Under the pieces are notes generated by a model. That model made no database searches, was not told the origin of the DNA, and worked only from the letters and a program-made list of their open reading frames with translations. From IMG/VR virus record IMGVR_UViG_3300044712_000982, positions 42,286 through 106,285 of that record: DNA of 64,000 bases; one strand, written 5' to 3'. The position numbers and the translations under genes were made by a program. Origin of the DNA: a virus. Numbering within the stretch: position 1 is the first letter of the stretch; each line of letters begins with the position of its first letter. Positions 1 to 64,000 of this stretch are shown piece after piece.

Positions 1-123
1 ACCCTCGCGCAGGTAGGCATCGACCCGGGCGCATTCGTGCCGCTCGACGCGGGTATCTCCGGAACTGTCGCATGGTTCGCCGAGCACTGGCTCCCCGGCT
101 ACCTCGCCAGCCGGTCGTCATGA
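1..123 (+). CDS. C-terminal fragment of an upstream phage gene
   Basis: An open frame runs in from the window edge and stops at 121-123, leaving 40 residues that end GYLASRSS. Its stop overlaps the next start (ATGA), so it belongs to the same rightward operon. Too little remains to assign a function. From its position before the glycosyltransferases and head genes it could be the end of a terminase, portal or other head gene, but that is inference. Confidence 0.55.
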   Translation, partial: TLAQVGIDPGAFVPLDAGISGTVAWFAEHWLPGYLASRSS

Positions 124-323
124 TGCCGCAGCTCGGCGAGGCCTACCGCTATCAGCCGCAGGGCATGACTGGCCATCCGGCATACGGGGTGCACGTGACC
201 GTCGTCGGACTGATCCTCGACACGGCGACCGGAGCCAAGAAGATCCGCGTACACGGCCCGGACGGTGTCTACGAACCCACCGCCGACATCTTCGCCCGCG
301 ACTACTGGGGCCCACTCGCGTGA
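120..323 (+). CDS. small hypothetical phage protein
   Basis: A 67-residue protein beginning MMPQLGEAYRY. The ATG at 120 was chosen because it overlaps the upstream stop (ATGA). Its own stop overlaps the GTG of the glycosyltransferase that follows. The sequence looks like a compact beta-rich protein of the head-gene region, without a recognisable motif. Confidence 0.6.
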   Translation: MMPQLGEAYRYQPQGMTGHPAYGVHVTVVGLILDTATGAKKIRVHGPDGVYEPTADIFARDYWGPLA

Positions 324-1324
324 CCCGCATCCACTTCTGGTGCGCCGACGAAGCCGGGCAGGCGTTCTGGCGCATGCAACTGCCAGGCGAAGCACTACGG
401 CGCCGCGGCCACCACGTCACCATCGGGCAGGCGTTCACCGTCGAACGACAGGGCGAGGCCGACGTGGTTGTGGGGCCGCGGATCTGCGAGCCGGCACCAA
501 CCGCCGTGTGGCAGCGACTAGCGGCTGAGGGACGCGCGCTCGTCTACGACGTCGACGACGATTACCTCAACGTCGATTCGACCAACGCGGACGCCGTCGT
601 CTACTACGGCGACCCAGGACGCCGCGCTCGGATGATCGCCAACATCGAGGCAGCCACCGCCGTCACCTGCGTATCGCAACGCCTCGCCGACACCTACCGT
701 CGCCACAATCCGAACACGGTGGTCGTGCCGAACGGGCTCCCCGCTCACGTGCTCGACTGGCGGCATTCCAGCCTCGGCCCGGTCACGCTCGGATGGGCCG
801 GATCGAGCTCGACGCTCCCGGAGCTGGAGTTGATCGGCTCCCGGGTACGGCGATTCTGCGACCGCAACGCTGGCGTGCGGGTCCGCACCGTCGGTGTCTG
901 GCCCCGGGACCTCGCATCAGTTGGACTGCGCAGCGACGCCGTCGAATACGTCGGCTGGCGGACGCCCGGCGAAGAATACCTGCGGGCGTGCCAAGGGTTC
1001 GATGTGTGGCTGGCCCCGTACCGATCCACCGAATTCAACAGGTGCAAGGCTGCGACGAAAGCGATCGAGGCTGCCGCACTCGGTATCCCCATCATCGCAT
1101 CGGCGATCGAACCCTACGAGCGGTTCGTGGAGCACGGCGTGACCGGTTTCCTGGTCCGCCGAGACCACGAATGGGACGGGTACATGCGGCAACTCGCCAC
1201 TGACATCGACCTGCGTACGGCGATGGGGAAGGCCGCCCGCGACAAGGCTCGCAGCAACACGATCGAATCAATCGCGCCACAGTGGGAGGCGGCAATGGGC
1301 ATCACCGCAGGGGTTGCGGCGTGA
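320..1324 (+). CDS. glycosyltransferase, GT-B fold (GT4-like)
   Basis: 334 residues. Seen: an N-terminal Rossmann-like half with DVDDDY, a linker with VVPNGLP, a second nucleotide-binding half opening LGWAGSSST, and a C-terminal stretch LAPYRSTEFNRCKAATKAIE followed by GIPIIAS. That stretch matches the sugar-nucleotide-binding region of GT4-type enzymes. It probably transfers a sugar from an NDP-sugar, either to a virion protein or to a host or DNA acceptor. It is translationally coupled to its neighbours (GTGA overlaps at both ends) and is the first of three glycosyltransferases in the head operon. Confidence 0.8.
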   Translation: MTRIHFWCADEAGQAFWRMQLPGEALRRRGHHVTIGQAFTVERQGEADVVVGPRICEPAPTAVWQRLAAEGRALVYDVDDDYLNVDSTNADAVVYYGDPGRRARMIANIEAATAVTCVSQRLADTYRRHNPNTVVVPNGLPAHVLDWRHSSLGPVTLGWAGSSSTLPELELIGSRVRRFCDRNAGVRVRTVGVWPRDLASVGLRSDAVEYVGWRTPGEEYLRACQGFDVWLAPYRSTEFNRCKAATKAIEAAALGIPIIASAIEPYERFVEHGVTGFLVRRDHEWDGYMRQLATDIDLRTAMGKAARDKARSNTIESIAPQWEAAMGITAGVAA

Positions 1325-2196
1325 GCGTCAACGGGCGCCCGACGATCGCGTGGACCCCTTGGGGGCGGAAGGTCACGACGTCGCTGCTGTATCGGCACCT
1401 GGCGCGTGACCACCGACGCGGCATTGTCGACGCCTGGTACCTGTACATGAATACCGACCCGGATCAGGTCGGTGATGTTGCCTACGCGCACGAACTGGCC
1501 GCGTCGCACGACTGGATTCACCTAGTCCACCGCCCGGCCGATGTTCCCGTCCTGTCGCCAAAGCAGCGCATGACCGGATTTGCCTACCGCTATTTCACGA
1601 ATGCCGACGCGGTGTATGTGCGGCTCGACGATGACATCATCTACATCCACGAAGATGCCATCACAACACTCGTGAATGCGAAACTTCAACAAGAATCGGT
1701 GCTGTGCGCATTCCCGATGACATGGAACAACGCCATTGTCTCGCACTTCGCGCAGCAGTACGGCAAGATACCCCGCGACTGGGGCACCGTCGGCATGTAC
1801 TGCATGGACCCGATCGGGTGGGCTAACGGCCAATTCGGAATCAGGATCCACAACCTCCTGCTGGAGAAGATCGAGCAGGGCCGTGTAGGTGACCTGTACC
1901 TGTACCAGGACGTTCCACTCCCGCCCGCCACCCAATTTTCCGTATCATGCTTCGCTACGGCCGGCAGCGACTACGCGATACTCCAGCCGCCCGGATTCCT
2001 CGGCTACAGCAACGACGCATACGGATGGGCCGAGGAAGAGAACTTCCACACCATCGAATGGCCGCGTCGCACCGGCAAAGTCAACATGCTCATCGGCAAC
2101 GCGTTGGTCTCCCACTACACGTTCGGGCCGCAACGCCAGGAGATCCTCGCAACCGACATTCTCGACCGCTACCGGGCGATCGCCGAGGCGCAATGA
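1321..2196 (+). CDS. glycosyltransferase-like protein, GT-A type
   Basis: 291 residues from the GTG at 1321, chosen because it overlaps the upstream TGA. Seen: a DxD-like acidic motif VRLDDDIIYI around residue 105, as in metal-dependent GT-A enzymes, and an aromatic-rich C-terminal half. It lies between two other glycosyltransferases and overlaps both. A nucleotide-sugar transferase is likely; donor and acceptor are unknown. Confidence 0.65.
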   Translation: MSVNGRPTIAWTPWGRKVTTSLLYRHLARDHRRGIVDAWYLYMNTDPDQVGDVAYAHELAASHDWIHLVHRPADVPVLSPKQRMTGFAYRYFTNADAVYVRLDDDIIYIHEDAITTLVNAKLQQESVLCAFPMTWNNAIVSHFAQQYGKIPRDWGTVGMYCMDPIGWANGQFGIRIHNLLLEKIEQGRVGDLYLYQDVPLPPATQFSVSCFATAGSDYAILQPPGFLGYSNDAYGWAEEENFHTIEWPRRTGKVNMLIGNALVSHYTFGPQRQEILATDILDRYRAIAEAQ

Positions 2197-2957
2197 GCAG
2201 CAGCGGCCGAACCGAACCGGCCCCCCTCAAAGTCGGCGTATGCGTGCCAGTACTCAACTCTCTGCCGTGGATCGAAAACCTGATCACGTCGATCGAGGCG
2301 CAAACCTACCAGCCATTCTGCCTGTATTTTGTGGTCGACCGGAACGCGGACGGTACCGACGATGGCACCTGGGATTTCATGTCCTGCCGGTGGGGCAACT
2401 ACAGCCTGACTCGCAACGATGTCCATCTTGGCTGGCCGGCGTCACTGAATCGGGCAGCCTTTTTCGCCGTCGACCACGGTTGCGATGCGTTGTTCGTTGC
2501 GAATGCGGACGATTGGCTTCGCCTCGACTGCCTCGAAAAGGCGGTTGCCGCACTACCGGGATACGACTGGGTGAATGTGTACGGCCAGCAGGTCGGCGGC
2601 CGGGACGTGGTCATGGAGTCGATTCCGCCGACGTCACTGGCGGAGCTGACGACACACACGCCGTGCACCAACTTCGCCCTCATCACGGCCAAAGCGTGGC
2701 AGGAGGTTGGCGGGTATGCCGAAGACCTCGGTCTTGCTGGGCTTGGCGCGGGCTATGAGGACTGGGAATTTTGGGTTCGCATGGTCAAAGCCCGGCTGCG
2801 CGGCAATGTGGTGAAAGAGCCGCTCTACTACTACCGCATGCACGAAGGCCAGCTGCACAGGCTGACCACGGCGCGGCACGCCGAAGCCGTGGATCTCATC
2901 ATGCGGCGGCACCCCGACTTGGCGCGGATAGCACGCAAGCGGCGCAACGGCGACTGA
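2193..2957 (+). CDS. family 2 glycosyltransferase (GT-A)
   Basis: 254 residues from the ATG at 2193, which overlaps the previous stop. Seen: the N-terminal GT2 opening GVCVPVLNSLPWIENLITSI, an acidic metal-binding motif FVANADDW near residue 106, and the acceptor-side ED motif in GYEDWEFWVRMV. It completes a three-gene glycosyltransferase cassette placed before the prohead protease. A role in decorating virion proteins is plausible but inferred from location only. Confidence 0.85.
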   Translation: MSSSGRTEPAPLKVGVCVPVLNSLPWIENLITSIEAQTYQPFCLYFVVDRNADGTDDGTWDFMSCRWGNYSLTRNDVHLGWPASLNRAAFFAVDHGCDALFVANADDWLRLDCLEKAVAALPGYDWVNVYGQQVGGRDVVMESIPPTSLAELTTHTPCTNFALITAKAWQEVGGYAEDLGLAGLGAGYEDWEFWVRMVKARLRGNVVKEPLYYYRMHEGQLHRLTTARHAEAVDLIMRRHPDLARIARKRRNGD

Positions 2958-2961
2958 GGGG

Positions 2962-3603
2962 GTGACCATGGCCGGCGAACACTCGGAAGACTGCGCAAAC
3001 GCGACCGGCAAGATTTGCGTCTGCTCATGCCGAGGATCGATGCACGGCATGGCCCATACCGATGGACACAACGCTCACGTGTCCAGGCTCGCCGAAGTCA
3101 CCATGCCAGACGACGGCAGCACGCCAGTGGAACGGGAAAAGCATCCAGTCATCGTCGCGCAGGTCGACAACGACGCCGACCACTTCATCCGCCATGAAGA
3201 GGACCAGTCCGAACGACTCAATCTCAATGCGCTCAGCGACGACGAACTTATGGCCGAGTTCAACGCGGCGGCCGAACGGGGAGACGACGCGGCGGCACAG
3301 CGCATCTTCGATGAAATGGGTTGGCGTGAACAGAACATGGACACGCCAACCGGCGACGCGGGCGGCGGCGAGGACGGATGGCTTTCCGGCGGCAGCGACC
3401 TCGGCCATTGGAATGATCAGTCCGCGCCCGAGGACAGTCGCGTTGACGATCTGGTGGCTCGCGGTTGGGACTATCTGGAAGCCTACGCGGAAGTCCACGA
3501 CCTAAATCCGGAACAGTTGCGCCGCGACGAGGCATCGTCTGCGGTTGAGCGCGGAGTTGGCGAAACGCTGGAACGATCGGTCCGGCGACAGTACGACGAG
3601 TAG
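2962..3603 (+). CDS. hypothetical phage protein, acidic
   Basis: 213 residues starting at the GTG at 2962, with a GAGGGGGT-like ribosome site just upstream. The N-terminus carries Cys/His residues (CANATGKICVCSCRGSMHGM). The middle is acidic and helical (LSDDELMAEFNAAAERGDD). It ends at a TAG after which the same frame stays open for 90 more codons into the next gene. It sits just before the prohead protease, where phages often carry small morphogenesis genes. No family recognised. Confidence 0.6.
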   Translation: MTMAGEHSEDCANATGKICVCSCRGSMHGMAHTDGHNAHVSRLAEVTMPDDGSTPVEREKHPVIVAQVDNDADHFIRHEEDQSERLNLNALSDDELMAEFNAAAERGDDAAAQRIFDEMGWREQNMDTPTGDAGGGEDGWLSGGSDLGHWNDQSAPEDSRVDDLVARGWDYLEAYAEVHDLNPEQLRRDEASSAVERGVGETLERSVRRQYDE

Positions 3604-3648
3604 GTCAACCTGCAATACATTGCAGCCGAGACCGCCGTTCGGGGCCAC

Positions 3649-3873
3649 ATGCTCTCGCGTGAAGGTAAACGCGCCAACGTCGATCCGATAACGCTGTTCT
3701 CTGGCCCAACGGCTCGTGCCAGGAAGCACGCATCCGAAGACCTGCTCCGATGGTGGGCGGATAACGGAAGGATGACGTACGCCGAGTTTCGCGCCCAGAT
3801 TCTTGGTCGGGAGTCCGACGTGGAGTCGGCCAAGAAAACGCGCATGCAGTCGAACGCGAAGGACTTCATCTGA
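3649..3873 (+). CDS. small hypothetical protein, possible readthrough or non-ATG start
   Basis: 74 residues from the first ATG at 3649. The frame is already open from the TAG at 3601-3603, and the codons between read like protein (QYIAAETAVRGH), so the true start may be upstream. No ATG, GTG or TTG exists there, only CTG 3610 and ATT 3616. Its stop overlaps the protease ATG (TGATG). The sequence LSREGKRANVDPITLF and a Trp-Trp helix suggest a small helical head-region protein. No family assigned. Confidence 0.55.
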   Translation: MLSREGKRANVDPITLFSGPTARARKHASEDLLRWWADNGRMTYAEFRAQILGRESDVESAKKTRMQSNAKDFI

Positions 3874-5786
3874 TGGCCAAATCGAAGCAGCCGTCAGCTG
3901 ACGCGACTGACATCATGCACGCGCGTCGTCTCGGCGTTTTCGCGGGGCGTCGTGGCTTGGCGGTCACGAGTTGTCCATTTCGGGCGGACGGCGATGCGCG
4001 ACAGAGGGCGTTGTCGCTGGCGTGGGTACGCGGATTCCTGTCGGTGCGTGGTGGCGAAAGTGTCTCGTATGAATCAGATGAGGCGGCCAACATCGGGGCC
4101 GTCGAAAAAAGCGACGGAGCGGTTATGACTGATGTTGCCTACGCTTGGGCGCCTATCACTAAGACCGTCAAGCAGGACGACGGAACGCTGATGGTGTACG
4201 GGCCTGCCATTTCGACTGACCTTGACAGCGATGGCCAGCGATTCAGCCAGGAATTTATCGATAAGGCTATGCCTGCGTGGCTAAGGGACGGGGCTAACGT
4301 CAGAGAACAGCACGACCCGAAACGGGCCGTTGGAGTAGGTGTTGGCCTTACTCGCGGCGACGACGGGGCGCAGCTTCTTGCGGCGAAGGTCGTCGACTCC
4401 GAGGCAATCAAGAAGGTCGACCACAAGGTTCTTCGTGGATTCAGTGTCGGGGTCCGTGAGCCGCGCATTGTCATGGGGAAGGCTGACGCGCCCGGCGGGG
4501 AGATCGTGGGGGGCCGGGTAATCGAAGTGAGCCTCGTCGATAGACCAGCCAACGGTCGATGCCTATTCGAAATGGCCAAGGCCGACGGTTCCGGCGCACT
4601 TCAGCCCATCGATGACCCGAAGGTGGTCGAGCACGACGACACCCCGGACGCAACCAAGTCCGATGTGCCGGACGTCGAGAAGCGTGACTTTCCCGCGAAA
4701 GAGCGCGAAGAGGCCGCCGAATCCGGCGAGGCAATGAAGGACGGCGCCTACCCGGTCAAGTCGAAGTCCGATCTCCGCAACGCCATTAAGGCGGTCGGTC
4801 GAGGCGGCGCCGACCACGACGCGATCCGCCGGCACATCATCGCCCGCGCGAAGGCGCTCGGACTCACCGACATGATCCCCGACAACTGGGGGCCGGACGG
4901 CGCACTCAAGGGCTCCGAGAAGACGGAATCCGCGGACGGCATCCTCAAGGCTCTCGCCGATCTCGACCTCGCCAAGGTCGACGGGGAAGGTCCGCGTGAC
5001 GAGTCGCAGGATCTCGCCGGGGCACGTGACGCGCTCGGGTGTCTCGCCGCGCTGATCCAGCACGAGGCGCAGTCGCTGGGCATGGGCCAGTTCGACGAGG
5101 CCATCGACATCCAGATCCTGCTGCGCGCGGTCGATGCGCTGCGCTGGTTCGTCGAGCGAGAGCAGGCCGAAGCCGCAGGCACCGCGGCGGCAGCCGTTGC
5201 CATGCCAGCCGTGGTGGAGATGTCGGACGCACCGGACCTCACCAAGTCCGACGAGCCCGAGACGACGACCCCACCGGAGGAGCAGTCGCCCGCCGTGACC
5301 GACGAATCGGCCGACGTAGCTACTCCAGAGACCCCCGCCGACCCGGCCCCACAGTCGGAACCGGCGGTCACGAAGACCGACGTACCGACCCTGACCAAGG
5401 CCGACGTCGCCGACCTGATCAAAACCGCAGTTGCGGAGGCCACGACTGCCGCCGAACAGCGCGAAAAGGACCTCATCGTGAAGGTCGACGCGCAGGCCGC
5501 AGCCCTGGCAAAGGCAACCGAGCGGATCGACGCCCAGTCGGCGGACCTCACCAAGGCGCTCAGCGAGTTGGAGGCGGTCAAGGCGCTGCCCGAGCCTGGC
5601 GGGCCGGTGCTCACGCGCACCGCCGTGCAGGACCAGGCGGCACGCTATTCGGATGCCGATCTGCTGAAGGCCGAGGCGGCGAAACTTTTGCAGAAGGCCG
5701 ACGGAATGGCCGACCTCACCCTCCGCGAGGGTTACCGCGAGCTGGCAGAGAAGAAGCTCGCGCAGGCCGCCCAGATCGCCATCTGA
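3873..5786 (+). CDS. prohead serine protease fused to scaffold domain
   Basis: 637 residues, several domains. Residues about 10-60 resemble the ribosome-modulation-factor/CrpP-like fold (ARRLGVFAGRRGL..CPF). Residues about 88-235 are a caudoviral prohead protease, with candidate catalytic His147 in REQHD, Ser191 in RGFSVGV and the conserved EVSLVDRPAN. Residues about 290-340 match the DUF6582-type region (YPVKSKSDLRNAI). The rest is Pro/Thr/Asp-rich linker, then a coiled-coil, scaffold-like C-terminus. It should cleave and template the capsid shell. A protease-scaffold fusion next to the capsid gene is typical; the RMF-like N-terminus is less so. Confidence 0.85.
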   Translation: MAKSKQPSADATDIMHARRLGVFAGRRGLAVTSCPFRADGDARQRALSLAWVRGFLSVRGGESVSYESDEAANIGAVEKSDGAVMTDVAYAWAPITKTVKQDDGTLMVYGPAISTDLDSDGQRFSQEFIDKAMPAWLRDGANVREQHDPKRAVGVGVGLTRGDDGAQLLAAKVVDSEAIKKVDHKVLRGFSVGVREPRIVMGKADAPGGEIVGGRVIEVSLVDRPANGRCLFEMAKADGSGALQPIDDPKVVEHDDTPDATKSDVPDVEKRDFPAKEREEAAESGEAMKDGAYPVKSKSDLRNAIKAVGRGGADHDAIRRHIIARAKALGLTDMIPDNWGPDGALKGSEKTESADGILKALADLDLAKVDGEGPRDESQDLAGARDALGCLAALIQHEAQSLGMGQFDEAIDIQILLRAVDALRWFVEREQAEAAGTAAAAVAMPAVVEMSDAPDLTKSDEPETTTPPEEQSPAVTDESADVATPETPADPAPQSEPAVTKTDVPTLTKADVADLIKTAVAEATTAAEQREKDLIVKVDAQAAALAKATERIDAQSADLTKALSELEAVKALPEPGGPVLTRTAVQDQAARYSDADLLKAEAAKLLQKADGMADLTLREGYRELAEKKLAQAAQIAI

Positions 5787-5805
5787 CCACATCAACCAAT
5801 TCCGG

Positions 5806-5828
5806 AACCCCCCAGAGTGCGGGGGTTT
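5806..5828 (+). terminator. hairpin between protease and capsid genes
   Basis: AACCCCC (5806-5812) pairs with GGGGGTT (5821-5827) around an 8-base loop and is followed by a short T run. It may partly terminate the early-assembly transcript or stabilise the capsid mRNA 5' end. Confidence 0.6.
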
Positions 5829-5850
5829 CTGCATGTCTGGAGACAACATC

Positions 5851-7617
5851 ATGGCTCTGCCTCCCGTCGAAAACCTGTTCGGCGGCGCACCGGATGCGCC
5901 GCGGCTGTCCCCCGCCGAGGTCGCGACCCGCTTCGACGAATTCCTCAGCAAGGTCGATTCCGCGCCGCAGCGGACGATCACCCGCGAGGAGGCGGCGGCG
6001 CTCGGATCCGGATCGTCGGTCAGCTTCGACGCGCCCGAGACGCCGTACGCGTCCCTGACGAAGGCGCTCGCTGCGCCCTCGATCGTCAAGTCGATGTCGG
6101 CCGAGTCGCTGGCCAGTGTCACGGCGACGCTGGAGCAGCTCAAGGCGCAGGTCCCGGATCTGGCGAAGGACATCAGTCTCACGTCGCCGGTGTCGACGGG
6201 TCTGGTCGCGTTCGACCTTGAGGCCCCGGCGAAGATGCTTACGCCCCGGCCGACGCCGCTGCGGAACCGGGTGATCCGGCGCAAGGGTGTCGGCACGTCG
6301 CACCGATTCAAGAAGATCACCGGGTTCACGGGTACCGGCACTGGTGGTGTCGGCGTGCTCCGTCCGGGCATCGCATCGACGACCCAGACCAACTTCGCCG
6401 TATCCGGCTCCTCGAACGCCCTGTACTACAACCGTGGGCCGAAGATCTCCTACGCCGGTGAAGACGTCGTCGTCCCCTACATCCAGTTCGGCGTATCCGA
6501 CGAGGTGACGTGGGCCGCGCAGTACTCCGGCCAGGGCTACCAGGACATTCGGCAGCTCTCCCGCACGTCGCTGCTCTACAGCTCGATGCTGATGGAGGAG
6601 CGCGTTCTGCTCTACGGCCGCGGCACCGCCTCCGGGTTCGCGGGCGTCCTCGCCGCGCCGACCGGTGTTGCTGTCACCGCGCGGACCGCAGCGAGCAACG
6701 AGACCGCCCTCACCTCGGGCACCTACATCTATGTGCGGGTGTGCGCGGAGATGGGCGACTTCGGACTGTCGCAGGCGTCGGCGGTCGCCTACAACGCGAG
6801 CCCGACCACCACGGGCCAGGTCGTTGACGTCACGTACACCCTGCCGGCCGGTGCGACCGGCGCGCGGGTGTTCGTCACCTCCAACACCTCCGCCTCCGAC
6901 CCGGGCGATGCGTCGAAGTACCTGTACGCCACACGGTCCGGGTACAACACCACGGCGATCCACGGGACCCTGCCTACCTCCGCGAGCCCGGCCGTCACCG
7001 CATGGACCGACGCCCGCGGCGTGGCCATCAACCTCACCAGCGCCGACGGAGGCAGCGCCGACGCCAACGAGTACGACGGACTGTGGGCCTACTGCTCCGG
7101 CACCTCGGCCGGCTACACCAACACGCTCAACACGACCCTGTCGACCACATCACCCGGGTCCGAGTGGCAGACCGGCTTCGCATCGATGTACGACAGCGTG
7201 AAGGCCGACCCGGACCGGATCATGATGTCCGGGCAGGACCGCAAGCAGCTCTCCGAGGCGATGCGGTCGGGCGGCTCCAACTCGGCGTACCGGCTGACCG
7301 TCCGGCAGGACGAACTGACCGGCGTCAGTCTCGGTGACGTCGTGACGACCATCTACAACGAGGTCACCGGCAAGGCCGTGGACATCGAGGTGCATCCGTG
7401 GCTGCCGCAGGGCAACAGCCTGATCGTGTCGGACACGCTGCCGATGCCCGACTCGCAGGTTTCTGAGGTCTTCGCCGTGTGGAACGTGCAGGACCTCATG
7501 GGCGTGGACTGGCCGGTGAACCAGTTCGCGTACGAGTCGTCGTCCTACTGGTACGGTACCGCGATCTGTTACGCCCCCGGATGGCTCGGCTCCATTTCCG
7601 GCATCAAGAAGTCCTGA
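5851..7617 (+). CDS. major capsid protein, HK97-like, with inserted domain
   Basis: 588 residues from the ATG at 5851, chosen over the upstream 5833 start because GGAGA sits 8 bases ahead of it. Lies directly after the protease/scaffold gene. The N-terminal ~120 residues are helical, as in capsid delta domains. A middle segment rich in Thr/Ser/Ala (about residues 260-430) looks like an inserted surface domain. The C-terminus has the coat-like pattern IEVHPWLPQGNSLIVSD..AVWNVQDLMGVDWP. It forms the head shell. Confidence 0.85.
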   Translation: MALPPVENLFGGAPDAPRLSPAEVATRFDEFLSKVDSAPQRTITREEAAALGSGSSVSFDAPETPYASLTKALAAPSIVKSMSAESLASVTATLEQLKAQVPDLAKDISLTSPVSTGLVAFDLEAPAKMLTPRPTPLRNRVIRRKGVGTSHRFKKITGFTGTGTGGVGVLRPGIASTTQTNFAVSGSSNALYYNRGPKISYAGEDVVVPYIQFGVSDEVTWAAQYSGQGYQDIRQLSRTSLLYSSMLMEERVLLYGRGTASGFAGVLAAPTGVAVTARTAASNETALTSGTYIYVRVCAEMGDFGLSQASAVAYNASPTTTGQVVDVTYTLPAGATGARVFVTSNTSASDPGDASKYLYATRSGYNTTAIHGTLPTSASPAVTAWTDARGVAINLTSADGGSADANEYDGLWAYCSGTSAGYTNTLNTTLSTTSPGSEWQTGFASMYDSVKADPDRIMMSGQDRKQLSEAMRSGGSNSAYRLTVRQDELTGVSLGDVVTTIYNEVTGKAVDIEVHPWLPQGNSLIVSDTLPMPDSQVSEVFAVWNVQDLMGVDWPVNQFAYESSSYWYGTAICYAPGWLGSISGIKKS

Positions 7618-7633
7618 CGTCCGTCAATGTGTT

Positions 7634-7655
7634 GGGGGTGGCTTCGGCTGCCCCC
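7634..7655 (+). terminator. UUCG hairpin after the capsid gene
   Basis: GGGGGTGGC pairs with GCTGCCCCC (two G-T pairs) across a TTCG tetraloop. There is no T tract, so it may be a processing or stabilising structure that sets capsid mRNA abundance rather than a true terminator. Confidence 0.5.
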
Positions 7656-7675
7656 AGTACGCCGAAAGGGGCTCT

Positions 7676-7939
7676 ATGGCAACGCGCATGTGCATGCCCG
7701 ACAACGCCTGCCGTGGAATATCCGTCGAGGGCGCACAAACGGGCGGCACCACCCACTACAGCGGCCACATCGTTGACGTCGACAATCCGCGCCACGTCCG
7801 GGCGCTGCGATCCATGGGTGCGTTCGTGGCGTCCGCTACCGGCGCCCGCGCAACCGGCGGATACGCCTGCCTCAACTGCGGATTCCAGTCGTATTTCAAA
7901 GCGTGTTCCCGCTGCGGCGGCGAATGCGTCCCGGCCTGA
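7676..7939 (+). CDS. small zinc-ribbon protein after capsid
   Basis: 87 residues with GAAAGGGGC upstream of the ATG. Seen: C-terminal CLNCGFQ..CSRCGGEC, two CxxC pairs typical of a zinc ribbon, after a beta-rich N-terminal part. It lies between capsid and connector genes, where small accessory head proteins are common. Function unknown. Confidence 0.65.
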   Translation: MATRMCMPDNACRGISVEGAQTGGTTHYSGHIVDVDNPRHVRALRSMGAFVASATGARATGGYACLNCGFQSYFKACSRCGGECVPA

Positions 7940-7953
7940 TTTGAGGGGGTGCC

Positions 7954-8835
7954 GTGCTCACATCACCATACGTGTCGGTCAAAGAGTTCCGCGCGGCGCC
8001 GACATTCCTCGATTCGGAGAATCTGCGGACCGGACAGTCCCCGGACTATCAGGACGCCGAACTGCTCAACGTGTTGCTGCGAGCCTCGGCGTGGGCCGAC
8101 AATTTCGTCTCGGCCGGCGGGTTCGCAGCGCATACCCGCACAGACCAGCTTCGTGCCCGGTCGGACAGGTACGGGCGGCTACGACTCAACCCCGACCACA
8201 TTCCCGTCGCCGCCGTCTCGTCGATCGCGTACGGCGCGACAATGAGCAACCTGACGACTCTCACCAGCCCGACTGTGTGGATCGAGGACGAGCGACAGGT
8301 TGTTGCCGAACTGGCCGGGGTTTCAGCGTGGTCGGGTGCGCTGCAATTCGGCGCACCAATGTCCAGTGACCTATTTGTCCGCTGGACATACACAGCCGGA
8401 TATGTGACAACGAATCTCGCGGCATCAACATCGGCTGGCGCAACGTCGATCACCGTCGCCGACGCGACTGGTATCACCGTCGACACGGTACTGCGACTGT
8501 GGAACCCGGGCAAAGAGGAAGCGGTCACCGTCGACGCGGCGTATGTCGCCGGGTCAACGACGGTCCCGCTCACTGCCGCAACGACGTACGCCCATGCCGT
8601 CACGGCAGGCGCGGGCGGCGTCATCGGGGTTTCCGCGCTGCCCGCCGACGTCCACCAGGCCATCATCAACTACGCGGTGGCGCTGCTCATGCGGCCCGAT
8701 ACAACCGCCGAAGACCAATTTCCGTCAACCACGGTCACATCGACGACCCGCCGTGACGACCCGCGGCGTGACGACGCGGCCGGGCTGGTTACTGAGGCGA
8801 AACGGATCCTCCGCTCGTACCGTAAGGCCCGCTAG
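7954..8835 (+). CDS. head-tail connector protein
   Basis: 293 residues, GTG start preceded by GAGGGGGT. The N-terminal part (VSVKEFRAAPTFLD..DYQDAELLNVLLRASAWADNFV) and the C-terminal helix (VHQAIINYAVALLMRP) fit gp6/gp15-type adaptor proteins. The central beta segment (about residues 150-225) looks like an inserted domain. It would join the portal to the tail. The stop overlaps the next GTG. Confidence 0.7.
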   Translation: MLTSPYVSVKEFRAAPTFLDSENLRTGQSPDYQDAELLNVLLRASAWADNFVSAGGFAAHTRTDQLRARSDRYGRLRLNPDHIPVAAVSSIAYGATMSNLTTLTSPTVWIEDERQVVAELAGVSAWSGALQFGAPMSSDLFVRWTYTAGYVTTNLAASTSAGATSITVADATGITVDTVLRLWNPGKEEAVTVDAAYVAGSTTVPLTAATTYAHAVTAGAGGVIGVSALPADVHQAIINYAVALLMRPDTTAEDQFPSTTVTSTTRRDDPRRDDAAGLVTEAKRILRSYRKAR

Positions 8836-9365
8836 TGACAGCAGCATCGGTCCTCAACCAACTGTGCGTCTACTTCGGTGGCGCCTACGACGACGACAGC
8901 CGCTCGTACCGTTCGCCGCAGGTCGACGGGCTCGGCGCGGTACGGCGCGCATTCTCGAAACGCGTCGACCACGTCGACTACGTACTCGACGACATTGCCG
9001 ACAGTGGCGCGCTCATGGTGGTGCAACTATCGCACGGCGATGAGCGTCGGGTCGCGTTCGGTGGTGCCACATCCGGTGTGAAGCGGCGCCATTTTCAGGC
9101 TGACCTTCACGTCTTTGTCCGATCAACTGCCGCTTTCGCGGAGGACGCGCACGATTTCACGCTCGGGCTCCTCGACGGAATCATCGAGCGCGTGCATGCG
9201 GATCGGACATGCGGCTCTGGCGGGTTCGAAAACGGCGGGTTTCAGGTCGGCGAGGGCGACGCCCCCACGTTTGAGTGGGATTTGACGCCGGCCGAGACGG
9301 CTGCGGAGTTGACGAAACTGTACCTGCACATTGTCACTGACGTACTCGAATACGTGCAGGCTTAA
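8835..9365 (+). CDS. putative head closure or tail terminator protein
   Basis: 176 residues, translationally coupled to the connector (TAG/GTG overlap). Mixed alpha/beta with the pattern VGEGDAPTFEWDLTPAETAAELTKLYLHIVTDVLEY near the C-terminus. Location between connector and tail tube supports a head-completion or tail-terminator role; no diagnostic motif is visible. Confidence 0.5.
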   Translation: MTAASVLNQLCVYFGGAYDDDSRSYRSPQVDGLGAVRRAFSKRVDHVDYVLDDIADSGALMVVQLSHGDERRVAFGGATSGVKRRHFQADLHVFVRSTAAFAEDAHDFTLGLLDGIIERVHADRTCGSGGFENGGFQVGEGDAPTFEWDLTPAETAAELTKLYLHIVTDVLEYVQA

Positions 9366-9382
9366 ATCCTCGGGGAGAATCC

Positions 9383-9637
9383 ATGTCGCGCGCCAAACGT
9401 GCGCCGGTCGATGCTGCGCCACTGGCCGAGATTGCCGAAATGTCTGACCGTTTCGAGGGCGTTCCGCGCTGGAAATACGTCGGTACAGAGCGGCGGATCT
9501 ATACGAATGTGCCGGTCACGGTCGACCAGGGTGATGTGATGCCGCATGCAGAGATCCCCGCCGAGGATGGCTGCTGGGAATCTGCCACCGGCGACTACAA
9601 CCGACTGCCCGACAACTACACGATTCCGGGGGTGTGA
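9383..9637 (+). CDS. small hypothetical tail-region protein
   Basis: 84 residues, GGGGAGAA upstream of the ATG. Ends TIPGV and overlaps the tail tube start. Contains VPRWKYVGTERRIYTNVPVT and an acidic C-terminal half. Position suggests a small structural or stoichiometry protein; function unknown. Confidence 0.6.
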   Translation: MSRAKRAPVDAAPLAEIAEMSDRFEGVPRWKYVGTERRIYTNVPVTVDQGDVMPHAEIPAEDGCWESATGDYNRLPDNYTIPGV

Positions 9638-10662
9638 CCGTGCCGAACCCGACCACGTTCAGCAGCCAGAAGCAATTCATTGGCGTCGCGAAGGAAACGA
9701 CACAGGGCACGGCCATACAGCCAACCCACACGATGCTTGTCGAAAAGTTTGAGCCCGAGGATCAGATCACGTGGCTCGATGACACGTCGTTGCGTGGGTC
9801 GATGCCGGAACTGTACGGGCGTGTCCTCGGACCACAGAAGGTCGAATGGTCGCTGTCTGGAAACTGGTATCCGGACACCTTCGGTTTCCTCGCGAACAAC
9901 ATTCTCGGGGATATCGCCACGACCGGGGCTTCGGCGCCGTATGCGCACGCCATGTCGACGCTCAACACTGGTACGTCGCAGCCCGGATCGTTGACGATCA
10001 CCGACTATCAGGGCACCCCGGCAACATACCCGGCCCGCACCTACGCCGGCTGCTGCCTGTCGGAGTTGACGATCAAGGGCAACGCAGAGTCGTCGCTGAT
10101 TCAGGTTGAGGCGAAGGGTATCGGCTGGGGGCCGTCTGCGATTGCTGGTGCGACGCCGACGTCGTCTCCGTCGACGGAGGTGGCGTTTGCGGCGTGGCGA
10201 ACGGCGCTTGGTATTGCCGGTGCCGCGTCGGGTGGGACGCAGGTCAAGACGGTGGGTGAGTGGGAGGTGGCGATCAAGCGGGATTTGCAGCCGATTTACA
10301 CGGCGCAGAATTCGTCGTCGCCGTACTGGATTCACCGCGGCAAAATCGGCGTTTCGGGCAAGCTCAAGTTTGTGGTTGCGGCGGATGAGACTCCGTTGAC
10401 GTACATGTTGAACAACACGCAGCCACGTGTCGAGTTGACGTTCAACAATGCGCTCGCGTCGTCGGCTTCCGGCTACCGCGCCATGACGATGAACATGACG
10501 AATGCCGCGTTCAAGACGTCGAAGATCGACCGCGGTTCGTCGGCGGTCGGCTACGAGACCGAGTTCGACGCGATCGCGAACACGACCGACGCTGGCGCGT
10601 CGGCGGGATACTCCCCCATCAAAATCACACTCAACAACGCCATCGCCGCATCAACCTACTAG
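9634..10662 (+). CDS. major tail tube protein
   Basis: 342 residues from the GTG at 9634, which overlaps the upstream TGA. Opens FIGVAKETTQGTAIQPTHTMLV, the usual start of actinophage tail tube proteins, followed by long beta-strand-rich sequence and repeated YxxxI/V patterns. Lies right before the chaperone pair and the tape measure, the expected order in long-tailed siphoviruses. Confidence 0.85.
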   Translation: MTVPNPTTFSSQKQFIGVAKETTQGTAIQPTHTMLVEKFEPEDQITWLDDTSLRGSMPELYGRVLGPQKVEWSLSGNWYPDTFGFLANNILGDIATTGASAPYAHAMSTLNTGTSQPGSLTITDYQGTPATYPARTYAGCCLSELTIKGNAESSLIQVEAKGIGWGPSAIAGATPTSSPSTEVAFAAWRTALGIAGAASGGTQVKTVGEWEVAIKRDLQPIYTAQNSSSPYWIHRGKIGVSGKLKFVVAADETPLTYMLNNTQPRVELTFNNALASSASGYRAMTMNMTNAAFKTSKIDRGSSAVGYETEFDAIANTTDAGASAGYSPIKITLNNAIAASTY

Positions 10663-10683
10663 TCGCACAGCACGGAGCAGCCA

Positions 10684-11061
10684 ATGAGCACTGAAGGCAC
10701 CATCGTCCGCCGCATCGACCTGCCGTCGGGTGGGTGGGTCGAGTTCCGCGACCCCAGCTCGATCCGCGCGAAGCACAAGCGGAAGGTCATGCGTGGTATC
10801 GACAACCCGGAGAAGCAGGCGGCGGCGGCTCTCGATCTGACTGAGGGTATCGCAGCGATGTTCATCGAACGCTGGGACATTCCGGAACTGCCGAATCTGC
10901 CGCTGCCGATCGACGACCTGAACGTGTTCGATCTGCTCACCGTGGCCGACTACGACGCGATCGTCGACGCGGCACGTCCGGCAATCGTCCTGTTCTTCCC
11001 GACGTCCACGCCCGACGATGCGGGAACACCGGGGACCCCTACGCTGCCCGCCAGCGGCTGA
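10684..11061 (+). CDS. tail assembly chaperone, short form
   Basis: 125 residues, GGAGCAG upstream of the ATG. Position between tail tube and tape measure, the acidic helical content and a Pro/Thr-rich end are typical of the G-like chaperone. Near its 3' end the -1 frame is open and continues into the next ORF, as in lambda G/GT. It holds the tape measure protein during tail assembly. Confidence 0.75.
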   Translation: MSTEGTIVRRIDLPSGGWVEFRDPSSIRAKHKRKVMRGIDNPEKQAAAALDLTEGIAAMFIERWDIPELPNLPLPIDDLNVFDLLTVADYDAIVDAARPAIVLFFPTSTPDDAGTPGTPTLPASG

Positions 11062-11090
11062 GGGCACAGCTCACTGGCGGGGATGTTCGT

Positions 11091-11285
11091 TTGCCGGTCT
11101 CCGGTGAGGAGCGGTGGATGGATGAGGCGGCCTACTATCACGGGTTCGCGAAAGAATACGGCTGGACCCCGGATCAGGTCGATAATGCCCCGGCGCTGCT
11201 GGTTGACCGGATGATGATTGTCGCCCATACGTGCCACGAGATTGAGGCCGAGCGAAACAAGCCGTCACTCATTCAGGGGCGCTAA
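11091..11285 (+). CDS. tail assembly chaperone, frameshift extension (T-like)
   Basis: This frame, -1 relative to the short chaperone, has no stop across the overlap and reads DPYAARQRLRAQL before the nominal start at 11091. The product is probably made mainly as a fusion by -1 frameshifting near 11020-11045. A run GGGGACCCC at 11031-11039 is a candidate slip region, but no perfect X-XXY-YYZ heptamer was identified. The extension ends ERNKPSLIQGR and overlaps the next ATG. Confidence 0.65.
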   Translation: MPVSGEERWMDEAAYYHGFAKEYGWTPDQVDNAPALLVDRMMIVAHTCHEIEAERNKPSLIQGR

Positions 11286-11716
11286 TGGGTTCGGTGAAGA
11301 ACCTCCGCGAAGTGAACGCGGGGCTCAACAAGCTGCGCCGCAAGGGCGACCGGGCGGCCCGCAAGTCCGGGAAGAACATTGCCGGCGATGTGCAGCTCGT
11401 CGCGCGGGCGCTGTTGACGTCGCGGTCGCATCCGCGGGGCACGAAAACGCCGTCACCGCCGTGGACGCCACCAGCGATGATTTCCGGGGATTTGGCGCGG
11501 TCGGTGTTGGTGGTTGGCCCGACCGGTGGCGCTGAGGGCTATGTGCATCACAAGGTCGGGCCGACTGGCGTGCAGGGCCGCATCCAAGAGTTGGGTGGCG
11601 TGACCGGCGCCGGATATCGCACGAAACTGCCGCCCCGGCCCTATTTGCTGCCGGCGTGGCGTCAGGTCAAGCAGTGGGTTCCGCGGATCGTCGAGGACGC
11701 CTGGCGGTCGAGTTGA
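11285..11716 (+). CDS. minor tail/closure protein, HK97 gp10-like
   Basis: 143 residues, basic, with helical start LREVNAGLNKLRRKGDRAAR and a C-terminal Pro-rich motif PPRPYLLPAW like HK97 gp10-type proteins. It lies after the chaperones and before the tape measure rather than before the tail tube, so the order is slightly unusual. Start ATG overlaps the preceding stop. Confidence 0.55.
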   Translation: MGSVKNLREVNAGLNKLRRKGDRAARKSGKNIAGDVQLVARALLTSRSHPRGTKTPSPPWTPPAMISGDLARSVLVVGPTGGAEGYVHHKVGPTGVQGRIQELGGVTGAGYRTKLPPRPYLLPAWRQVKQWVPRIVEDAWRSS

Positions 11717-11728
11717 TGGGGGTGCGTC

Positions 11729-14347
11729 GTGCCTGAATTCTTGCCCCCCGCAGTGCTGGAAATCATGTCGAAGTTCGACGATACCGGTATCGCAAAGGCG
11801 ATGGCGGCGATGAAAGAACTCGACGCGATGAAAGCGACCGCGAAAGTCAAAATTGACGTCGAGGGCCGCGCTGAATTGACCGCCCTGAAGGCGCAGATCG
11901 CGACCCTGCGCGACAAGAGCGTCAAAATCAAGGTCAATACTGAGCGATCCGGCGTTGATGGCGGCGCTGGCATGCCGTCGATTCCGGGCGGCGACTCTGG
12001 CGCTGCGCAGATCGAGCAGATCGGGTCGTCCGCAGCCAGCGCCGGTAGCCGCATGAGCGTCATGTATTACGCGCTCGCCGCGGTCGCTGGTGTCCTGCCG
12101 ATGATCGGTCCGCTGGCAGCAGTCGCGGCGGCGGGGGTTGTGGCGCTCGGTTCGGCTGCCGCCGCAGCCGGTGCCGGTTTGGGCACGATGCTCCTCGGGT
12201 TCACCGGCCCGGTAAAGGCCGTGCAGCTCATGGGGCAGGCGTCGAAGGCGGCGGCCGGGTCGTCGTCGGACGCCACGTCGAAAATGTATCGACAGGCATC
12301 TGCGGCTGAGGCGTTGGCGGCGTCAGAGCGGTCCCTGGTCAGTGTGCAGCGCGACGCGGCGCGGGTGCAGGACGATTTGACGGCGGCGCGGGAGGCGGCA
12401 CGCCGGTCGATCGAGGACATGAATCTCGATTTGGCCGACGGCGACCGCGCCCAGCGACAAGCATCGCTGAACGTCCGTAAAGCGTTGGAGGAGGTCAGGC
12501 GGGTCCGCGGTGATTCCTCGGCGAGCCGCACCGAGCGGGAGCAGTCGAGGCTCACCTATGAGCAGGCGCAGGCTGACCTGTCGAGGCTCGGCGTCACCCA
12601 GGGGCGACTCGCGACGGATACGGCTGACGCGAACCGCCGCGGGGTCGAGGGTTCCGACCAGGTCCGCACTGCGCAGGAACGCATTCTCGACACTCAGGAT
12701 CGGCTGATCGCGGCGACGGTAGCGGTTGCCGCCGCGCATCGGCAGGTTGAGCAGGCTGCGATCGAGACTGGCGCCGCGGGTTCGGCGGCGATGAATCAAC
12801 TGGGTGATGCGCTGGCGAAACTGTCGCCCGAAGGCCGCCGGTTCGCGTATTTCCTGCGGGGTCTGATTGATGGGCCGCTGGCGGAGTTGCAGCGCACGGC
12901 GGAGGCTGGGCTGCTGCCGGGTGTGCAGCGCGGTGTTGAGTCGCTGTTGCCGTATTTCCCGCAGTTGAATGAGTTTGTTGGGAAGCTCGCGAAGGTCCTC
13001 GGTGACTTGTTTGAGGCGGGTTTGAAGGCGCTCGCGAATCCCGAGTGGCGGGCGTTTTTCAAGTACATGGGTGATACTGCCGGGCCAGCGTTGACTGGTA
13101 TCGCCAAGATTTTGGGGAATGTCGCGGAAGGTTTCGCGTCGCTGATTGTCGCGTTCGCGCCGACAACGAAGCAGATGGGTGAGGGCCTTGTCGGGTTGAC
13201 GCGGAAGTTCGCGGACTGGGCCGCCGGATTGTCGAAGTCGGAGTCGTTCAACAAGTTCATCGACTACGTGAAAGAGAATGGTCCGAAACTGGTTGAGATT
13301 GTCGGCAATCTGGTCACCGGCTTCATCAACTTCATGAAGAACACGTCCGGCAGCGGCAGCAAGATGCTCGATTTCGTGGTGGCGTTGACGCGGCTGATGG
13401 ACACGTTCAGCCAGTCGCCGATCGGCGCGAAAATCATGTACGGGTCGCTTGACACGATCCTGCCTATCCTCACTGCGCTCATCAACGGCTTGAATTCGCT
13501 GCTTCAGGCCGGTTCGGGCATGTGGGAAACGCTGCGTGGTGCGGGTCAGGCGGCGTGGGGCATCCTGTCGCCGATTTTCGAGGGCATCAAGAATGCGGCG
13601 TTGATGGTCGGCGGCGCGTTCGTGACACTGTGGACGACGTTCATCAAGCCGCTATGGGACAACACGATGGTGATTTTCCAGGTCGGGTGGACGTTCCTGC
13701 AAATCATCTTCGGCCTGTGGACGATGGCGTTCAACGCGATCGGGCAAGTGTTCCGGGCACTGTACGACAATTTTATTGCACCGATTTGGAACAATTTCAT
13801 TAAGCCGATCTTCCAGGCGATCGGGACGTTCCTCTTTGACAATGTTGTGCCGCGCGTGCGGAGCGCAGTCGACACGATCGGGCGGATCTGGCACGGCATC
13901 ATCGACCTGCTCCGGACCCCGCTGCGTGTCGCCGTGAACTTCATCAACGACAACCTCATCGAGGGCTACAACAAACTCGCCCGTAAAGTCGGCGGACCGA
14001 AAATCGACCCGATCAACATTCGCGGCTTCGCGACCGGTGGTGTCGTGCCCGGTGTTGACCGCGGCTACGACTCGGTGCTGGCAATGCTCCGCCCGCAGGA
14101 GGGCATCCTCATTCCGGAGGCAACCCGCGCGTTGGGTGGTGCTGCCGGTATCGGTGCGATCAACGCCGCAGCCCGGTCAGGGAGTCTCGGCCCGCAGCTG
14201 TTTGGGCCGGTCGGGAATGGCGCACCGTCGTCGATCATTGTTGAGAACCATGTTCATTTGATGCTGGATGGGCAAGAGCTTGTCGGCGGGTTGACGGTGT
14301 CGGCGCAGCAAACCAAATTCCGGTCCGGCGTTTCGGGGATGAGCTGA
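11729..14347 (+). CDS. tail tape measure protein
   Basis: 872 residues, GTG start. Seen: an N-terminal coiled coil, hydrophobic Ala/Gly-rich segments at about residues 115-150, a long charged coiled coil (about 190-340), and a membrane-like and aromatic region (about 570-680) before a C-terminal domain ending in FRSGVSGMS. Its size, position and hydrophobic pattern are those of tape measure proteins, which set tail length and enter the host envelope during DNA injection. Confidence 0.9.
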
Positions 14348-17300
14348 TGGCATACACTGAAGTCACTGTTGTCGGTACGTATCTCGGGCCGGACGGGACG
14401 CCCCTTGAGGGTGCGCAGGTACGGTTCTCGCCGAACGTCCCGACGCTCAAAGACTCCGACGGCAACACGGTCATTGTGCGTGGTGAGGGCATTGTCGTCA
14501 CGCTCGACGCGACCGGCAGCTTCAGCCAAGCATTGGCGGCCACAGATGACGCGAACCTCACACCGGCCGGATGGTCGTGGAAGGTTCGTGAATTCTTCGA
14601 ACCGAACCGGTCCTGGTTTTTGGCGGTCCCGGCCGCGACCGTCGGCGATCTGAACATCGCGGACGTCGCGCAGTATGAGGTCGCACCGGACCTGATTACC
14701 TATCCGTCGCGCACCGACTTCGACACGCACGTGGCGAAGACCGCCAATGTTCACGGCATTACCGACGCCACTGTCCTCGAAACCCAGGCCGGGGCACAAA
14801 GCAAAGTCAACACGCACGCCGCTGTCACGACCGGCGCGCACGGCATCCCCGACCCGACCACGCTCGTAGTCACATCGGACGCCCGGCTCACGGACGCACG
14901 CCCCCCGACCGCCCACGCAGGCAACCATGCGACGGCAGGTGGCGATCCGCTCACCCCGACCGCGATCGGCGCCGCATCGGCATCACACACGCACCTCGCC
15001 GCAGACGTCACGGATCTCGGGCTCGCCGCGCACGTCGCAGCCACCACGTCGGTGCACGGCATCCCCGACACGTCGGCGCTCGAAACCACGACCGGTAGCG
15101 CCGCTAAGGTCTCGTCCCATGCGGCGGCGTCGGATCCGCACGGGGATCGGGCGGCGGCATCGGCTGCACTGTCGGCCCACACGTCGGCGACCACCTCGGT
15201 CCACGGAATCGCCGACACCTCGGCGCTCGAAACGACGACGGGCGCCGCAGCCAAGGTCTCCGCGCATGCTGTCGCCGCGGATCCCCACGGGGACCGTTCG
15301 TACGCCGACGGCGCAGCATCGTCGGCGGTTTCGGCGCATGCCGCTGCGACCGACCCCCACGGCGATAGGTCCTTTGCGACGTCCGGGATTTCGGCGCACG
15401 TCTCCGCGGCCGATCCGCATTCGGACCGCTCGTACGCCGACGGGATTCTCTCAACCCACGCTGCCGACACCACCTCCGTCCATGGGATCGCGGATACTGC
15501 CGCGCTGGAGACCGCGGCCGGGGCGGCGTCCAAGGTTTCGACGCACACCGTTGCGTCCGATCCGCACGGGGACCGCGCCTACACGGATGGCCAGCTCTCG
15601 ACGCACGCCAGCGATACGACGAGCGTGCACGGGATCGTCGATACGTCGCTGCTCGAAACATCGGCTGGCGCAACGGCGAAGGTGTCCGGGCATGCTGGCG
15701 CGAGTGATCCACACGGAGACCGTAGTTACGCCGACGGAATTGTGTCGACCCATGCCACCGACACGACGTCCGTCCATGGAATCACCGATACGTCCGCACT
15801 TCAGACGACCTCGGCGTGCACTGCGGCGATCAGCAACCATGCGGTCGCATCCGATCCGCACGGGGATCGCGCGTATACGGACGCGCAGGTAACCACTCGG
15901 GTGCCGACGTCCCGGACCATCTCGCCGGGCACGGGCCTCACGGGTGGTGGCGCGCTCGGATCGAACATCACGATCTCCGCAGACGTCGGCACCACTCCGG
16001 GGACGCTGGCCGACGGCGCTGCCCCCGGAGCCGCGCTGGCGTCCGCCAATGCCTATACCGACCAGACCTACGTCAGCGTAGATCCCAGGCTCGATGAGCT
16101 AGAGGCGATCGCGGCCGGGCTGGGCGGCGCTGCCGTACTCGGTGTCGGTACTACGGCGGGGACGGTTGCGGCCGGCGACGACTCGCGGATCACCGGGGCC
16201 GCTCAGAAGGCCAGCAATCTTTCGGATCTAGCGTCTGCTGCTACCGCCCGGACGAACCTCGGGTTGGGTGGTGCTGCGACCCTCAGCGTCGGCACAACTG
16301 CAGGCACGGTCGCGGCCGGCAATGACTCGCGCCTCTCGGACTCGCGGACGCCAACCGCGCACGCTGGCACGCACGCCGCGGGGCAGGCGGACGTCGTCAC
16401 GCCCGCGGCGATCGGCGCGCAGCCGGCCGATGCGACGCTGACGGCGCTGGCCGGGCTGGACGCTACGGCTGGCCTGATCACACAGACCGCAGCCGATACC
16501 TTCGTACGGCGGTCGATCGCCGCAGCCAACACCATGGTGACGGTCACGAATCCGGCTGGTACGGCCGGCAATCCGACGATCGGGGTCACGCCAGCGAATT
16601 TCACGGGCATCCCACAGTCGGCAGTCACGAACCTGACGACGGATCTCGGCAACAAGCAGGCCGCCGATGCCGACCTGACAGCGATCGCCGGTCTGACTCC
16701 AGCCGATAACGACCTGGTCCAGCGGAAATCCGGGGCATGGACGAATCGCACCCCTGCGCAGGTTAAGGTGGACTTGTCGCTCGCAAAGGCTGATGTCGGC
16801 CTCGGGGGCGTCGACAACACCAGCGACGTGAATAAGCCGATCTCGACAGCCACCCAGACGGCGCTGGACGGCAAAGCGCAAGAAGCAGAGTTTTTCGCCG
16901 ACTTCCCAAATGGCGTAGGCGACCAAAAAGTGGACGTTTACTTCACGGCCCCAAACTCATTCGGCGGATTTATAGACGTCGCCATCGCGGGAATGTACGG
17001 GAACGTGAACGCCTACGGCAAGCTGGCCGCCACATATGCGGCAATGATATCCGCGCCCAGCACGATTAACTCTACGTCGCTGACCTACATGGAGTCTGTG
17101 TCCAACCTAGCAACCCACTTTGCTTTGATGCCGCTGGCATGGGATGCGGTAAGCTCCCGCTTCAAAATCACAATTGCACATAGGACATCACTGGGCAACA
17201 AGATTGGGATCACGGTCCGTTTCCGTGCCGCGCAGGCCGGATACAAGACCGCCATAGCCACAGTGGGCATTGGCTCCGTATACACCACAGACGCGACGGT

Positions 17301-17616
17301 GGCTGCTGCGGCGGTGCCCTGGCAGCAGCCGGCCGATGCGACGCTGACGGCGCTGGCCGGGCTGGACGCTACGGCTGGCCTGATCACACAGACCGCAGCC
17401 GATACCTTCGTACGGCGGTCGCTGGCGGTCGCCGGTGGTCTGACCATCGCAAATGCGGATGGCGCTGCAGGCAATCCCACCGTCACAGCAGGGGCGGCAG
17501 ACATGAATTTCGCGACCAATGCGGTCGGGCCGACGCTTGTCGATACGGATGGGTCGGGGAAGCGTTACCGCCTGAAAGTTTCCGGTGGCGTGCTAGGAAT
17601 CGTGCAGGTTGTGTGA
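14347..17616 (+). CDS. tail fibre protein with tandem repeats
   Basis: 1089 residues, ATG overlapping the tape measure stop. The N-terminal ~130 residues have a carbohydrate-binding or baseplate look. From about 130 to 520 there are many copies of two alternating motifs, TTSVHGIxDTSALET and DPHGDRxYxDG. Next come Gly/Ala-rich collagen-like blocks. A lower-GC globular part (16870-17310) lies between two identical 97-bp repeats. It probably forms a long trimeric fibre for host recognition, with the variable part near the tip. Confidence 0.85.
16419..16515 (+). repeat. 97-bp direct repeat, copy 1 (tail fibre)
   Basis: Identical to 17325-17421. Encodes the module beginning [18 protein letters not shown]. 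Together the copies bracket an ~810-bp cassette that recombination could remove or swap. Confidence 0.9.
17325..17421 (+). repeat. 97-bp direct repeat, copy 2 (tail fibre)
   Basis: Second identical copy of the 16419-16515 repeat, in the same reading frame and orientation. Confidence 0.9.
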
Positions 17617-17617
17617 C

Positions 17618-17902
17618 ATGGATCTGACACGCGCGGACAACTACTATCCACTGTCAGCCGAGAAATTCAAAGCGGTCGCCTGGACGATGGAGACCAAGCT
17701 GGCCGAATTCGAACGCCTTTATGGTGGCATGCGAGTCATCCGGATGACACCGGAGCCTGAGCGTGCACTTGTCGTTGCCATCGAGGGGACGCAGCGGCAG
17801 ATCCAGATGGGTGAGGTTCTGCGCGTCAATCAGCTGACCGGCGCGATGCGCGTAATGACGCAGGAGGATTTCCTCGCGGAGCATGGCGTCGCACAGTCGT
17901 AG
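17618..17902 (+). CDS. small tail-associated hypothetical protein
   Basis: 94 residues from the ATG at 17618, two bases after the fibre stop; a GTG at 17609 is the alternative. Helical N-terminus (KFKAVAWTMETKLAEFERL), then EGTQRQIQMGEVLRVNQLTG. Likely a fibre partner or assembly factor by position; no family recognised. Confidence 0.6.
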   Translation: MDLTRADNYYPLSAEKFKAVAWTMETKLAEFERLYGGMRVIRMTPEPERALVVAIEGTQRQIQMGEVLRVNQLTGAMRVMTQEDFLAEHGVAQS

Positions 17903-17942
17903 GACATACGCAGCAGTAGGTAGACGGGGAAGGGGGTGAATC

Positions 17943-20429
17943 GTGGTCGCATCGTGGCGCCCTGATCTGGCGGTCCAGCTCGCGTTCAACGCCGATCCGA
18001 ACGATCCGTCCGCTGTGCCGACGTGGGTTGATTTGTCGCACCTGTTTATGCGCATGGCATCGTGTAAGCGCGGCCGGCAGTACGAGTTGGATCAGAATCA
18101 GGCGAATGCGCCGACGCTCGAATTCTATGACCCGAGCGAGCTACTGAATCCGGCGAACACGGCAAGCCCCTATTATGGATATCTGGTGCCGTATCGGCAG
18201 ATACTGATTCAGGGAATGTGGCCAAACACCACAACCGGAAACATTCTCAACACGGCCGGATCGATCCTGTATGACGGTGACCCGTATAACGGGTCGTTCG
18301 AGTCGTATGCGCCGGGCGCACTGCCGGGCTGGCTCACAGGTGTCGGCGGGACGATCCCGGCGGTGGTTGCGTCAACTCCCTATCAGGGCGCGAATTGTGC
18401 CGTTTGGACAGTTGGTGGGGGGGCAACGGTACAGGGCGCCGAATTCTCCCTACCGTGTATTCCGGGGCGCCAATACACAGTGTCGGCGTATGTGCAGCAA
18501 ACGTCGGCCTCGACGCAGCAGATCACGGTGGACGGTTCGGCCGGCACTTCGACGACCACAATCAACGCGTATGTGCGGTTGTCGAAGACGTTCACCGCGA
18601 CGCAACCTAGCCACACGTGCCGGGTCGCGACGACCGGCACAGCGGTTGCCGGGATCGTACGACTGGACGCGGTGCAGCATGAGCAGTCCGCGTCGGCTAC
18701 CGCGTTCACGACGACCGGGCCGATCATCTATCCGGTGTTCCGAGGGTTCATCGAACGGTTCCCGCGGACGTGGCGACATCGTGGCGTCATGGGTTTGTGT
18801 GCGGCGAAAGCCGTGGACGCTTTCGGGCCGCTGAATCGGTTCAAGGTCGATACGGAGGTCCGGGGTAGTATCAATGCGCTCGAACCCGACTATTATTGGC
18901 CGTTGGGTGAGCCGGACGGTACGACGACGTGGGGTGGGAACGGTACCCAGTATTTGACGGCCATATCGTCGCCGTATGGTGGTGGGCCGCTCGATTCGGG
19001 TGTTGCGCACGGCATTCCGGGGGATCCTGGCGGTACCGGCGTTGAGATCACCCTCCCCGCATATATTGGCAATCCGCAGGGGACGTTGCTGTATGGTGGC
19101 GGGCCGAATTCGCCGATTGTGACTGGCGGTTCGGGGGCGTCGTGGGCGTTGTCGGTGGCGATCTGGTATGCCCGCACCGATGTTGACGATTCGAAGTACC
19201 AGATTGTGATGCTGTCTGCGCCCGGGTTGAATAATGTTCCGCTGTCGTTGGCGATGTCGGACGCCGGTGGCGGCGCGGTTGATTTCGAGTTGGCCACTTG
19301 GGTTGGTATTCCGTCCGGTATTGCGACGGTCGGATCGTTCGACTACGACGAAGAACCCCACCTGTTGGTTGCGAATGTGTCTGTCGCTGCGGACACGTTG
19401 ACGCAAGAGTTGTGGGTTGACGGCACATATTACGGGTCGAACACGGAGACGTGCAGTACCCTGTTTGGCACCGCGACGCCTGATCTGGTGGCGAACACGG
19501 TCACTGTCGGCGGGTTTGTTGCCGACCTCGGATATTGCACCGTCAACGCAGGCTTGTATTCGCACGTCGCGATTTGGGATCGTGTCCTCACGTCGACCGA
19601 GGTCACGGCACTGTATGTTGCCGGCCGTGGCAGCGGCAACGAAACAGCCGGCGACCGCATTTACCGCTACCTGTCGTACGGCTGGTCCGGTGAAGTGTAT
19701 GTCAACCCTGGACGTTCAACAATGGGCGTCAACGCACTAGCGAGGCGGACGGCGCTCCTCGCCGCATGCCAGGATGTTACGGTCACCGAGAACGGCAACT
19801 TTTGGGCCGACAGTGCGGGCGTGGTGCGGTTCGCGGGCCGGGACGAACGCTACCAGGCATTAACCGCAGTGTGCACATTCGGGGAAGACGTGGCCGGCGG
19901 GGAATATCCGTACGGTGAGGGAATCGTCTACGACATCGACCCGATGCGCATCTACAACGAAGTCACGGTCACCAACTCGGGCGGCATTGTTTCGCGGCGA
20001 ACAGACCCAACAAGCATCAAACGGTTTTTCCCGAATTCGTTCGAGCGCACCATTAATGTCGCCGACGACAATGAGGCGATCGCCTGCGCGCAGTGGATCC
20101 TGACGGGCCATAAGGATCCGCAGCAGCGTGTGGCGTCGTTGACGCTGGATCCGGCGTCGAATCCGACCCTGTGGACTGTTGTGCTCGGCTTGGAAGTCGG
20201 GGATCGGGTGACGGTGAAGACCCGCCCGAAAGCCGCAAATAGTGGTGCCGGTTTCACAATGTCCGGGGACTATTTCGTCGAGTCGATTTCACATGACACG
20301 GTCGATATGGATGCTGGGGTTTGGCGGACGACGTTGACGATGTCGCCGGTCCCGGTGTTGAGGCCGTTCATTCTCGATGATGCCACATACGGCGTGTTGG
20401 ATGACACGTCGTGCACAACCGTGTATTGA
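17943..20429 (+). CDS. minor tail protein with LamG/concanavalin-like domains
   Basis: 828 residues, GTG start preceded by GGGAAGGGGGTG. Seen: a baseplate-like N-terminal ~110 residues; a carbohydrate-binding-module-like beta sandwich (about 115-255, NGSFESYAPGALPGW); a LamG-type sandwich (about 310-560, opening INALEPDYYWPLGEPDG and closing SHVAIWDRVLTSTEVTALY); then a C-terminal baseplate-like domain. It likely sits at the tail tip and binds host surface glycans. Confidence 0.75.
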   Translation: MVASWRPDLAVQLAFNADPNDPSAVPTWVDLSHLFMRMASCKRGRQYELDQNQANAPTLEFYDPSELLNPANTASPYYGYLVPYRQILIQGMWPNTTTGNILNTAGSILYDGDPYNGSFESYAPGALPGWLTGVGGTIPAVVASTPYQGANCAVWTVGGGATVQGAEFSLPCIPGRQYTVSAYVQQTSASTQQITVDGSAGTSTTTINAYVRLSKTFTATQPSHTCRVATTGTAVAGIVRLDAVQHEQSASATAFTTTGPIIYPVFRGFIERFPRTWRHRGVMGLCAAKAVDAFGPLNRFKVDTEVRGSINALEPDYYWPLGEPDGTTTWGGNGTQYLTAISSPYGGGPLDSGVAHGIPGDPGGTGVEITLPAYIGNPQGTLLYGGGPNSPIVTGGSGASWALSVAIWYARTDVDDSKYQIVMLSAPGLNNVPLSLAMSDAGGGAVDFELATWVGIPSGIATVGSFDYDEEPHLLVANVSVAADTLTQELWVDGTYYGSNTETCSTLFGTATPDLVANTVTVGGFVADLGYCTVNAGLYSHVAIWDRVLTSTEVTALYVAGRGSGNETAGDRIYRYLSYGWSGEVYVNPGRSTMGVNALARRTALLAACQDVTVTENGNFWADSAGVVRFAGRDERYQALTAVCTFGEDVAGGEYPYGEGIVYDIDPMRIYNEVTVTNSGGIVSRRTDPTSIKRFFPNSFERTINVADDNEAIACAQWILTGHKDPQQRVASLTLDPASNPTLWTVVLGLEVGDRVTVKTRPKAANSGAGFTMSGDYFVESISHDTVDMDAGVWRTTLTMSPVPVLRPFILDDATYGVLDDTSCTTVY

Positions 20430-20441
20430 CGGGGGGAAATT

Positions 20442-20960
20442 GTGGGTGGTGTAACCAGTTCGGGGTTTGTTCCCGGCGTGCTGTATTCGGCCGATCTGAC
20501 TGCTGCCGTCGACTGGGGTCGGCCGGTGTATGCGCTGAAGACCGCGGACCAGGCGCGGAACAGCAGCACAACATTGACGGACGACACAGAGTTGACGGTC
20601 CCGGTCGTGGCGTCGGCGAAGTACGCGCTCGACCTGTTTCTCTACTATGATGCGACGGCCGGGGTCGATATCAAGTTTGGGTTCACATTCCCGGCCGGTG
20701 CGACATTGACGTTCGGCGGGATCTGTTATCTCGTGGGCGGCTCGTTCACGATCGCGATGCTCCGGGCGCAGCGTGCCACGTCGGGGTCGACGACACTGGC
20801 CGCGTCTGGTGGCACCACACCCCATACGCGGATCGACGGGACGTTGATTACTGGTGCGACGGCCGGGGATTTGACGTTGCAGTGGGCGCAGAACACGTCG
20901 AATGCGGCTGCAACGACGGTGAAGACCGATTCTTTGCTGCGTCTGACGCGGTTTGCCTAA
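20442..20960 (+). CDS. minor tail protein, beta-rich
   Basis: 172 residues, GTG start with GGGGGGAAA upstream. Contains a hydrophobic beta-sandwich pattern (YALDLFLYYDATAGVDIKFG) resembling receptor-binding or tail-spike head domains. It follows the LamG tail protein and precedes the lysis genes. Function inferred from location. Confidence 0.6.
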   Translation: MGGVTSSGFVPGVLYSADLTAAVDWGRPVYALKTADQARNSSTTLTDDTELTVPVVASAKYALDLFLYYDATAGVDIKFGFTFPAGATLTFGGICYLVGGSFTIAMLRAQRATSGSTTLAASGGTTPHTRIDGTLITGATAGDLTLQWAQNTSNAAATTVKTDSLLRLTRFA

Positions 20961-20989
20961 ACGCACAATTCACCCTGTGAGGTTTCCGC

Positions 20990-21832
20990 ATGGTTACGTT
21001 GGCGCCAGAAGCGCTGGCCTGGTTAGCTCGTGAATGGGAACACGGCATTGACACCGCGCGTGCCCGGAACGACGCTGCCACGTTCTCCGGGATCGTTGGC
21101 GACGCCCAACATCGGGCAGAAGGCGGCTACCACATCAGCCGCGAAGACCAGCCGGCCACGAATTACAGCATCTCGGACTTCTCCGACGACCGTGAGGGGT
21201 CGTCGAATCTGGCCGCCGCCGTGGACATGACGATGGACCGCGAAGCGATGGTCATGGTGACGGGGCGCCTCGCCGCCGCGTGGTCGGTGCGGGATCCGAG
21301 GCTTGCCAACGTGCGCGCATTCAACGGCACATTGGATGGGGTCAACGCGTGCCGATGGGATGCCGCGAATGATCCGAACGTGACGACTTGGGCGGACTCC
21401 ACGCATTTGTGGCACGTGCACCTTGAGGTGTTCCGCAAGTACGCCGATGACGTGGAGACCGCACGCAACATTCTTTCAGTGATTCTCGGAGCCGGAAACG
21501 ACAGCGCGGAGGGCGACATGCAGTTGGATGAGCAGTTCGACATTCCCGATTGGGATAAGACGTGGGGTGGCCCGGAGCGGACATCGGTGCAGACGGCGTT
21601 GGCTGTTTCGCAGCGTCGGTCGTTCCTGGCGTGGCGGTCGACGAAGGATGTCGTGGCGAAGGTCGACGAACTGACAAAGAAGGTCGACGCGTTGGCTGCG
21701 AGGCCCGCGACGACGGTCGACCTCGGCGATGGGGGGCGGGCGGCACTTGCCGATCTGACGGCGAAGGTCGACCGGATCGTGGCCGCGCTGGAGTCAGCCG
21801 GCGCTGGGCTTGGCAAGGCGGACGGCCGGTGA
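20990..21832 (+). CDS. putative endolysin, M15-like peptidase
   Basis: 280 residues. His48 (GGYH), Asp79 (AAAVD) and His144 in HLWHVHLEV form the His/Asp/His set of zinc D,D-carboxypeptidase/endopeptidase-like enzymes. The C-terminal third is a coiled coil (KVDELTKKVDALAA, LTAKVDRIVAALE) that could mediate oligomerisation or wall attachment. It opens the lysis group and would cut peptidoglycan peptides at the end of infection. The spacing of His48 and Asp79 is wider than in classical VanY, so the subfamily is uncertain. Confidence 0.65.
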   Translation: MVTLAPEALAWLAREWEHGIDTARARNDAATFSGIVGDAQHRAEGGYHISREDQPATNYSISDFSDDREGSSNLAAAVDMTMDREAMVMVTGRLAAAWSVRDPRLANVRAFNGTLDGVNACRWDAANDPNVTTWADSTHLWHVHLEVFRKYADDVETARNILSVILGAGNDSAEGDMQLDEQFDIPDWDKTWGGPERTSVQTALAVSQRRSFLAWRSTKDVVAKVDELTKKVDALAARPATTVDLGDGGRAALADLTAKVDRIVAALESAGAGLGKADGR

Positions 21833-21990
21833 GCCCGTTGATCGGTACGGGTGAGCATCCGACGGTGGGCGTGTCGGCGCGGGTGGATCAGGTGTGCGCC
21901 CGGGTGGACATGGTGACGCGCGAGCTGCGGACGCTGGCCGAGGTTGCGTTGGTGCGACCCCCGCTGCGCACAGTCCCGCCGCAGCGCTGA
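21829..21990 (+). CDS. small lysis-region protein
   Basis: 53 residues from the GTG at 21829, coupled to the endolysin stop. One amphipathic helix (VDQVCARVDMVTRELRTLAEVAL). No membrane segment; function unknown. Confidence 0.5.
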   Translation: MSPLIGTGEHPTVGVSARVDQVCARVDMVTRELRTLAEVALVRPPLRTVPPQR

Positions 21991-22009
21991 CGAAGGGACG
22001 CGGGGGGTC

Positions 22010-22249
22010 ATGGCGGTAGGGGATCGGGAGTTTGGGGCGCTGCTGGAGCGCGTAGACGGGCTGGCGGAGGCGCTGCACGAGGCGCTGCCGGCGTTGCAAC
22101 GGCGGGACACGTGCCAGTTGACGTGCGGCGCGCTGGAGCGGCGCGTGGCGGCACTTGAGGGGCGTCCGGTGCGGTTGTGGCCGCTACTGATCGGCGCGGC
22201 CGGGGTACTGGTGGCGATCGCTGCGCTGGTCGTGTCGCTGGCCAAGTAG
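22010..22249 (+). CDS. holin-like protein, one C-terminal membrane segment
   Basis: 79 residues, GGGGGGT upstream of the ATG at 22010. N-terminal coiled coil, then a single C-terminal membrane helix (LLIGAAGVLVAIAALVVSL) and a Lys end. It sits between the endolysin and a second holin-like gene, so a holin, antiholin or spanin-like role is likely. Single-segment lysis proteins of this kind are common in actinophages. Confidence 0.65.
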   Translation: MAVGDREFGALLERVDGLAEALHEALPALQRRDTCQLTCGALERRVAALEGRPVRLWPLLIGAAGVLVAIAALVVSLAK

Positions 22250-22283
22250 GATCGCGGCAACGCCAAGGGGTGGCGAGGGGTGC

Positions 22284-22307
22284 GGGGGTCGACTACGGTC
22301 GGCCCCC
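22284..22307. terminator. bidirectional hairpin between convergent genes
   Basis: GGGGGTCGAC (22284-22293) pairs with GTCGGCCCCC (22298-22307) with one G-T pair and a TACG loop. It separates the rightward lysis genes from the leftward gene ending at 22316. Confidence 0.75.
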
Positions 22308-22315
22308 GTCGGCGT

Positions 22316-22573
22316 CTATCCGGCGGCGCGGAGTTGCCCGAGGTCGGGCAGTTGCGACCACGCCCACGGCGTTTCGTAGACGGCGCGTGCGGGCTCCGGG
22401 GTGGTCCAGCAGATCCCGAGTCCGCCCATGGGGGCAACCCAATACAGAGTGTGGCCGAGTCCGGGCGCCCGGCCGATTCGCAGGGTGATTTTCCGGCTGG
22501 CGATGGTTTCGGAGCCGGGGAGCCGTAGCGGGTTGATGGGTCTACCGCCGTATGGCCATCGATTCTCGCCCAT
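22316..22573 (-). CDS. hypothetical protein, reversed within lysis region
   Basis: 85 residues starting MGENRWPYGGRPINP, rich in Pro, Trp and Gly, ending QLPDLGQLRAAG. It is the only leftward gene among the lysis genes and is closed by its own hairpin, which marks it as a possible moron (independently expressed accessory gene). No family recognised. Confidence 0.6.
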   Translation of the reverse strand: MGENRWPYGGRPINPLRLPGSETIASRKITLRIGRAPGLGHTLYWVAPMGGLGICWTTPEPARAVYETPWAWSQLPDLGQLRAAG

Positions 22574-22621
22574 CTCGTGATCGTACCGCTGGGCTCTGAC
22601 GTTTCGTAGACGTTCATTCGC

Positions 22622-22652
22622 GCGGCCGGATTCATAGGTTCGGCCGCTTTCT
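22622..22652 (+). terminator. hairpin with T tract before the r1t-like holin
   Basis: GCGGCCG pairs with CGGCCGC across a 12-base loop, followed by TTTCTT. It lies upstream of the holin gene at 22677 and may regulate holin transcription. Confidence 0.6.
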
Positions 22653-22676
22653 TGCATTCCAAGATCGGGGGATCTC

Positions 22677-22895
22677 ATGTACGGACGCAAATTCTGGACG
22701 GCGGCAGTCGAAAGGGCGACCAAAACACTCGCGCAAACACTGCTGACCGTGCTGCCGATCGGGGTTGGGATCGCGGATCTGCCGTGGCTGGCCGGGCTGT
22801 CGATCGCCGCATCGGCCGCAGTCTTGTCGCTGTTGACGTCGGTCGGGTCGGCGCAGGTCCGCGATGACACGCCGTCGCTCGTGGGTGATCGGTGA
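22677..22895 (+). CDS. phage holin, r1t-like
   Basis: 72 residues. Opens RKFWTAAVERATKTLAQTLL, the usual N-terminus of r1t-type holins, then two hydrophobic segments (LLTVLPIGVGI and AGLSIAASAAVLSLLTSV) and a short polar tail. It would form the membrane lesion that releases the endolysin. The stop overlaps the next GTG. Confidence 0.75.
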   Translation: MYGRKFWTAAVERATKTLAQTLLTVLPIGVGIADLPWLAGLSIAASAAVLSLLTSVGSAQVRDDTPSLVGDR

Positions 22896-23296
22896 CCGCG
22901 CAGCCGCCACGGTGCCGACAGACGATCTTCGCCAACCCGGACGATCCGGGCGCGCCGCTCGGCAACTGTTTGCAGGCTGCTATCGCGTCGATGCTCGGGT
23001 TGCCGCTCGACTCGGTGCCGCACTTCGTGCAGGTCGAGGCGGACGGCGGGCGCCCGTTCGGTGTGATCCTGCGCGAGTTCCTTGAGGCTCGCGGTTTCGA
23101 GCTCGCAATCGACGTCGACCCGGAGCCGGGTGAGGAGTACCTCGCGATCGGCAAGTCACCGCGCGGCCAGGGCCTGTACCACTGCGCGATCTACCGGGAC
23201 GGCGTGCTGGTCCACGACCCGCACCCGGACGACACCGGCGTGGCCGAGGTGACCCGCCGGTGGGTGCTGCGCCACACGGACGGTGGCGTGCGGTGA
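22892..23296 (+). CDS. papain-like cysteine peptidase, C39-like
   Basis: 134 residues, coupled to the holin. Cys26 in GNCLQAAIASMLG, His97 in LYHCAIYRDG and Asp109 in VHDPHPDD give a C39/papain-like Cys-His-Asp set. Members occur in actinophage genomes as accessory peptidases. Here it could help lysis or act on a host protein. Confidence 0.65.
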   Translation: MTAQPPRCRQTIFANPDDPGAPLGNCLQAAIASMLGLPLDSVPHFVQVEADGGRPFGVILREFLEARGFELAIDVDPEPGEEYLAIGKSPRGQGLYHCAIYRDGVLVHDPHPDDTGVAEVTRRWVLRHTDGGVR

Positions 23297-23514
23297 GCCG
23301 CAGATTCGAGCTTCACGCCGACGCGCCGGAATCAACGGGACGGTTGGTCATCGCGGGAGTTGGGATCGTCGCGGAGGGCATCGAGTTCGGCGACGGGACG
23401 GCGGTGGTGCGCTGGCGTGAGGACCCCCCGTCGACCTGCATGTGGGGCTCAATCGCCGAGATGGGTTTGGCGCAGGCGGCGTCTAGGGTGCAGATCGTGT
23501 GGGTCGACCGTTGA
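23293..23514 (+). CDS. small hypothetical protein
   Basis: 73 residues from the GTG at 23293, overlapping the upstream stop. Contains RLVIAGVGIVAEGIEFGDGTAVVRW, a short beta-rich motif seen in many small phage proteins of unknown function. Confidence 0.6.
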   Translation: MSRRFELHADAPESTGRLVIAGVGIVAEGIEFGDGTAVVRWREDPPSTCMWGSIAEMGLAQAASRVQIVWVDR

Positions 23515-23642
23515 CGCCGCAAGCCTGGCTGATCGTGCTGGCGGTCGCGTCGCTCGCCGTGATGGTGGTCAACGCGACGCTGCCGGCCTGCCAGACGAGG
23601 TACATGCGCCGCGCAGACCAGCGGGCCGAACGTCAGCCGTAG
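23511..23642 (+). CDS. 43-residue membrane peptide
   Basis: TTG start overlapping the preceding TGA. One membrane segment (AWLIVLAVASLAVMVVNATL) and a basic tail (RYMRRADQRAERQ). It ends the rightward lysis cluster and overlaps by ten bases the end of the leftward gene at 23633. A small lysis-modulating or superinfection protein is possible. Confidence 0.5.
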   Translation: MTPQAWLIVLAVASLAVMVVNATLPACQTRYMRRADQRAERQP

Positions 23643-24181
23643 ACCCATTCGACGGCGGTCTTCCCGTCGCGGGAGGTTTGCCGCAGCGTCCACCGCTGGC
23701 TGCGGTATGCGGCGTCGACGTGGACCTCCAGGTCTGTGACTTTGCGCGTGGCCCCAGCGGGGAGCGGGTTGTCGAGGACCGTGGTTGCGGAGACGTCGGA
23801 GCCGTTGGTGTCGATGCCGCGTAGGTGGATCGTGTCGGGGTCGATGGGTTCGGTGCCGGCGGTGATGGTTGCGGGGGCGACGAAGACGGACTTGTTGCCG
23901 CAGTCGTCGCAGGGCGAATAGGTCGGCTTGCTGATGGTGATGGTGTAGCCGTCGATCGCGGCGGGCTGTCCCCATTGTGCGGGCGTGACGGTGGCCGACG
24001 TCGATGGCGTTGGCGTCCCGAATGCGGCTTTCAGTTCGTCGATCGCGTGTAGCTGTTCGTCGGTGGCCTTGTTGATGCGGTAGCCGGCGCCGTAGGCGAT
24101 CGTGCCGGCCCCTGCCACGAGTACGAGTCCGGTGGCGAACGCGACGGCCAGGGCGACGGGGTCTGTGCGGGTGCTGGTCAC
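23633..24181 (-). CDS. membrane-anchored secreted protein
   Basis: 182 residues from the GTG at 24181; a longer version from the GTG at 24277 is possible. One N-terminal membrane segment (ALAVAFATGLVLVAGAGTIAYG), then an extracytoplasmic beta domain with a CDDC pair and a terminal VEWVYG. The design resembles DUF4352-like surface proteins. Leftward orientation next to the lysis operon suggests a lysogenic conversion or superinfection-exclusion gene, which is inference. Confidence 0.6.
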   Translation of the reverse strand: MTSTRTDPVALAVAFATGLVLVAGAGTIAYGAGYRINKATDEQLHAIDELKAAFGTPTPSTSATVTPAQWGQPAAIDGYTITISKPTYSPCDDCGNKSVFVAPATITAGTEPIDPDTIHLRGIDTNGSDVSATTVLDNPLPAGATRKVTDLEVHVDAAYRSQRWTLRQTSRDGKTAVEWVYG

Positions 24182-24238
24182 CGGCTGAGTGTCGCGGATC
24201 TGGGGCGGCACGCCGAGCCGTTCGCCCGGTAGTGGGCG

Positions 24239-24266
24239 GGGCGGAAGGTTCGATTCCGCCCGTTTT
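24239..24266 (+). terminator. rho-independent terminator
   Basis: GGGCGGAA (24239-24246) pairs with TTCCGCCC (24254-24261), loop GGTTCGA, followed by GTTTT. The loop resembles a tRNA T-loop by chance; no tRNA is present. Confidence 0.7.
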
Positions 24267-24285
24267 ATATAGATCACATACGACT

Positions 24286-24314
24286 CACCGCATCGATCCC
24301 GGTGCGGTGTTTTT
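24286..24314 (+). terminator. strong rho-independent terminator
   Basis: CACCGCA pairs with TGCGGTG (24303-24309), followed directly by TTTTT. With the terminator 20 bases upstream it closes the rightward late region and insulates the next operon. Confidence 0.85.
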
Positions 24315-24327
24315 GCTGCTCACGCGG

Positions 24328-24424
24328 TAGAATCTGCCTACAACTAAAGACGGGCCGGGAGTGCGCTTAGGCAACGCACTTGATCCCGGCCCTTGATCGG
24401 ACAACACAGTCGAAGGAGCGTCCG
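24328..24424 (+). promoter_or_regulatory. promoter-like box and structured RNA leader
   Basis: A TAGAAT -10-like box (24328-24333) precedes a 14-bp stem: GGGCCGGGA-GTGCG (24352-24365) with CGCAC (24075+304 i.e. 24375-24379) and TCCCGGCCC (24384-24392), separated by a 4-base bulge. A second hairpin, CGGAC/GTCCG (24398-24402/24420-24424), exposes GAAGGAG in its loop just ahead of the leader ATG. The arrangement suggests translational control or attenuation of the initiator operon. Confidence 0.6.
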
Positions 24425-24428
24425 ACCC

Positions 24429-24485
24429 ATGTGCGAGGGTAATGCACGAACAGACGTGCGCGCGGATAGCGGCGGCGGCCTGTGA
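24429..24485 (+). CDS. 18-residue leader peptide
   Basis: Reads MCEGNARTDVRADSGGGL, with GAAGGAG ten bases ahead of the ATG. Its TGA overlaps the ATG of the initiator gene (TGATG), so ribosomes finishing it can restart on the initiator. It is the only well-placed ribosome site in this leader, so initiator synthesis probably depends on it. Confidence 0.55.
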   Translation: MCEGNARTDVRADSGGGL

Positions 24486-25435
24486 TGTACGACGATGATC
24501 CGGCCGACGAAACCGCTCGGCCGACGGCGGCCCCACACGAGTGGTTCGGGCTCGTCAAGCGGGCACGCCTCGGCACCAGCCACCTCGGCCGTGAGCGCAA
24601 GCGGGCACTACTTGCCTTCGGGACCTATGCGGACACCGGCAAGGAAAACGGACAGGTGCCCGGCGAGCACGTTCACTGCGGCGTTGCCAGGCTGGCTACC
24701 GATCTGGAGATCGGGTTCTCGACAGCCCAGCGGTACCTCGCGTGGATGCGCAGTACCGGTCTGATCGAGCTGACGGCGAAAGGAAGCTACCGACTCGGGC
24801 TCGCTGACGAGTATCGGCTGACGCTCCCGACTCCGGAGCAGGCCGATGAGTTACGAATCTTGGATCCGAGCGCGTACAAGGAGCTTGTCGGCGGGAAGGT
24901 CCGGGCGAACAAGTCGAGGCACAAGCCGAAGGTTTCGGACCTCACCTTGACTGAGGTCCGAACCTGTGGACAAGCCGGTGACGTTGGCGACGATCCCGGC
25001 GAGTCTTTGGACCTCACACTGACTGAGGTCCAAAGTGCGTTTCGGACCTCGATTCCGGATGGTTCGGACCTCAGTCAGTGTGAGGCCCCACCGAACCTAG
25101 ATCTCACCGACCCTATGTATTTGACCGAACCTGAAATGGTTGATCTTGCAGCTAGGGTTACCCATACGCGCGCGCGAGGCTGTGGACGACGAGATCCTGA
25201 TCAAGGGGAAGTAAGCGGCACGGCTCCGCCGGCCGCCGCGATCAGACCTCCCCGACAGGGCGCGATACCCGAGCAACCGAAACCGTCGGAAGAACGCGAA
25301 TACACCGACGACAGGAAGATCACCAACGCAATCAAGGCCGGATACTGCCCAAGCTGCTACCTCGTCGGCGACTTCACCCCCGTCGCCAACGGCGCACGAA
25401 CCTGCCAGCACCACGCAAAGATAGGCGCGGCATGA
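24485..25435 (+). CDS. winged-helix replication initiator-like protein
   Basis: 316 residues from the ATG at 24485, coupled to the leader peptide. Residues about 40-120 form a winged-helix domain (ARLATDLEIGFSTAQRYLAWMRSTGLIELT), as in phage and plasmid replication initiators. The middle is low-complexity because the gene carries palindromic DNA repeats, read as DLTLTEV and similar. The C-terminus has a Cys-His motif (CPSCY..CQHH). By analogy with lambda O it should bind the internal iterons and open the origin. Confidence 0.7.
   Translation: MYDDDPADETARPTAAPHEWFGLVKRARLGTSHLGRERKRALLAFGTYADTGKENGQVPGEHVHCGVARLATDLEIGFSTAQRYLAWMRSTGLIELTAKGSYRLGLADEYRLTLPTPEQADELRILDPSAYKELVGGKVRANKSRHKPKVSDLTLTEVRTCGQAGDVGDDPGESLDLTLTEVQSAFRTSIPDGSDLSQCEAPPNLDLTDPMYLTEPEMVDLAARVTHTRARGCGRRDPDQGEVSGTAPPAAAIRPPRQGAIPEQPKPSEEREYTDDRKITNAIKAGYCPSCYLVGDFTPVANGARTCQHHAKIGAA
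24937..25088. repeat. three 23-bp palindromic iterons, candidate origin
   Basis: GGACCTCACCTTGACTGAGG-type units lie at 24937-24959, 25009-25031 and, inverted, 25066-25088, with a half-site GGACCTC at 25044-25050. Each is an imperfect palindrome around TGACTGAGGTCC. An AT-richer stretch follows at 25115-25155. They lie inside the initiator gene, the classic arrangement of lambdoid origins. Confidence 0.7.
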
Positions 25436-25641
25436 ACCGAGTGATCGAATTTCCAGGCCGCCGTCAGCCCCGTAGGGACCTCCCCGACCGCACAATCCCA
25501 GCAGTCGTCACCCTCATCGCCGAACATCTCGTCGACACCGTCGCCGCCGCACTGGAAGCCGAAGGAGTCGAATTCGAGACCCGCGAACGCGTCACCCGGA
25601 GACTCCTGCTGACCGAACACGAACGCGAGGCGCAGGCATGA
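25432..25641 (+). CDS. small hypothetical protein
   Basis: 69 residues, ATG overlapping the initiator stop. Helical (IPAVVTLIAEHLVDTVAAALEAEG) with a basic end; a similar helical pattern recurs in the third gene downstream. No family recognised. Confidence 0.55.
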   Translation: MNRVIEFPGRRQPRRDLPDRTIPAVVTLIAEHLVDTVAAALEAEGVEFETRERVTRRLLLTEHEREAQA

Positions 25642-25889
25642 CCAGTCGCAGCCAGTCCGGGAATCCGCCAACTGGTTCCGACCAGGAAAAACGTCGAGTT
25701 TCCGCAGGCTGCGACTGGCGACTGGATCCCAGGCTGCGGCAGATTACCCACGAAGAGCACGACTGGCCGGCGCCGGTCGGTAGAGGTTCAAGGGGAACTC
25801 CGGTACCCCTGATGCGTTTCGGCCAGCACGTGACAGCCACCGACGCCGAGAACTTCGGCACCCACGAACGCGAGAGGATGGCCGCATGA
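25638..25889 (+). CDS. small hypothetical protein
   Basis: 83 residues with ATGA overlaps at both ends, which supports it as real despite low complexity. Mostly polar and possibly disordered; no motif recognised. Confidence 0.5.
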   Translation: MTSRSQSGNPPTGSDQEKRRVSAGCDWRLDPRLRQITHEEHDWPAPVGRGSRGTPVPLMRFGQHVTATDAENFGTHERERMAA

Positions 25890-26128
25890 GTACTCCCGAC
25901 CTTCCCCGAGACGACCGACTCTTTGCACCCGAGCCGCAACGGGGACCACTCCGCGACTCCGTCCCGTCGCCGAAACGCAACGCCAGGCCGCTGCCGGCGC
26001 TGTTCGCCGAACTCCGCAACGTCCTCAGCGCAATGGACGCAGCCATGTCCGCCGAGGGCGCGACGCCAGAATTCCGCACCCGCGTCACGAACCGGCTCGT
26101 CTGGGGCCAGCCGGACGGGCCGACGTGA
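25886..26128 (+). CDS. small hypothetical protein
   Basis: 80 residues, ATGA overlap upstream. The C-terminal helix LPALFAELRNVLSAMDAAM and TRVTNRLVWG resemble the product of 25432-25641, which suggests divergent duplicates. Confidence 0.55.
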   Translation: MSTPDLPRDDRLFAPEPQRGPLRDSVPSPKRNARPLPALFAELRNVLSAMDAAMSAEGATPEFRTRVTNRLVWGQPDGPT

Positions 26129-26153
26129 TCGGCGCGGTTGGGATGATGGCGGC

Positions 26154-26378
26154 ATGAAAGACCACGTTCACCTACGCCGCGGCTCGGACGGCCTGTACTC
26201 GTTCCCCGAAGACGACGACCTCACCGAACGGTTCGCTGCGGCGATCCGCGCCCGGCGCCGACCCAAGATTCTGCACCCGACGCGCCGCGCCGCCGTGGCA
26301 TGGACCGTCAAGTGCGCGTGGCTGCGACTGCGAAACAAGATTGCGATCGCATACCTACAGATTCGGTACCGACGATGA
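26154..26378 (+). CDS. small basic protein
   Basis: 74 residues, very basic C-terminal half (RARRRPKILHPTRRAAVAW, ending YRR). Its stop overlaps the start of the XRE regulator. Possibly nucleic-acid binding by charge; no family. Confidence 0.5.
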   Translation: MKDHVHLRRGSDGLYSFPEDDDLTERFAAAIRARRRPKILHPTRRAAVAWTVKCAWLRLRNKIAIAYLQIRYRR

Positions 26379-27001
26379 AAGCCGGCGGAGACGTGACCTG
26401 CGATGATGTGCCGGTGGGGAACATTGGTGAATCAATCCGTCGTCGCCGCAACCTGATATCGATGTCACAGGCCGAGCTTGGCTGGCTCGCCGGGGTAGCT
26501 GGAGGAACAGTCAAGAAGGTGGAAGGTGGCAGGCAGCCAGAATCGGGAACGGCTGCGAACATCTCGCTAGCGCTCGGATGCATGCCGCCGACCAATCCGG
26601 CCAACATGGAGCTGACCGAGGTCTTCTCGGCAACCGCCACCCGGCTAGCTACGCGCGCCATCATCGCCCACGATGTCTCGGATGCGATAGCCGCGTGCTG
26701 GCGTGATGTTGTTGCGTGCCGTGGCGGCAGCGTGCTCGGCGAGTTGTGCAGCATCCTGGAGTCTCGGATGTCTCCGCCGGAGTTCGAGATGTTCGAACGT
26801 GAGGTTGCGGCTTTACGTGAGCACGAGCCAGCCGTTTCCGCCGAGCCGGCTGCTACACGCGACCGAGACTTCGCGGCGAACGCCACCGCAGCGATCGAGC
26901 AGGCTGCCGCAAGCGCTGGGCTGATCTCGGACCCGCGCGATGCTGCCGCGATGTGGCTTCAGGTCGCTGCGGCGTGGATCGATCTGGACCGTCGGCCGTG
27001 A
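26375..27001 (+). CDS. XRE-type HTH regulator
   Basis: 208 residues from the ATG at 26375, overlapping the previous stop. N-terminal XRE helix-turn-helix at about residues 16-70 (IGESIRRRRNLISMSQAELG, then VAGGTVKKVEGG). A helical C-terminal domain follows. It lies within the operon behind the initiator and may control early replication genes. Confidence 0.75.
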   Translation: MKAGGDVTCDDVPVGNIGESIRRRRNLISMSQAELGWLAGVAGGTVKKVEGGRQPESGTAANISLALGCMPPTNPANMELTEVFSATATRLATRAIIAHDVSDAIAACWRDVVACRGGSVLGELCSILESRMSPPEFEMFEREVAALREHEPAVSAEPAATRDRDFAANATAAIEQAAASAGLISDPRDAAAMWLQVAAAWIDLDRRP

Positions 27002-27561
27002 GCGCGACATGCGAGGACGGCGCGAGGCCCGCGGCCATCGACCTGCACCGTCTCGGCGAACTCGTCATGGATCGCATGCTGAAGGTCGAGCGGCGGCGCC
27101 CAGACCTCGCCGACCCCAGCACCGCCACAGCGCTCCCGGACAGGCTCGACGTCTCCGTTGGCCTGCTCCGCAACGGCACCTGGGTCGAATGGCACGCGAC
27201 GCTCGAAGTCCACGAGGAGAACGGCACATGGTGGGCGGCCGGCGACGGCGTCAACGCAGTCGGCACCGACATCGACGAGTTGGCCGACATGATCGCTGGG
27301 GCGGTCGAAATGGCAGCCTGCGATGATGGCAACGTGACTACCTCAACCGCAACGCCGCCCGTGTCGGATGTGAGCCCGGAGTCCCCGCAGTATTCGATGG
27401 TGCCGCACGGCGACGAGCCGCAGGCGACCATCCGTTGGATGATCGTTTGTGATGAGGGGTGGCGCACCTCGATCGTGTGCGAAGGCATGTACGAGTGGGC
27501 CGCGAAATGGCTGCTCGGCGTGCTCGGCAGGAATCCGTACGCGCCGGAGACGCGCCCGTGA
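26998..27561 (+). CDS. hypothetical protein
   Basis: 187 residues from the GTG at 26998 (GTGA overlap). A central beta pattern (NGTWVEWHATLEVHEENGTWWAAGDG) repeats weakly near the C-terminus (IRWMIVCDEGWRTSIVC). Function unknown; part of the coupled early operon. Confidence 0.6.
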   Translation: MSATCEDGARPAAIDLHRLGELVMDRMLKVERRRPDLADPSTATALPDRLDVSVGLLRNGTWVEWHATLEVHEENGTWWAAGDGVNAVGTDIDELADMIAGAVEMAACDDGNVTTSTATPPVSDVSPESPQYSMVPHGDEPQATIRWMIVCDEGWRTSIVCEGMYEWAAKWLLGVLGRNPYAPETRP

Positions 27562-28115
27562 AATCGATGATCTGCAACGTGCGCATCGCCGACGCCGATG
27601 CCGTCGAGGAAAAGTTTGGCGAGGCCGCACACGTCATATCGACGCTCCGGGCCATCCTCGCCGATAGAGAACGCGAACTGCTGGAACTGAAAGGCCCATG
27701 CTTCACTCGGCGATGCCGGCTGCACTACGCACACTCCGGGCCGTGCGACATCGAGCGCGATTCGATGACCGCGACCCGTTTCCGGATCCGGCCGTTCGAC
27801 GTCGATGCCATCCAATGGACCGGCCGGGACTGCTGTTTCACCGAGGAGCGTATCCAAAGTCTCGTCGGCCCGGACACGTTCGAGTACGTCGTCGAAGAGG
27901 ACCGCGCCAACTCCGACGACCCGGACGCGTCGGCAGCGCTGCGTGACCACGACCACGGCGTGTGGCGGCCCGTCAAGGACGGAACGTGGATCGTCCGACG
28001 GTGCGACACCGGGCGGGTGTTCCGGCTCGCTGACGACGCGTTCAGGGCCGCGTACGAGCCGCTGCCGTACGTGGTTGACGAAGCCGGCGTGCACATCTAC
28101 GAGGAGGCGCCGTGA
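27558..28115 (+). CDS. phage accessory protein, PGDYG-like C-terminal part
   Basis: 185 residues, GTG start overlapping the upstream stop. The N-terminal third has a CFTRRCRLHYAHSGPC cluster. The rest follows the common phage pattern of an IRPFDVDAIQWTG opening and a GTWIVR..FRLADDAFRAAYEPL close, as in PGDYG-type proteins. Role unknown. Confidence 0.6.
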   Translation: MKSMICNVRIADADAVEEKFGEAAHVISTLRAILADRERELLELKGPCFTRRCRLHYAHSGPCDIERDSMTATRFRIRPFDVDAIQWTGRDCCFTEERIQSLVGPDTFEYVVEEDRANSDDPDASAALRDHDHGVWRPVKDGTWIVRRCDTGRVFRLADDAFRAAYEPLPYVVDEAGVHIYEEAP

Positions 28116-28273
28116 GCAAGGTTCCGTGCGAGCCGTCCGCCGACATCCGTCAGGCGGCATCAGCGATGTGGCAAATTTACGTCGCGTTGACCGGCGAGGG
28201 ATTCACCGAGCGGCAGGCACTCATCATCATCGGGCAGATGCTCGCTGCGGGCACGAATCGGAGCAGCGAATGA
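28112..28273 (+). CDS. 53-residue helical protein
   Basis: GTG start and ATGA overlap with the next gene. Contains AASAMWQIYVALTGEGFTERQAL and IIGQML, a pattern common to small phage proteins in early operons. Function unknown. Confidence 0.6.
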   Translation: MSKVPCEPSADIRQAASAMWQIYVALTGEGFTERQALIIIGQMLAAGTNRSSE

Positions 28274-28599
28274 CCACCCCCCTAGCTCAGGTGGCCTACG
28301 CCGCGTACGGTGCCACGACCGGCGGTCTCAACTACCGCGGCGAGCCGATGCCAGAGTGGGCCGACCTCGGAGACCGGATCCAAGGCGCGTGGATTGCTGC
28401 CGCGCATGCTGTGGTCGATGCGGTCGAGGACCGGTCCAAGCCGGAGCCCCGGGAGTGGAAGCCGGTCCCGACGCATCGGCACCTGCGGTACGAATGCGCC
28501 GCCCACCGGACACCGCTCGGCGGCTGCAAATGCATGATCATGGACGGCGACGAGGTTGAGGTGCGCACCGCCGACTGTGTCTCTTGGTGCCCGTCGTGA
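28270..28599 (+). CDS. small Cys/His protein
   Basis: 109 residues, ATG at 28270 overlapping the previous stop. Has an N-terminal helical part and a C-terminal YECAAHRTPLGGCKC..CVSWC cluster that could bind zinc. No family recognised. Confidence 0.55.
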   Translation: MTTPLAQVAYAAYGATTGGLNYRGEPMPEWADLGDRIQGAWIAAAHAVVDAVEDRSKPEPREWKPVPTHRHLRYECAAHRTPLGGCKCMIMDGDEVEVRTADCVSWCPS

Positions 28600-29021
28600 C
28601 CGACGTCGAGGATCCGCTCGCTGACCGGCCCCGCGGGACCACCCCCGCCGTCGACTGGCGCCAGCTCGCCGCGCGTGTCGACCAGCGCGCCGCCGAGATT
28701 GCTGCTGGGCTCCAACGGCCCACCGGGCTCCAGCCGGGCGAGGAACGCGCCGCCGCGATCCGCGAGGTCTTCCGAAGCTGGCTTATGGGCGCCGAGGCGA
28801 CCGAAGATCTCGAATTCGAGCGTGGATGCCTCGGCCGGCAAATTGAGGCCGAGCGGCAACGACGACTGCGCGACTGCGCCGACCTTCAAGTGCGGCTCGC
28901 TGATGCCCGTGCTGATGCGGCCGCTGGGCTGCGGCGATGGTGCAATGAGCGCACGGTGCCGTCACGGTATCGGCGCGATGGGGTCGAACTGGCTACTAAG
29001 TGGCTTGAGGACGGCCGATGA
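28596..29021 (+). CDS. hypothetical coiled-coil protein
   Basis: 141 residues, GTG at 28596 overlapping the upstream TGA. Long Ala/Arg/Glu-rich helices throughout, including DLQVRLADARADAAAGLRRW. Function unknown. Confidence 0.55.
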   Translation: MTDVEDPLADRPRGTTPAVDWRQLAARVDQRAAEIAAGLQRPTGLQPGEERAAAIREVFRSWLMGAEATEDLEFERGCLGRQIEAERQRRLRDCADLQVRLADARADAAAGLRRWCNERTVPSRYRRDGVELATKWLEDGR

Positions 29022-29230
29022 ATCGCGACGGTTTCAACCGTTACAACGGTTCCGACATATGCCCAGTGTCGGTGTCGCGAACCCACGACGCGCGCCGTGA
29101 CGGCACCTGCCGTTGGCGTGAACGCCGTTGCGCCTACCCAGTGGCCCGCCCGAAACCGGTACGCGTCGTCAGCGTGCTCGACGACGCGTACCGATACATG
29201 TGGGACCCGGACTACGGGCTCACTCCCTGA
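29018..29230 (+). CDS. small hypothetical protein
   Basis: 70 residues, ATGA overlap upstream. Basic with CPVSVSRTHDARRDGTC. It ends four bases from the end of the convergent sliding-clamp gene, so the two operons meet without an obvious terminator. Confidence 0.5.
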   Translation: MNRDGFNRYNGSDICPVSVSRTHDARRDGTCRWRERRCAYPVARPKPVRVVSVLDDAYRYMWDPDYGLTP

Positions 29231-29233
29231 CCG

Positions 29234-30367
29234 TCACTTCTTCGCATCGAGTCGCACCGGCATCATCAGGTACACGTACCCACCCATCGGCGCACCGTCG
29301 CCATCCGCGGGCGTCAACGTGGCCGGATTCTTCGGCTCATTGAACGACAGCGTCGCCATCGAAGTCCCGACCGACGCCAACCCATCGAGCAGATATTGAT
29401 GGTTGAACGCGATCGTCATCGACTCGCCGTTGTACGTGCAGTCCATGGCCTCGCTGGCGCGGGCGTCCTCGCTGCCGCTGGCCTCGACGACAAGACCGTC
29501 GTCGCTGAACGACAGCCGGATCGGGGTCGAGCGCTCGGCGACCAGGGCCACCCGCTTCACAACCTCCGCCAGCTCGCCGACGACGACCGTCGCGGTGGCG
29601 GCGAACGAGTCTGGGATGAGTCGACGAACCGGCGGGAATTCGCCGTCGATCAGCCGCGACGTGGTGCGCCGTGCGCCAGCCGCGAACCCGATCATGCCCT
29701 CGCCGATGGTGCCGCGCGACAGCGCAACCCCGACCGTCCCGGCGCCACCGATCGTCTTCGCCATGCCCTCCAGCGTGCGCGCCGGAATCAGCGCCGACAT
29801 GCCGCATGCCGGGTCGTCGGGCGTCCACGGAATGTCGCACACGGCCAGCCGGAACCGGTCGGTGGCGAGCATCGTCAACGTGTCGCCGGACAACTCCAGC
29901 CGGACCCCGGCGAGGATCGGCAAGTTGTCGTCACGTCCAGCGGCGACGGCCGTACGTGCTACCGCCCAGGCGAACACGCCAGCGTCGACGCTGCCGGCCG
30001 AACCTGGCATGGGTGGCAGTGCCGGGTAGTCCTCGACCGCCATCGTCGGGAGCGTGAACCGGCCCGACCCGCACACGATCTCGACCTGCGCGCCGACCGT
30101 CGAGATGTCGACCGGCTTGTTGGGCAGCACCTTGGCGATGTCGGCGATCAGCCTCCCCGACACGAGCACGGCGCCCGGCTCGGAGACGTGCGCCGGGACC
30201 GTCGTCTCGTTCGACACTTCGAAGTCGAAGCCGCTCACGGTCAGGTGATCGCCGTCGGCGCGCAGCATCACACCAGCCAGGATCGGCAACTGCGTCCGGG
30301 TCGGAAGTGCCTTCGCCGTTGCGGTCACGGCCGAGGCCAGGTCGTCACGGCCAATACGGATCTTCAT
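29234..30367 (-). CDS. dnaN: DNA polymerase III beta subunit (sliding clamp)
   Basis: 377 residues, full length for a bacterial clamp. Three tandem clamp domains are visible: the first from MKIRIGRDDLASAVTATAKAL, the second near FAWAVARTAVAAGRDDNLPILAGVRLEL, the third ending YVYLMMPVRL. The usual C-terminal M-P-[VM]-R-L signature is present. It encircles DNA and tethers the replicative polymerase, so the element may use its own clamp with the host polymerase. The start overlaps the MazG-like stop. Confidence 0.92.
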   Translation of the reverse strand: MKIRIGRDDLASAVTATAKALPTRTQLPILAGVMLRADGDHLTVSGFDFEVSNETTVPAHVSEPGAVLVSGRLIADIAKVLPNKPVDISTVGAQVEIVCGSGRFTLPTMAVEDYPALPPMPGSAGSVDAGVFAWAVARTAVAAGRDDNLPILAGVRLELSGDTLTMLATDRFRLAVCDIPWTPDDPACGMSALIPARTLEGMAKTIGGAGTVGVALSRGTIGEGMIGFAAGARRTTSRLIDGEFPPVRRLIPDSFAATATVVVGELAEVVKRVALVAERSTPIRLSFSDDGLVVEASGSEDARASEAMDCTYNGESMTIAFNHQYLLDGLASVGTSMATLSFNEPKNPATLTPADGDGAPMGGYVYLMMPVRLDAKK

Positions 30368-30618
30368 TCGATTCCCTCCAGTATCGCGTAGGCGACCGCG
30401 GCCACCTGGACTAGTTCTTCACGGAGCGCGTCCGGGTCGCAGTCGAGCGCGGCCCGTGCGACCTCCCCGCATTCCTCCGTCAATACGGCAACCTTCACCA
30501 TTAGCGGCACGTCGGGGCTGGAGCAGTCCCCGTGGCCGTGCGCATGCTGGCGTCCCCACAGCCGACGTTGCCGCGCACGCTCGGCGGCAACGTCGGCTGT
30601 AATGTCGTCGAATTTCAC
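30364..30618 (-). CDS. MazG-like NTP pyrophosphohydrolase
   Basis: 84 residues from the GTG at 30618, overlapping the methylase stop. Contains AERARQRRLWG..KVAVLTEECGEVARAAL..LREELVQVAAVAYAILEG, with the EExxE and ExxD-like helices of all-alpha MazG-type hydrolases. Could clean or adjust the nucleotide pool, or lower (p)ppGpp, during replication. Coupled on both sides. Confidence 0.7.
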   Translation of the reverse strand: MKFDDITADVAAERARQRRLWGRQHAHGHGDCSSPDVPLMVKVAVLTEECGEVARAALDCDPDALREELVQVAAVAYAILEGIE

Positions 30619-32588
30619 AGCTCGAACAGCCGCGGCTGCGACATCTCGTCGTCGAGACCGCGCAGCGTCTTGACTGCGGTCTCCCAGTAGGACGGCTTCA
30701 GTTCGATGCCGAGCGCGCGGCGTCCCCGCTTGACGGACACATACAGCTCGGATCCGATGCCGGCGAACGGCGTGAACACAGTCTCGCCCTGCCGTGAATA
30801 CATCCGGACGCACCGGTCGATGAAATCCAACTGGAGAGGACAGTTGTGAACGACGGCGCCCTCCGCGACGAAAGAGGCGTCGTCCTCCACCTGAAGGTCC
30901 CATACCTCTGCGAATCCTGAGGGCTGCGAACGGCGCACCTTCTTCCATGCTCCGTCGGTGTCTATCCACCCAGACTGGCGGTATCCCTCACTGTTCCGAA
31001 AGGCGAAGATCCAGTCCTGGCGGGCAACGACCGACCGACCGTCGATCACGTGCTTGCGTTCTGGTCGGCCAGCGTAAACGCTCGCCACCACGCCACGGGC
31101 ACGCTGTGCCACCATGGCCATGCCCAGCAGGAGCGCCCGAGATACCGACGATGCCGTCCACCGGTCGTAGCGTCCGACGTAGTGACCATCGGCCGACAGA
31201 TATCCGGCCAACAGTGCCTCCGCTTTCGGCTGTGGCAACGTCAGAAGTTCCCCCGGCACTCGCTTTCGATGGGCACCCTCGCCGCAACGGGCTAGCGTGG
31301 CGCGGAGGTCGGGTGACAGGTTCCTGAGGCTGACTTGGATGTCGGTGCCGGGGTCATGGGCCGCCCCTGCCTGGTGCCCCAGTCGCTCCGAAAGTTCGGC
31401 GAATTCACCCCGCGCGCACGACAGGATGAACTGACCCGTTCCGCCCCGTACGCCACTACGGCGATGAGCCGACGCTCGGTGTCCATCGCCCAGCCACCTA
31501 CCAATGACCCAACACTCATGCTCGCTGAGTGGTGACTCTTCTATCGGAGGCAACGGAAGGTTGAGGTACGAACCCAGCGTTTCAGATGCCGGAATCCACT
31601 CCGGCGCAGCAGACTGGGCTCGAGCCTTGGCATGAGGCCCAACACCCCGACGGGCCCACAGCATATGGTCGGCGGTGGTACGAAGATCTGCAACCCCCTG
31701 GGCGCATGTACGAATCACCGGCTCAATGCCGTTGCACCGCTTCGCGGTTACCGCACGCCATCGGCCATGGTGGGTCAATACCTCGCCCCCCACCGGTACG
31801 GTCTCGATCGGCACGTACCCGTCCCGGGTAAGCACCAGCGATCCTTCGGCCAAGCAGATGTGCCTCTCATCCTCCGGATCGCGGCCGGCACGGACGTTGA
31901 GCGTGTTCGTCTCCTTGATGTCGGTCCATACCGGAGAGATGTGCTCACCGCCGAGCGCGGCACCCTCGCCACGGTCGAACCAGATCGGCGACGCCCACTC
32001 GATCCACTCATCGTTGGTGAAGTCCCCACCCTTCGCGTCGTGCGGGATCTTCGCCGCGTTGTCGCCGGGCTTCTTGAAAATCAGAAGGTAGTCGGCGAGT
32101 GCCGGGCGGATACCCATCGAATCGCGGTTCTTGGTCTGAAATGCGAGCGAATACGAATGCGTGCGGATACTCTGCGCCTGCGGGTCTTTCCAGATCGTAG
32201 CCTCCCCATAGAAGATCCATCCCTCATCCTGGAATGCCCGGATCACGTCGCCGCGGAAGTCGGTCAGTCCGATGTGCCCGTGGGTGACCTTCGACGTCGT
32301 GAGCTGCTGAACGTGCACGCAGGCGTTGCGTCCCGGCTTCGTGATCCGCAGCTGCTCACGGATGATGAACCGGTAGTGGTCCAGGAATTCCGTACGGGTG
32401 GACGAGTTGCCCAGGTCGCGGACGCTCGGCGAATAGACGAAGAGCGAAGCGAACGGGGGGCTACACACTGACAGGTCGACCGACTCATCCGGAATCTCGG
32501 CCATGCGCTCGCACGAGTCGCCGAGCATGAGCCGCCACATGTCGCCGCATGCGTCGTCGGTCACGTATCCGTCGGTCTCGGTGGTCAC
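30615..32588 (-). CDS. DNA methyltransferase interrupted by an intein
   Basis: 657 residues. The N-extein carries the catalytic DLSVCSPPF (residues 38-46, motif IV of N4C/N6A enzymes). The C-extein carries TPFAGIG (606-612, motif I for S-adenosylmethionine). Between Ile244 and Cys583 lies a 338-residue intein. The C-extein resumes with CPLQLDFIDRC, the conserved motif X-like segment. After splicing the enzyme would be about 319 residues. It probably modifies element DNA against restriction. GTGA overlaps link it to the helicase upstream and the MazG-like gene downstream. Confidence 0.85.
   Translation of the reverse strand: MTTETDGYVTDDACGDMWRLMLGDSCERMAEIPDESVDLSVCSPPFASLFVYSPSVRDLGNSSTRTEFLDHYRFIIREQLRITKPGRNACVHVQQLTTSKVTHGHIGLTDFRGDVIRAFQDEGWIFYGEATIWKDPQAQSIRTHSYSLAFQTKNRDSMGIRPALADYLLIFKKPGDNAAKIPHDAKGGDFTNDEWIEWASPIWFDRGEGAALGGEHISPVWTDIKETNTLNVRAGRDPEDERHICLAEGSLVLTRDGYVPIETVPVGGEVLTHHGRWRAVTAKRCNGIEPVIRTCAQGVADLRTTADHMLWARRGVGPHAKARAQSAAPEWIPASETLGSYLNLPLPPIEESPLSEHECWVIGRWLGDGHRASAHRRSGVRGGTGQFILSCARGEFAELSERLGHQAGAAHDPGTDIQVSLRNLSPDLRATLARCGEGAHRKRVPGELLTLPQPKAEALLAGYLSADGHYVGRYDRWTASSVSRALLLGMAMVAQRARGVVASVYAGRPERKHVIDGRSVVARQDWIFAFRNSEGYRQSGWIDTDGAWKKVRRSQPSGFAEVWDLQVEDDASFVAEGAVVHNCPLQLDFIDRCVRMYSRQGETVFTPFAGIGSELYVSVKRGRRALGIELKPSYWETAVKTLRGLDDEMSQPRLFEL
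30843..31856 (-). mobile_element. LAGLIDADG intein in the methylase
   Basis: Intein residues 245-582 of the methylase. It starts with Cys245 (CLAEGSLVLTRDGYVPIE), has block B TTADHML, two LAGLIDADG-type helices (VIGRWLGDGH and LLAGYLSADGH), and ends VVHN before Cys583. All residues needed for splicing (Cys1, block-B His, terminal His-Asn, +1 Cys) are visible. The endonuclease should home into intein-less alleles. Confidence 0.9.
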
Positions 32589-34300
32589 TGCGATTCTCCG
32601 ATCAGCGTGTTGCGGGACTGCATGGCGGTGACGAGCGCTTCGATCATCTGTGCCGCGTCTGATTCTTTCCGTGCGACGTTTGCCGCAATCTGCGATTCCA
32701 GCTCGGACAGCACGACGTGCACGTTGACGATGCGCGCCTGACCGTACCGGTAGCAGCGGCGAATGGCCTGGTAGTAAGACTCGTATGAGTCAGACAGTCC
32801 AACAAATGCCATCCTGGCGCAATGCTGCCAGTTCATTCCAAACGAATACATTCCTGGTTTTACTACCAGGATTCGGAACTTTCCTGCGCGCCATTCCTGG
32901 TCAATCTCGACGCGCCTACCGACGGGAGTACGGCCGTCGATTCCGCGACATTCGTCGCCGAGTGCTGATACTAGCGCGTCTTGTTCGTCATTCAATCCAC
33001 ACCAGATGACCCACTGGTCCCGGCACGCATGATGTACCGGTACAATGCCATCATCCGGAGCGGATCGTCCTGCAGGTGACCCATCGCCAGGTTGCATGGC
33101 TGACAAAGAACACCGCGGACCATGCCGGTCGTATGGTTGTGGTCGATGTGCAGCCGAACCGTCTGATCCACATGATGATTCGCCCCACATGCCTGACATC
33201 CGAGATCGAGCATCATCTCGATCTCGTCCCGGCTCAATCCGTACTGCCACGCCCTCCGCTGTAGGGGTTGACGTTTGCGATACTCGGATACTTGGCGCTT
33301 GATCTCCTCCCGGTGCTTCGCGTCCAGCGCGTAGCGTTCGCGCCGCAAAGCATTCCTCCGCTCGTTCAGTTCCGGAGTTCGCTCCCATTTTTCCTTGTTG
33401 GCCAAATAGTAGGCCCTGCTGTACTCTCTGCGATCCGCAGTCACTAACTAATTGTACAGCCCTATCAACCCGCGCGCTTAGGGTTGAACGACGCACTTTC
33501 GCGCGTCCCCCGACCCCTCCGAGGTCAGTGGCGAACAGTTGACCCTCCGCCTCGACTTCGACCGGGATCAACTCCGGAACGATGTTGAGTCCCGGCAGGT
33601 TGTAGCCGGTGTCCGGGTAGCCGACGTCGGACGGTCGGCGGAGAGCAATCGCCCACGTCGACATCCACCGGAACATCGGGCCTTTCGCGTGGCCTTTGAG
33701 TCGCCATCCGTCCGAGTCGTGGACGAAGTAGCTGGCCAACATTTCCACGCGGGGCATGACCCCGAGGAATTCGGCCTGACTAGTGAGTTCCTCCGGGTCG
33801 TTGGGGGCCGGCGTGGCGGTGCATGCGAGCCGGTACGGCACGTCACGGAAGTGGGTGATGAGTTTCGTGCGGGTCTTGCCGTCGGACTGCTTGAGGATGC
33901 TGGCCTCGTCGAGACATACAGCACCGAACAGCGCGGGCGAAAAGTGGTCGATCATCTCATAGTTGGTGACCCACACCCCGGGCCCGGTTACGTCATCGCC
34001 AGATCGTACGTACCGCGCGGTTACGTCGACCTTGGCGGCCTCGCGGACGGTCTGCTGGCACACGGCCAGCGGTGCGACAATCAGTGACGTGTCGGCCGAC
34101 AGCCGGCACCATTCGATCTGCTGGATCGTCTTGCCGAGCCCCGTATCTTCCCACATCGCCGCGCGCCCGACCCTGACCGCCCATTTGACGATCCTGGCCT
34201 GCCATGGGTGCAGCATTGGGTGAACGTCTGACACGTCAATGTCACGGCCGAGATGCGACGCGGATCGTACCTTGCGCGCGAGGAATTCGGCGTAGCTCAC
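32585..34300 (-). CDS. SNF2/DEAD-like helicase interrupted by an HNH gene
   Basis: 571 residues as one open frame. Seen: Walker A WEDTGLGKT near residue 55, motif II CLDEAS, motif III ACTATPAPND, and the C-terminal helicase motifs (WVIWCGLNDEQDALV; IRRCYRYGQ). The stretch from about residue 287 to 430 is out-of-frame reading of a nested HNH gene and looks nothing like a helicase. The frame stays open through it, so the protein carries a ~140-residue nonsense insertion unless it is removed. GTG start overlaps the upstream stop. Confidence 0.8.
   Translation of the reverse strand: MSYAEFLARKVRSASHLGRDIDVSDVHPMLHPWQARIVKWAVRVGRAAMWEDTGLGKTIQQIEWCRLSADTSLIVAPLAVCQQTVREAAKVDVTARYVRSGDDVTGPGVWVTNYEMIDHFSPALFGAVCLDEASILKQSDGKTRTKLITHFRDVPYRLACTATPAPNDPEELTSQAEFLGVMPRVEMLASYFVHDSDGWRLKGHAKGPMFRWMSTWAIALRRPSDVGYPDTGYNLPGLNIVPELIPVEVEAEGQLFATDLGGVGGRAKVRRSTLSARVDRAVQLVSDCGSQRVQQGLLFGQQGKMGANSGTERAEECFAARTLRAGREAPGGDQAPSIRVSQTSTPTAEGVAVRIEPGRDRDDARSRMSGMWGESSCGSDGSAAHRPQPYDRHGPRCSLSAMQPGDGSPAGRSAPDDGIVPVHHACRDQWVIWCGLNDEQDALVSALGDECRGIDGRTPVGRRVEIDQEWRAGKFRILVVKPGMYSFGMNWQHCARMAFVGLSDSYESYYQAIRRCYRYGQARIVNVHVVLSELESQIAANVARKESDAAQMIEALVTAMQSRNTLIGESQ
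32992..33444 (-). CDS. HNH endonuclease nested in the helicase gene
   Basis: 150 residues from the GTG at 33444. The N-terminal half is basic and helical. The C-terminal half is an HNH/endonuclease VII-type domain: CQACGANHHVDQTVRLHIDHNH, TTGMVRGVLCQPCNLAMGH. It lies in a different frame from the helicase. Its start and stop codons fall close to the points where helicase homology breaks and resumes. Probably a homing endonuclease gene that inserted in the helicase. Confidence 0.85.
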   Translation of the reverse strand: MTADRREYSRAYYLANKEKWERTPELNERRNALRRERYALDAKHREEIKRQVSEYRKRQPLQRRAWQYGLSRDEIEMMLDLGCQACGANHHVDQTVRLHIDHNHTTGMVRGVLCQPCNLAMGHLQDDPLRMMALYRYIMRAGTSGSSGVD

Positions 34301-34461
34301 TGGGCACGCTCGCGGTCAACGTCGAGCGACTGCTCGACGAGCACGATCAGTGCCGCGTTACGGCTCAGTCCTCGTCGCTTGGCGTATTCGCCGAGTCTGG
34401 CATGTAGCTCATGTGGGAGCCGGTAGGTGCGTACGACCGGCTCCATCTGCTTGCTTGGCAT
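34297..34461 (-). CDS. ribbon-helix-helix DNA-binding protein
   Basis: 54 residues from the ATG at 34461. VVRTYRLPHELHARLGEYAKR then GLSRNAALIVLVEQSL fits an Arc/CopG-type strand-helix-helix. First gene before the helicase, with which it overlaps; a likely operon regulator or nucleoid protein. Confidence 0.7.
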   Translation of the reverse strand: MPSKQMEPVVRTYRLPHELHARLGEYAKRRGLSRNAALIVLVEQSLDVDRERAQ

Positions 34462-34603
34462 GCCAGAACCATACCACACTGATACCGCGCCGGTTCACGT
34501 ACGGTGCAAAACTGGTGGCGCGTCACGGTGACCTTGGCCATGTAGCCAGCCACGCCACCTGAGATGATGGCCGCACGGACGAGCCGAAAACGCCAGAAGC
34601 CGG

Positions 34604-34867
34604 CTAGCGCCAGGCGGTCTCTGGCTCGTCGAGCGGCACCGCCGAGAACGGATCCACCGTCTTGGCCTGTTCGGGCTCCACGGGCGCACTGACGGCTTTC
34701 TGTGCGGCGCGTGCGAGGATGGCAGTGCGTTCGGACTGGGCTCGGAGCCGTTCGAGGACTGCATCTTGCCGAGCCCGTCGCTCTTGGGCGTCCTGCCTCA
34801 CTTTGGCCCGGCGGATCATGGCGGCGTATTCGGGGTCACATTGGGAGAGGATCACGACGTCTTCCAT
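34604..34867 (-). CDS. hypothetical coiled-coil protein
   Basis: 87 residues, MEDVVILSQCDPEYAAMIRRAK followed by a long Arg/Ala/Glu coiled coil. First gene of the leftward replication operon, divergent from lsr2. Resembles small phage proteins of unknown function. Confidence 0.55.
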   Translation of the reverse strand: MEDVVILSQCDPEYAAMIRRAKVRQDAQERRARQDAVLERLRAQSERTAILARAAQKAVSAPVEPEQAKTVDPFSAVPLDEPETAWR

Positions 34868-34926
34868 GCGCCCATTGTGCCTGATGATTCCCGCCGGGCG
34901 CTAATTCACTCAAGCGTGATTGCGAT

Positions 34927-34956
34927 TTGCCATTCTGTGGAATGGTGGAGTGTAAT
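34927..34956 (+). promoter_or_regulatory. lsr2 promoter, likely leaderless
   Basis: TTGCCA (34927-34932) and TGTAAT (34951-34956) are spaced by 18 bases. The -10 box ends 7 bases from the ATG at 34964, so transcription should begin at or next to the start codon, as is common in actinobacteria. Confidence 0.5.
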
Positions 34957-34963
34957 AGCCGAC

Positions 34964-35320
34964 ATGGCGAAGCGAGTAATCCACATGCTGGTTGATGACC
35001 TCGACGGCGGGGACGCGAACGAGACGGTGCGGTTTGCGCTGGATGGCGCCCAGTACGACATTGACCTGTCGGAGAAGAACGCGGCGACCCTGCGCGAAGT
35101 GTTGGCGCCATGGGTTGCGGCCGGCACGAAGGTCGCACGCGGGGGCGTCGTGAGTCGCATCGCCGACAGCGGAAAGCGCCGGCCGACCGGCCTCAACCGG
35201 GAGCAGAACAAGGTAATCCGGGAGTGGGCGCAGTCGAAGGGCATCGTGCTGTCGGATCGCGGCCGTATCGCCAAGGAGATCGTTGCCCGATACAACGCTG
35301 AGGCCGGCGTCGCTGCCTGA
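34964..35320 (+). CDS. lsr2: Lsr2 nucleoid-associated protein
   Basis: 118 residues. N-terminal dimerisation domain opens MAKRVIHMLVDDLDGGDANE. The C-terminal DNA-binding domain ends with the AT-hook-like LSDRGRIAKEIVARYNAE. It binds AT-rich DNA in the minor groove like H-NS and silences foreign genes. A copy on a mobile element may silence its own cargo or interfere with host Lsr2. Transcribed alone and closed by a strong hairpin. Confidence 0.92.
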   Translation: MAKRVIHMLVDDLDGGDANETVRFALDGAQYDIDLSEKNAATLREVLAPWVAAGTKVARGGVVSRIADSGKRRPTGLNREQNKVIREWAQSKGIVLSDRGRIAKEIVARYNAEAGVAA

Positions 35321-35335
35321 GCGTTTCGATCCTTC

Positions 35336-35366
35336 CGGGGTCTCGGCGTGTGCCGGGGCCCCGTTT
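35336..35366 (+). terminator. lsr2 terminator
   Basis: CGGGGTCTCGGC pairs with GCCGGGGCCCCG (two G-T pairs) over a GTGT loop, followed by TTTCGTT. It isolates lsr2 from the surface-protein gene. Confidence 0.75.
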
Positions 35367-35516
35367 CGTTGTGTGTGTCGCTGGCCACACATGGGGTGTT
35401 TGCGGCATTTCGGGCGCGCTATCCACCGTTCGGGGGCATTGAGTCGAGCCGTTGCCCGTGACACGCCGAGCCCACCGGCTGTTAGTTGGCTGGGAGCCTC
35501 GCATGTTCGGCGTGTG

Positions 35517-35560
35517 TCTATCCTCGGAGGGTTCGTCACGAACACCCCGGAAAGGATAGA
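35517..35560 (+). promoter_or_regulatory. 5' UTR hairpin hiding the ribosome site
   Basis: TCTATCCT (35517-35524) pairs with AGGATAGA (35553-35560), and inside it GTTCG/CGAAC (35531-35543) forms a second stem. The right arm contains the AAAGGA ribosome site two bases short of the start, so the structure should block translation when folded. Confidence 0.55.
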
Positions 35561-35561
35561 T

Positions 35562-36239
35562 ATGCGTATCTCTACCGTGCTCGGTGGCATCGCCGCCGGA
35601 CTCGCACTCACCGCAGGACTCGCCGCACCCGCCGCCGCTACCGGTGAGGCCGTCGGCGCAGAGTGCACCACCGCTGGCACCGAAGCCAAGTCAGGCGACG
35701 TCACCCTGATCTGTGACCAGTCCACGAAGAAGTGGACCGTCAAGGTCGACGTATCCAAGACCGAGACCACCACCAACGCCACCCAGGGCCAGGGCGCCAA
35801 CACGGACCAGAAGGCCAAGGGCGACGGCACCAACCAGCAATCCTGCAACCAGCAGATGCAGGCCGGACAGACCATCGCCGGCAACCAGTACTGCCTGATC
35901 GCCAAGGGCGACATCAACCTCAACATCGCAGCCGCGAAGCCGGCCGACTGCAACGGCGCCACCTGCAACGGACTCCCCGCCGAGGTGCAGGTCCAGTGCT
36001 CAGCCGGGCAGACGGCCACGATCGAGGCCGCGGGTGGGGCGAAGGCCACCTACTCGTGCGCGAAGGCCGCAAACGGCACGACCACGATGAAGAAGGCCGC
36101 CGCCGCGTCGTCTGGCGATAGCCTTCCGGTGACGGGCGCGAAGTCGCTTATCATCACGGCGGTCGGCTTCACCGTGCTTGCGATCGGCGCGGCGCTGTTC
36201 TTGGTGGCGCGTCGCCGTCGGGTGAGCTTCACCGCGTAG
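35562..36239 (+). CDS. LPXTG cell-wall anchored surface protein
   Basis: 225 residues. Signal peptide MRISTVLGGIAAGLALTAGL with cleavage near AAATG. The extracellular part is rich in Thr, Gln, Asn and Lys with six Cys. Then comes the sortase motif LPVTG, a membrane helix (SLIITAVGFTVLAIGAALFLV) and a basic tail RRRR. Host sortase would attach it to peptidoglycan. On a mobile element it may serve mating contact, superinfection exclusion or surface conversion. Confidence 0.85.
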   Translation: MRISTVLGGIAAGLALTAGLAAPAAATGEAVGAECTTAGTEAKSGDVTLICDQSTKKWTVKVDVSKTETTTNATQGQGANTDQKAKGDGTNQQSCNQQMQAGQTIAGNQYCLIAKGDINLNIAAAKPADCNGATCNGLPAEVQVQCSAGQTATIEAAGGAKATYSCAKAANGTTTMKKAAAASSGDSLPVTGAKSLIITAVGFTVLAIGAALFLVARRRRVSFTA

Positions 36240-36280
36240 TCTGAGGTCGACCAGCTCGTGTACTGATCACCGCATAGCGT

Positions 36281-36311
36281 CGCCCCCGGCCATGGGAACA
36301 GGTCGGGGGCG
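36281..36311. terminator. bidirectional terminator
   Basis: CGCCCCCGGCC pairs with GGTCGGGGGCG around a 9-base loop, followed by TCGTGTTTA. It separates the surface-protein gene from the leftward gene ending at 36363. Confidence 0.7.
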
Positions 36312-36362
36312 TCGTGTTTACATGATGGCAAGGGAGATGTAAGGCGCGATTACACGATCGAG

Positions 36363-36731
36363 CTACTTGCCGAGCCACGGCCGGAGCGTGCGCGCACGAT
36401 CGACCCCAGCATCCCGCGCAACCTCAACCTCCGACCGGCCCTTGGCGATCTCGGCGATACACGCTGCCTTGAGCCGCTGCTCGACATCGGCGAGCGTTTG
36501 CCTTGCGCGGATCCGCTCATCCCGGAGGTCGGTGAGGCTGATCGCGCCCTCCGGTGGCACGATCCGGACCGTGTAGTGCCCGAATTCGGTCAGCCGCTCG
36601 TACTGCCTGTCGGCTTCGTCGGCGGTGAGCGCATAGGCGTGAGCGTATTCGCCCTGCCGGATGGTTCCGTGTACCGACCATCGTGGGCCGCGCGCGGTGA
36701 TGAGCCGGTGGAGTGACGTCGTCCCGATCAT
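36363..36731 (-). CDS. hypothetical protein with C-terminal HTH-like end
   Basis: 122 residues, ATG at 36731 overlapping the upstream stop. The N-terminal half looks like a small sensor (ARGPRWSVHGTIRQGEYAHAY). A coiled coil and EVARDAGVDRARTLRPWLG end it, resembling a helix-turn-helix. Second gene behind the inverted-repeat operator at 37110. Confidence 0.55.
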   Translation of the reverse strand: MIGTTSLHRLITARGPRWSVHGTIRQGEYAHAYALTADEADRQYERLTEFGHYTVRIVPPEGAISLTDLRDERIRARQTLADVEQRLKAACIAEIAKGRSEVEVARDAGVDRARTLRPWLGK

Positions 36732-37087
36732 TTCTGGTCCTCCTGCGTGGTGGTTTCGCTGGCCTTGACGGCCTCGCCGATGCCGTCGCGGATCCAGCCG
36801 GGCACGCTGTCGGCGTATCGGCCGGTGCGGTAGGCGGTAATGTGGATTTGGTTGTCGGCGTCGGACCACCAGACCTTGGTGACGACTCCGAGGATGTCGC
36901 GGGCGCGGGCGTTGCTGATCGACTCGCCGTCGAGGGTGGCGCCGCAGATGTTGCCGGTGTTGTAGCGGGAGACTTCGAGGCCGATGAGTTCGGGCCAGCT
37001 GTTGAAGTAGACGCGGACCTCGCCGGTGCTGGGGTGGGTCCAGGCGTTGCCGCCGATGCGGATCATCTGGTCTTTGGTGTAGGTCAT
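36728..37087 (-). CDS. hypothetical protein
   Basis: 119 residues from the ATG at 37087, with GAGGACC upstream. Beta-rich: GNAWTHPSTGEVRVYFNSW and KVWWSDADNQIHITAYRTG. It starts just behind a 13-bp inverted repeat, so it is likely to be tightly regulated. No family recognised. Confidence 0.6.
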   Translation of the reverse strand: MTYTKDQMIRIGGNAWTHPSTGEVRVYFNSWPELIGLEVSRYNTGNICGATLDGESISNARARDILGVVTKVWWSDADNQIHITAYRTGRYADSVPGWIRDGIGEAVKASETTTQEDQK

Positions 37088-37109
37088 CGCCCTGGTCCTC
37101 TCGCTCGCT

Positions 37110-37152
37110 TCTGTAGACCACTCTACACGACACATGTTGAGTGGTCTACAGA
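37110..37152. promoter_or_regulatory. operator: 13-bp perfect inverted repeat
   Basis: TCTGTAGACCACT (37110-37122) and AGTGGTCTACAGA (37140-37152) flank 17 bases, directly upstream of the start at 37087. Arm length and position fit a dimeric repressor site over the promoter of the 37087-36363 pair. Confidence 0.65.
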
Positions 37153-37165
37153 ACCCACGAACGAG

Positions 37166-37708
37166 TCAACCCACCAGCGCCAGCACAGACACCACCCCAG
37201 CCGCCACCAACACCGGGCGCACCAGCCACAACTCAACCCGACACCCCCGCCGCCCGGTCTTGAACCGCAATGGCACCCACACCCCGACCGGCCGGCGACA
37301 CCACGGCCCGAACAGCGGTGCACCAGCGTCTGTTAGGCAATCTCCGAGCACGTGGACAACATGCCCAGCACCGACCGCCAGGCCCACCCACCACAGCGAA
37401 GGCTCGACCAGCGCCGCCAGCGCGCCCACCGCGAGCCCGAGCATCACGCCGACGATCCCCCAATGCGTCGGCCCGCGATGCCCGCACCCGAGCCGGACCC
37501 CGGCCGACACGAGCCGCGACACCCACCCCAGCGACCGCGACGCCATCGACTGCGGATGGTCGAGGTCAGGCAGAAGCGCGCCAACCCCGCACAGCACGGC
37601 ACCAGCGACCGTGGGGACCAGTCCGGGCGCGTGACCCACCTGCGCTAGCCCGGCGCACCCGGCCGTCCACACCACGGCGCCGGAAAGTCGGTGCGTTACG
37701 CCCATCAT
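37166..37708 (-). CDS. YdjM/DUF457-type metal-dependent membrane hydrolase
   Basis: 180 residues. Seen: GVTHRLSGAVVW at the start, LLPDLDHPQS, CGHRGPTHWG and GHVVHVLGDCLTDAG between hydrophobic segments, the His/Asp pattern of the YdjM (DUF457) family. Integral membrane protein. Its role in transfer elements is not established. GTG/ATG overlaps the upstream small membrane gene. Confidence 0.8.
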   Translation of the reverse strand: MMGVTHRLSGAVVWTAGCAGLAQVGHAPGLVPTVAGAVLCGVGALLPDLDHPQSMASRSLGWVSRLVSAGVRLGCGHRGPTHWGIVGVMLGLAVGALAALVEPSLWWVGLAVGAGHVVHVLGDCLTDAGAPLFGPWCRRPVGVWVPLRFKTGRRGCRVELWLVRPVLVAAGVVSVLALVG

Positions 37709-37848
37709 CGCAACGCACCTGCGACGAGCGCGGCGCCGACCATCAGGCCGATGGCGGAGGGCCACCACGCGGCGACCCGCAGCCACAGCGCCGGCCGGGG
37801 CACGATGGCGATGACCTCTGCGGTCACGACGGGTACGAGTTGGCTCAC
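37705..37848 (-). CDS. 47-residue membrane protein
   Basis: GTG at 37848 overlaps the TraB/FtsK stop. One membrane segment (WPSAIGLMVGAALVAGAL) after a Trp-rich amphipathic stretch. Likely a small Spd-type accessory of the transfer operon. Confidence 0.6.
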   Translation of the reverse strand: MSQLVPVVTAEVIAIVPRPALWLRVAAWWPSAIGLMVGAALVAGALR

Positions 37849-39740
37849 GACGTCACCTGCCAGGGGGTTCCGCTGCCGCTTGGCTGCCTGATGTCTCCGG
37901 ACTCGCGCAGCTCGGCGAGTACGGCACGGAGTTGCGCAGGCCTGACCGGGCAGTCGGGCCGATCGAGGAGGGCATTCGCTGTCTGCGGTGAGATCCGTAG
38001 CCGTGCGCGAATCCACTCCTTTGTCGAGGTGGGTTTCTGCGGCGGCGGGCTCGGGTGGACCCCGAATGCGGAGAGCCGGTCGGCGACAGCGGCGGCTGCG
38101 CTTCCGAACGTTTCGCGAGGCGCGTCCGCTGCCGCTCGCCGCTGTTGCCCGCTGGTCGAGGGTTGCTCGGCTTGCTCGGGCTGGTCGACGATCCACCTGA
38201 TGGGGCGGCGGACGTGCCGCGCGGAGGCTGCGGCTTCGTCGAGGAACGGGACGCGTCCGAGCATGCCGATCCGTTCGGCTGCGCGGGAGTAGCCGCTTCC
38301 GGCGGTCTTCAGTTTCTTGCCGCCGATCTCGATCTCGATGGGGATGGAGAATGGGTCGCCGATGAAGTCGTCGGGGAGCACGGTGGTGCCACTGCCGCGG
38401 TTGGACAGTCGGAGGATGAGGGCGTTTCCGGCGACGGCGGCGTCACGGATCCGGATTGATCCGCCGAGTGATTTCATTTGCGGGAGTTGGGTGGCGAGGA
38501 TGACGGAGACGCCGGTTTTGCGGCAGATCGCCATGATCTCTTCGAGCATCTCGACGATCTGACGGTCTTCGCTGGACATCGTGAGCACCAGGTGGCATTC
38601 GTCGATGATGACGGCGAGTTGCCTGATCCCGAGCGCAATGATTTTCGGGTCCGCCTGGTCGTAGGCGTCGATACCTTCAGCCGCCAGCCGGGACGATCGT
38701 TCCATAACCTCGGCGTGGAGCCTGCGGATTAGGTCTTTCGTCGCCGTGACCCCGTTGTGGTATTCGCCGGCAGTGTCCCGCCATTTCGGCAGTGACTGGC
38801 CGTTTTGCGGGTCGCAGACGACGACCATCACACCGGCGTGGAGGAGGTTGTCGATGATGACGCCGAGTGCGCGGCTCTTCCCGGCGTTCGACGAGCCGAC
38901 GATGAGCCCGTTGAGGGTTCCAGATCCTTCCTGCTGGTGGATCCAGGTGCACGGGGTGCCGTCGGCGTAGGTGATGATCTGGAAGCGTCCGTCGCGGTAG
39001 GTCGGGCCGGGGTAGCGAACGGGCAGTTGGATGTATGAGCGCTCGACGATGACGAGCTGGAGTTTCGCGGCGCGTCCGGTGCGTCGCCAACCAACTGAGC
39101 CTTCGGGGAGGTCGAGGCAGGTTTCGACGGCGGAGCCGGTCTTGACGACCTCCCCGATTTTCGTTCCTGGCAGGAGCCGGATTGTGGCTTCGATGACACC
39201 GGCGCGGACGGTCTTCGCCACGGTGAGCAGCGTATTTTTGCAGACCCCATGGCCGATGACTTCGGTGCGCCACCTCTGCACCCATTCGTCCGTCCGGTCG
39301 ACCTCCGGCTCGGGGTCGGGCTCGACCACGTCACGTAGGTGACGCCACCACGGCCAGCCCAGGAGCGGGGTGACGATCGCCAGGATCGGAATTGAGGGGC
39401 CGTGGGTGAGCGGATCGGCCAGCAGCGCCCACAGTCCGAGCGTCCCGGTGATCACGGCTCGGTAGCAGCGAATCCATCCCGAGTGGGTGCGCCACCCGGC
39501 GGCGATGAGCACGGCGACCGCCACGGTGCCCCACTCCCACCAGCCGGACAGGTCGAGCCACCCGGAGGCGACGGCGGCGAGCCACGCTGTGGCGGCCCAG
39601 TACGCCGGCAGCATGCGCCGCCACGTGTGCTTGAGGATCCAGCCAGCCGCGATCAGCACCGCGGCGCCTGCCGTCGCGGATCCGGTGACTGCCGCCCCGG
39701 CTGCCCGCTGTTTGATTCCTGCCGTCGCCATTTTGTTCAC
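37845..39740 (-). CDS. TraB/FtsK-type conjugative DNA translocase
   Basis: 631 residues. Four hydrophobic segments in the first ~135 residues. RecA-like motor: Walker A GSSNAGKS (282-289), Walker B LAVIIDE (375-381), sensor ATQLP (416-420). After a Gln/Ser/Ala linker the C-terminus (about 575-631) reads as a winged helix (TKEWIRARLRISPQTANALL), comparable to the sequence-recognition domain of Streptomyces TraB. Proteins of this design move double-stranded plasmid DNA between mycelial cells. The main gene of the transfer region. Confidence 0.9.
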   Translation of the reverse strand: MNKMATAGIKQRAAGAAVTGSATAGAAVLIAAGWILKHTWRRMLPAYWAATAWLAAVASGWLDLSGWWEWGTVAVAVLIAAGWRTHSGWIRCYRAVITGTLGLWALLADPLTHGPSIPILAIVTPLLGWPWWRHLRDVVEPDPEPEVDRTDEWVQRWRTEVIGHGVCKNTLLTVAKTVRAGVIEATIRLLPGTKIGEVVKTGSAVETCLDLPEGSVGWRRTGRAAKLQLVIVERSYIQLPVRYPGPTYRDGRFQIITYADGTPCTWIHQQEGSGTLNGLIVGSSNAGKSRALGVIIDNLLHAGVMVVVCDPQNGQSLPKWRDTAGEYHNGVTATKDLIRRLHAEVMERSSRLAAEGIDAYDQADPKIIALGIRQLAVIIDECHLVLTMSSEDRQIVEMLEEIMAICRKTGVSVILATQLPQMKSLGGSIRIRDAAVAGNALILRLSNRGSGTTVLPDDFIGDPFSIPIEIEIGGKKLKTAGSGYSRAAERIGMLGRVPFLDEAAASARHVRRPIRWIVDQPEQAEQPSTSGQQRRAAADAPRETFGSAAAAVADRLSAFGVHPSPPPQKPTSTKEWIRARLRISPQTANALLDRPDCPVRPAQLRAVLAELRESGDIRQPSGSGTPWQVTS

Positions 39741-39791
39741 CTATCTGTGCGGCGGGGGGCGACCGGCGTGGTCGCCCCCCGCGTCGCGTGG

Positions 39792-40205
39792 TCAGCCTTC
39801 GAGGACTTCCCGGTCGGCGAGGTTCCCGGCGGCGTCGGCCGCGTCCGCCACCGCCCCGTCGCGGGCGTTGAAGTCGCTGGTGGCGGCGGTGAACGACTCG
39901 GTTGCCGCCTGCAACTTGGCTTCGGCGGACCGGGCTGATTCGGCGGCGGCGTGGTAGTCGGCGGCTGCTGACCGTGCCTGCGTGGCCGCGTCGCGGAGGT
40001 GCTCGACGGTCGAGGCGGCCATCTTCGCTGACTCGTAGTTGTCGGCGGCCTGCTCGAAGGTCGCGGCGGCGGCCTCGGCGGCCTCGGCGTTCTCTTCGAG
40101 CTGGGCGGCGGATGCGCCGGCGTTGGTGGCGGATTCCTCGGACCATTCGGCGCCTTGGGCGAATGCGGCGCGGATGGATTCGGGTCCTGCTGCCTCGGTG
40201 TTCAT
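39792..40205 (-). CDS. Ala-rich coiled-coil protein
   Basis: 137 residues, almost entirely Ala/Glu/Asp helices (AAQLEENAEAAEAAAATFEQ). Coupled to the gene upstream (ATGA). Lies between membrane proteins and the DNA pump in the transfer operon; perhaps a structural partner of the transfer apparatus. Confidence 0.65.
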   Translation of the reverse strand: MNTEAAGPESIRAAFAQGAEWSEESATNAGASAAQLEENAEAAEAAAATFEQAADNYESAKMAASTVEHLRDAATQARSAAADYHAAAESARSAEAKLQAATESFTAATSDFNARDGAVADAADAAGNLADREVLEG

Positions 40206-40804
40206 GCTCCACTACCTTCGTTGATCTTGGGTGGTACGGATTCCAGTTCCGGGATGGGTCTCAGCTGCTGCGGACTGCCGCTCCGCGCGGGCCTCTTCGT
40301 CCTTCGGGCCGGCGACGGACGGCGCGTCGGCTCGGGCATCGTGTCTGGGTCTTCGTCGGTGTCGGTGTGGTGGATGTCGGTGTGTTGCTTCGACGCGTCG
40401 TCGGCGTTGCGTTTGAGCTGGTATGGACGGGATCGCCAGTCGCACAGGTCGCAGTTGCCGTACCAGTGCTTTGCCTGCCGGTCGTATTCGATGGCGACGG
40501 GGCCTCGCGTGCGGCGTTCGCGGTAGATGGCGCGGCGCTCCTCTCGGCGTTGGCGGCGCTGCTCCCACCGTTCGGGGCGGCGTTCGCGGGCGGCGTCAGA
40601 GGCGTCCTCGATCAGGTCGGCGAAGTACTTGCCGATCGCCGACCTGGTGCGCTTCGGCTCCCTGCCGGCAGCCCGGTCGACGCGCTCGCGCTTTTCGCGT
40701 TCCTGCCTGCGCGGCGATGTCTTCCCGCGGGCTGCGGCGACGACGTCCTCGAAGATCAGGGCGATGACCTTCAGTGTGATGAGTACGAGTACGACGTCGA
40801 CCAT
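40202..40804 (-). CDS. membrane protein with Arg-rich linker and Cys-His motif
   Basis: 200 residues. N-terminal membrane segment (MVDVVLVLITLKVIALIF), a very Arg/Glu-rich middle, then NCDLCDWRS..KQHTDIHHTD, which looks like a C2H2-type zinc site, and a Pro-rich tail. Possibly a membrane-bound nucleic-acid-binding spread factor. Confidence 0.65.
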   Translation of the reverse strand: MVDVVLVLITLKVIALIFEDVVAAARGKTSPRRQEREKRERVDRAAGREPKRTRSAIGKYFADLIEDASDAARERRPERWEQRRQRREERRAIYRERRTRGPVAIEYDRQAKHWYGNCDLCDWRSRPYQLKRNADDASKQHTDIHHTDTDEDPDTMPEPTRRPSPARRTKRPARSGSPQQLRPIPELESVPPKINEGSGA

Positions 40805-40806
40805 GG

Positions 40807-41187
40807 CTACCTCCTCTTGTTGCTGGCCTTGACGGCCCGCTCATTGATCGTGTGCGCGACGACAAGGCACACGGCTGCGATGGTCATCGTTGAGGTGGTG
40901 GCGAGCCCGTAGCCGACTTGCTCGCCGACGAAGTCCCACAGGTCCGAGAAGCGCGACTGGATCCAGTCGGAGATCGGGCCGGGGATGTAGACGAGCAGGG
41001 TCGGCATGACGAGGGCGCCGACGATGGCGTCCTGGTTTGGGGTCTTGTCCTTGGCGATGTCGACGACGGCCTTCACGAGCAGGCCGATCGTGAAGACGAT
41101 GAGGACCATGGTGGTGGCGTCTGCGGCGAGGCCAGTCCCGGCCACGATCGCGAGGATGAACGCGCACCACGCGAACAGTTTCATCAT
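40807..41187 (-). CDS. multi-pass membrane protein
   Basis: 126 residues from the ATG at 41187, preceded by a good AAAGGAG. Three or four hydrophobic segments (LFAWCAFILAIVAGTGLA; TMVLIVFTIGLLVKAVV; TIAAVCLVVAHTI). Typical Spd-like accessory of actinobacterial transfer regions. Confidence 0.7.
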   Translation of the reverse strand: MMKLFAWCAFILAIVAGTGLAADATTMVLIVFTIGLLVKAVVDIAKDKTPNQDAIVGALVMPTLLVYIPGPISDWIQSRFSDLWDFVGEQVGYGLATTSTMTIAAVCLVVAHTINERAVKASNKRR

Positions 41188-41213
41188 GGTAGATCTCCTT
41201 TCCGGGAGTGGTG

Positions 41214-41687
41214 TCAGGCCGTCAGGTAGGTGATGATCAGCGCGACGCTCACGGCGAGCGTGCGGAGCGGATGGGTGAGGATCCACGAGACGAGGTGGAG
41301 CATCGCCCGTGGGATGAGCGCGAGGGCTGCCCAGGCGGTCAGCCAGATCTCCACCGCGGTCGCGTTGCCGTCGCGGATGGTGGTGGCGTCGGTGACGAGC
41401 TTGCAGAGCGGGTCCGGGCTGTCGGTCCAGACGGAGCGGATCGATGCGAGGTCGTCGACTGTGGCGCCGTAGACGTCACGGACAGTGATTCTGGTACTGG
41501 AATCCGAACCAGAATCCGGCGTGCTGGTTTGTGCTGGTTTGGGATGATTCTGATCTGGGCGCGGATACGGAGAAGGGCGCCTACGGGCCATAGAAATGAC
41601 CTCGGCCCCACCCGGACTGGAATCCACCCGGCCATGTGACTGTCCGTAGTCATCGTCACGTGCTGGCTGCGCACCCATCACTCCCAC
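41214..41687 (-). CDS. membrane-anchored transfer-region protein
   Basis: 157 residues. Long polar, Pro/Ser-rich N-terminal region, a small folded part (VRDVYGATVDDLASIRS), then two C-terminal hydrophobic segments (AVEIWLTAWAALALI; LRTLAVSVALIITYL). No family recognised. Confidence 0.6.
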   Translation of the reverse strand: MGVMGAQPARDDDYGQSHGRVDSSPGGAEVISMARRRPSPYPRPDQNHPKPAQTSTPDSGSDSSTRITVRDVYGATVDDLASIRSVWTDSPDPLCKLVTDATTIRDGNATAVEIWLTAWAALALIPRAMLHLVSWILTHPLRTLAVSVALIITYLTA

Positions 41688-41688
41688 C

Positions 41689-41811
41689 TCATCCCGTCAC
41701 GTACGCCACGATCGCTACGACGACCAGCACGAAACCGCACGTGACGATCACGGTTGCGATCGCGCGCAGCGGGTTCGATCCGTACTGGTGCGTCCCGTTG
41801 TGCTGGTCCAT
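41689..41811 (-). CDS. 40-residue membrane protein
   Basis: MDQHNGTHQYGSNPLRAIA followed by one hydrophobic segment (VIVTCGFVLVVVAIVAYV). Start overlaps the upstream stop. Small Spd-like peptide. Confidence 0.6.
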   Translation of the reverse strand: MDQHNGTHQYGSNPLRAIATVIVTCGFVLVVVAIVAYVTG

Positions 41812-41942
41812 CACGTCGACCCGCCGATCAGCAGCCCGCACGCGAGACCAGCGACGATCGCGACGGTCACGGCGAGGGCGAGGATCGGGCTACGGGGAAC
41901 CGACGCGAACGTCTCGCCAAGCACCCGACGTGCGTAGATCAT
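41811..41942 (-). CDS. 43-residue membrane protein
   Basis: From the ATG at 41942 with CAGGAGA upstream. Reads MIYARRVLGETFASVPRSP, then one hydrophobic segment (ILALAVTVAIVAGLACGLLI). Another small membrane peptide of the transfer operon. Confidence 0.6.
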   Translation of the reverse strand: MIYARRVLGETFASVPRSPILALAVTVAIVAGLACGLLIGGST

Positions 41943-41956
41943 GACGTTTCTCCTGG

Positions 41957-42394
41957 TCAGTGGCTTGTGAGGTGCCTGCGCCGGTTGCGCATGGCCGAGG
42001 CGATTCGGCGGCACGTCCATGTGATGGCCGGGTGCGCGATGGTCGCGAGTGCGGCACCGGCCGTGACTGCCGCGAGTTGCCCCGACCCGAGGTGCCATCC
42101 GTGGACGCCAACGACGTACCAGCCGATACCGCAGGTCACGGCCGCGATGGTCGCCGCGGATGGGGCATCGGCCCACGCGTCGGCGAGCCTGGAACGGATG
42201 GGGTGGGCTGCGCGCTGCGGGTCGGGCCACGGATCGCCGGTCTTCCATGCGTAGAGGGCGTCGTCGACCTCGTCCATTGCCTCGGAGAGCAGGCTCCGGA
42301 GGTGGTCGACGGTCGCTTCGTCGATGTGCTCGTTGGCGGCAATCGCGGTGTCGACGGCGATGATGGCGTCGAGTGCGCTGGTTGGGTCGTTCAT
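41957..42394 (-). CDS. membrane protein with helical N-terminal domain
   Basis: 145 residues, ATG at 42394 overlapping the upstream TGA. N-terminal ~60 residues acidic helices (LRSLLSEAMDEVDDALYAW), then two hydrophobic segments (ATIAAVTCGIGWYVVGV; AAVTAGAALATIAHPAITW) and a basic end. Unknown transfer-region function. Confidence 0.65.
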   Translation of the reverse strand: MNDPTSALDAIIAVDTAIAANEHIDEATVDHLRSLLSEAMDEVDDALYAWKTGDPWPDPQRAAHPIRSRLADAWADAPSAATIAAVTCGIGWYVVGVHGWHLGSGQLAAVTAGAALATIAHPAITWTCRRIASAMRNRRRHLTSH

Positions 42395-42589
42395 GACGTT
42401 GCTCCCTGCGTGAGCCGGTCGAGTGCGTCCGCCACCTCGGTGACGGTGGTTGCTGCCGCGTCTGCGGCGTCCATGGCGGTTGCCGTAGTCGCCGTTGCGG
42501 GCGGCTCGGAACGTGTGGTGCATGGTCGTGGATGCGCCGCGGAGTTCCTCGGCGAGCGCGCGGATCGCGGCCACTTCGGCGGGGGTCAT
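42391..42589 (-). pseudogene. small helical gene with apparent +1 frameshift
   Basis: The start MTPAEVAAIRALAEELRGAS..RNGDYGN reads well to about 42475. From there the coding-like sequence continues one frame over as MDAADAAATTVTEVADALDR and ends in ATGA overlap with the next gene. One extra base near CGCC ATG explains the break. Alternatives: two overlapping small genes, or programmed frameshifting. Confidence 0.45.
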
Positions 42590-42633
42590 GACCAGTACCT
42601 GCCGTATGCGAGCACGAGTTCGACGATGGTCAT
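42586..42633 (-). CDS. 15-residue micro-ORF
   Basis: MTIVELVLAYGRYWS. Its ATG overlaps the stop of the DUF2637 gene and its TG-A overlaps the next ATG, so it could pass ribosomes along the operon. Too short to prove. Confidence 0.35.
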   Translation of the reverse strand: MTIVELVLAYGRYWS

Positions 42634-43979
42634 CGGGTCTCCTCAGGCTGGGCGGCTTCTGCAATTGCGCGGTCGATGAGGTCTTGCACCGCTGGGTAGC
42701 CGATACCGACGCCGTTGCGGGCGTTGCGGATGGCGTCGTAGACGGCGCGTTGTCCGGGTGCGTTGCGGCCTTTGTTGCGGGCGGTTGCAACGAGTGGCCG
42801 GACGATGTTCATGAGGTCGTCGTCGCCGGTTGCAACTGGATCTGCAACGTGGTCGACGGCTGGTGTTGCAACGGGCTCGGCCGGGCTGGCTGTAGGCGCC
42901 TCTGTGGGTGTTGCAACTGGCCCTGGGCGCGGCGTTGCAACTGTCGCGGCTGGTGCCGTTGCGGGCTTCCGTTGCGGTCGCCGGCGGCTCTTCGTCCGGG
43001 TGGCCTTTCGGCTGGTGGGGCGTGTTGCAGCCGGTGTTGCAACCAGTTCGGCGGCGGGTGTTGCAACGGCCGGGGCGACGTCTGCAACGGGCGTGATCCG
43101 CTCGGCGGTCAGCTCGGTTGCAATGAGGTCGGTGAGGCCGTTGTAGTCGGCTCGGTCGGCGAGGAGTTGCGCGACGCGATCCATGTCGTAGGTGAGGGTT
43201 GCAATGTCGGCGTAGGTGGGGCCGACGCGTGTTGCAATCTTGGCCCGTAGGGCTGTTGCAATCGCTGCGCGTCGGGCTGCAACTTGGGCGGCGTTGCGGG
43301 CGGCTTCGAGGCTTGCAACTGTGCCGAGTTGCGGATTCTTGATGGCGCGGCGACGCGCGTCGGTTGTGATCTTTGGGTGGCGGATCCACTGCCACGGGCT
43401 GTACACGGGTGGGGTGCTGACCATCTTGTTGGCTGCGCGTTGCGCGTCGCGGTACCGGGCCGCCGAGATGATCAGGTAGACGGTGTAGCCGAGCGCGGAG
43501 AACCCGGCGAAGAAGCAGGCTTGGAATCGGTTGTTGTCGTGCCCGAAGAAGTTGATCGCCACGGCACCAGCAGCGATCGCGGCGGAGATGATCCGGGCGA
43601 CGATGGCGTGCTCGCCGAGGCGGCGGCGGGAGTCGGCGTGCATCGAGAGGACAACTCCGCCGAGTTCGGCGGCGGAGACGGCGGCGAGGGCTGCGGGGAG
43701 TTTCCAGTCGAGTTTCCCGGCGGCGGCTTGCGCGGAGCCGACGAGTGCGACCGCGAGGACGGCGAGGTAGAAAGCCGCGGTGATGAGGTTGCGGAGTTTG
43801 CTCGTGGTGGGCGTCGCGGTGGTCGGCTCCGGCTGGCTGTCGTTCTGCTGGCTTTGGCTGCGCTGCGGTTGATCGACGGGGGTAGTTGCGGTGGGCATGG
43901 CGACGGACGCTATCGGCAGGTGGCCGTGGCGCTGGGGGTGCCCGTTGACGCGGGGCGCCTCGCTGATCGCCGTGCTCAC
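42630..43979 (-). CDS. DUF2637/SpdB-like spread protein
   Basis: 449 residues from the GTG at 43979 with AAGGAG upstream. Residues about 60-150 hold four hydrophobic segments in the DUF2637 pattern (LAALVGSAQAAAG-like start; NRFQACFFAGFSALGYTVYL). The C-terminal half is helical, then a low-complexity Val-Ala-Thr-Pro region, then a small terminal domain (AVYDAIRNARNGVGIGYPAV). Such proteins aid plasmid spread along mycelium. Its gene carries many GTTGCAAC octamers. Confidence 0.75.
   Translation of the reverse strand: MSTAISEAPRVNGHPQRHGHLPIASVAMPTATTPVDQPQRSQSQQNDSQPEPTTATPTTSKLRNLITAAFYLAVLAVALVGSAQAAAGKLDWKLPAALAAVSAAELGGVVLSMHADSRRRLGEHAIVARIISAAIAAGAVAINFFGHDNNRFQACFFAGFSALGYTVYLIISAARYRDAQRAANKMVSTPPVYSPWQWIRHPKITTDARRRAIKNPQLGTVASLEAARNAAQVAARRAAIATALRAKIATRVGPTYADIATLTYDMDRVAQLLADRADYNGLTDLIATELTAERITPVADVAPAVATPAAELVATPAATRPTSRKATRTKSRRRPQRKPATAPAATVATPRPGPVATPTEAPTASPAEPVATPAVDHVADPVATGDDDLMNIVRPLVATARNKGRNAPGQRAVYDAIRNARNGVGIGYPAVQDLIDRAIAEAAQPEETR
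42783..43319. repeat. GTTGCAAC octamer cluster inside the DUF2637 gene
   Basis: TTGCAA occurs 12 times in ~540 bp, seven times as the full palindrome GTTGCAAC (near 42783, 42828, 42865, 42909, 42933, 43035, 43059), plus CTGCAAC variants. All lie in the same codon register (xTT GCA Axx = Val/Ile-Ala-Thr). The codons GTT and GCA are otherwise disfavoured in this GC-rich DNA. Confidence 0.75.
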
Positions 43980-43989
43980 TGGTTGCTCC

Positions 43990-44172
43990 TTAGGGCTGGG
44001 CGGGTTCGGGTGTCGGGATCGGTTGGGCGTAGACGTAGACGCGGACAGCGTCTTGGTCGCGGCGGGCGGTGAGTGGGCGGCTGACGTTGGTGACGTCGAG
44101 CGCCGCAACAAGCAGGTCGACGACGGGCTGGACGTCGTCGGGCTGGCCGACGACCCGGATCTCGACGCTCAT
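43990..44172 (-). CDS. small hypothetical protein
   Basis: 60 residues, MSVEIRVVGQPDDVQPVVDL opening, ending YAQPIPTPEPAQP. ATG overlaps the upstream stop. A compact alpha/beta protein frequent in actinobacterial transfer operons; function unknown. Confidence 0.65.
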   Translation of the reverse strand: MSVEIRVVGQPDDVQPVVDLLVAALDVTNVSRPLTARRDQDAVRVYVYAQPIPTPEPAQP

Positions 44173-44504
44173 CGGACGGCGGCGGTGAGGAGTTCGGCGT
44201 AGGTGCCGCCGTCGACCACGTAGCTCGGGTTGCGTTCGTAGGCGCGCCGGTCGGCCTCGCTGATCGCGGCCAGTTCGGCGGCCTCGCGGTCGGACATGTA
44301 GATGTCGTCCTCGCCGATGGCCTTCTCGATCTGGCCGCAGGTGAGGTCGATGGCCTCCAACAGCGGCGCGATCGACGCGGAGGTCTGCCAGCCGGTGGGG
44401 GCGGCGCGGGCGATGCGCTCGCGGAGAGCCGCGACGGCGGCGGTGATGTCGCCGACCTGTGCGTTGAGGGTGCGGGGCAGGGTGTTGGGCCGGGTGATGG
44501 TCAC
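44169..44504 (-). CDS. hypothetical helical protein
   Basis: 111 residues from the GTG at 44504 with GGAGCAACC upstream. Helices throughout (ITAAVAALRERIARAAPTGW; LLEAIDLTCGQIEKAIG). Second gene of the transfer operon. No family recognised. Confidence 0.6.
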   Translation of the reverse strand: MTITRPNTLPRTLNAQVGDITAAVAALRERIARAAPTGWQTSASIAPLLEAIDLTCGQIEKAIGEDDIYMSDREAAELAAISEADRRAYERNPSYVVDGGTYAELLTAAVR

Positions 44505-44755
44505 GGTTGCTCCTGTCCAGTGCGGGTGAGCCGGTAGACCCAGCTGCGGGATCGCGCGAAGTGCTGCGCGAGTCGGCCGTGGGAGTAGGTGCGCTTGAGT
44601 GCTACGAGTGCTTCTCGGCGGATCGCTGCGAGTGGTCCGGGGACGGTGCCGTAGGTGTCGGCGACTTCGTTGATCAGCTCGACGCGCCTGAAGGGGCACG
44701 TGACCGCCGCGATTTCTGCGGCGGTCGGTGCCTCGCTGAGCTTGCGCTTTCCCAC
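44501..44755 (-). CDS. HTH protein, likely transfer-operon regulator
   Basis: 84 residues, GTG start with AAAGGA upstream. C-terminal helix-turn-helix: ALKRTYSHGRLAQHFARSRS then WVYRLTRTG. First gene of the leftward transfer operon, directly behind a perfect 16-bp palindrome, so autoregulation like KorA-type repressors is likely. Confidence 0.65.
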   Translation of the reverse strand: MGKRKLSEAPTAAEIAAVTCPFRRVELINEVADTYGTVPGPLAAIRREALVALKRTYSHGRLAQHFARSRSWVYRLTRTGQEQP

Positions 44756-44828
44756 GGTGGTCCTTTCTGTCTGGCGCTTGACGTCTGTTCGCGGCCTTCG
44801 CTCTGTTGCTGGGACCGCGCCCGACTTG

Positions 44829-44862
44829 TGTCTAGCGCTAGACAGATTATTCCGGACTAGTC
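44829..44862. promoter_or_regulatory. transfer-operon promoter/operator
   Basis: Perfect palindrome TGTCTAGCGCTAGACA (44829-44844). Just upstream (leftward reading) is an AATAATC -10-like box, and GACTAGTC at 44855-44862 recurs at 44963-44970. A repressor bound to the palindrome would cover the transcription start of the transfer operon. Confidence 0.65.
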
Positions 44863-45023
44863 TTCAAGATCGCAAGCATGTTGGCTAACATCAACCCCGC
44901 CAGGTCACGCCGGACGCCTGTTCCTGCTGGCGACACGCCGACCAGAAATCGCGCATATTGCCGACTAGTCCACGGCGATGACACCATCAGGGGCAGGCAA
45001 CCTGGCGACCGAAAGGCGAACCG

Positions 45024-45227
45024 ATGAAGCTCACGTTCATCCGCAAGACCAACGGCAGTATCAACGGCAGCTGTCCAGCCCTGTACAGCACCGACGACGG
45101 GCGCTACGTCGTGCAGGGCAAACTCCTTGGCGACGACGAACGCGCCCAACTCCGCGACCTCGCCGCCGACGAAACGGCCGTAGTTGTGCCCGCCGACGTG
45201 ATCGCCGGCATCGTCAACGGCGCCTGA
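45024..45227 (+). CDS. small actinobacterial regulator-associated protein
   Basis: 67 residues, MKLTFIRKTNGSINGSCPAL then DDGRYVVQGKLLGDDERAQL. This type is commonly found just before DUF6879 and XRE-DUF5753 genes in actinobacteria, as here. Possibly a small antagonist or partner of the XRE regulator. Confidence 0.7.
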   Translation: MKLTFIRKTNGSINGSCPALYSTDDGRYVVQGKLLGDDERAQLRDLAADETAVVVPADVIAGIVNGA

Positions 45228-45229
45228 CC

Positions 45230-45766
45230 ATGTCAGAGCGCATGGCCCCCGACGACTTCAACCGGCTTTTCAACCGGTTCGAACGCGAGGCGTTCCGACT
45301 CGAAACGCAGCCGGTCTACCTCGTCGCGGAGGAGCAGGAGGATTTCGCGCTCTGGCTTGCCGGCCGCGGGCGTCCGCTCAACGAGCGGCCGGTGTTCCGC
45401 GAGTGGCAGGACGGGATTCGGAAGGCGACCACGGCGGGCCGGACGATCCGGCGGGTGCGGATCCTGGAAGAGCCACCGACTGACTATCAGCGATTCGAAA
45501 TGTGGGCCGGTCAGTGGAACGCCGCAGCCGGCGAGGTGATCCACTATCTGGCGCGTAGCCGCGCCGCCGCCATCGGCCTCCCGGACGCCGTCGACTGGTG
45601 GCTGTTCGACTCGGCGACTTTGGCGATCATGCAGTTCGACCCCGACGGGCGTCCGCTCGGCGGTGACATTGTCCGCGATCCGGTGATCGTGGCCCAGCAT
45701 CGTGCGTGGCGAGATCTGGCGATCCAACACGCCGCCCAACCCGCGGAGTGGCAGCCTGCCGCCTAG
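45230..45766 (+). CDS. DUF6879 family protein
   Basis: 178 residues, ATG two bases after the preceding stop. Pattern FNRLFNRFEREAFRLET, WQDGIRKATTAGRTIRRVRI, FEMWAGQWNAAAGE and DWWLFDS is characteristic of DUF6879. These proteins are encoded beside XRE-DUF5753 regulators and may be their signalling partners; mechanism unknown. Confidence 0.8.
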   Translation: MSERMAPDDFNRLFNRFEREAFRLETQPVYLVAEEQEDFALWLAGRGRPLNERPVFREWQDGIRKATTAGRTIRRVRILEEPPTDYQRFEMWAGQWNAAAGEVIHYLARSRAAAIGLPDAVDWWLFDSATLAIMQFDPDGRPLGGDIVRDPVIVAQHRAWRDLAIQHAAQPAEWQPAA

Positions 45767-45774
45767 GAGCACAC

Positions 45775-46602
45775 GTGAACAACGACGATCGCGCCGTCCG
45801 TCTAGCCGGCCGCCTGCGGGACCTCCGCAAGGCGGCCGGCTACACCGGTATCTCCCTAGCCGCGAAGTTGGGCTGGACCCAGTCGAAGATCAGCAAGATC
45901 GAGACTTGCCGCACGACGCCGGACACTCCGGACATCACCGCATGGGCTGCGGCTACCGGCGCGGAAGCAGCCGTGACGGCCGAACTGGTCGACCTGCTTA
46001 CCGAAATACGGGCGGCGCAACTCGAATGGCAGACACGATTTCGGCAGGGCCAAGCAAAAGTCCAGCAGGGATACGCCAAACTTGCCAGAGACGCAAAGCT
46101 CATCCGTTGTCTCGACATATCGGCGATTCCGGGGCTGTTGCAGACTCCCGAGTACGCGCGGATACGGCTGATGGAGGGCGTACGGCGACACGGGGCGGAT
46201 TCGGCGAAGCTCGACGATGCAGTTGCCGCACGGGTGCAGCGCGGGCAACTGCTATTCGACATGTCGCGCCAGTTCGAGTTTGTGATTTGCGAGCCGGCAT
46301 TGCGGTGGACCCTGGCACCCGCCGACGTGATGCGCGCCCAGCTCGCGCAGGTACTCACGCTGGCCGGGCTGCCAAATGTGACGGTCGGCATACTGCCATT
46401 CGGCGTCCCACTCGACGACACCCCACAGCATGCGTGGATATCGTTCGATGACACAGCGATCGTCGAGAACCTTGTCGAGGAACACTCGTACGTTGATGAA
46501 CGCTCAGCCGTTTTCGCCGCGGTGTTCGAGGACTACCTGAGTCGGTCCCTCGTCGGCGATGATGCCCGCCGTCTGATCGTCGCTGCCGCCGACGCTTTGT
46601 AA
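45775..46602 (+). CDS. XRE regulator with DUF5753
   Basis: 275 residues from the GTG at 45775 with TAGGAG upstream. XRE helix-turn-helix at about 9-65 (LRDLRKAAGYTGISLAAKLG, then WTQSKISKIETC). The rest is DUF5753 with the typical AIPGLLQTPEYARIRL and ILPFGVPLDDTPQHAW. Ends at a hairpin shared with the convergent gene. Confidence 0.88.
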   Translation: MNNDDRAVRLAGRLRDLRKAAGYTGISLAAKLGWTQSKISKIETCRTTPDTPDITAWAAATGAEAAVTAELVDLLTEIRAAQLEWQTRFRQGQAKVQQGYAKLARDAKLIRCLDISAIPGLLQTPEYARIRLMEGVRRHGADSAKLDDAVAARVQRGQLLFDMSRQFEFVICEPALRWTLAPADVMRAQLAQVLTLAGLPNVTVGILPFGVPLDDTPQHAWISFDDTAIVENLVEEHSYVDERSAVFAAVFEDYLSRSLVGDDARRLIVAAADAL

Positions 46603-46634
46603 GGGTGTGGCCAGCTACTCCGCGGCCACACCCT
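46602..46634. terminator. bidirectional terminator
   Basis: AGGGTGTGGCC pairs perfectly (11 bp) with GGCCACACCCT across an 11-base loop. It lies between the XRE-DUF5753 stop and the end of the leftward DUF6011 gene, whose last codons it encodes. Confidence 0.8.
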
Positions 46635-47070
46635 GGACTGCTTCGGCGTGAGCGTGACCGATCTTCCGGGCGAGATCGGCTAGGACATGATCCGGTACTC
46701 CACGGCGGCACTCCGGACCGACGGCGTAGACCTTGGAATCATCGGCGGTGAGCGGACGTCCGCAGGAACAGCACCGGCTGGAGAACGCCGCGAACCGAGC
46801 TCCGGCTGTCGCACGGTCCTCGGTGATCGCCTCGCGGATTTTCGCCATCCATGGTTCGCGCACGTCGCACCACCACGCGATGCACCAGGCGCGCTGAGCT
46901 TCGCCGCGAAGTCCGGCTGGAATGTGGTACCGGTGGCCCGGGTTTTCTCGTCGCCACAGGACCGGGCCGTACTTGGCGCGCGGCGGCCACGCGGTGAGCC
47001 CACGGGGCCCGTCGCGCCAGTAGGTCATGTCTCCGGTGTCCGGGTCTCGGATTGCGAGGTATTCGATCAC
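46615..47070 (-). CDS. DUF6011-type zinc protein
   Basis: 151 residues from the GTG at 47070, with GGAG eight bases upstream. The C-terminal domain CCSCGRPLTADDSKVYAVGP followed by ECRRGV fits DUF6011, a zinc-binding domain frequent next to actinobacterial plasmid replication genes. The N-terminal part is a Trp/Arg-rich beta region. Confidence 0.7.
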   Translation of the reverse strand: MIEYLAIRDPDTGDMTYWRDGPRGLTAWPPRAKYGPVLWRRENPGHRYHIPAGLRGEAQRAWCIAWWCDVREPWMAKIREAITEDRATAGARFAAFSSRCCSCGRPLTADDSKVYAVGPECRRGVPDHVLADLARKIGHAHAEAVQGVAAE

Positions 47071-47113
47071 TCCGGATCTCCAATCTGGCTCGCAGGTAAA
47101 AGAGGTGGCGTCG

Positions 47114-48091
47114 TCACGCTGCCGCCTCGCTAGGTGCCGACTGGCGTCGGAGTGGGTGGCAGCGCGGACAGCGTGCCATCCCCACTCTGCCTTCGTTGTC
47201 GGTGACCTCGATCTGCCGGTGGGTGTTGCACTGACCGCAGCGCGGCGGGGGCGCTGGTGAGGGTTCCGGGTCGCCAAGCTTCGTGATCCGCGCGACGAGT
47301 CCGGCACCGGGGCGACTGAGTCCGGAGATCGACTCCTTGAGTACGTCGGTGAGGACTTGGTCGTCGTGTCCAGCGTTGAGGGCGTCTTCGATGGCGATGC
47401 GCACGGCGGCTCGGTCGGATGCGCGGAGCTGGTGGCCGGTCTTGTCGAGGACCCTTCTTGCCCTTGATCGAATCTCCCCCTCCTTCCCGGAGCTGGCGTC
47501 CGTCGGTGCCGGGTTGCTGGCGGGTTGCGCAACCGAATCGGTTGGTTGGTTTATCTGTTTTGGTAAGGGTGGCGGTGCGCCTCCACCTTCCGACGTGATT
47601 CCGCCGCCTTTCTGCGTGGATCCGCCGCCTTCTTGCGCCATGCCGCCACCTTTCCAGCCGGAAGGCGGCGGAGTACCGCCACCTTCCTCGTACGCCTCCG
47701 GGTCGAAAGGCGGAAGCTCACCGCCACCTTTCAGCAGCCTCGCCATCCAGCACGCCGGGCAGAGGCAGCCGACCGGGGGCGGAAAATACGGAACACACCA
47801 GCGCGGCGGCGACCCGCGGAACGCCCAGATCGGCTCACCGTGCTTGTTCTTGCCGTACGAGACGCGCACCTCGTAGCCGAGGCCAGCGAGAGAGGTCACG
47901 GCATCACGGGCTGACCGCGTCGAAACTCCAGCGCAGGTAGCGACGTCGTCCATGCTCATCTTGATGACGACAGGTACCGCCGGATCTCTACCTTTTGTCC
48001 TGTCGGCCAGGGCGACAAGAACGAGCCTCGGGCTGCCGTTGATCGACTTCGGCGCGTGGTACAGGACGTTGTGTACCCGTTGCCAGGTCAC
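47114..48091 (-). CDS. plasmid-type winged-helix replication initiator
   Basis: 325 residues. N-terminal ~90 residues: winged helix (VHNVLYHAPKSINGSPRLVL, then MDDVATCAGVSTRSARDAVTSL) as in actinobacterial Rep/HTH proteins. Middle: CLCPACW, then six GGG units separated by about seven residues, which are the translation of DNA iterons. C-terminus: helical and a zinc ribbon (CGQCNTHR..CPRCHP). Likely initiates replication at repeats inside its own gene. Confidence 0.7.
   Translation of the reverse strand: MTWQRVHNVLYHAPKSINGSPRLVLVALADRTKGRDPAVPVVIKMSMDDVATCAGVSTRSARDAVTSLAGLGYEVRVSYGKNKHGEPIWAFRGSPPRWCVPYFPPPVGCLCPACWMARLLKGGGELPPFDPEAYEEGGGTPPPSGWKGGGMAQEGGGSTQKGGGITSEGGGAPPPLPKQINQPTDSVAQPASNPAPTDASSGKEGEIRSRARRVLDKTGHQLRASDRAAVRIAIEDALNAGHDDQVLTDVLKESISGLSRPGAGLVARITKLGDPEPSPAPPPRCGQCNTHRQIEVTDNEGRVGMARCPRCHPLRRQSAPSEAAA
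47566..47732. repeat. phased iterons inside the second initiator gene
   Basis: CCGCC(G/A)CCTTTC-type units start at 47580, 47601, 47622, 47643, 47676 and 47721, i.e. steps of 21, 21, 21, 33 and 45 bases. Inverted copies lie at 47566-47575, 47659-47671 and 47705-47714. The 21-base steps equal two helical turns, as expected of initiator binding sites. Confidence 0.7.
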
Positions 48092-48209
48092 GCCGTCGCC
48101 CCGGTTCGAGTCGCGCTGCGATCGGCTACGGTGGTCACATCCGACCTTCCTCGCGTGGATGAGTGTGTTGGGGCCGTCTGGTGTTGGCGCACCGGCGGCC
48201 CGCCTGTTT

Positions 48210-48494
48210 TCAGGCGACGTTCACGGTTGATTCGCGGATTTCGAATAGGTCGTCGAACCGCGGGGCTGGCTTTCCGAGTCGCTCGGCGACGTCGGACATT
48301 CCTTCGATGATCGCGACGATGGCCTTCTCTCCGGCATTGCCGCCGCGTCGAGCGAGGCGGAACCACGTGCCGTTGGGGAGGCCGATGATGCGGGCTTTGG
48401 CTTCTTCGCTGAGCCGGTCGAACGGGTCGATGAGGTCGTCGATGGTGTCGGGGCGCAGGAAGATCGCCTTCCGTGGTCGGGTGGCGTTATCCAT
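48210..48494 (-). CDS. hypothetical protein divergent from an XRE repressor
   Basis: 94 residues. KAIFLRPDTIDDLIDPFDRL..GLPNGTWFRLARRGGNAGEKAIVAIIEGM. The divergent position beside a repressor gene and small size suggest a control-region protein (Cro-like or anti-repressor). No family recognised. Confidence 0.55.
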   Translation of the reverse strand: MDNATRPRKAIFLRPDTIDDLIDPFDRLSEEAKARIIGLPNGTWFRLARRGGNAGEKAIVAIIEGMSDVAERLGKPAPRFDDLFEIRESTVNVA

Positions 48495-48581
48495 AGATGC
48501 GATCATACCCTTCCGTGAACGACCGATCAACTCACGCAGGGAAACCCTCCATCCATGGAAGGGCGGTTGCATACTCTGCCT
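48495..48581. promoter_or_regulatory. divergent promoter/operator region
   Basis: Contains CGTGA...TCACG (48512-48536 region), the imperfect palindrome CCCTCCATCCATGGAAGGG (48546-48564) and a CATACT box (48569-48574) seven bases from the ATG at 48582, compatible with leaderless repressor mRNA. Confidence 0.45.
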
Positions 48582-48983
48582 ATGGGCGACAACATCGGGG
48601 CAGCAACGAAACTCGGCCAAAGGATCGACGAGCTACGACGCCAGCATCGCCCACCGATGAGCCAAGCCGCCCTCTCTCGTGCGTCCGGCATCGGCCAATC
48701 GACCATCAGCCGACTCCGCAGCTCTGACGATCACGCCCCCGACGTCAAGACCCTCGAACGACTCGCCGAAGCGCTCAGTACGACCGTTGCAGATCTTGCC
48801 CGCGCCGCCTATGGCGACTTGCTCGGCACGCCGCAGCCCCATCCCGAGCCGATCCCGTTCGTGCTCGACCAGCTCATCCGCGCGCACCGGGACCTACCGC
48901 CCGAGGACTGGGCCATGCTCGAACAGATGCTGGGCACGCTCGTCACCTGGGCGAGGGCGAGGCTTGCCGGGAAGCTGCGCTGA
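48582..48983 (+). CDS. XRE-family repressor
   Basis: 133 residues from the ATG at 48582; an ATG at 48555 is the alternative. XRE helix-turn-helix at about 8-70 (LGQRIDELRRQHRPPMSQAA, SGIGQSTISRLRSSDD). C-terminal helical part. Divergent from the gene at 48494; probably controls the second replication region or lysogeny. Confidence 0.8.
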   Translation: MGDNIGAATKLGQRIDELRRQHRPPMSQAALSRASGIGQSTISRLRSSDDHAPDVKTLERLAEALSTTVADLARAAYGDLLGTPQPHPEPIPFVLDQLIRAHRDLPPEDWAMLEQMLGTLVTWARARLAGKLR

Positions 48984-49010
48984 CGCGACCGGCAGCCGCA
49001 GGCTGACGCG

Positions 49011-49085
49011 ATGCTGGAGGCGATCCTGCGGGTCCTACAAGCATTCGCCGTCCGGCCGGCAGACACGGAGACGCCCCCGCCGTAG
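49011..49085 (+). CDS. possible 24-residue peptide
   Basis: MLEAILRVLQAFAVRPADTE then PPPP-like end, in the same frame as the XRE gene after its stop. No good ribosome site. May only be residual open frame before the terminator. Confidence 0.2.
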   Translation: MLEAILRVLQAFAVRPADTETPPP

Positions 49086-49096
49086 TGACGGGGGCG
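49072..49096. terminator. hairpin after XRE repressor
   Basis: CGCCCCCG (49072-49079) pairs with CGGGGGCG (49089-49096). It lies between the rightward repressor and the leftward gene ending at 49149. Confidence 0.6.
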
Positions 49097-49148
49097 CTCT
49101 GGCCTGCTGGTCAGTCTCGGGCGGTGCCAGCCTGGTTGCAGGTTCGTC

Positions 49149-49364
49149 TCAGGACCCGCCGCGGCAGACGGTTTTCGGTTTCGTGTCGACGGCGAACGGG
49201 AGTAGTGGCATGACCTCGCGGGTTTCCTCGGCGAATGGCCAGTCGCTCATCTCCCCCAGCGCGACGTTTGCCGCCTTCGCGTCGTCGTAGGGTCCGAACA
49301 CGGCACGGATCCCGGACCGGTCGCCGTGGGACATGACGATGACGTGCTTCCGGTCGTCGCTCAC
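49149..49364 (-). CDS. small hypothetical protein
   Basis: 71 residues, GTG start overlapping the upstream stop. HVIVMSHGDRSGIRAVFGPYDD followed by AKAANVAL, a small alpha/beta protein type frequent in actinophages. Last gene of the 49-54 kb leftward operon. Confidence 0.6.
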   Translation of the reverse strand: MSDDRKHVIVMSHGDRSGIRAVFGPYDDAKAANVALGEMSDWPFAEETREVMPLLPFAVDTKPKTVCRGGS

Positions 49365-49477
49365 TGGTCGTCCTCATCTTCATCATCGTCGAGACATATG
49401 CAAGGCCATTGATCGCAGTTGTCGCACCACGGCCCGCTGAACGAGTCGTAACATCCACTGCATCGTCGAGTTGTCAA
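49361..49477 (-). CDS. 38-residue Cys-rich zinc peptide
   Basis: TTG start overlapping the upstream TGA. MTTRRCSGCYDSFSGPWCDN followed by CDQWPCIC and an acidic tail. Paired Cys motifs indicate zinc binding. Confidence 0.55.
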   Translation of the reverse strand: MTTRRCSGCYDSFSGPWCDNCDQWPCICLDDDEDEDDQ

Positions 49478-49641
49478 CGCTTCTCCTCCCCATCCACATC
49501 GTTTTTCGGTGGCTCTGTGCAGTCGCACAAGCCGCGTTCGTGTGCCCTGCGGTGCCGGCGCTCGTACAGGGCGATCTCCTCGGCGGTGGGCGGCGGGAGC
49601 TGGGCGGCGATGTGGTCGAGCAGGTCGCCGAGATCAGCCAC
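49474..49641 (-). CDS. small hypothetical protein
   Basis: 55 residues from the GTG at 49641. MADLGDLLDHIAAQLPPPTA, then ERRHRRAHERGLCDC and an acidic end. Common small phage type; function unknown. Confidence 0.6.
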   Translation of the reverse strand: MADLGDLLDHIAAQLPPPTAEEIALYERRHRRAHERGLCDCTEPPKNDVDGEEKR

Positions 49642-49831
49642 GGCACACCCCCTCTGGCGCGTGCTTCCTGATGGGGCGTCCTTGCCGCGTGCGCAGCTTG
49701 ACGCCCGCGTCGAGCAGGAGTTGCCTCGCGGTGCCGTACGAGCATTCGAGCCGTTCGGCGATCGCGGCGATGCTGTCGCCGCAGCCGTAGCGGATGACGG
49801 CGATGCGGGTTGACTCGTCGAGGTCAGCCAC
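49634..49831 (-). CDS. small HTH protein
   Basis: 65 residues, GTG start. DESTRIAVIRYGCGDSIAAI then AERLECSYGTARQLLLDAG is a helix-turn-helix like those of WhiA/IS-type small regulators. Basic C-terminus. Confidence 0.65.
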   Translation of the reverse strand: MADLDESTRIAVIRYGCGDSIAAIAERLECSYGTARQLLLDAGVKLRTRQGRPIRKHAPEGVCRG

Positions 49832-50294
49832 GGTCGTCCTCCTGCTGCTGTCGTTCTCGCCGCCCGTGGATGCGCCCGCACCGGTAGGCGGCGTGGCCTG
49901 CGCACACGGTGGCGGTGCCGTAGAGCGCCCAGTGCCAGTCGGCGTGCGGCGGCCAATGCCAGAAGATCACTGCGGCGTGATTCGCGAGCCCGGCTATTGC
50001 GAGCAGGGCTGCCGCAGTCCACAGCCGGCGTTCTTCTCGGCGCAGCGTTTGCGCGCTCTTGGCCGGCGGTTCGGTGGCGCGGACGGGTGGGAGCGTGTTG
50101 ACGCTGTCTGGCGCCGTTGGCGTGTCCTCGCGGCAGGCCGTTGTGGCGCCGCAGATGCATCGGTATCCGCCGAATGCGTTGGCTGTCCCGCTGGATCGGT
50201 GTAGCCCCGCCTCGCGGTCGCGATCTTCGTCGCAGGTGCAGGCCATGCCGGGGGTGCTGTGGGTTCGGCACGGATAGCCGAGTTGGTCAGCCAC
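49824..50294 (-). CDS. membrane protein with N-terminal Cys-rich region
   Basis: 156 residues from the GTG at 50294. N-terminus has GYPCRTHSTPGMACTCDEDR and CICGATTAC clusters. Two membrane segments follow (LWTAAALLAIAGLANHAAVIF; HWALYGTATVCAGHAAYRC) and a basic tail. Function unknown. Confidence 0.55.
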   Translation of the reverse strand: MADQLGYPCRTHSTPGMACTCDEDRDREAGLHRSSGTANAFGGYRCICGATTACREDTPTAPDSVNTLPPVRATEPPAKSAQTLRREERRLWTAAALLAIAGLANHAAVIFWHWPPHADWHWALYGTATVCAGHAAYRCGRIHGRRERQQQEDDRG

Positions 50295-50592
50295 GGTCGT
50301 CCTCCTGCCAGGAGTGCCGGCCGTCGTGTCCGCGCCGGTGGTTGCAGCCGTCGTGACCGCACGGCCCGCGCTGGTCATGCTCTACGGCGCGGCGTTGTAT
50401 TGCCTCGGCACGATCTGCCTGTTCGACCAGGACAGCGGCCAGTGCGCGCGCCTGGTCTGATTCGCCGACCCACAGGTACCGGCCTTCCGCAGCATCGATC
50501 GTGCCTTGCAGGATGACGAGGTCGTGCCCGTGGTGAACGCCGATCGTGCCGATAACGCCACGCACGAGATGCGGGACGGCGGGCTCAGTCAC
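50287..50592 (-). CDS. small protein with His/Cys C-terminus
   Basis: 101 residues, GTG at 50592 overlapping the upstream stop. Beta-rich first half (VRGVIGTIGVHHGHDLVILQ), helical middle, CGHDGCNHRRGHDGRHS at the end, a likely metal site. Confidence 0.55.
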   Translation of the reverse strand: MTEPAVPHLVRGVIGTIGVHHGHDLVILQGTIDAAEGRYLWVGESDQARALAAVLVEQADRAEAIQRRAVEHDQRGPCGHDGCNHRRGHDGRHSWQEDDRG

Positions 50593-50872
50593 GGTTATCC
50601 TCTCGCCATTGGCGGTCACATTCTGCCCTTTCGGCTCGCAATTGTGGGAGTCGCTCGTCGAATGCCGCGACGACACAGCCGCCCTGTCCGATGAGGTCGC
50701 GTCTGATTGCCCATCGGATCGCTTTGTATGGCCTGGCTTTTTCAGCGTCGCCGTCGCACTGTTTGATCATGTCGTTTGCCCAGTCGATCTCACGTTGGAG
50801 TTTCGCACGCGCCCACGCGAGCGCGTCGGGGTCCCGGTCGAACCGGGACAGGTCGTCGGTTGGCGCGGTCAC
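50585..50872 (-). CDS. hypothetical helical protein
   Basis: 95 residues from the GTG at 50872. DPDALAWARAKLQREIDWAN then DMIKQCDGDAEKARPYKAIR; DUF6221-like composition. Coupled to both neighbours. Confidence 0.55.
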   Translation of the reverse strand: MTAPTDDLSRFDRDPDALAWARAKLQREIDWANDMIKQCDGDAEKARPYKAIRWAIRRDLIGQGGCVVAAFDERLPQLRAERAECDRQWREDNRD

Positions 50873-51069
50873 GGCGTCTCCTTCGGTCCGGCGCATTCCG
50901 GGATCGAGCCGTCGGCGCGGCGTAACGCGATCTCGTACCCGCCGCAGTAGGTGCACGCGAACACGTCATCGTCGGTCAGTTCGAATTCGTGCCCGCCGAA
51001 CCCCTTCGGGTGGGTGACGGTGATGTCGATGATGCTGAGTTGCGGTTCGGGGCCGGGATGGATGGTCAC
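50869..51069 (-). CDS. small zinc-ribbon protein
   Basis: 66 residues, GTG start. GGHEFELTDDDVFACTYCGG then EIALRRADGSIPEC: one CxxC plus a distal Cys, a degenerate zinc ribbon. Confidence 0.6.
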   Translation of the reverse strand: MTIHPGPEPQLSIIDITVTHPKGFGGHEFELTDDDVFACTYCGGYEIALRRADGSIPECAGPKETP

Positions 51070-51073
51070 GGCG

Positions 51074-51274
51074 TCATCTCCAGATCTTCAGTAGTCCACA
51101 GCCGGGGCATTTGTGTTGCGTCCGGCGCTGGTAGTGCATGCTCGCTGCCCATTCGTGCCAGTCGACGTATCCGGTCGGGCATGGCGTGTGCTCGGCACTG
51201 TTTGGGCAGTCCGACGTGTCGGGTACGGGCCGATCGTCGCCGCAGACGTATGTGACCTTCGGGTGCGATGCCAT
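51074..51274 (-). CDS. small zinc-binding protein
   Basis: 66 residues from the ATG at 51274. CGDD..CPNSAEHTPCPTGY, then WHEWAASMHYQRRTQHKCPG and CG, giving several Cys/His ligands. Common in actinophage accessory operons. Confidence 0.6.
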   Translation of the reverse strand: MASHPKVTYVCGDDRPVPDTSDCPNSAEHTPCPTGYVDWHEWAASMHYQRRTQHKCPGCGLLKIWR

Positions 51275-51645
51275 CAGTCGTCCTCGAATCGGTTGATGAT
51301 GTTGCCCAAGCACTCGTAGACGGCGCTCGACTCGTGCGTTACCGGCAGTTGCCGGCCCGCGGTGGCGTGCATCCGGCGGGTGGTGCTGGCATCCAGTTGT
51401 AGGTATACGGCGTGGCCCAATTGGAATACCTCGCGGATTTCCTCGGCGTACCGATCGCCGATCCAGTGGGCTATGGCCGGCGACGCCACGATGTGGATCT
51501 TGTCTGGTTGTTCGTCTCCGTCAAAGTCGATGCGCGTTAGTTTGGCCCACGTAGGTTCGGGCTTGTCCTCGGTTTCCGGGGTGCCGAGGTACGGGGCGTT
51601 GGCCGTCACGGCGTCACTGGCCGGGTGCCAATACCTGCGGGCCAC
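51274..51645 (-). CDS. hypothetical protein
   Basis: 123 residues, GTG start. KLTRIDFDGDEQPDKIHIVA, IAHWIGDRYAEEIREVFQLG. Alpha/beta, no recognised family. Stop overlaps the next ATG. Confidence 0.55.
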   Translation of the reverse strand: MARRYWHPASDAVTANAPYLGTPETEDKPEPTWAKLTRIDFDGDEQPDKIHIVASPAIAHWIGDRYAEEIREVFQLGHAVYLQLDASTTRRMHATAGRQLPVTHESSAVYECLGNIINRFEDD

Positions 51646-51646
51646 G

Positions 51647-52024
51647 TCACGCCCGCCTGTAGACGGTGGTCGTGACGGTCTTCGCCATCATGGGGTAGCA
51701 GGACACAGTGCCGCCCCCGGTGTAGCGCTCCTCGGTCGCGTTCCACTTCGCGCCGTCCCACGGGTACTCGTTGGGCTGCCGTTCGGTGAGCCCGCGGGCG
51801 TAGCTACAGCCATACAGGGCGCCGTCTGCTTCGCGGCGGAGGATGAGCCGGCAGTTCTCGACCCACCGGCCGCTGCCGATGCTGACGGCGCCGATGATCC
51901 GGTAGCCGCCGACCTCGTCGGACGGTTCGATGGTCTCGCCGGGGAGCGCGTCGGCGATCTCGTACAGCTCGGCGAGTACCCCGGCGGGGATCTCGACGGG
52001 CTCGGGCTTGGTGGTGGTAGTCAT
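51647..52024 (-). CDS. hypothetical protein
   Basis: 125 residues. VEIPAGVLAELYEIADALPG then a beta-rich region (RIIGAVSIGSGRWVENCRLI) and TVTTTVYRRA at the end. Function unknown. Confidence 0.6.
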   Translation of the reverse strand: MTTTTKPEPVEIPAGVLAELYEIADALPGETIEPSDEVGGYRIIGAVSIGSGRWVENCRLILRREADGALYGCSYARGLTERQPNEYPWDGAKWNATEERYTGGGTVSCYPMMAKTVTTTVYRRA

Positions 52025-52039
52025 GGGTGATCCCTTCGG

Positions 52040-52285
52040 TCAGGTGTGGTGGATTGAGCGGCTGAGGTGCTGCTGGCCGGCGAGGATGAGCGCCGACGGG
52101 GTGGCTGCGTGGACGACGGGCGGGTTGGTCATCTGGAACGGGCTCTCGTCGCCGAGGTAGGCGATGGGATGTCCGCGCATGTTGCACTTGCGGCACTCGA
52201 TCGATACGCCGCCGGTGGTGTGGCCGACGAAGCGGAAGTGCTCGTCGAAGTAGTCGGCGTCAAAACCGAAGCTGGGCATCGTCAC
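52040..52285 (-). CDS. small hypothetical protein with CxxC
   Basis: 81 residues from GTG 52285; ATG 52279 is equally possible. FDADYFDEHFRFVGHTTGGV then IECRKCNMRGHP, a single zinc knuckle. First gene after the palindrome cluster, so its promoter may lie inside it. Confidence 0.55.
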   Translation of the reverse strand: MTMPSFGFDADYFDEHFRFVGHTTGGVSIECRKCNMRGHPIAYLGDESPFQMTNPPVVHAATPSALILAGQQHLSRSIHHT

Positions 52286-52334
52286 TCCTCGCTGTCTTTC
52301 GCGTCTGTTCGTGTCCCGATTTTGACCTCAACCC

Positions 52335-52495
52335 ACCTGTCCCCTCCCCTAGGGAGAGGTGGGGACAGGACAGGTTTTGGGAGGCTGTCCGCAACCTGTC
52401 CCGGACAGGTCTACAGGTAGCGTGACGTGCTGAAACGTTCCGTCCTGTCCTGACCTGTCCGGGACAGTTGTCGGTTGGACCTGTCCGGGACAGGT
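52335..52495. repeat. cluster of ACCTGTCC palindromes, candidate origin or operator
   Basis: Full sites ACCTGTCCnGGACAGGT at 52394-52410, 52453-52469 (last half imperfect) and 52479-52495. Half sites lie at 52335, 52363, 52368, 52384 and 52443. A large hairpin, CCTGTCCCC/GGGGACAGG, covers 52336-52369. The cluster fills the only sizeable gap of the 49-54 kb operon, directly beyond the 3' end of the helicase gene. Confidence 0.7.
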
Positions 52496-52510
52496 CTGGA
52501 TCCATGCGCA

Positions 52511-53971
52511 TCACTTGATCGCCCCACCCTTCCGGAGCTTCGCGACCTCGGCGAGAAGATCGTTCCCGGCCTTGATGTCGAGGCGTTCACACTCGGTCCG
52601 AAGCCTGTCCCGGCCGTAGCTGGACGGCACCCGTTCGGCGTCCAGCCTCGCCGCGATCTCCGACACCCGAGGGTCGGCAGCGACCTTCCCTGCGGCACCT
52701 GACGGCGAGGTGACGCGCCACGACACGGACCCGTCTTCCCTCGGCGCCATCACGAACCGGCCCGCCGGCTGCGACTTACCGTCTACCGGGCAGTGCTTCC
52801 GCAACCCGCCGGGTCGGTCCTTGAACACGGTCATCGACGCCGCGCCGCCCTTTCCCGGCGCGAACACCTCAACCACCGTCACCTTCAAGTTCGACCCGTT
52901 CACTGCCCGCTTCTTCGCGATCGTGCCCGTCTGCCCGTGCGTACGGGCGTCCTCCCCCTTCGGCATGTGGTCGATCGCGATCACGGCAGCACCGGCGAGC
53001 GCCAGCGGCGTGAGTGCCCTCCGGTGACCGGCCGTGTAGTCGTCGGGCGAGTTGCTGGACAGCCCGAACATCGGAAGCATCTCCCCGATGCTGTCGACCA
53101 CTACAACGTCCGGCCTCCATTCGCGGAGTTGCTGAATCGCCATCCCGAGGACCATCACGTCGTCGGGTTCGGATAGCCGGAACCCGTCCGGGTCCGCTAG
53201 CGCATCCGGTTTCGCCCCGAGCGCTAGGAGCCGTGCGAGGACCTCTTGGGCGCCGTTGTGGTCCATGTCGAGCATGGCCGCGCGCTTCCCGTCGTTTAGG
53301 GCTTCGGCTACGGCTGCGAGCGCGATCCACGTCTTGCCGCACTCTGGGTCGCCGAACAGGACGTTGACTTTCCCGTCGTAGAACAGGCGGTGTCCGTCGT
53401 CGCGGCGTAGCAGTGTCGGTTCTGGCGGTTCCGGCAGTCCACCTCTGAGGATCGCGGCGGTGTCAACGAATACTGGCCCGTGGTCGTTATCGTCGCTTTC
53501 GCTGAGGTCGGCGAAGATCTTCGCGGTTCTGGCGACGTCACGCGCAACGTCGAGGTTGCCGGTCGTTACGGCTTGGCGGATGTTGGTGGCGAGCTTGATC
53601 CAGTATCGGCCCTCGGCGGCCTCGGCGACGCGTTTCGCGTACCAGGCCGGATCGCCGGCAGATCTCGATCCGAGTTGGAATAGCTCCACGATGTATCCGT
53701 GGTGCGGGAGTCGCACGTCGGCTTTGATGAGCGTTTCGCAGATCGCGGTGGGGTGGAACGGTTTGCCCTGATCGGCGTGATCGCACAGGTTCCGTAGGAT
53801 CGCCCGGTCGTGGTCGGCGCAGAAGTCGAACGGCTCGATGCATTCGCGGATTGCGTCAAGGTTGGCCATTGACTGCATGGCCATGCCGAGTGTGATCCGC
53901 TCATATTGTCGTATCTCGTCGGGTACAGCGAGCACGTCGGACCAGGTGTCGACGTCGAGGGCCGCAGTCAT
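52511..53971 (-). CDS. DnaB/RepA-like replicative helicase
   Basis: 486 residues from the ATG at 53971. N-terminal DnaB-N-like helical domain (IRQYERITLGMAMQSMANLD, FDFCADHDRAILRNL). RecA-like motor: Walker A GDPECGKT (207-214), Walker B VVVVD (289-293), then HRRALTPLALAGAAVIAIDH. The C-terminal ~60 residues look like a small DNA-binding domain (VSEIAARLDAERVPSSYGRD). It probably unwinds DNA at the adjacent palindrome cluster. Confidence 0.82.
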   Translation of the reverse strand: MTAALDVDTWSDVLAVPDEIRQYERITLGMAMQSMANLDAIRECIEPFDFCADHDRAILRNLCDHADQGKPFHPTAICETLIKADVRLPHHGYIVELFQLGSRSAGDPAWYAKRVAEAAEGRYWIKLATNIRQAVTTGNLDVARDVARTAKIFADLSESDDNDHGPVFVDTAAILRGGLPEPPEPTLLRRDDGHRLFYDGKVNVLFGDPECGKTWIALAAVAEALNDGKRAAMLDMDHNGAQEVLARLLALGAKPDALADPDGFRLSEPDDVMVLGMAIQQLREWRPDVVVVDSIGEMLPMFGLSSNSPDDYTAGHRRALTPLALAGAAVIAIDHMPKGEDARTHGQTGTIAKKRAVNGSNLKVTVVEVFAPGKGGAASMTVFKDRPGGLRKHCPVDGKSQPAGRFVMAPREDGSVSWRVTSPSGAAGKVAADPRVSEIAARLDAERVPSSYGRDRLRTECERLDIKAGNDLLAEVAKLRKGGAIK

Positions 53972-54047
53972 GCCGCGCTCATGTTCTTCCGGGGCGCGGC
54001 ATTGCTTGCTACCGTTGACACAGGGTTGCCCTCCAGTGGGCTCGAAG

Positions 54048-54080
54048 GCCGCCGCACGGTTTGGGGACCGCGGCGGCTTT
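54048..54080. terminator. GC-rich hairpin upstream of the helicase gene
   Basis: GCCGCCGC pairs with GCGGCGGC (54070-54077), followed by TTTCTG on the + strand. It lies between the end of the small XRE gene and the helicase start, so it may attenuate leftward transcription. Confidence 0.55.
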
Positions 54081-54087
54081 CTGTTGG

Positions 54088-54339
54088 TCAGGCTGTCTGC
54101 AATCTGCGGTTCCGGCGCTTCGGTGGCCCTTCGGGGCTGATCTCGTCGAGGTCGACGCCGAGGGCGTTTGCTATGGCTAGCCGTGTTGCCGGGAGTCCTT
54201 TGGTGACTCCGCTTTCCATGCGGCTGATGACGGTCGGGTCGAGGTTTGCCCTGCGGCCGAGTTCGGCCTGGGTCCATCCGTTGCGGAGTCTGGCGCGTTC
54301 GATGGCCTGCCCGTTGGTGAGTCCGGGTGCGATGGTCAT
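54088..54339 (-). CDS. XRE-type regulator, small
   Basis: 83 residues. ARLRNGWTQAELGRRANLDP then TVISRMESGVTKGLP is a clear XRE helix-turn-helix. Basic end. Divergent from another XRE gene across a 12-bp palindrome, an arrangement like phage immunity switches. Confidence 0.82.
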   Translation of the reverse strand: MTIAPGLTNGQAIERARLRNGWTQAELGRRANLDPTVISRMESGVTKGLPATRLAIANALGVDLDEISPEGPPKRRNRRLQTA

Positions 54340-54368
54340 GCATAGATCTTAGCAGGATCATGCATGAT
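54336..54368. promoter_or_regulatory. operator between divergent XRE genes
   Basis: Perfect palindrome ATCATGCATGAT at 54357-54368 and a related TCATGCAT at 54336-54343 overlapping the leftward start codon. GCACGATC repeats at 54395 and 54437 lie closer to the rightward gene. This looks like a two-repressor switch. Confidence 0.6.
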
Positions 54369-54449
54369 ATGCCGGTATCGGGCTGTACTTTTCTGCACGA
54401 TCCGGCAGCCTCTAGCACTTCACCCGTTCCGGTTGGCACGATCACCCGC

Positions 54450-54842
54450 ATGGACCGGAAAAGACTGGCAAATGCCGTAATTGCCCGTCGTGTCCAGCTT
54501 GGGCACCGGAGTCGAGAAGCCTTCGCCGAAGCCGCCGGCATCAGCCCACGCACCATCAGCTACATCGAGACCGGAGAGGATCGCAGGTACAACGCCTCAA
54601 CCGTCGCCCAGCTTGAGCACGCCCTGAAGTGGGCGCCCGGCTCAGTCGCTCGGATCCTGGCCGGCGGCGACCCGATGCCGCTGCCCGACAGTGCCCGGCC
54701 GATCCCCCCGCTCGCCGCGGAGTTGGCGGCGATGCTCGACCCTGACTCGCCCCTCACGCCCGAGGCGCGCGACTACCTCGGGCGGCTCGTGGACCTCGCC
54801 ATGACCCCGCACCGGCAGGCGATGCGACGGAGGGACAACTAG
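54450..54842 (+). CDS. XRE-type regulator
   Basis: 130 residues from the ATG at 54450. ARRVQLGHRSREAFAEAAGI then SPRTISYIETGE: XRE helix-turn-helix at about 10-65. C-terminal helical region (LGRLVDLAMTPHRQAM). Divergent partner of the 54339 gene. Confidence 0.82.
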   Translation: MDRKRLANAVIARRVQLGHRSREAFAEAAGISPRTISYIETGEDRRYNASTVAQLEHALKWAPGSVARILAGGDPMPLPDSARPIPPLAAELAAMLDPDSPLTPEARDYLGRLVDLAMTPHRQAMRRRDN

Positions 54843-54848
54843 CTGCGG

Positions 54849-55046
54849 CTATCTTTTCGGCGACGCGCCACTAATCAGGTTGACGTCTTTGCGCACGCAC
54901 CGCATACTCGCATTTGCACGAACACTTACCCGATGAGTCGTTGTGACCAGGTGGCAGCCCGAGCAGACGCCGCGTTTGCGGCCGTCGTGCGCTGGGCAAA
55001 ATCTGGTCGGCTCCGCCAACGTGATTCCGGCGGCCTTCGAAGCCAA
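54849..55046 (-). CDS. possible small zinc-binding protein
   Basis: 65 residues from a TTG at 55046. FCPAHDGRKRGVCSGCHLVT and a later CVRKD give a plausible zinc site. No good ribosome site and antisense frames are also open. The remaining 55047-55150 holds nothing recognised. Confidence 0.4.
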   Translation of the reverse strand: MASKAAGITLAEPTRFCPAHDGRKRGVCSGCHLVTTTHRVSVRANASMRCVRKDVNLISGASPKR

Positions 55047-55150
55047 GCGCGATCACATGGGTAGGTGGCGCGACTAGCGCAGCACAACGCGCGAGCGCCG
55101 CCCACCCGAACCGGGTACGGGCGGCATTTCCAGTTTCCGACCAACTTCAT

Positions 55151-55224
55151 ATGGGCGTAGCTCAATCAGGTAGAGCGCTGGTCTCCAAAACCAGTCGTTG
55201 CGGGTTCAATTCCTGCCGCCCATG
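55151..55224 (+). tRNA. tRNA-Trp(CCA)
   Basis: Acceptor ATGGGCG/CGCCCAT, D-arm GCTCAATCAGGTAGAGC, anticodon loop CTCCAAA, T-loop TTCAATT, discriminator G. First tRNA of the array. Confidence 0.92.
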
Positions 55225-55285
55225 CGCAACAGCCCCAGCATGCTGGCGGCGCACGAACGTTGAGAACTCCACAGCGGATGGCATT

Positions 55286-55358
55286 CGGGAATGACCGGCA
55301 CGGTGACCGGGCCTGATTTGGGATCAGGACGCAGCGCGTTCGACTCGCGTATTCCCGA
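55286..55358 (+). tRNA. tRNA-Pro(TGG)
   Basis: Acceptor CGGGAAT/ATTCCCG, D-stem CCGG/CCGG, anticodon loop TTTGGGA, T-loop TTCGACT, discriminator A. Confidence 0.88.
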
Positions 55359-55362
55359 CGAT

Positions 55363-55435
55363 GGGGTTGTAGCTCAGTTGGTAGAGCGTCGGCTCGGCAG
55401 ACCGAAGGCCGAGGGTTCGAGACCCTCCTTCTCCA
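55363..55435 (+). tRNA. tRNA-Ala(GGC), weak stems
   Basis: The acceptor GGGGTTG/CTTCTCC has the alanine identity pair G3-T70 but two T-T mismatches. The anticodon stem TCGGC/ACCGA ends in a C-A mismatch and position 33 is C instead of T. Loop gives GGC. May be decaying or need unusual processing. Confidence 0.65.
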
Positions 55436-55443
55436 CGCATCAT

Positions 55444-55519
55444 GCCTCTCAAGCTCAGCCAGGTAGCAGCGCGCGGTTGAAGCCCGCGAGGATTCCGGGT
55501 TCGACCCCCGGGGGAGGCA
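55444..55519 (+). tRNA. tRNA-Phe(GAA)
   Basis: Acceptor GCCTCTC/GGGAGGC, anticodon stem CGCGG/CCGCG with loop TTGAAGC, T-loop TTCGACC, discriminator A. Confidence 0.9.
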
Positions 55520-55527
55520 CGTTTCAT

Positions 55528-55601
55528 GGGCCGTCGGAGCAGATGGAACGCTCACCTCGTTCTCAGCGAGGAGAACACCGGTTCGAGCCCGGTACGGCCT
55601 G
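55528..55601 (+). tRNA. tRNA-Glu(CTC)
   Basis: Acceptor GGGCCGT/ACGGCCT (G1-T72), anticodon stem CCTCG/CGAGG with loop TTCTCAG, T-loop TTCGAGC, discriminator G followed by encoded CCA. Confidence 0.88.
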
Positions 55602-55605
55602 CCAC

Positions 55606-55678
55606 GCGGTCGTGGTGAACTCGGCGGACACATCAGTCTTCCAAACTGAGAAAGCGGGTTCGATGCCCGCCGGCCGCT
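55606..55678 (+). tRNA. tRNA-Gly(TCC)
   Basis: Acceptor GCGGTCG/CGGCCGC, anticodon stem TCAGT/ACTGA with loop CTTCCAA, T-loop TTCGATG, discriminator T. Confidence 0.9.
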
Positions 55679-55683
55679 CTCGT

Positions 55684-55757
55684 TCCGGGGTACGGCGCTG
55701 GCGTCCGTGACCGCACTTTGAATGCGGAACCCGTAGGTTCGATTCCTGCACCCGGAG
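55684..55757 (+). tRNA. tRNA-Gln(TTG)
   Basis: Acceptor TCCGGG/CCCGGA, anticodon stem CCGCA/TGCGG with loop CTTTGAA, T-loop TTCGATT, discriminator G followed by encoded CCA (55758-55760). D-stem short. Confidence 0.85.
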
Positions 55758-55761
55758 CCAT

Positions 55762-55835
55762 GCCGTGGTGGCCCAACCGGGAGAGGCGCTCCGTTCAAAG
55801 CGGAGAAGTTGGGGGTTCGAATCCCTCGCACGGCA
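55762..55835 (+). tRNA. tRNA-Leu(CAA) with short variable loop
   Basis: Acceptor GCCGTGG/GCACGGC (G7-G66 mismatch), D-arm GCCCAACCGGGAGAGGC, anticodon stem CTCCG/CGGAG with loop TTCAAAG, T-loop TTCGAAT, discriminator A. The variable region is only about five bases, whereas bacterial leucine tRNAs have a long arm. Confidence 0.78.
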
Positions 55836-55845
55836 CTCGTTCGAT

Positions 55846-55917
55846 GCGGCTGTAGCACAACGGTCAGTGCGTCGCCTTGCCATGGCGAAAACCGGGGTTC
55901 GACTCCCCGTAGCCGCT
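55846..55917 (+). tRNA. tRNA-Gly(GCC)
   Basis: Acceptor GCGGCTG/TAGCCGC, anticodon stem TCGCC/GGCGA with loop TTGCCAT, T-loop TTCGACT, discriminator T then encoded CCA (55918-55920). Confidence 0.92.
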
Positions 55918-55952
55918 CCACGTCCACCCTCAATGGCCAGGAGGTGTTTCCG

Positions 55953-56396
55953 GTGGACTCGGTACTTGTTCTCAACGCCGACCTCGGGCCGCTGCACCGG
56001 GTCAGCCTGCGCCACGCGATCCGGATGCTCTGCCGACAGGTGGCGGAGGTCCACGAATCGGAGCCCGACATACGCATCGGCGTGTTTCCGATGCCGCGGG
56101 TGGTGCGGCTCGTCGCGTACGTGGTGACCCGCTGGCGGTACAGCGCCGGCCCGGCGTGGTCGCGGACAGGTGTGCTCGCCCGTGACGGGCGGCGTTGCGG
56201 CTACTGTGGCAGTCCGGCAACCACGGTCGATCACATCCTCCCGCGGTCGCGGGGTGGCCGGAACGCCTGGAAGAACACGGTCGCCGCGTGTGGGCCGTGT
56301 AATCAGCGCAAGGGCGACAGGACCCCCATCGAAGCGCGGATGCCGCTGCGGGCCACCCCAGCGGCGCCGACCTGGGCCACGCTCGCCCAGCGCTAA
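55953..56396 (+). CDS. free-standing HNH endonuclease in the tRNA array
   Basis: 147 residues from the GTG at 55953 with AGGAGG upstream. N-terminal helper domain (SVLVLNADLGPLHRVSLRHA, typical of McrA-like HNH proteins). The HNH core is CGYCGSPATTVDHILPRSRG, then WKNTVAACGPCNQRKGDRTP. Two CxxC pairs bind zinc and His in VDH is catalytic. It interrupts the run of tRNA genes and is probably a homing endonuclease that spreads the array or itself. Confidence 0.88.
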   Translation: MDSVLVLNADLGPLHRVSLRHAIRMLCRQVAEVHESEPDIRIGVFPMPRVVRLVAYVVTRWRYSAGPAWSRTGVLARDGRRCGYCGSPATTVDHILPRSRGGRNAWKNTVAACGPCNQRKGDRTPIEARMPLRATPAAPTWATLAQR

Positions 56397-56461
56397 CGCT
56401 CAGAACCTCACGAGGATGGCCGGTGACGGCATGGGGTGACAGCCGGGAGAGACCGGCCCAT

Positions 56462-56533
56462 TCCCGGGTCGTCTAGCTGGTAGGACGCCGCGCTCTGAAC
56501 GCGGAAGGCTGGGTTCGAATCCTGGCCCGGGAG
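56462..56533 (+). tRNA. tRNA-Gln(CTG)
   Basis: Acceptor TCCCGGG/CCCGGGA, D-arm GTCTAGCTGGTAGGAC, anticodon stem CCGCG/CGCGG with loop CTCTGAA, T-loop TTCGAAT, discriminator G. Confidence 0.92.
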
Positions 56534-56546
56534 CGTTACCTCACAT

Positions 56547-56622
56547 GCCGGTGTAGCTCACGTTGGTTCCGAGCACCGCTCTTGTAAAGCGGAGAACGCT
56601 AGTTCGATTCTAGTCACCGGCT
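56547..56622 (+). tRNA. tRNA-Thr(TGT)
   Basis: Acceptor GCCGGTG/CACCGGC, anticodon stem CCGCT/AGCGG with loop CTTGTAA, T-loop TTCGATT, discriminator T. D-loop is long. Confidence 0.9.
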
Positions 56623-56626
56623 CTTC

Positions 56627-56700
56627 GGGCTCTTAGCTCATTTTGGTAGAGCACCTGTCTTGCAAACAGGAGGTGGCCGGTTCGAAACCGGCAGGGTCCA
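56627..56700 (+). tRNA. tRNA-Ala(TGC)
   Basis: Acceptor GGGCTCT/AGGGTCC with the G3-T70 identity pair, anticodon stem CCTGT/ACAGG with loop CTTGCAA, T-loop TTCGAAA, discriminator A. Confidence 0.93.
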
Positions 56701-56706
56701 CGTCAT

Positions 56707-56781
56707 GCCCGGGTAGCCCAAATGGTAGGAGGCGACTGGCTTAGAACCAGTTCAGTGCACGTTCGAATCGTGTTCCGGGTA
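56707..56781 (+). tRNA. tRNA-Leu(TAG) with short variable loop
   Basis: Acceptor GCCCGGG/TCCGGGT, D-stem GCC/GGC, anticodon stem ACTGG/CCAGT with loop CTTAGAA, variable loop TCAGT, T-loop TTCGAAT, discriminator A. Reads CTA codons. Class I shape instead of the long-arm leucine form. Confidence 0.82.
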
Positions 56782-56785
56782 CTTT

Positions 56786-56858
56786 GCTGGCGTAGCTCAG
56801 TGGTTAGAGCGCCGGATTGTCAATCCGGAGGCCGCGGGTTCGAGTCCCGCCGTCGGCG
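56786..56858 (+). tRNA. tRNA-Asp(GTC)
   Basis: Acceptor GCTGGCG/CGTCGGC, anticodon stem CCGGA/TCCGG with loop TTGTCAA, T-loop TTCGAGT, discriminator G. Confidence 0.93.
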
Positions 56859-56862
56859 CGTT

Positions 56863-56948
56863 GGAGAGTTGGCCGAGTTGGTTTATGGCGCCGCACTGCT
56901 AATGCGGTTCGGGTAACACCGTCGTGGGTTCGAATCCCGCACTCTCCG
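56863..56948 (+). tRNA. tRNA-Ser(GCT)
   Basis: Acceptor GGAGAGT/ACTCTCC, anticodon stem CCGCA/TGCGG with loop CTGCTAA, long variable arm TTCGGGTAACACCGTC, T-loop TTCGAAT, discriminator G then CCA. Confidence 0.93.
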
Positions 56949-56952
56949 CCAT

Positions 56953-57026
56953 GCCGTCGTGGCCCGCGTGGTAAGGGCGTCTCGCCGATAACGAGAAGGT
57001 AGGGAGTTCGACTCTCCCCGACGGTA
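56953..57026 (+). tRNA. tRNA-Ile(GAT)
   Basis: Acceptor GCCGTCG/CGACGGT, anticodon stem TCTCG/CGAGA with loop CCGATAA (C at position 33), T-loop TTCGACT, discriminator A. Confidence 0.88.
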
Positions 57027-57030
57027 CTTT

Positions 57031-57103
57031 GCCCCCGTAGCTCAATGGATGGAGCAGCGGCCTACGAAGCCGTGGTATGCGAGTTCGAATCTCGCCGGGG
57101 GTG
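57031..57103 (+). tRNA. tRNA-Arg(ACG)
   Basis: Acceptor GCCCCCG/CGGGGGT, anticodon stem GCGGC/GCCGT with loop CTACGAA, T-loop TTCGAAT, discriminator G. Confidence 0.92.
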
Positions 57104-57108
57104 CGTTT

Positions 57109-57183
57109 CGGGATGTAGCTCAGCTTGGTCAGAGCACGCGGCTGGGGGCCGCGGGGCCGCCGGTTCGAATCCGACCATCCCGA
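57109..57183 (+). tRNA. tRNA-Pro(GGG)
   Basis: Acceptor CGGGATG/CATCCCG, anticodon stem CGCGG/CCGCG with loop CTGGGGG, T-loop TTCGAAT, discriminator A then CCA. One C-A mismatch in the T-stem. Confidence 0.9.
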
Positions 57184-57187
57184 CCAG

Positions 57188-57261
57188 CGGGTACTAGCTC
57201 AACTTGGTGGAGCGCGCGGTCCGGGGCCGCGAGGATGGGCGTTCGAATCGCCCGTACCCGA
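57188..57261 (+). tRNA. tRNA-Pro(CGG)
   Basis: Acceptor CGGGTAC/GTACCCG, anticodon stem CGCGG/CCGCG with loop TCCGGGG, T-loop TTCGAAT, discriminator A. Confidence 0.9.
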
Positions 57262-57265
57262 CTGT

Positions 57266-57346
57266 GGAGGGTGGCGCCATGGTGGCAAACCGGTCTTGAA
57301 AACCGTGCCGGGGTAACGCCCGAGGGTTCGATTCCTTCACCCTCCT
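57266..57346 (+). tRNA. tRNA-Ser(TGA)
   Basis: Acceptor GGAGGGT/ACCCTCC, anticodon loop CTTGAAA, long variable arm GCCGGGGTAACGCCCG, T-loop TTCGATT, discriminator T then CCA. Confidence 0.9.
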
Positions 57347-57350
57347 CCAC

Positions 57351-57421
57351 GCGCCGCTAGCTGAGTGGTTTAGCACCGGACTCTTAATCCGGGGAGGAAG
57401 GTTCGATCCCTTCGCGGCGTA
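57351..57421 (+). tRNA. tRNA-Lys(CTT)
   Basis: Acceptor GCGCCGC/GCGGCGT, anticodon stem CCGGA/TCCGG with loop CTCTTAA, T-loop TTCGATC, discriminator A. Confidence 0.9.
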
Positions 57422-57426
57422 CGTTT

Positions 57427-57499
57427 CCCTCGGCAGCTCGACGGAACGAGCAACGGACTTCTAAGCCGCTGGTTGCCGGTTCGATTCCGGCCCGAGGGA
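57427..57499 (+). tRNA. tRNA-Arg(TCT)
   Basis: Acceptor CCCTCGG/CCGAGGG, anticodon stem ACGGA/GCCGC with two mismatches, loop CTTCTAA, T-loop TTCGATT, discriminator A. Confidence 0.85.
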
Positions 57500-57505
57500 C
57501 TCTCT

Positions 57506-57577
57506 CTCCCGCTAGCTCAACGGACAGAGCGCCACCCTCCTAAGGTGGATGTCCACGTTCGAATCGTGGGCGGGAGA
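57506..57577 (+). tRNA. tRNA-Arg(CCT)
   Basis: Acceptor CTCCCGC/GCGGGAG, anticodon stem CCACC/GGTGG with loop CTCCTAA, T-loop TTCGAAT, discriminator A. Confidence 0.92.
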
Positions 57578-57582
57578 CTTAT

Positions 57583-57654
57583 GCGCCGTTAGCTCAGAGG
57601 TAGAGCTGCCGCCTTTTAAGCGGAGTGTCGCAGGTTCGAGCCCTGCACGGCGTA
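57583..57654 (+). tRNA. tRNA-Lys(TTT)
   Basis: Acceptor GCGCCGT/ACGGCGT, anticodon stem CCGC/GCGG with loop CTTTTAA, T-loop TTCGAGC, discriminator A. Confidence 0.9.
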
Positions 57655-57655
57655 C

Positions 57656-57726
57656 TGCGGGTGTGGTGGAGTGGAACCACGCTGGGCTCATAACCCGGAG
57701 ACGCCGTTCGAATCGGACACCCGCCA
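57656..57726 (+). tRNA. tRNA-Met(CAT), initiator-like
   Basis: Acceptor TGCGGGT/ACCCGCC with a T1-C72 mismatch. Anticodon stem CTGGG/CCCGG with three consecutive G-C pairs next to the loop CTCATAA. Discriminator A then CCA. The 1-72 mismatch plus the GGG/CCC stem are initiator-tRNA features. The outer T-stem pairs are weak. Confidence 0.78.
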
Positions 57727-57729
57727 CCA

Positions 57730-57801
57730 CGCGCGTTCGACTATGGGTTAGGTTGCGAAGCTTTCACCTTCGCGGAACGGGTTCGAGTCCCGTACGCGCG
57801 A
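57730..57801 (+). tRNA. tRNA-Glu(TTC)
   Basis: Acceptor CGCGCGT/ACGCGCG, anticodon stem CGAAG/CTTCG with loop CTTTCAC, T-loop TTCGAGT, discriminator A. D-arm is irregular. Confidence 0.85.
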
Positions 57802-57805
57802 CTAT

Positions 57806-57880
57806 TCCGGTGTCGCCCAATTCGGTAGGGCAACGCACTGTTAATGCGTACAGGTGCAGGTTCGAGTCCTGCCACCGGAG
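57806..57880 (+). tRNA. tRNA-Asn(GTT)
   Basis: Acceptor TCCGGTG/CACCGGA, anticodon stem ACGCA/TGCGT with loop CTGTTAA, T-loop TTCGAGT, discriminator G. Confidence 0.93.
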
Positions 57881-57884
57881 CTTC

Positions 57885-57959
57885 GCGTCGGAGTCCATCT
57901 GGTTGGTGGAGACCGTCTTATAAACGGTGTGTGGCTGGGTTCAATTCCCGCGCGGCGCA
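57885..57959 (+). tRNA. tRNA-Ile(TAT)
   Basis: Acceptor GCGTCGG/GCGGCGC, anticodon stem ACCGT/ACGGT with loop CTTATAA, T-loop TTCAATT, discriminator A. Reads ATA directly. Most bacteria instead use a CAT anticodon with lysidine. Confidence 0.85.
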
Positions 57960-57964
57960 CCTAT

Positions 57965-58037
57965 GCCCGTGTAGCTCAGTTGGTGGAGCGGCTGCCTTAC
58001 AAGCAGCGGGATGCAGGTTCGAATCCTGTCGCGGGTA
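57965..58037 (+). tRNA. tRNA-Val(TAC)
   Basis: Acceptor GCCCGTG/CGCGGGT, anticodon stem GCTGC/GCAGC with loop CTTACAA, T-loop TTCGAAT, discriminator A. Confidence 0.93.
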
Positions 58038-58039
58038 CT

Positions 58040-58110
58040 GTGACTGTAGCTCAATGGTAGAGCGCTGGATTGTGGCTCCAGCGATGCCGGTTCAATTCCG
58101 GTCGGTCACC
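58040..58110 (+). tRNA. tRNA-His(GTG)
   Basis: Acceptor GTGACTG/CGGTCAC, anticodon stem CTGGA/TCCAG with loop TTGTGGC, T-loop TTCAATT, discriminator C (typical of His) then CCA. No encoded G at -1. Confidence 0.9.
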
Positions 58111-58114
58111 CCAA

Positions 58115-58196
58115 GTCCGTCGTGAGCATTGGTCAGCTCGGCAGTCTGTAAAACTGTCGCCTTGCGGCTGATCCGGTTCGAATCCGGGGGCGGGCA
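58115..58196 (+). tRNA. tRNA-Tyr(GTA)
   Basis: Acceptor GTCCGTC/GGCGGGC, anticodon stem GCAGT/ACTGT with loop CTGTAAA, long variable arm, T-loop TTCGAAT, discriminator A then CCA. Confidence 0.9.
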
Positions 58197-58200
58197 CCAA

Positions 58201-58272
58201 GTCTTCGTAGCGCAGCGGAAGCGCGCGGCCCTCCGAAGGCCGAGGTCGCTGGTTCGAATCCAGTCGGGGACG
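58201..58272 (+). tRNA. tRNA-Arg(CCG)
   Basis: Acceptor GTCTTCG/CGGGGAC, anticodon stem CGGCC/GGCCG with loop CTCCGAA, T-loop TTCGAAT, discriminator G. Confidence 0.9.
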
Positions 58273-58273
58273 C

Positions 58274-58504
58274 TCACGGCTCGGTGTCGTTGCGGGTGCA
58301 GCGGCCGGTCTGCAAAACCGGATTCTCTCGGGTTCGACTCCCGGCCGAGCCTCTATGCCGTCTGCTGTGGATTTTGCGCTGGCGGGTCGGCTGCCCAGTC
58401 GCCATCGCCCGTGCGACCAGCGCGGCCCGGTCGGCCTCCGGGTCTCCGGTCCAGTCGTCGTACCGGCTTGAGAGTGGGCTTGTATCGCGTTCGCTGGTGC
58501 TCAC
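58274..58504 (-). CDS. small hypothetical protein, antisense over tRNA-Cys
   Basis: 76 residues from the GTG at 58504, which overlaps the upstream stop. The first ~45 residues (MSTSERDTSPLSSRYDDWTG, DPEADRAALVARAMATG) look genuine. The last ~25 are the antisense of tRNA-Cys, suggesting that the array boundary truncated or extended the gene. Confidence 0.45.
   Translation of the reverse strand: MSTSERDTSPLSSRYDDWTGDPEADRAALVARAMATGQPTRQRKIHSRRHRGSAGSRTRENPVLQTGRCTRNDTEP
58278..58352 (+). tRNA. tRNA-Cys(GCA)
   Basis: Acceptor GGCTCGG/CCGAGCC, anticodon stem CCGGT/ACCGG with loop CTGCAAA, T-loop TTCGACT, discriminator T as expected for Cys. Last tRNA of the array; a leftward ORF runs antisense through it. 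Confidence 0.92.
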
Positions 58505-58902
58505 TAGCTATCCCCTCCTGCTGTTGCGTAGATCTTCGGCGAGTCGAGGCGCGGCTTTCCGTGCACCGTCTCACCCCCGTACCGCAGGTGCCCCTGCTCG
58601 ACGAGCTGGCCGATGATCTGCCGGCGACGCTCCGGCGAGCACTCGGCGACGGACGGTATGTCGCGGGCTATCTCCCGCAACGTCACGCCGTCCGGGCGGG
58701 CTGCGGCGTACGCGACGACGGCTGCGGCGCGGTCGCCGATCGGCGCAGGCTTGGCGCCGGCTGCCTGGATCTCATCCCACGCGGCCACCAGCGCCGCGTG
58801 CTGCTCCTCCATCCGCTCCACCTCGCGGGCGAGCTGCAACAGGTGGTCACGGTTGATCACGCGCGGCTCGACGGCGCGGCGGATCTGGTCGGCGAGGCTC
58901 AT
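58504..58902 (-). CDS. hypothetical protein with winged-helix-like part
   Basis: 132 residues. N-terminal coiled coil (HLLQLAREVERMEEQHAALV), then RAAAVVAYAAARPDGVTLRE and PERRRQIIGQLVEQGHLRYG, the latter reading as a winged helix. Ends GGDS just before the small coupled gene. Confidence 0.6.
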   Translation of the reverse strand: MSLADQIRRAVEPRVINRDHLLQLAREVERMEEQHAALVAAWDEIQAAGAKPAPIGDRAAAVVAYAAARPDGVTLREIARDIPSVAECSPERRRQIIGQLVEQGHLRYGGETVHGKPRLDSPKIYATAGGDS

Positions 58903-58926
58903 CGGAGCTCCAATCGGGTTGGGTGG

Positions 58927-59103
58927 TCAGGCTGCGTTCTCGGCGCGGTGGACCCGTGCTGCCGCGCGGGCCTCAGAGCGGCTTTCGGCATGGCTCTTCC
59001 AGCCGCACGAACATCTGGCGGTGCTGTTCTCGCTGCGCACGTGCCGGCCGCATGAGCCGTTCGACTTGGTCACGTACCGCTCGCTCTGGTGCGCCCGCGT
59101 CAC
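58927..59103 (-). CDS. small zinc-finger-like protein
   Basis: 58 residues from the GTG at 59103. SNGSCGRHVRSENSTARCSC then GWKSHAESRSEARAAARVHR. Cys/His spacing suggests a single zinc site of a type frequent in actinophages. A + strand frame overlaps this region, so orientation is not certain. Confidence 0.5.
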   Translation of the reverse strand: MTRAHQSERYVTKSNGSCGRHVRSENSTARCSCGWKSHAESRSEARAAARVHRAENAA

Positions 59104-59203
59104 CGGCCGCGGCGATGCTGCGGACGTCACGCTGTTCGGCGGACACGCCGTCGGCCAGGCCATCGCCAGCCTGTTCCTCGGCCGGGGACTCGCCCGCAAC
59201 GCC

Positions 59204-59602
59204 ATGACGGACTGGTGCGCGCCCGCGGCCGAGGAGCCGGCGTGGCACGACGAGGCGCTGAGCGGCATTGGGCAGATCTGCTCGTGGGCCGCCGCCGTCG
59301 GAGATCCGTACGGGGCGCTCGGCTTGGCGCACTACCTCGCCGGTGAGTACGTGGAGCCATCTGCCGCCCGCGATGTTCTGCTGCTGGACAAGGTCGTCGC
59401 CGCTCTCGGCCCAGTCGATCGGGCCGCCGCGGTGCATGACGTCTACCGGGTGTGGAAGGACGCGCCGAAGACGGCTGACCTTGGCGAACAGATCGCGCGT
59501 GTGTTGGCCGGCGTGGGGAGGTCGGACCGGCACCCGGGATTCGACAGCATGCAGGACGTGATTCGCACGTCCGCGCTTGAGCTTGAGCAGAACTCGGCCT
59601 GA
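59204..59602 (+). CDS. hypothetical protein
   Basis: 132 residues from the ATG at 59204; a TTG at 59066 would extend it. WHDEALSGIGQICSWAAAVG, AARDVLLLDKVVAALGPVDR and VYRVWKDAPKTADLGEQIAR suggest a helical protein, distantly like DUF6197. Followed by the kinase gene. Confidence 0.55.
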   Translation: MTDWCAPAAEEPAWHDEALSGIGQICSWAAAVGDPYGALGLAHYLAGEYVEPSAARDVLLLDKVVAALGPVDRAAAVHDVYRVWKDAPKTADLGEQIARVLAGVGRSDRHPGFDSMQDVIRTSALELEQNSA

Positions 59603-59661
59603 TCGTCCCGCTTCTCCCGCAACCGGCACGGGGGCCCGGTGGCGGGGGTGGAGGTGCGACC

Positions 59662-60138
59662 ATGTCGACCCTGATCGTTACGCTCGGCCCGCCCGGGTGC
59701 GGCAAAACCTACGACGTCGACGCGTGGATGCGCGTCGAGCCGGGCAGGGTGCGGATCTCCCGCGACGGACTACGGGTGGCTGTCGGATTCGGCGGCAACC
59801 ACGACGACAACCCGCGCTGGATGGAGGACGCGATTACGATGGCGCAGCGCGCCGCCGTTCGGGAGTGGCTACTCGACGGACTTGACGTGGCCATCGACGA
59901 CACGTGCCAGTCGCAGCCGACGATGGACAACTGGATGCTGATCGCGAAGCGGTGCCGGGCGCGGCTGGTCGTGTGGGACTACCGGGCGGTGCCGCTGACG
60001 CTGTGCATTACGCGGGACCGCGAGCGCGGCGCCCGTGGTGGGAGGCTTGTCGGTGAGGATGCGGTTCGGTTGGTTGCCGAACGTTGCGCCGCCGTGACCA
60101 TCCCGGCTGGCGCGGACTCGCTGCGGCTGCTGGCCTAG
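59662..60138 (+). CDS. polynucleotide-kinase-like P-loop protein
   Basis: 158 residues, GGAGGTG upstream of the ATG. Walker A GPPGCGKT (9-16), then ISRDGLR, VAIDDTC and a lid region RDRERGARGGRLVGEDAVRL, the order seen in the 5'-kinase domain of T4 Pnk. No phosphatase domain and no RNA ligase nearby. It could phosphorylate nucleic-acid 5' ends, for example in tRNA repair, given the tRNA array 1.3 kb away. General AAA/zeta-like kinases remain possible. Confidence 0.7.
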   Translation: MSTLIVTLGPPGCGKTYDVDAWMRVEPGRVRISRDGLRVAVGFGGNHDDNPRWMEDAITMAQRAAVREWLLDGLDVAIDDTCQSQPTMDNWMLIAKRCRARLVVWDYRAVPLTLCITRDRERGARGGRLVGEDAVRLVAERCAAVTIPAGADSLRLLA

Positions 60139-60530
60139 CTGGCGATGAGCAGCGCAACCACATAGGCCCAGCCGATGTGCCACACCTGGTCGAGCAGCGG
60201 TAGCCCTCCGCCCTCGACGAACCCACCAGAGCCGGTCGCGCACGCCAACCAGCGCAGCGGCGCCCGACGGTCCGCGGCGTAGTGCGTGGCGGCGTTCACG
60301 GCGAGCCCGACGACCAGCGCGGCCGGCGAGAGTACCCAGCCCGATACCGCCACGACCACCGCGACGACGGCGGCGATCGTGGCGGTGAGGGTCGCGACGT
60401 GCGCCGCGCACGCCAACCTACCGGCCCAGCCCGGGTCGGCCTTGCGCGCGGCCTGGCGGTCGGACTGGATCCAGTAGTCGCCGAGTAGATGGCCGACGAC
60501 GATTGCCGCGAAAACATCGGTTGCGCCCAT
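60135..60530 (-). CDS. DUF3307-like membrane protein
   Basis: 131 residues, four hydrophobic segments. VVGHLLGDYWIQSDRQAARK near the N-terminus and LDQVWHIGWAYVVALLI at the end follow the DUF3307 pattern (HLxxDxxxQ, LDQxxH). Its stop overlaps the end of the kinase gene. Role unknown. Confidence 0.7.
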   Translation of the reverse strand: MGATDVFAAIVVGHLLGDYWIQSDRQAARKADPGWAGRLACAAHVATLTATIAAVVAVVVAVSGWVLSPAALVVGLAVNAATHYAADRRAPLRWLACATGSGGFVEGGGLPLLDQVWHIGWAYVVALLIAS

Positions 60531-60588
60531 ACGTCAAGCGTGGTGGGCGCAACCGCAAAGCTGTATGTCAAATTGCGTAAAGCGCTGT

Positions 60589-60921
60589 TCACTCACGTTC
60601 AGGCGCGTAAAACACGAATGGCAATCCGTCCTCGGCCTCCAGTTCGGCCAGTAGCGTCTCCCACGCAACGAGTTCGCCCGTGCATGGCCCCCCGCCTGGC
60701 TGCGGATCCTCGTGTGTGGCGTGGCACACGCGGCAGATGGCCTGTCCGGGCTCACGTGGGATGAAGATTGCCCACGTGCCACACCCGGGACATTGCTCCT
60801 GTCTGCACACTACCGACGCGCGTTCTAGCCACCACGCGTGATAGGAGTACCCGCCCGGTTTGTCTGGGTGGTGGAGTTCTGTGCGTGGGCACGGTGGCGG
60901 TTCAGTGCGCCGTTTCGCCAT
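60589..60921 (-). CDS. zinc-binding protein
   Basis: 110 residues from the ATG at 60921. CRQEQCPGCGTWAIF and ICRVCHATHEDP give two CxxC pairs plus His; the acidic C-terminus ends FYAPERE. Last gene of the leftward accessory operon. Function unknown. Confidence 0.6.
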   Translation of the reverse strand: MAKRRTEPPPCPRTELHHPDKPGGYSYHAWWLERASVVCRQEQCPGCGTWAIFIPREPGQAICRVCHATHEDPQPGGGPCTGELVAWETLLAELEAEDGLPFVFYAPERE

Positions 60922-61141
60922 GGCACTCTCCTCGGATCCGCGCGAGCCGTTCCCGGTTGCGCTGTTGTTCGGCTTCGTACCGGGCCGTCTGCTCCGGTGT
61001 CCACTCGATGCGCTGGACGGCGGCGACCACCTCGCGCATGGCCGCCTCACCCTCGGGGCTGAGCGGTTCGGCGCCGCGGACCATCGCGATCACCTCGCCA
61101 GCGTCGTCGAGCAGCGGCCGGCAACGCTCCTCAGCGCTCAC
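60902..61141 (-). CDS. hypothetical helical protein
   Basis: 79 residues from the GTG at 61141, overlapping both neighbours. SPEGEAAMREVVAAVQRIEW and QTARYEAEQQRNRERLARIR. No motif recognised. Confidence 0.55.
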   Translation of the reverse strand: MSAEERCRPLLDDAGEVIAMVRGAEPLSPEGEAAMREVVAAVQRIEWTPEQTARYEAEQQRNRERLARIRGECHGETAH

Positions 61142-61770
61142 GCCGCCACCTCGCCGAGCCGCATGGCCGCGAATTGCGCGGCGCCCCATTTGCAGTCACC
61201 GAGCGCCGTGTGACGCTCGAACGCGTCGGGGTTGACGCCGATCGCCCGCGACCAGTCGTCGGAGCGAATCTTCCCGTCGCCGCGTGACGACACCGGGACG
61301 ATTCCCTTCGCCGAGCACCAGCCGCGCGCCGCAGACGGCAGGTCGAGCGGGTGATGCTCCCACGCTGGTGTCAGCCCATGCTCGGCGAGCATCACGGCGA
61401 GGTGGTCCTGGTCGAACGTTGGCTTCGAGCCGACGAACACGGCGCCGCGGGCGAGGTTCTCGATCTCGTCTGCCAATTCGAACGGCGACGCCGAGGCGCA
61501 GCCGATGTCGTATGGCTCCACGCCATCAGCGCACGGCTCGGATGGGTGGTACATCCGCAACGCCGTTCCGGGCTGCGCGTCACGTAGCGCCGGGTCGATG
61601 CGACCGTGGTACCGGTTGACTTCGAGCGCACGCTGATCGGCGATGGTCAGATCCGGCTTGACCTGCCACAGGTACTCCTCGCCGTGAGCGGTGATGATGC
61701 CGACCTCCCACACGACAAGGTGACCGGGCGCCAGTCGGATCGTCTCGACGTCCGCGAATACGTATTTCAC
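61138..61770 (-). CDS. DEDD 3'-5' exonuclease (DnaQ/RNase T-like)
   Basis: 210 residues from the GTG at 61770. Exo I FADVET (Asp7, Glu9), Exo II near FVGSKPTFDQDHLA, Exo III HTALGDCKWG. The HxAxxD spacing is DEDDh-type. Could proofread, degrade DNA ends or trim RNA 3' ends such as tRNA precursors. Phage copies of this type are common in actinophages. Confidence 0.8.
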   Translation of the reverse strand: MKYVFADVETIRLAPGHLVVWEVGIITAHGEEYLWQVKPDLTIADQRALEVNRYHGRIDPALRDAQPGTALRMYHPSEPCADGVEPYDIGCASASPFELADEIENLARGAVFVGSKPTFDQDHLAVMLAEHGLTPAWEHHPLDLPSAARGWCSAKGIVPVSSRGDGKIRSDDWSRAIGVNPDAFERHTALGDCKWGAAQFAAMRLGEVAA

Positions 61771-62162
61771 TGCTTCGCCTCTCGGATTTCGCGGCGATTC
61801 TCCTCGATTGCCGCGTCTGCTTCCGGGTCGTCGTCCGGGTCGCCGCCGTCGCCCTGGCACATGCCGCAGAAGTCGAGCGCCCGCTCGCCATCCGGGACAG
61901 GCCGTAGCCGCTCGCCATCCCACCTGCCTTCGCCGACGCCGTTGCATGCGGGGCATAGTGCCCGGATCGGCTCACGTGCGAGGGCGGCGGCGATCGTCTC
62001 GGCCGTCGCCTGGTCCAGTTCGGGGTCGCCGTCGGGTAGGTGCTCGGCGTGCCGTGCTGCGACGTAGGTCGGGCCGAGTCCGGGAACGTCAACGATCAAC
62101 TGGTCTTCGATACCGCACACGAGCTGGCCGACATAGCGCGTGCCGGCGATACGGACACTCAC
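61767..62162 (-). CDS. small protein with DnaJ-like zinc finger
   Basis: 131 residues from the GTG at 62162. N-terminal beta domain (GTRYVGQLVCGIEDQLIVDV), then CPACNGVGEG and CGMCQGDGG, matching the CxxCxGxG knuckles of DnaJ-type zinc fingers, and an acidic tail. Function unknown. Confidence 0.6.
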   Translation of the reverse strand: MSVRIAGTRYVGQLVCGIEDQLIVDVPGLGPTYVAARHAEHLPDGDPELDQATAETIAAALAREPIRALCPACNGVGEGRWDGERLRPVPDGERALDFCGMCQGDGGDPDDDPEADAAIEENRREIREAKQ

Positions 62163-62815
62163 GACGCACCTGCCGCCACCGGCTCGTTGTCCCGCGTAGC
62201 TTTCGCCGCGTCGTACTGGCCGATACCCCAGGCGATAGCATGACAGGACCACAGGTAGTGATAGTCCCAGTCGCGCAGGTCCCATTCCCAGTTGTCGTCG
62301 AAGCGGACCTTCACGTCGGATTCTGCGAACGTGAATGTGAAATCGTCGATAACACGACGGGCTGCGTCCTCGAAGTCGAGCCGATTATCCCAGTCATCGA
62401 ACAGTTCTTCGTGGACGGCCTTGGCCAGACCCTTGGCGTCCCTGCCGTGCGCCTCGTACTCGTCGCGTACTGCCCGCCAGATCTTCTCCTCGGTGCGTTC
62501 GCGGGAGTACTTCTTCGTCCGTTCACGGCCGTCGGTGACCTTCTCGGCCCAGTAGTCCGGATTGATGGGCTCACGGCCGACGCGTCGGAAGAACCCGAAC
62601 ATGTCCTCGACCCTACTGAAGGTGTATCCGTCGCGGTCGCCCCCGATATGCAGGTGGTACGGCCAGGTGACGATGTCGAAGTATTCGAGTCCGGTGTCGG
62701 GGCGCTTGAACCGCAGGTGACGGTACAGGCCGTTTTCGTGGAGCACTGTGAGTTGGTGTTCGGTGACGTCGCGGTCGAACCGGTGCTGAATGTAGTCGGG
62801 ATAGCGGGGCCTCAC
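62159..62815 (-). CDS. hypothetical phage protein
   Basis: 218 residues from the GTG at 62815. Aromatic/acidic-rich, e.g. YRHLRFKRPDTGLEYFDIVT, FTFAESDVKVRFDDNWEWDL, then YHYLWSCHAIAWGIGQY. Looks like a conserved actinophage protein of unknown function. Confidence 0.65.
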   Translation of the reverse strand: MRPRYPDYIQHRFDRDVTEHQLTVLHENGLYRHLRFKRPDTGLEYFDIVTWPYHLHIGGDRDGYTFSRVEDMFGFFRRVGREPINPDYWAEKVTDGRERTKKYSRERTEEKIWRAVRDEYEAHGRDAKGLAKAVHEELFDDWDNRLDFEDAARRVIDDFTFTFAESDVKVRFDDNWEWDLRDWDYHYLWSCHAIAWGIGQYDAAKATRDNEPVAAGAS

Positions 62816-63216
62816 GATGCGTCCTTTCCGGTGCCGATGCGCAGCACCTCGGCGGTGCCGTCGGCGAGCATTGCGTCGACTGCGGCGTTGCTGGCGTCCT
62901 CTCCCCAGCATCCGGACCACGGCCGCGGCTCGGTCCCGGGTGCCGAGTACAGCGTTGTCACCGTCTCGGGGTCCTCTTTGATGTAGGCGACGTCCGTCGT
63001 CGCCACCACGGTCCCCGTCGGCAGGCTCGCCGCGTCCTTGTGGTCGAGCGCCCAGTCGACCGCAGCGCGCACCTTGGCGAGGTGCGCCCGCCCACGTTCG
63101 GCCTCGACGACCGTGCACACCTGGTTTACGGCCATGGTCGCGATCGTGGGGAGGTGGTCGTTGGTCCGTTCTAGTGCGCGGACGGTCTGCCACGCGTACG
63201 TTTTCAAGTCGATCAT
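62812..63216 (-). CDS. hypothetical protein
   Basis: 134 residues, MIDLKTYAWQTVRALERTND start overlapping the upstream stop. Helical first half, beta-rich second (GTVVATTDVAYIKEDPETVT). No family recognised. Confidence 0.6.
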   Translation of the reverse strand: MIDLKTYAWQTVRALERTNDHLPTIATMAVNQVCTVVEAERGRAHLAKVRAAVDWALDHKDAASLPTGTVVATTDVAYIKEDPETVTTLYSAPGTEPRPWSGCWGEDASNAAVDAMLADGTAEVLRIGTGKDAS

Positions 63217-63671
63217 CGGAAGGTCATCTTCGGCGCGGGAGATTCAACGATCATCCTGGCGAGGTCGTCTACGTCGGAGACGAGCCCTTCCACGACATTC
63301 TCGCATTCCCCATTCCGGGCATCCGTGATCATGTCGTCGATGGCGTAGAGCATGCCAAGTTGCAACGGCGTCAGCCCGACCACCTCGACCTCTCCGCGGG
63401 CGGTCGCCGTACCGTCCCACCCGGTGATGACGATCGGCCCGGCATACGGCATGCGCGGTGCGCCGAGCGCCAGCAGGATCAGTGAGCCGATCGGGTTGCG
63501 GCGGTACTTGTCGGGGAGGACGTGCCCGCAGTCATTGACCCATGCAGCCAAGTCGCGGGTGAGTTGGACGCGGTTCCATCCTTCCGGGCCGACGTGGCTG
63601 AGCGCCAGCGTGTAGTCGGTGGCGGAGTTGCACTGCATCCCTCCGCCTTCGGTGATGATCAAGTAGTCCAT
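63213..63671 (-). CDS. hypothetical protein
   Basis: 152 residues from the ATG at 63671. MDYLIITEGGGMQCNSATDY, then RDLAAWVNDCGHVLPDKYRR and a helical C-terminus. Coupled to the gene downstream. Confidence 0.6.
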   Translation of the reverse strand: MDYLIITEGGGMQCNSATDYTLALSHVGPEGWNRVQLTRDLAAWVNDCGHVLPDKYRRNPIGSLILLALGAPRMPYAGPIVITGWDGTATARGEVEVVGLTPLQLGMLYAIDDMITDARNGECENVVEGLVSDVDDLARMIVESPAPKMTFR

Positions 63672-63682
63672 TGACGTGCTCC

Positions 63683-63826
63683 TCAGGTGGTTGGGTTGGG
63701 GCCGCCGGGCAGGATCCGCCCGAACGGCTGCGGGCAGTCGCAGCCCATGACGTCGCAGCCGTGCATCCGGTGGGCGATTGCCCCATGGCCACATGCGGGG
63801 CAGGCGTAGCCCTTCGGCTCTGGCAT
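63683..63826 (-). CDS. 47-residue zinc-binding protein
   Basis: MPEPKGYACPACGHGAIAHR then MHGCDVMGCDCPQPF: four to six Cys and two His in zinc-knuckle spacing. First gene of the 63.8-60.6 kb leftward operon, 47 bases from the tandem repeat. Confidence 0.6.
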   Translation of the reverse strand: MPEPKGYACPACGHGAIAHRMHGCDVMGCDCPQPFGRILPGGPNPTT

Positions 63827-63873
63827 GGCCAGGATCGCGGACTCTTCAGGGCTCCGGGACGCTGCTACTGTCC

Positions 63874-64000
63874 GCTCGGTGCTCGGTGCTCGGTGCTCGG
63901 TGCTCGGTGCTCGGTGCTCGGTGCTCGGTGCTCGGTGCTCGGTGCTCGGTGCTCGGTGCTCGGTGCTCGGTGCTCGGTGCTCGGTGCTCGGTGCTCGGTG
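63874..64000. repeat. tandem array of the 7-mer GCTCGGT
   Basis: Eighteen perfect contiguous copies plus one base, running off the window end, so the total is unknown. It lies upstream of the leftward accessory operon. No inverted symmetry. Confidence 0.9.

Follow-up and report, generated by a model that had tools for sequence, protein, structure and literature searches.

Element-specific octamers within spdB-type genes of a tailed-phage record and of actinobacterial plasmids covary with the C-terminal domain of the encoded protein, a candidate reader of these sites

The DNA studied here, to which we refer as the window, is a stretch of 64,000 nucleotides that corresponds to positions 42286-106285 of a virus record of 106,285 bases. 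Tailed-phage genes are found at about 4-20 kb of the window, and its minus strand codes for a TraB-like pump (37845-39740) and for an SpdB-like protein whose gene ends at position 42630; we are dealing with a tailed-phage record that bears an actinobacterial TraB/SpdB module. We place the start of the SpdB-like gene (42630-43979, minus strand; 449 amino acids) at the GTG at 43979, which has AAGGAG just upstream and is a better candidate than the TTG at 44111 with which the mechanically called reading frame begins. Elsewhere in the window, the phage encodes a DNA polymerase III beta clamp complete with its three domains (29234-30367), and a DNA methylase gene (30615-32588) is perhaps intein-bearing, since it also gives weak matches to Hint/intein splicing and LAGLIDADG domains. 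ARAGORN detects 33 tRNA genes, 32 of them on the plus strand within 55151-58273. A tandem array of the 7-bp unit GGTGCTC is common to positions 63874-64000 of the window and to the first 119 bases of the record; as both ends carry the same array, the record is probably self-closing or was cut within it.

The initial annotation had pointed to a TraB-like pump in the vicinity of the repeats, and this assignment holds. In tblastn searches, the FtsK-family translocase is 46-48% identical over 95% of its length to the products of three Micromonospora plasmids (48% at 95% coverage for plasmid pVMKU of Micromonospora maris), and the matched genes are annotated as conjugative transfer or ATP-binding proteins. 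The pump is thus an FtsK-like ATPase with full-length similarity to plasmid TraB proteins; its profile matches to FtsK_SpoIIIE and to NF041214 (plasmid_TraB) lie below the cut-offs, far below in the latter case. Searches with it returned three weak matches in phages and none in viral contigs. Between the two genes, the minus-strand ORFs 40202-40804 and 39792-40205 match the two ends of the gene located between spdB and traB on the plasmids (32% identity, E 1e-16, and 39%, E 9e-9, in a tblastn search with the L001 protein 'hyp430' against 39792-40804). Judged from these alignments, the gene order spdB - middle gene - traB is conserved between the window and the plasmids. The same neighborhood is common to the three Micromonospora plasmids, to the related loci of sufficient length, and to four further genome loci that derive from seven matches among 300 genomes of the family.

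The feature that drew attention to this locus is a cluster of short palindromic sites in the coding sequence of the SpdB-like gene. The sequence GTTGCAAC occurs seven times between 42784 and 43067 (at 42784, 42829, 42865, 42910, 42934, 43036, and 43060), and five further copies of its core TTGCAA follow within 43117-43318 (at 43118, 43199, 43232, 43256, and 43313), so that twelve TTGCAA sites between 42785 and 43313 lie in one codon frame of the minus-strand ORF 42630-44111. The initial annotation had given exactly these counts, in a single codon register over about 540 bp, and we find them in 42784-43318; translation likewise bears out its description of a Val-Ala-Thr-Pro low-complexity region built on GTT-GCA codon pairs. 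The window holds nine copies of GTTGCAAC, against 0.85 expected from 100 dinucleotide shuffles, and the entire 106,285-base record holds the same nine, seven of them inside the SpdB-like gene, which makes up 1.4% of the record's length. When the gene was shuffled synonymously, with protein sequence and codon usage held fixed, 0.63 copies of GTTGCAAC and 1.09 copies of TTGCAA were expected, and in none of 5000 shuffles were the seven and twelve copies seen reached; these sites have therefore been under selection at the level of the DNA. The sequences flanking the twelve sites are only slightly alike (identity 0.40 versus a background of 0.33, standard deviation 0.02) and the spacings range from 24 to 102 bp, which argues against plain tandem copies and against duplication as their main source.

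The protein encoded by this gene has three parts: a transmembrane (TM) domain, a low-complexity linker that is coded for by the repeat-bearing DNA, and a predicted helix-turn-helix (HTH)-like domain at the C-terminus. The most hydrophobic stretch of 120 residues starts at about residue 99 of the long ORF, and from this hydrophobicity, together with homology to the SpdB protein of locus L009, we place an approximate DUF2637-like TM domain at 43452-43796. It aligns to the L009 SpdB protein with 33% identity (E 1e-11), which in turn matches DUF2637 (PF10935) at 7.9e-8; the window protein itself has no direct DUF2637 match, has no match in Pfam, PHROG, or NCBIfam, and has no close relatives in the phages, plasmids, and viral contigs searched. 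For its last 69 residues, AlphaFold2 predicts three helices (5-23, 28-41, and 48-63) at low confidence (pLDDT 62.7). This candidate octamer reader (42651-42827) sits where the SpdB proteins of L001 and L002 have weak, sub-threshold HTH matches in Pfam, and a structure search with the model gave no usable PDB match. Because the model is of low confidence and matches in PDB, Pfam, and NCBIfam are lacking, the window protein is proposed as an HTH-type reader of GTTGCAAC by analogy. The N-termini of Streptomyces SpdB proteins have a weak coiled-coil likeness to DivIVA and Scy, far below the cut-offs, that may fit a polar placement of SpdB and is possibly generic.

Octamer clusters of this kind are a general property of SpdB-type genes. 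We assembled 38 such genes, namely 27 on plasmids, 10 on genome contigs, and that of the window; 24 of them, from plasmids of Streptomyces, Kitasatospora, Embleya, Natronoglycomyces, and Saccharopolyspora, had been hand-picked before testing as diverse matches of three overlapping tblastn searches (32, 53, and 62 records), and the incomplete, duplicate, or short loci L006, L011, and L092-L104 were excluded as SpdB genes. In 33 of the 38 the octamer cluster lies beyond all 300 synonymous shuffles. The five genes that fail this automated test are those of L007, L106, L108, L123, and L202; L202 was reached by one of 300 shuffles in one run and by none of 300 in another, and L108 passes only a targeted test on CGGTACC, a motif also present in L199 (11 copies versus 3.0; 5 of 5000 shuffles). 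Among the other genes used as controls, only 2 of 43 were beyond all shuffles: one of 32 non-SpdB genes in a first set (window 52511-54556, 0 of 200 shuffles, with three more at 1 of 200) and one of 11 in a second set (a neighbor of L206, 0 of 300). Nor is the cluster a generic property of DUF2637 genes, as just 2 of 30 DUF2637 loci drawn from 394 genomes of the class were positive, one (L126) with a 21-bp tandem spacing and the other (L152) with four copies of CCCGGACC. The octamer varies in sequence from element to element: besides the motifs of the relatives described below, we found CCGTACAG and variants of it in SAP1 and its relatives, CCGTACGG in 12, 16, and 19 copies (L206 among its carriers), CGTGAGAG (the octamer of L119) with variants, CGGAACAA, TCGATCGA, and CCGGACCG. 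In most genes the repeats lie 3' of the TM-coding part; L116, L117, and L202 deviate from this by single sites in the region coding for the N-terminal part, and L119, L120, and L121 by some sites within or bordering the TM-coding part.

One might suspect that the repeats reflect a cause at the level of protein or codons, that is, a low-complexity Val-Ala-Thr linker, tandem duplication, or a pacing of translation. All twelve sites of the window lie in one frame and encode V/I-A-(T), and L122, L206, and the DUF2637 locus L126 bear visible tandem duplications, which account for much of their signal. Copies are likewise confined to one frame in L001 and L009, which nearly holds for L010 and L206-L208 as well; as the copies of the window, L001, and L009 share a frame, the protein sequence does contribute. 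Against such an origin stand the synonymous shuffles, none of the 5000 of which attained the counts of the window, the low number of positive control genes (2 of 43), and the arrangement of the sites in relatives: in L114, L119, L120, L121, L124, L200, L204, and L209 the repeats occur in two or three frames and, the palindromic L121 excepted, on both strands. Sites that occupy several frames and both strands, taken together with the synonymous shuffles, argue for selection on the DNA, and we consider a protein- or codon-level cause highly improbable and have rejected it on these two grounds.

The repeats are also concentrated in spdB on the scale of whole plasmids, as seen on nine of the 15 plasmids given W handles, whose entire sequence was retrieved. 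On three plasmids, 9 of 10, 7 of 8, and 7 of 8 copies of GGCGGAAA lie in spdB; the corresponding shares are 7 of 11 for CCGTACAG, 6 of 6 for TGAGAGCG, 8 of 8 for CGTGAGAG on the 21.6 kb plasmid of S. chartreusis NBC_00851, 10 of 10 for CGGAACAA, 38 of 41 for TCGATCGA, and 25 of 47 for CCGGACCG. Four further SAP1-like plasmids have half or fewer of their CCGTACAG copies in spdB (6 of 13, 4 of 8, 5 of 12, and 5 of 11). The spdB cluster is not necessarily the strongest octamer cluster of its element: on four of the nine whole plasmids and in the phage record a cluster outside spdB scores higher, and in the latter the spdB cluster ranks third, behind the twice-counted terminal array. Strong clusters outside spdB lie near position 4889 of NZ_CP108881 (AACGCGCA, 27 copies) and near 35884 of SAP1 (NC_004719; CTTCAGCA, 11 copies).

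The loci that share the neighborhood of spdB and traB permit the question of which protein reads the octamers to be narrowed down. At nine of these loci (L001-L005, L008, L010, L105, and L107), a gene of the same plan located upstream of traB carries 7-11 copies of GGCGGAAA(TC), and on the three complete Micromonospora plasmids the decamer GGCGGAAATC occurs only in spdB (4/4, 4/4, and 3/3). The octamer of L009 is GCGGAAGCAG and that of L108 is CGGTACCG, whereas a cluster of this kind is absent from the SpdB-type genes of L007 and L106. Repeats of 8 bp are read by TraB proteins of Streptomyces, as described in PMC4170104 and PMC12857230, and the initial annotation, which referred to such repeats and to the nearby pump, had suggested that the cluster may serve as a site for transfer or partition. 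As a site read by the pump, the cluster would be a clt/TRS locus whose octamers are read by the C-terminal winged helix of TraB, which would load there for transfer. The TraB relative 3 kb from the cluster, the conserved gene order, and the fact that both the repeats and a recognition-helix-like stretch of TraB differ between the window and the plasmids are in keeping with it. Yet the stretch of TraB that we assigned by eye as its recognition helix (PVGKSQLYALLK and its counterparts) and the repeat dissociate in both directions. L107 and L108 share the stretch PVGKSQLYALLK but carry different repeats (GGCGGAAA versus CGGTACCG), and VEQSQLYALL is common to L005, which has a GGCGGAAA cluster, and L106, which has none; conversely, L107 and L001 have the same repeat and different TraB stretches (VGKSQLY versus VNQAQLY). 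Moreover, L007 possesses a TraB protein like that of L003, but a different SpdB C-terminus and no GGCGGAAATC on its contig of 66.8 kb. On account of these four dissociations we reject TraB as the reader of the octamers and regard the clt/TRS explanation as unlikely. The suggestion of a site hidden inside the SpdB-like gene is supported by the synonymous shuffles and by 32 other SpdB-type genes, while its attribution to the TraB winged helix finds no support. Of eight genes downstream of spdB on other plasmids, three match a Walker A pattern, and among these three one or more (W10) end in a winged-helix-like stretch.

The repeat goes instead with the C-terminus of SpdB. In partial Mantel tests, motif similarity correlates with similarity of the last 60 residues of SpdB when the TM domain is controlled for, with r = 0.77 for 33 genes and 0.79 and 0.50 after dereplication to 25 and 14 genes, none of 10,000 permutations reaching the observed value in each case, although the p-values implied are too small, since the 38 genes were chosen by similarity and are related. 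The converse correlation of motif with TM domain, with the C-terminus controlled for, is negligible (-0.07, 0.01, and 0.15 for n = 33, 25, and 14). These tests used the 33 genes beyond all shuffles, the five failures being left out, and the automatic top octamer as the motif; they replace an earlier version with 31 genes in which the motif strings had been assigned by eye. Individual pairs illustrate the same behavior: in L199 and L119, whose TM domains resemble each other (score 0.80), the C-termini are unrelated and the motifs differ; L001 shares its motif and a similar C-terminus with L004/L008, their TM domains being unrelated; and L009 combines a related C-terminus with a related motif. 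Such joint exchange is in part simple linkage because the sites and the HTH adjoin in one gene. As judged from these sequence comparisons, a change of repeat goes along with a change in the C-terminal domain of SpdB, and with a change in neither its TM domain nor the winged helix of TraB. This covariation across 33 genes also bears on the notion that the repeats are iterons, or a centromere, for an unlinked reader such as a replication initiator or ParB and are merely parked in spdB. Iterons and parS sites often occur in clusters and can be situated within genes, as exemplified by parS1 in parB1 of SCP1 (PMC13245405); however, an unlinked reader does not sit well with a repeat that changes with the SpdB C-terminus, and the three Micromonospora plasmids have their parA and parB genes elsewhere. 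We judge this origin improbable.

Among other phages and viral contigs, one further example came to light. Phage relatives were collected via the protein encoded by 5833-7617 (80 of 137 kept), and a TraB-like match was present in one of the 20 virus records searched (G015, 29%). G015, which is related to our element via the phage gene (61% identity), has an FtsK/TraB-like gene and, about 2.3 kb upstream of it, a gene (L113, 2727-4226) whose product combines a hydrophobic domain with a low-complexity region and is basic at its C-terminus; we call it SpdB-like by eye, from its plan and its place. It carries eight copies of GCGGCCGA(A) in two frames and on both strands, a count reached by none of 300 shuffles, and forms a 39th example outside the counts of 38. 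The SpdB proteins of L001 and L009 had no match in viral contigs, and that of L108 had none in phages or plasmids. A scan of viral contigs for three clustered copies of GTTGCAAC gave 70 stretches; seven of these were viewed, six of which had an ORF with at least three octamers, and none of the seven looked SpdB-like by eye. Three copies of GTTGCAAC are present in each of two phage small-terminase genes (L276 2476-3363 and L277 416-1261; 5 and 1 of 2000 shuffles), where they may be pac sites inside terS, and, on a viral contig of 88 kb, three lie in the part of a gene (L269 6864-8105; 0 of 2000 shuffles) that encodes a 'PVATG' linker; the product of the latter has no Pfam match and by eye looks like a replication-type HTH protein. 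In 10 of 11 phage relatives scanned (L012, L015, L017, L020-L024, L027, and L028), a cluster of AAGGCCGA is located close to the 5833-7617 homologue or immediately upstream of it, at around 5.3-9.2 kb.

The data reported here lend themselves to a model that we hold, on balance, to be the probable one: the octamers are predicted protein-binding sites kept in the linker-coding part of the gene, and the HTH-like C-terminal domain of SpdB is their likeliest reader, tethering the element from which it is encoded. The spdB gene would thus probably carry both an address label and the protein that reads it. SpdB would be seated in the membrane through its TM domain, its C-terminal domain would bind the octamer cluster on its own element, and the DNA so bound would be anchored to the membrane beside TraB, an anchoring that would serve the movement of this DNA between cells or within the mycelium as well as its stable inheritance. 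The linker, the repeats, and the HTH would constitute one cassette, exchanged as a unit of reader and sites, and each plasmid or phage-plasmid would thereby receive its own address tag. A different use of the same sites, namely that the protein binds its own coding sequence to block transcription and plays no role in DNA movement, would be compatible with all sequence data, and the presence of sites and reader in one gene suits such a feedback roadblock. Nevertheless, sites that number from 4 to 40 and for the most part lie 3' of the TM-coding region would be unusual for autoregulation, which moreover should have no need of a TM domain, and we deem it quite improbable.

A broader principle can be put forward tentatively, with the chances slightly below even: actinobacterial conjugative plasmids and phage-plasmids may possess, in spdB, a modular self-recognition cassette made up of a reader domain and 4-40 cognate octamers. 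Because site and reader move together, the choice of DNA to be tethered, spread, or retained by a transfer apparatus with an otherwise interchangeable pump would fall to this cassette, which would thereby set the transfer identity of an element and possibly its incompatibility. The joint working of TraB and Spd proteins awaits study (PMC12857230), and in our view the same goes for the means by which a spreading plasmid is distinguished from other DNA. A cassette of site plus reader can be read from the sequence and may yield a code that leads from the SpdB C-terminus to its octamer; furthermore, it would place a conjugation-type DNA address on tailed phages.

Other genes that carry the binding site of their own product include lambda O with its iterons and terS genes with their internal pac sites, which differ from the present case in the proteins and functions concerned. 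Among the open-licence matches listed, there is no report of repeats inside spdB genes; since key TraB/Spd papers lie outside the literature searched, this is weak evidence for novelty. According to PMC4170104, no Spd protein resembles a functionally characterised protein. SpdB2 of the Streptomyces plasmid pSVH1 is, like the protein proposed here, an integral membrane spread protein that binds DNA, and it interacts with TraB; it differs in that its binding is reported as non-specific, which counts against a site-specific SpdB reader, and in that the accessible text describes no embedded site for it (PMC4170104). With the TRS/clt sites of TraB from pSVH1, our repeats have in common that they are clusters of about 8 bp, plasmid-specific, and located in the transfer region with an FtsK-type pump nearby (PMC4170104; PMC3583192; PMC12857230, as far as the excerpts go); unlike these sites, they lie inside spdB and do not go with the winged-helix recognition stretch of TraB. 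The parS1 site within parB1 of SCP1 again represents a DNA-binding protein whose gene holds its site, with another function and, in the portion of PMC13245405 at hand, neither a membrane anchor nor a switching of site and reader between plasmids; the same source describes Spd1 and ParABS of SLP2 as redundant for intramycelial movement. The closest parallel is SpdA2 of the Streptomyces plasmid pIJ101, which binds sps palindromes inside spdA2, and the coding region of this plasmid spread gene thus includes the sites that its product binds; silent removal of these palindromes, or loss of spdA2, lowers segregational stability, and transfer is unaffected by removal of the sites (PMC4170104, as excerpted). 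Here as there, a repeated site lies within the coding sequence of a spread gene under selection on the DNA; in our case, what bears on a putative binding by the encoded protein is the covariation of site and C-terminal domain. SpdA2 is a protein of 135 amino acids with a zinc-finger-like match, and its 12-bp sps site is conserved between plasmids in one to three copies (PMC4170104, as excerpted); in contrast, we deal with a membrane protein and with a site of about 7-10 bp that is plasmid-specific rather than a single conserved sequence, has 4-40 copies, and switches together with the C-terminal domain. We class the feature found in the window with the systems in which a gene embeds the site of its own product, and not with the TRS of TraB.

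Follow-up and report, generated by a model that had tools for sequence, protein, structure and literature searches.

An ordered array of 33 tRNA genes with an internal HNH gene in a tailed phage, probably a mobile back-up for the host tRNA pool

The window analysed here (the whole stretch of DNA, 64 kb) belongs to a 106-kb virus record from a soil-type tailed phage, whose host, judging from relatives, is probably a member of the Micromonosporaceae. It carries a dense tRNA array, which the original prediction ascribed to an "element"; the array sits in a virus record, not in a bacterial element. The array, its genes, which all lie on one strand, and the neighbouring features are as follows:

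54880-54908, +, single promoter-like site 5' of the array; weak (1 found versus 0.4 expected)
55151-58352, +, tRNA array: 33 tRNA genes, each with its own anticodon, for all 20 amino acids; interrupted by one HNH gene
55151-55224, +, tRNA-Trp(CCA), first in array; ARAGORN; 66.2 bits
55286-55358, +, tRNA-Pro(TGG); ARAGORN, ortholog stem comparison
55363-55435, +, tRNA-Ala(GGC), anticodon loop with C33; ARAGORN, Rfam
55444-55519, +, tRNA-Phe(GAA); ARAGORN; 20 orthologs, stem cells 99% paired
55528-55604, +, tRNA-Glu(CTC), CCA encoded; ARAGORN, Rfam
55606-55678, +, tRNA-Gly(TCC); ARAGORN, Rfam
55684-55760, +, tRNA-Gln(TTG), CCA encoded; ARAGORN, covariance model
55762-55835, +, tRNA-Leu(CAA), class I short variable arm, A73; ARAGORN, Rfam
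55846-55920, +, tRNA-Gly(GCC), CCA encoded, last before HNH gene; ARAGORN, Rfam
55953-56396, +, HNH endonuclease gene, 147 aa; Pfam HNH_5 and HNH
56462-56533, +, tRNA-Gln(CTG), first after HNH gene; ARAGORN, Rfam
56547-56622, +, tRNA-Thr(TGT); ARAGORN, Rfam
56627-56700, +, tRNA-Ala(TGC); ARAGORN, Rfam
56707-56781, +, tRNA-Leu(TAG), class I short variable arm, A73; ARAGORN, Rfam
56786-56858, +, tRNA-Asp(GTC); ARAGORN; 75.2 bits
56863-56951, +, tRNA-Ser(GCT), long variable arm, CCA encoded; ARAGORN, Rfam
56953-57026, +, tRNA-Ile(GAT), C33; ARAGORN, Rfam
57031-57103, +, tRNA-Arg(ACG); ARAGORN, Rfam
57109-57186, +, tRNA-Pro(GGG), CCA encoded; ARAGORN, Rfam
57188-57261, +, tRNA-Pro(CGG), C33; ARAGORN; 20 orthologs, stem cells 100% paired
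57266-57349, +, tRNA-Ser(TGA), long variable arm, CCA encoded, unusual U73; ARAGORN
57351-57421, +, tRNA-Lys(CTT); ARAGORN, Rfam
57427-57499, +, tRNA-Arg(TCT); ARAGORN, Rfam
57506-57577, +, tRNA-Arg(CCT); ARAGORN, Rfam
57583-57654, +, tRNA-Lys(TTT); ARAGORN, Rfam
57657-57725, +, tRNA-Met(CAT), 69 nt, T stem weak; ARAGORN, Rfam
57730-57801, +, tRNA-Glu(TTC); ARAGORN, Rfam
57806-57880, +, tRNA-Asn(GTT); ARAGORN, Rfam
57885-57959, +, tRNA-Ile(TAT), anticodon missing from proxy host; ARAGORN, orthologs
57965-58037, +, tRNA-Val(TAC); ARAGORN, Rfam
58040-58113, +, tRNA-His(GTG), C73, CCA encoded; ARAGORN, Rfam
58115-58199, +, tRNA-Tyr(GTA), long variable arm, CCA encoded; ARAGORN
58201-58272, +, tRNA-Arg(CCG); ARAGORN, Rfam
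58278-58352, +, tRNA-Cys(GCA), last in array, U73; Rfam, covariance model
59662-60138, +, polynucleotide-kinase-like P-loop protein, 1.3 kb 3' of the array

ARAGORN called 32 tRNA genes (55151 to 58273); the 33rd, tRNA-Cys(GCA), which is missed by ARAGORN at default settings, was found with a tRNA covariance model (58278-58351; 38.0 bits) and, when read by hand, has an acceptor stem of 7 bp and U73 at 58352. The predicted array of 33 tRNAs is thereby recovered over 55151-58352, and its isotypes and their multiplicities match the earlier reading exactly. Covariance scoring, proposed as a check, placed 27 of the 33 genes above the Rfam tRNA gathering score; those below it were all called by ARAGORN and all have collinear orthologs in relatives. 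The reading by eye was right about the tRNA genes but overlooked the HNH gene at 55953-56396, which interrupts the array. With 33 genes in 3.2 kb, the locus has the density of a tRNA array unit (at least 2 tRNAs per kb, dozens clustered), and the spacers, mostly of about 4 nt, together with the conserved order and stem covariation reported below, place it far beyond chance. An extra ARAGORN tRNA-Ala at 40518 had no covariance match and is probably spurious, and Rfam matches to tRNA-Sec, YrlA and plastid families were cross-matches to tRNA folds, nearly all below the family gathering scores.

Identity between orthologous array tRNAs is about 70% (slot medians of 62-77%, from 718 ortholog pairs), and their structure is maintained. 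Indeed, (i) 95.6% of the stem cells (n=14541) are paired, versus 72.8% after shuffling, (ii) double changes in stems kept pairing in 4070 cases and broke it in 200, and (iii) the discriminator base follows the isotype, being G for Asn, Asp, Gln, Trp and Ser, U for Gly, Thr and Cys, C for His, and A in 72 of 73 tRNA-Leu. As judged from these compensatory changes and isotype-specific bases, the array genes are functional tRNAs under selection. Slots were kept in 122 of 128 cases for amino acids with a single slot, versus 411 of 480 for redundant ones (Fisher p=0.0012, uncorrected for phylogeny). CCA is encoded in only 8 of the 33 genes. Furthermore, the long variable arm is absent from 64 of 75 array tRNA-Leu genes versus none of five in the proxy host, and C33 replaces the near-universal U33 in 64 of 907 array tRNAs versus none of 46 in the proxy host. 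If U34 reads whole boxes, the array decodes every codon except UUA, which the phage nearly avoids; under strict wobble, nine codons (14.3% of phage codons) stay unread, so that full independence from the host would require broad reading by U34.

The 147-aa HNH protein has a predicted β-β-α-β-β N-domain (residues 1-53) followed by the HNH domain (about 71-120), with invariant residues C82, C85, D93, H94, N108, C113, C116 and N117; catalytic and zinc residues are unchanged across 43 sequences. The HNH domain is of the IscB/Cas9 type: the best curated model is the HNH part of IscB (50 bits, where the full-length cut-off is 175), and structure matches are compact Cas9 HNH folds. Comparison of the N-domain with one PLMP sequence gave an hhalign probability of 3.4% (P=0.013 over 31 residues), and structure comparison gave no clear match to a PLMP domain. 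The protein is probably a homing-type nuclease that would aid spread or exchange of the cassette between phages.

Another 29 arrays, from phages and Micromonosporaceae genomes, have the same tRNA order and an HNH gene at the same place, after Gly(GCC) and before Gln(CTG). The HNH relatives are 60-78% identical; slow HNH evolution, rather than transfer, could account for part of this high identity. In one of these arrays (L014), 32 of 33 tRNAs are in order, which none of 2000 shuffles reached. The genes flanking the arrays are mostly unrelated between carriers. The compared phages have 3-16 genes in common, with median identities of 32-50%, and the portal protein has a detectable relative in one of 25 records and none in the viral contigs searched. 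An array belonging to one phage lineage with common flanks was rejected, because flanks and structural genes are mostly unrelated. The polynucleotide-kinase-like protein, possibly an RNA-repair partner of the array, had no relatives in the viral contigs searched, and its gene was discarded as a conserved partner. A DNA-level search of phages and plasmids returned short tRNA matches only and no full array. Within genera, chromosomal copies look vertically inherited, and some are shortened.

Since the same order occurs in many otherwise unrelated viruses and genomes, the array seems less an isolated case than a movable spare kit for decoding. It is reasonably probable that it forms, with its HNH gene, a laterally moving cassette, found here in a tailed phage, that serves as a reserve for the host's tRNAs. 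From the short spacers, the tRNAs would probably be transcribed as one long precursor, from which host RNases would cut them; a host enzyme would add CCA to those that do not encode it, and host synthetases would charge them, as the conserved discriminator bases suggest. The phage would thus have its own decoding set during infection, and translation could go on despite a shortage, cleavage or poor match of host tRNAs.

Alternatively, the tRNAs could have nothing to do with defence and mainly compensate for codons that the phage uses more than does its host, whose GC content is very high. GC3 is 80% in the phage versus 95% in the proxy host, A-ending codons are several-fold commoner in the phage (GAA 19.3 versus 6.3, AAA 7.0 versus 0.7 per 1000), and, UUA apart, nearly all codons ending in A have a U34 tRNA in the array, which also holds Ile(TAT), absent from the proxy host. 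However, codons that an array tRNA matches exactly show no enrichment for greater use in phage than in host (p=0.37; one proxy host, 40 genes), and tRNAs without such bias, including Trp, Asp, His, Cys and Met, are retained, which leaves codon compensation as the main role rather unlikely. That the HNH gene selfishly spreads itself and its flanks, the tRNAs being cargo kept mainly as good homing ground, appears quite improbable. It would fit the HNH gene of the same kind in the same slot amid mostly unrelated surroundings, its relatives in or beside tRNA genes in five of nine further phages examined and on plasmid pTY66, and the best-matching array, which changes from tRNA to tRNA with identities of up to 96% and so suggests piecewise exchange. 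In functionless cargo, however, stems and discriminator bases would not persist across all isotypes, many chromosomal HNH relatives have no adjoining tRNAs, and the HNH target site is only hypothetical.

Two further accounts are less likely still. In tRNA-dependent lysogeny (PMC10865867), array tRNAs would substitute for a host tRNA broken by prophage integration; relatives do lie within long contigs of bacterial origin, and there is a Gp3-like recombination directionality factor. A single tRNA would suffice, however, and a search of the virus record, which is possibly incomplete, turned up no integrase of the resolvase or tyrosine type; this account is very improbable. The idea of a relic of decaying tRNA genes captured from a host draws on the shortened chromosomal copies and on a premature stop in the HNH gene of Micromonospora humi; it is scarcely credible, as the window copy is intact and the stem covariation and discriminator bases refute it there. 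Recent capture from the host was likewise rejected, array tRNAs being no closer to proxy-host tRNAs than to each other.

As for the back-up of the tRNA pool, the original prediction had proposed replacement of the host tRNA supply, for example after host tRNA cleavage. The replacement part gains support from discriminator bases, stem covariation and retention of single-slot tRNAs; the cleavage trigger remains a plausible proposal. A search of 15 genomes from the family that probably includes the host gave no PrrC/RloC-type proteins, although PIN/VapC-type proteins are present in six of six. Changed anticodon loops, the signature proposed for mycobacteriophage tRNAs (PMC10264068), are not in excess, because loops differ less from those of Micromonospora humi, the proxy host (0.21 per site), than whole genes do (0.30 per site). 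A bolder version, in which the array and an IshB-like HNH form a self-spreading module giving unrelated phages near host-independent decoding, with tRNAs rebuilt against host tRNA-targeting defences (armless tRNA-Leu, C33), is distinctly unlikely.

On the main reading, a complete phage decoding set would not be a chance pile of tRNAs but an old unit of fixed order, passed on whole among phages that infect a single bacterial family and are otherwise unrelated, with shortened copies surviving in bacterial chromosomes. Arrays with gained or lost orthologous slots offer a natural series for which codon compensation and tRNA replacement predict differently, and what LeuRS and host tRNases require could be tested cleanly, by biochemistry, on the class I tRNA-Leu genes.

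Completeness of the set, put forward as distinctive, is not new: eight virus clusters with 20 isotypes had been counted (PMC6409571), and Streptomyces phage FlowerPower (MH155868) has tRNAs for the full set of 20 within about 2 kb, also with a 75-nt tRNA-Leu, but with 21 tRNAs (one per amino acid except two for Ser), no internal HNH gene and an unrelated order. Cluster M mycobacteriophage PegLeg resembles the window in its dense tRNA set, HNH genes between tRNAs and 75-nt tRNA-Leu, and differs in having several HNH genes, a tmRNA, an RtcB-like ligase, fewer isotypes and no order in common. Phage tRNAs have been proposed to replace host tRNAs destroyed by defence nucleases (PMC10264068, PMC11555353); the role proposed here is the same, but the array has no excess anticodon-loop change relative to the proxy host. 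An HNH gene inside a tRNA array is also known from Mycobacterium array units, where HNH is the commonest coding gene. These units, found in chromosomes, plasmids and phages (PMC5966550), including M. avium linear plasmids (PMC12803027), share with the window array a dense packing of dozens of tRNA genes that serve up to 20 amino acids, an embedded HNH gene, carriage on mobile elements and flanks unrelated between types. Isotype order, which marks a type within the general kind and does not define the kind itself, was compared for Mycobacterium-type arrays with pTY66 and PegLeg only; it was shared beyond chance with neither of them, nor with FlowerPower (for pTY66, LCS 9 versus a shuffled mean of 9.9), and the pTY66 HNH is 45% identical to that of the window. 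Unlike the Mycobacterium units, the arrays described here are carried by Micromonosporaceae phages and genomes.

The array comprises 33 tRNA genes, all with different anticodons, and encloses an HNH endonuclease gene that the original prediction did not mention; the 33 genes of that prediction, their isotypes and their coordinates all proved exact by ARAGORN and the covariance model. The features concerned are the following (window coordinates):

55151-58273: 32 tRNA genes reported by ARAGORN
55363-55435: tRNA with C33 in place of the near-universal U33
55953-56396: HNH endonuclease gene (147 aa), between Gly(GCC) and Gln(CTG)
56953-57026: tRNA with C33
57188-57261: tRNA with C33
58278-58351: tRNA-Cys, added by the covariance model to ARAGORN's 32 genes

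The three C33 genes are examples. The gap between the discriminator base and the next tRNA gene is mostly about 4 nt, CCA is encoded by 8 of the 33 genes, and most cloverleafs were recovered by RNA folding alone, the poorest being Pro(GGG) and Ile(TAT). A lone ARAGORN call, a tRNA-Ala at 40518, has no match to the covariance model and is probably false.

HNH relatives sharing 60-78% identity occupy the same slot in arrays of the same gene order, carried by many viral contigs and by genomes of Micromonospora, Asanoa, Phytohabitans, Plantactinospora and others. Seven relatives keep 26-32 genes in the window's order, a result that none of 2000 shuffles equalled; the order common to the window and Mycobacterium plasmid pTY66, Streptomyces phage FlowerPower or mycobacteriophage PegLeg was no more than chance in the shuffle test. 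Short collinear versions of about 4-10 tRNAs, with HNH in the same slot, lie on Catellatospora and Dactylosporangium chromosomes (stretches L022-L042), and many Actinoplanes and Micromonospora genomes encode the HNH gene without an array. In the Micromonospora humi array, the HNH gene (L057:6001-6441) has a premature stop codon. By sequence and structure comparison, the domains nearest to the array HNH domain are those of IscB and compact Cas9. The N-terminal part has a predicted strand-helix pattern as in the PLMP domain (PMC9581776) and may be such a domain, but neither sequence nor fold comparison gave a clear PLMP match.

The carriers otherwise have little in common. Across nine array-bearing records, only 3-16 reciprocal best hits per record were found with the window's phage, at median identities of 32-50%; HNH identity is 65-78% where the HNH was paired, a signal to which slow HNH evolution could contribute. 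Among 25 records, only 1 has relatives of the portal and of a second head-region protein, and the genes flanking the array differ between loci, except within genera, where chromosomal copies look vertically inherited. Moreover, the best-matching array varies tRNA by tRNA, with identities up to 96% against a slot median of about 71%, suggestive of piecewise exchange. The array and its HNH gene so behave as a cassette.

The whole record (106,285 bases, of which the window covers 42286-106285) encodes terminase, portal, head-protein, tape-measure and tail families, and is therefore a tailed phage; a replicative helicase, a sliding clamp, an SSB and a DnaQ-like exonuclease are also encoded. The nearest HNH comes from a Dactylosporangium MAG (tree support 99/96), and Micromonosporaceae genomes hold close HNH relatives and syntenic arrays, so that the host is probably a member of this family. 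A Gp3-like recombination directionality factor is encoded, and searches of the record found no resolvase or tyrosine integrase. An FtsK/TraB-like ATPase (window 37845-39740), nearest to the actinobacterial plasmid transfer protein TraB while far below the TraB cut-off, and a ParB-like protein hint at a phage-plasmid. A DNA methyltransferase at window 30615-32588 carries an apparent intein insertion (Hint and LAGLIDADG matches). A DpdA-like protein (L011:5415-6967; record 25415-26967) adjoins a Vut_1 family (YhhQ-like) transporter, a pair pointing to probable 7-deazaguanine DNA modification. A TROVE (Ro60-like) RNA-binding protein (L010:9046-10650; at most 59% identity in array-bearing relatives) is a possible partner in RNA handling. 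A polynucleotide-kinase-like P-loop protein (window 59662-60138) is encoded 1.3 kb 3' of the array; no ligase was recognised among the genes scanned. Eighteen perfect copies of GCTCGGT close the record (window 63874-64000); they represent either the end of the assembly or a genuine repeat at the phage end.

Several results indicate selection for tRNA function. The stems of 718 ortholog pairs show 95.6% pairing, versus 72.8% in shuffles, and double changes are compensatory in 4070 cases and broken in 200; since ARAGORN reports only genes that pair, the percentage is inflated, the pattern of varied pairs being unaffected. The discriminator base tracks isotype, as in the proxy host Micromonospora humi, with exceptions in the window including Ser(TGA) U73, Glu(CTC) G73, two Arg G73 and Met C73. 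Slots of single-slot amino acids are kept more often (122/128) than others (411/480; p=0.0012, kinship ignored and some genes missed by ARAGORN).

The array tRNAs also have unusual features. A short variable arm is found in 64 of 75 array tRNA-Leu genes (the five proxy-host genes measure 83-87 nt), while the long arm is kept in Ser (61/61) and Tyr (21/24). Short tRNA-Leu also occurs in pTY66, PegLeg, Myxococcus phage Mx1, Rctr197k and FlowerPower, and the trait is therefore wider than the Micromonosporaceae array family; none was seen in the part of XacN1 examined, and a literature search found no published account of it in phages. Of 907 array tRNAs, 64 have C33, chiefly Val(GAC), Ala(GGC) and Thr(GGT), versus 0 of 46 host tRNAs. 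The anticodon stem is the most diverged part (0.54 versus 0.30 overall).

Most likely, the array serves as a back-up set of decoding tRNAs, and its HNH gene encodes a homing-type nuclease that spreads it. Should U34 read whole four-codon boxes, UUA alone would be unread by the window set; under strict wobble, nine codons are unread (14.3% of phage codons). In the Val, Ser, Leu and Thr boxes of the window, the G34 tRNA is lost and the U34 tRNA retained. In relatives with G34 + C34 pairs, A-ending codons are mostly unread, and thus not all arrays are complete. Codon compensation may contribute: A-ending codons are commoner in the phage than in the proxy host, but codons exactly matched by array tRNAs show no overall enrichment for phage-over-proxy-host use (p=0.37). 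Host tRNA cleavage is a plausible trigger, consistent with recent studies of other phages (PMC10264068, PMC11555353).

Coverage of all 20 isotypes, HNH genes inside the array and unrelated flanks have all been described for tRNA arrays before (PMC5966550, PMC6409571, PMC12803027); for Micromonospora, a literature search found no paper on such arrays. What is new is the Micromonosporaceae array family, with its conserved order and fixed HNH slot, and the evidence for array movement between otherwise unrelated phages.
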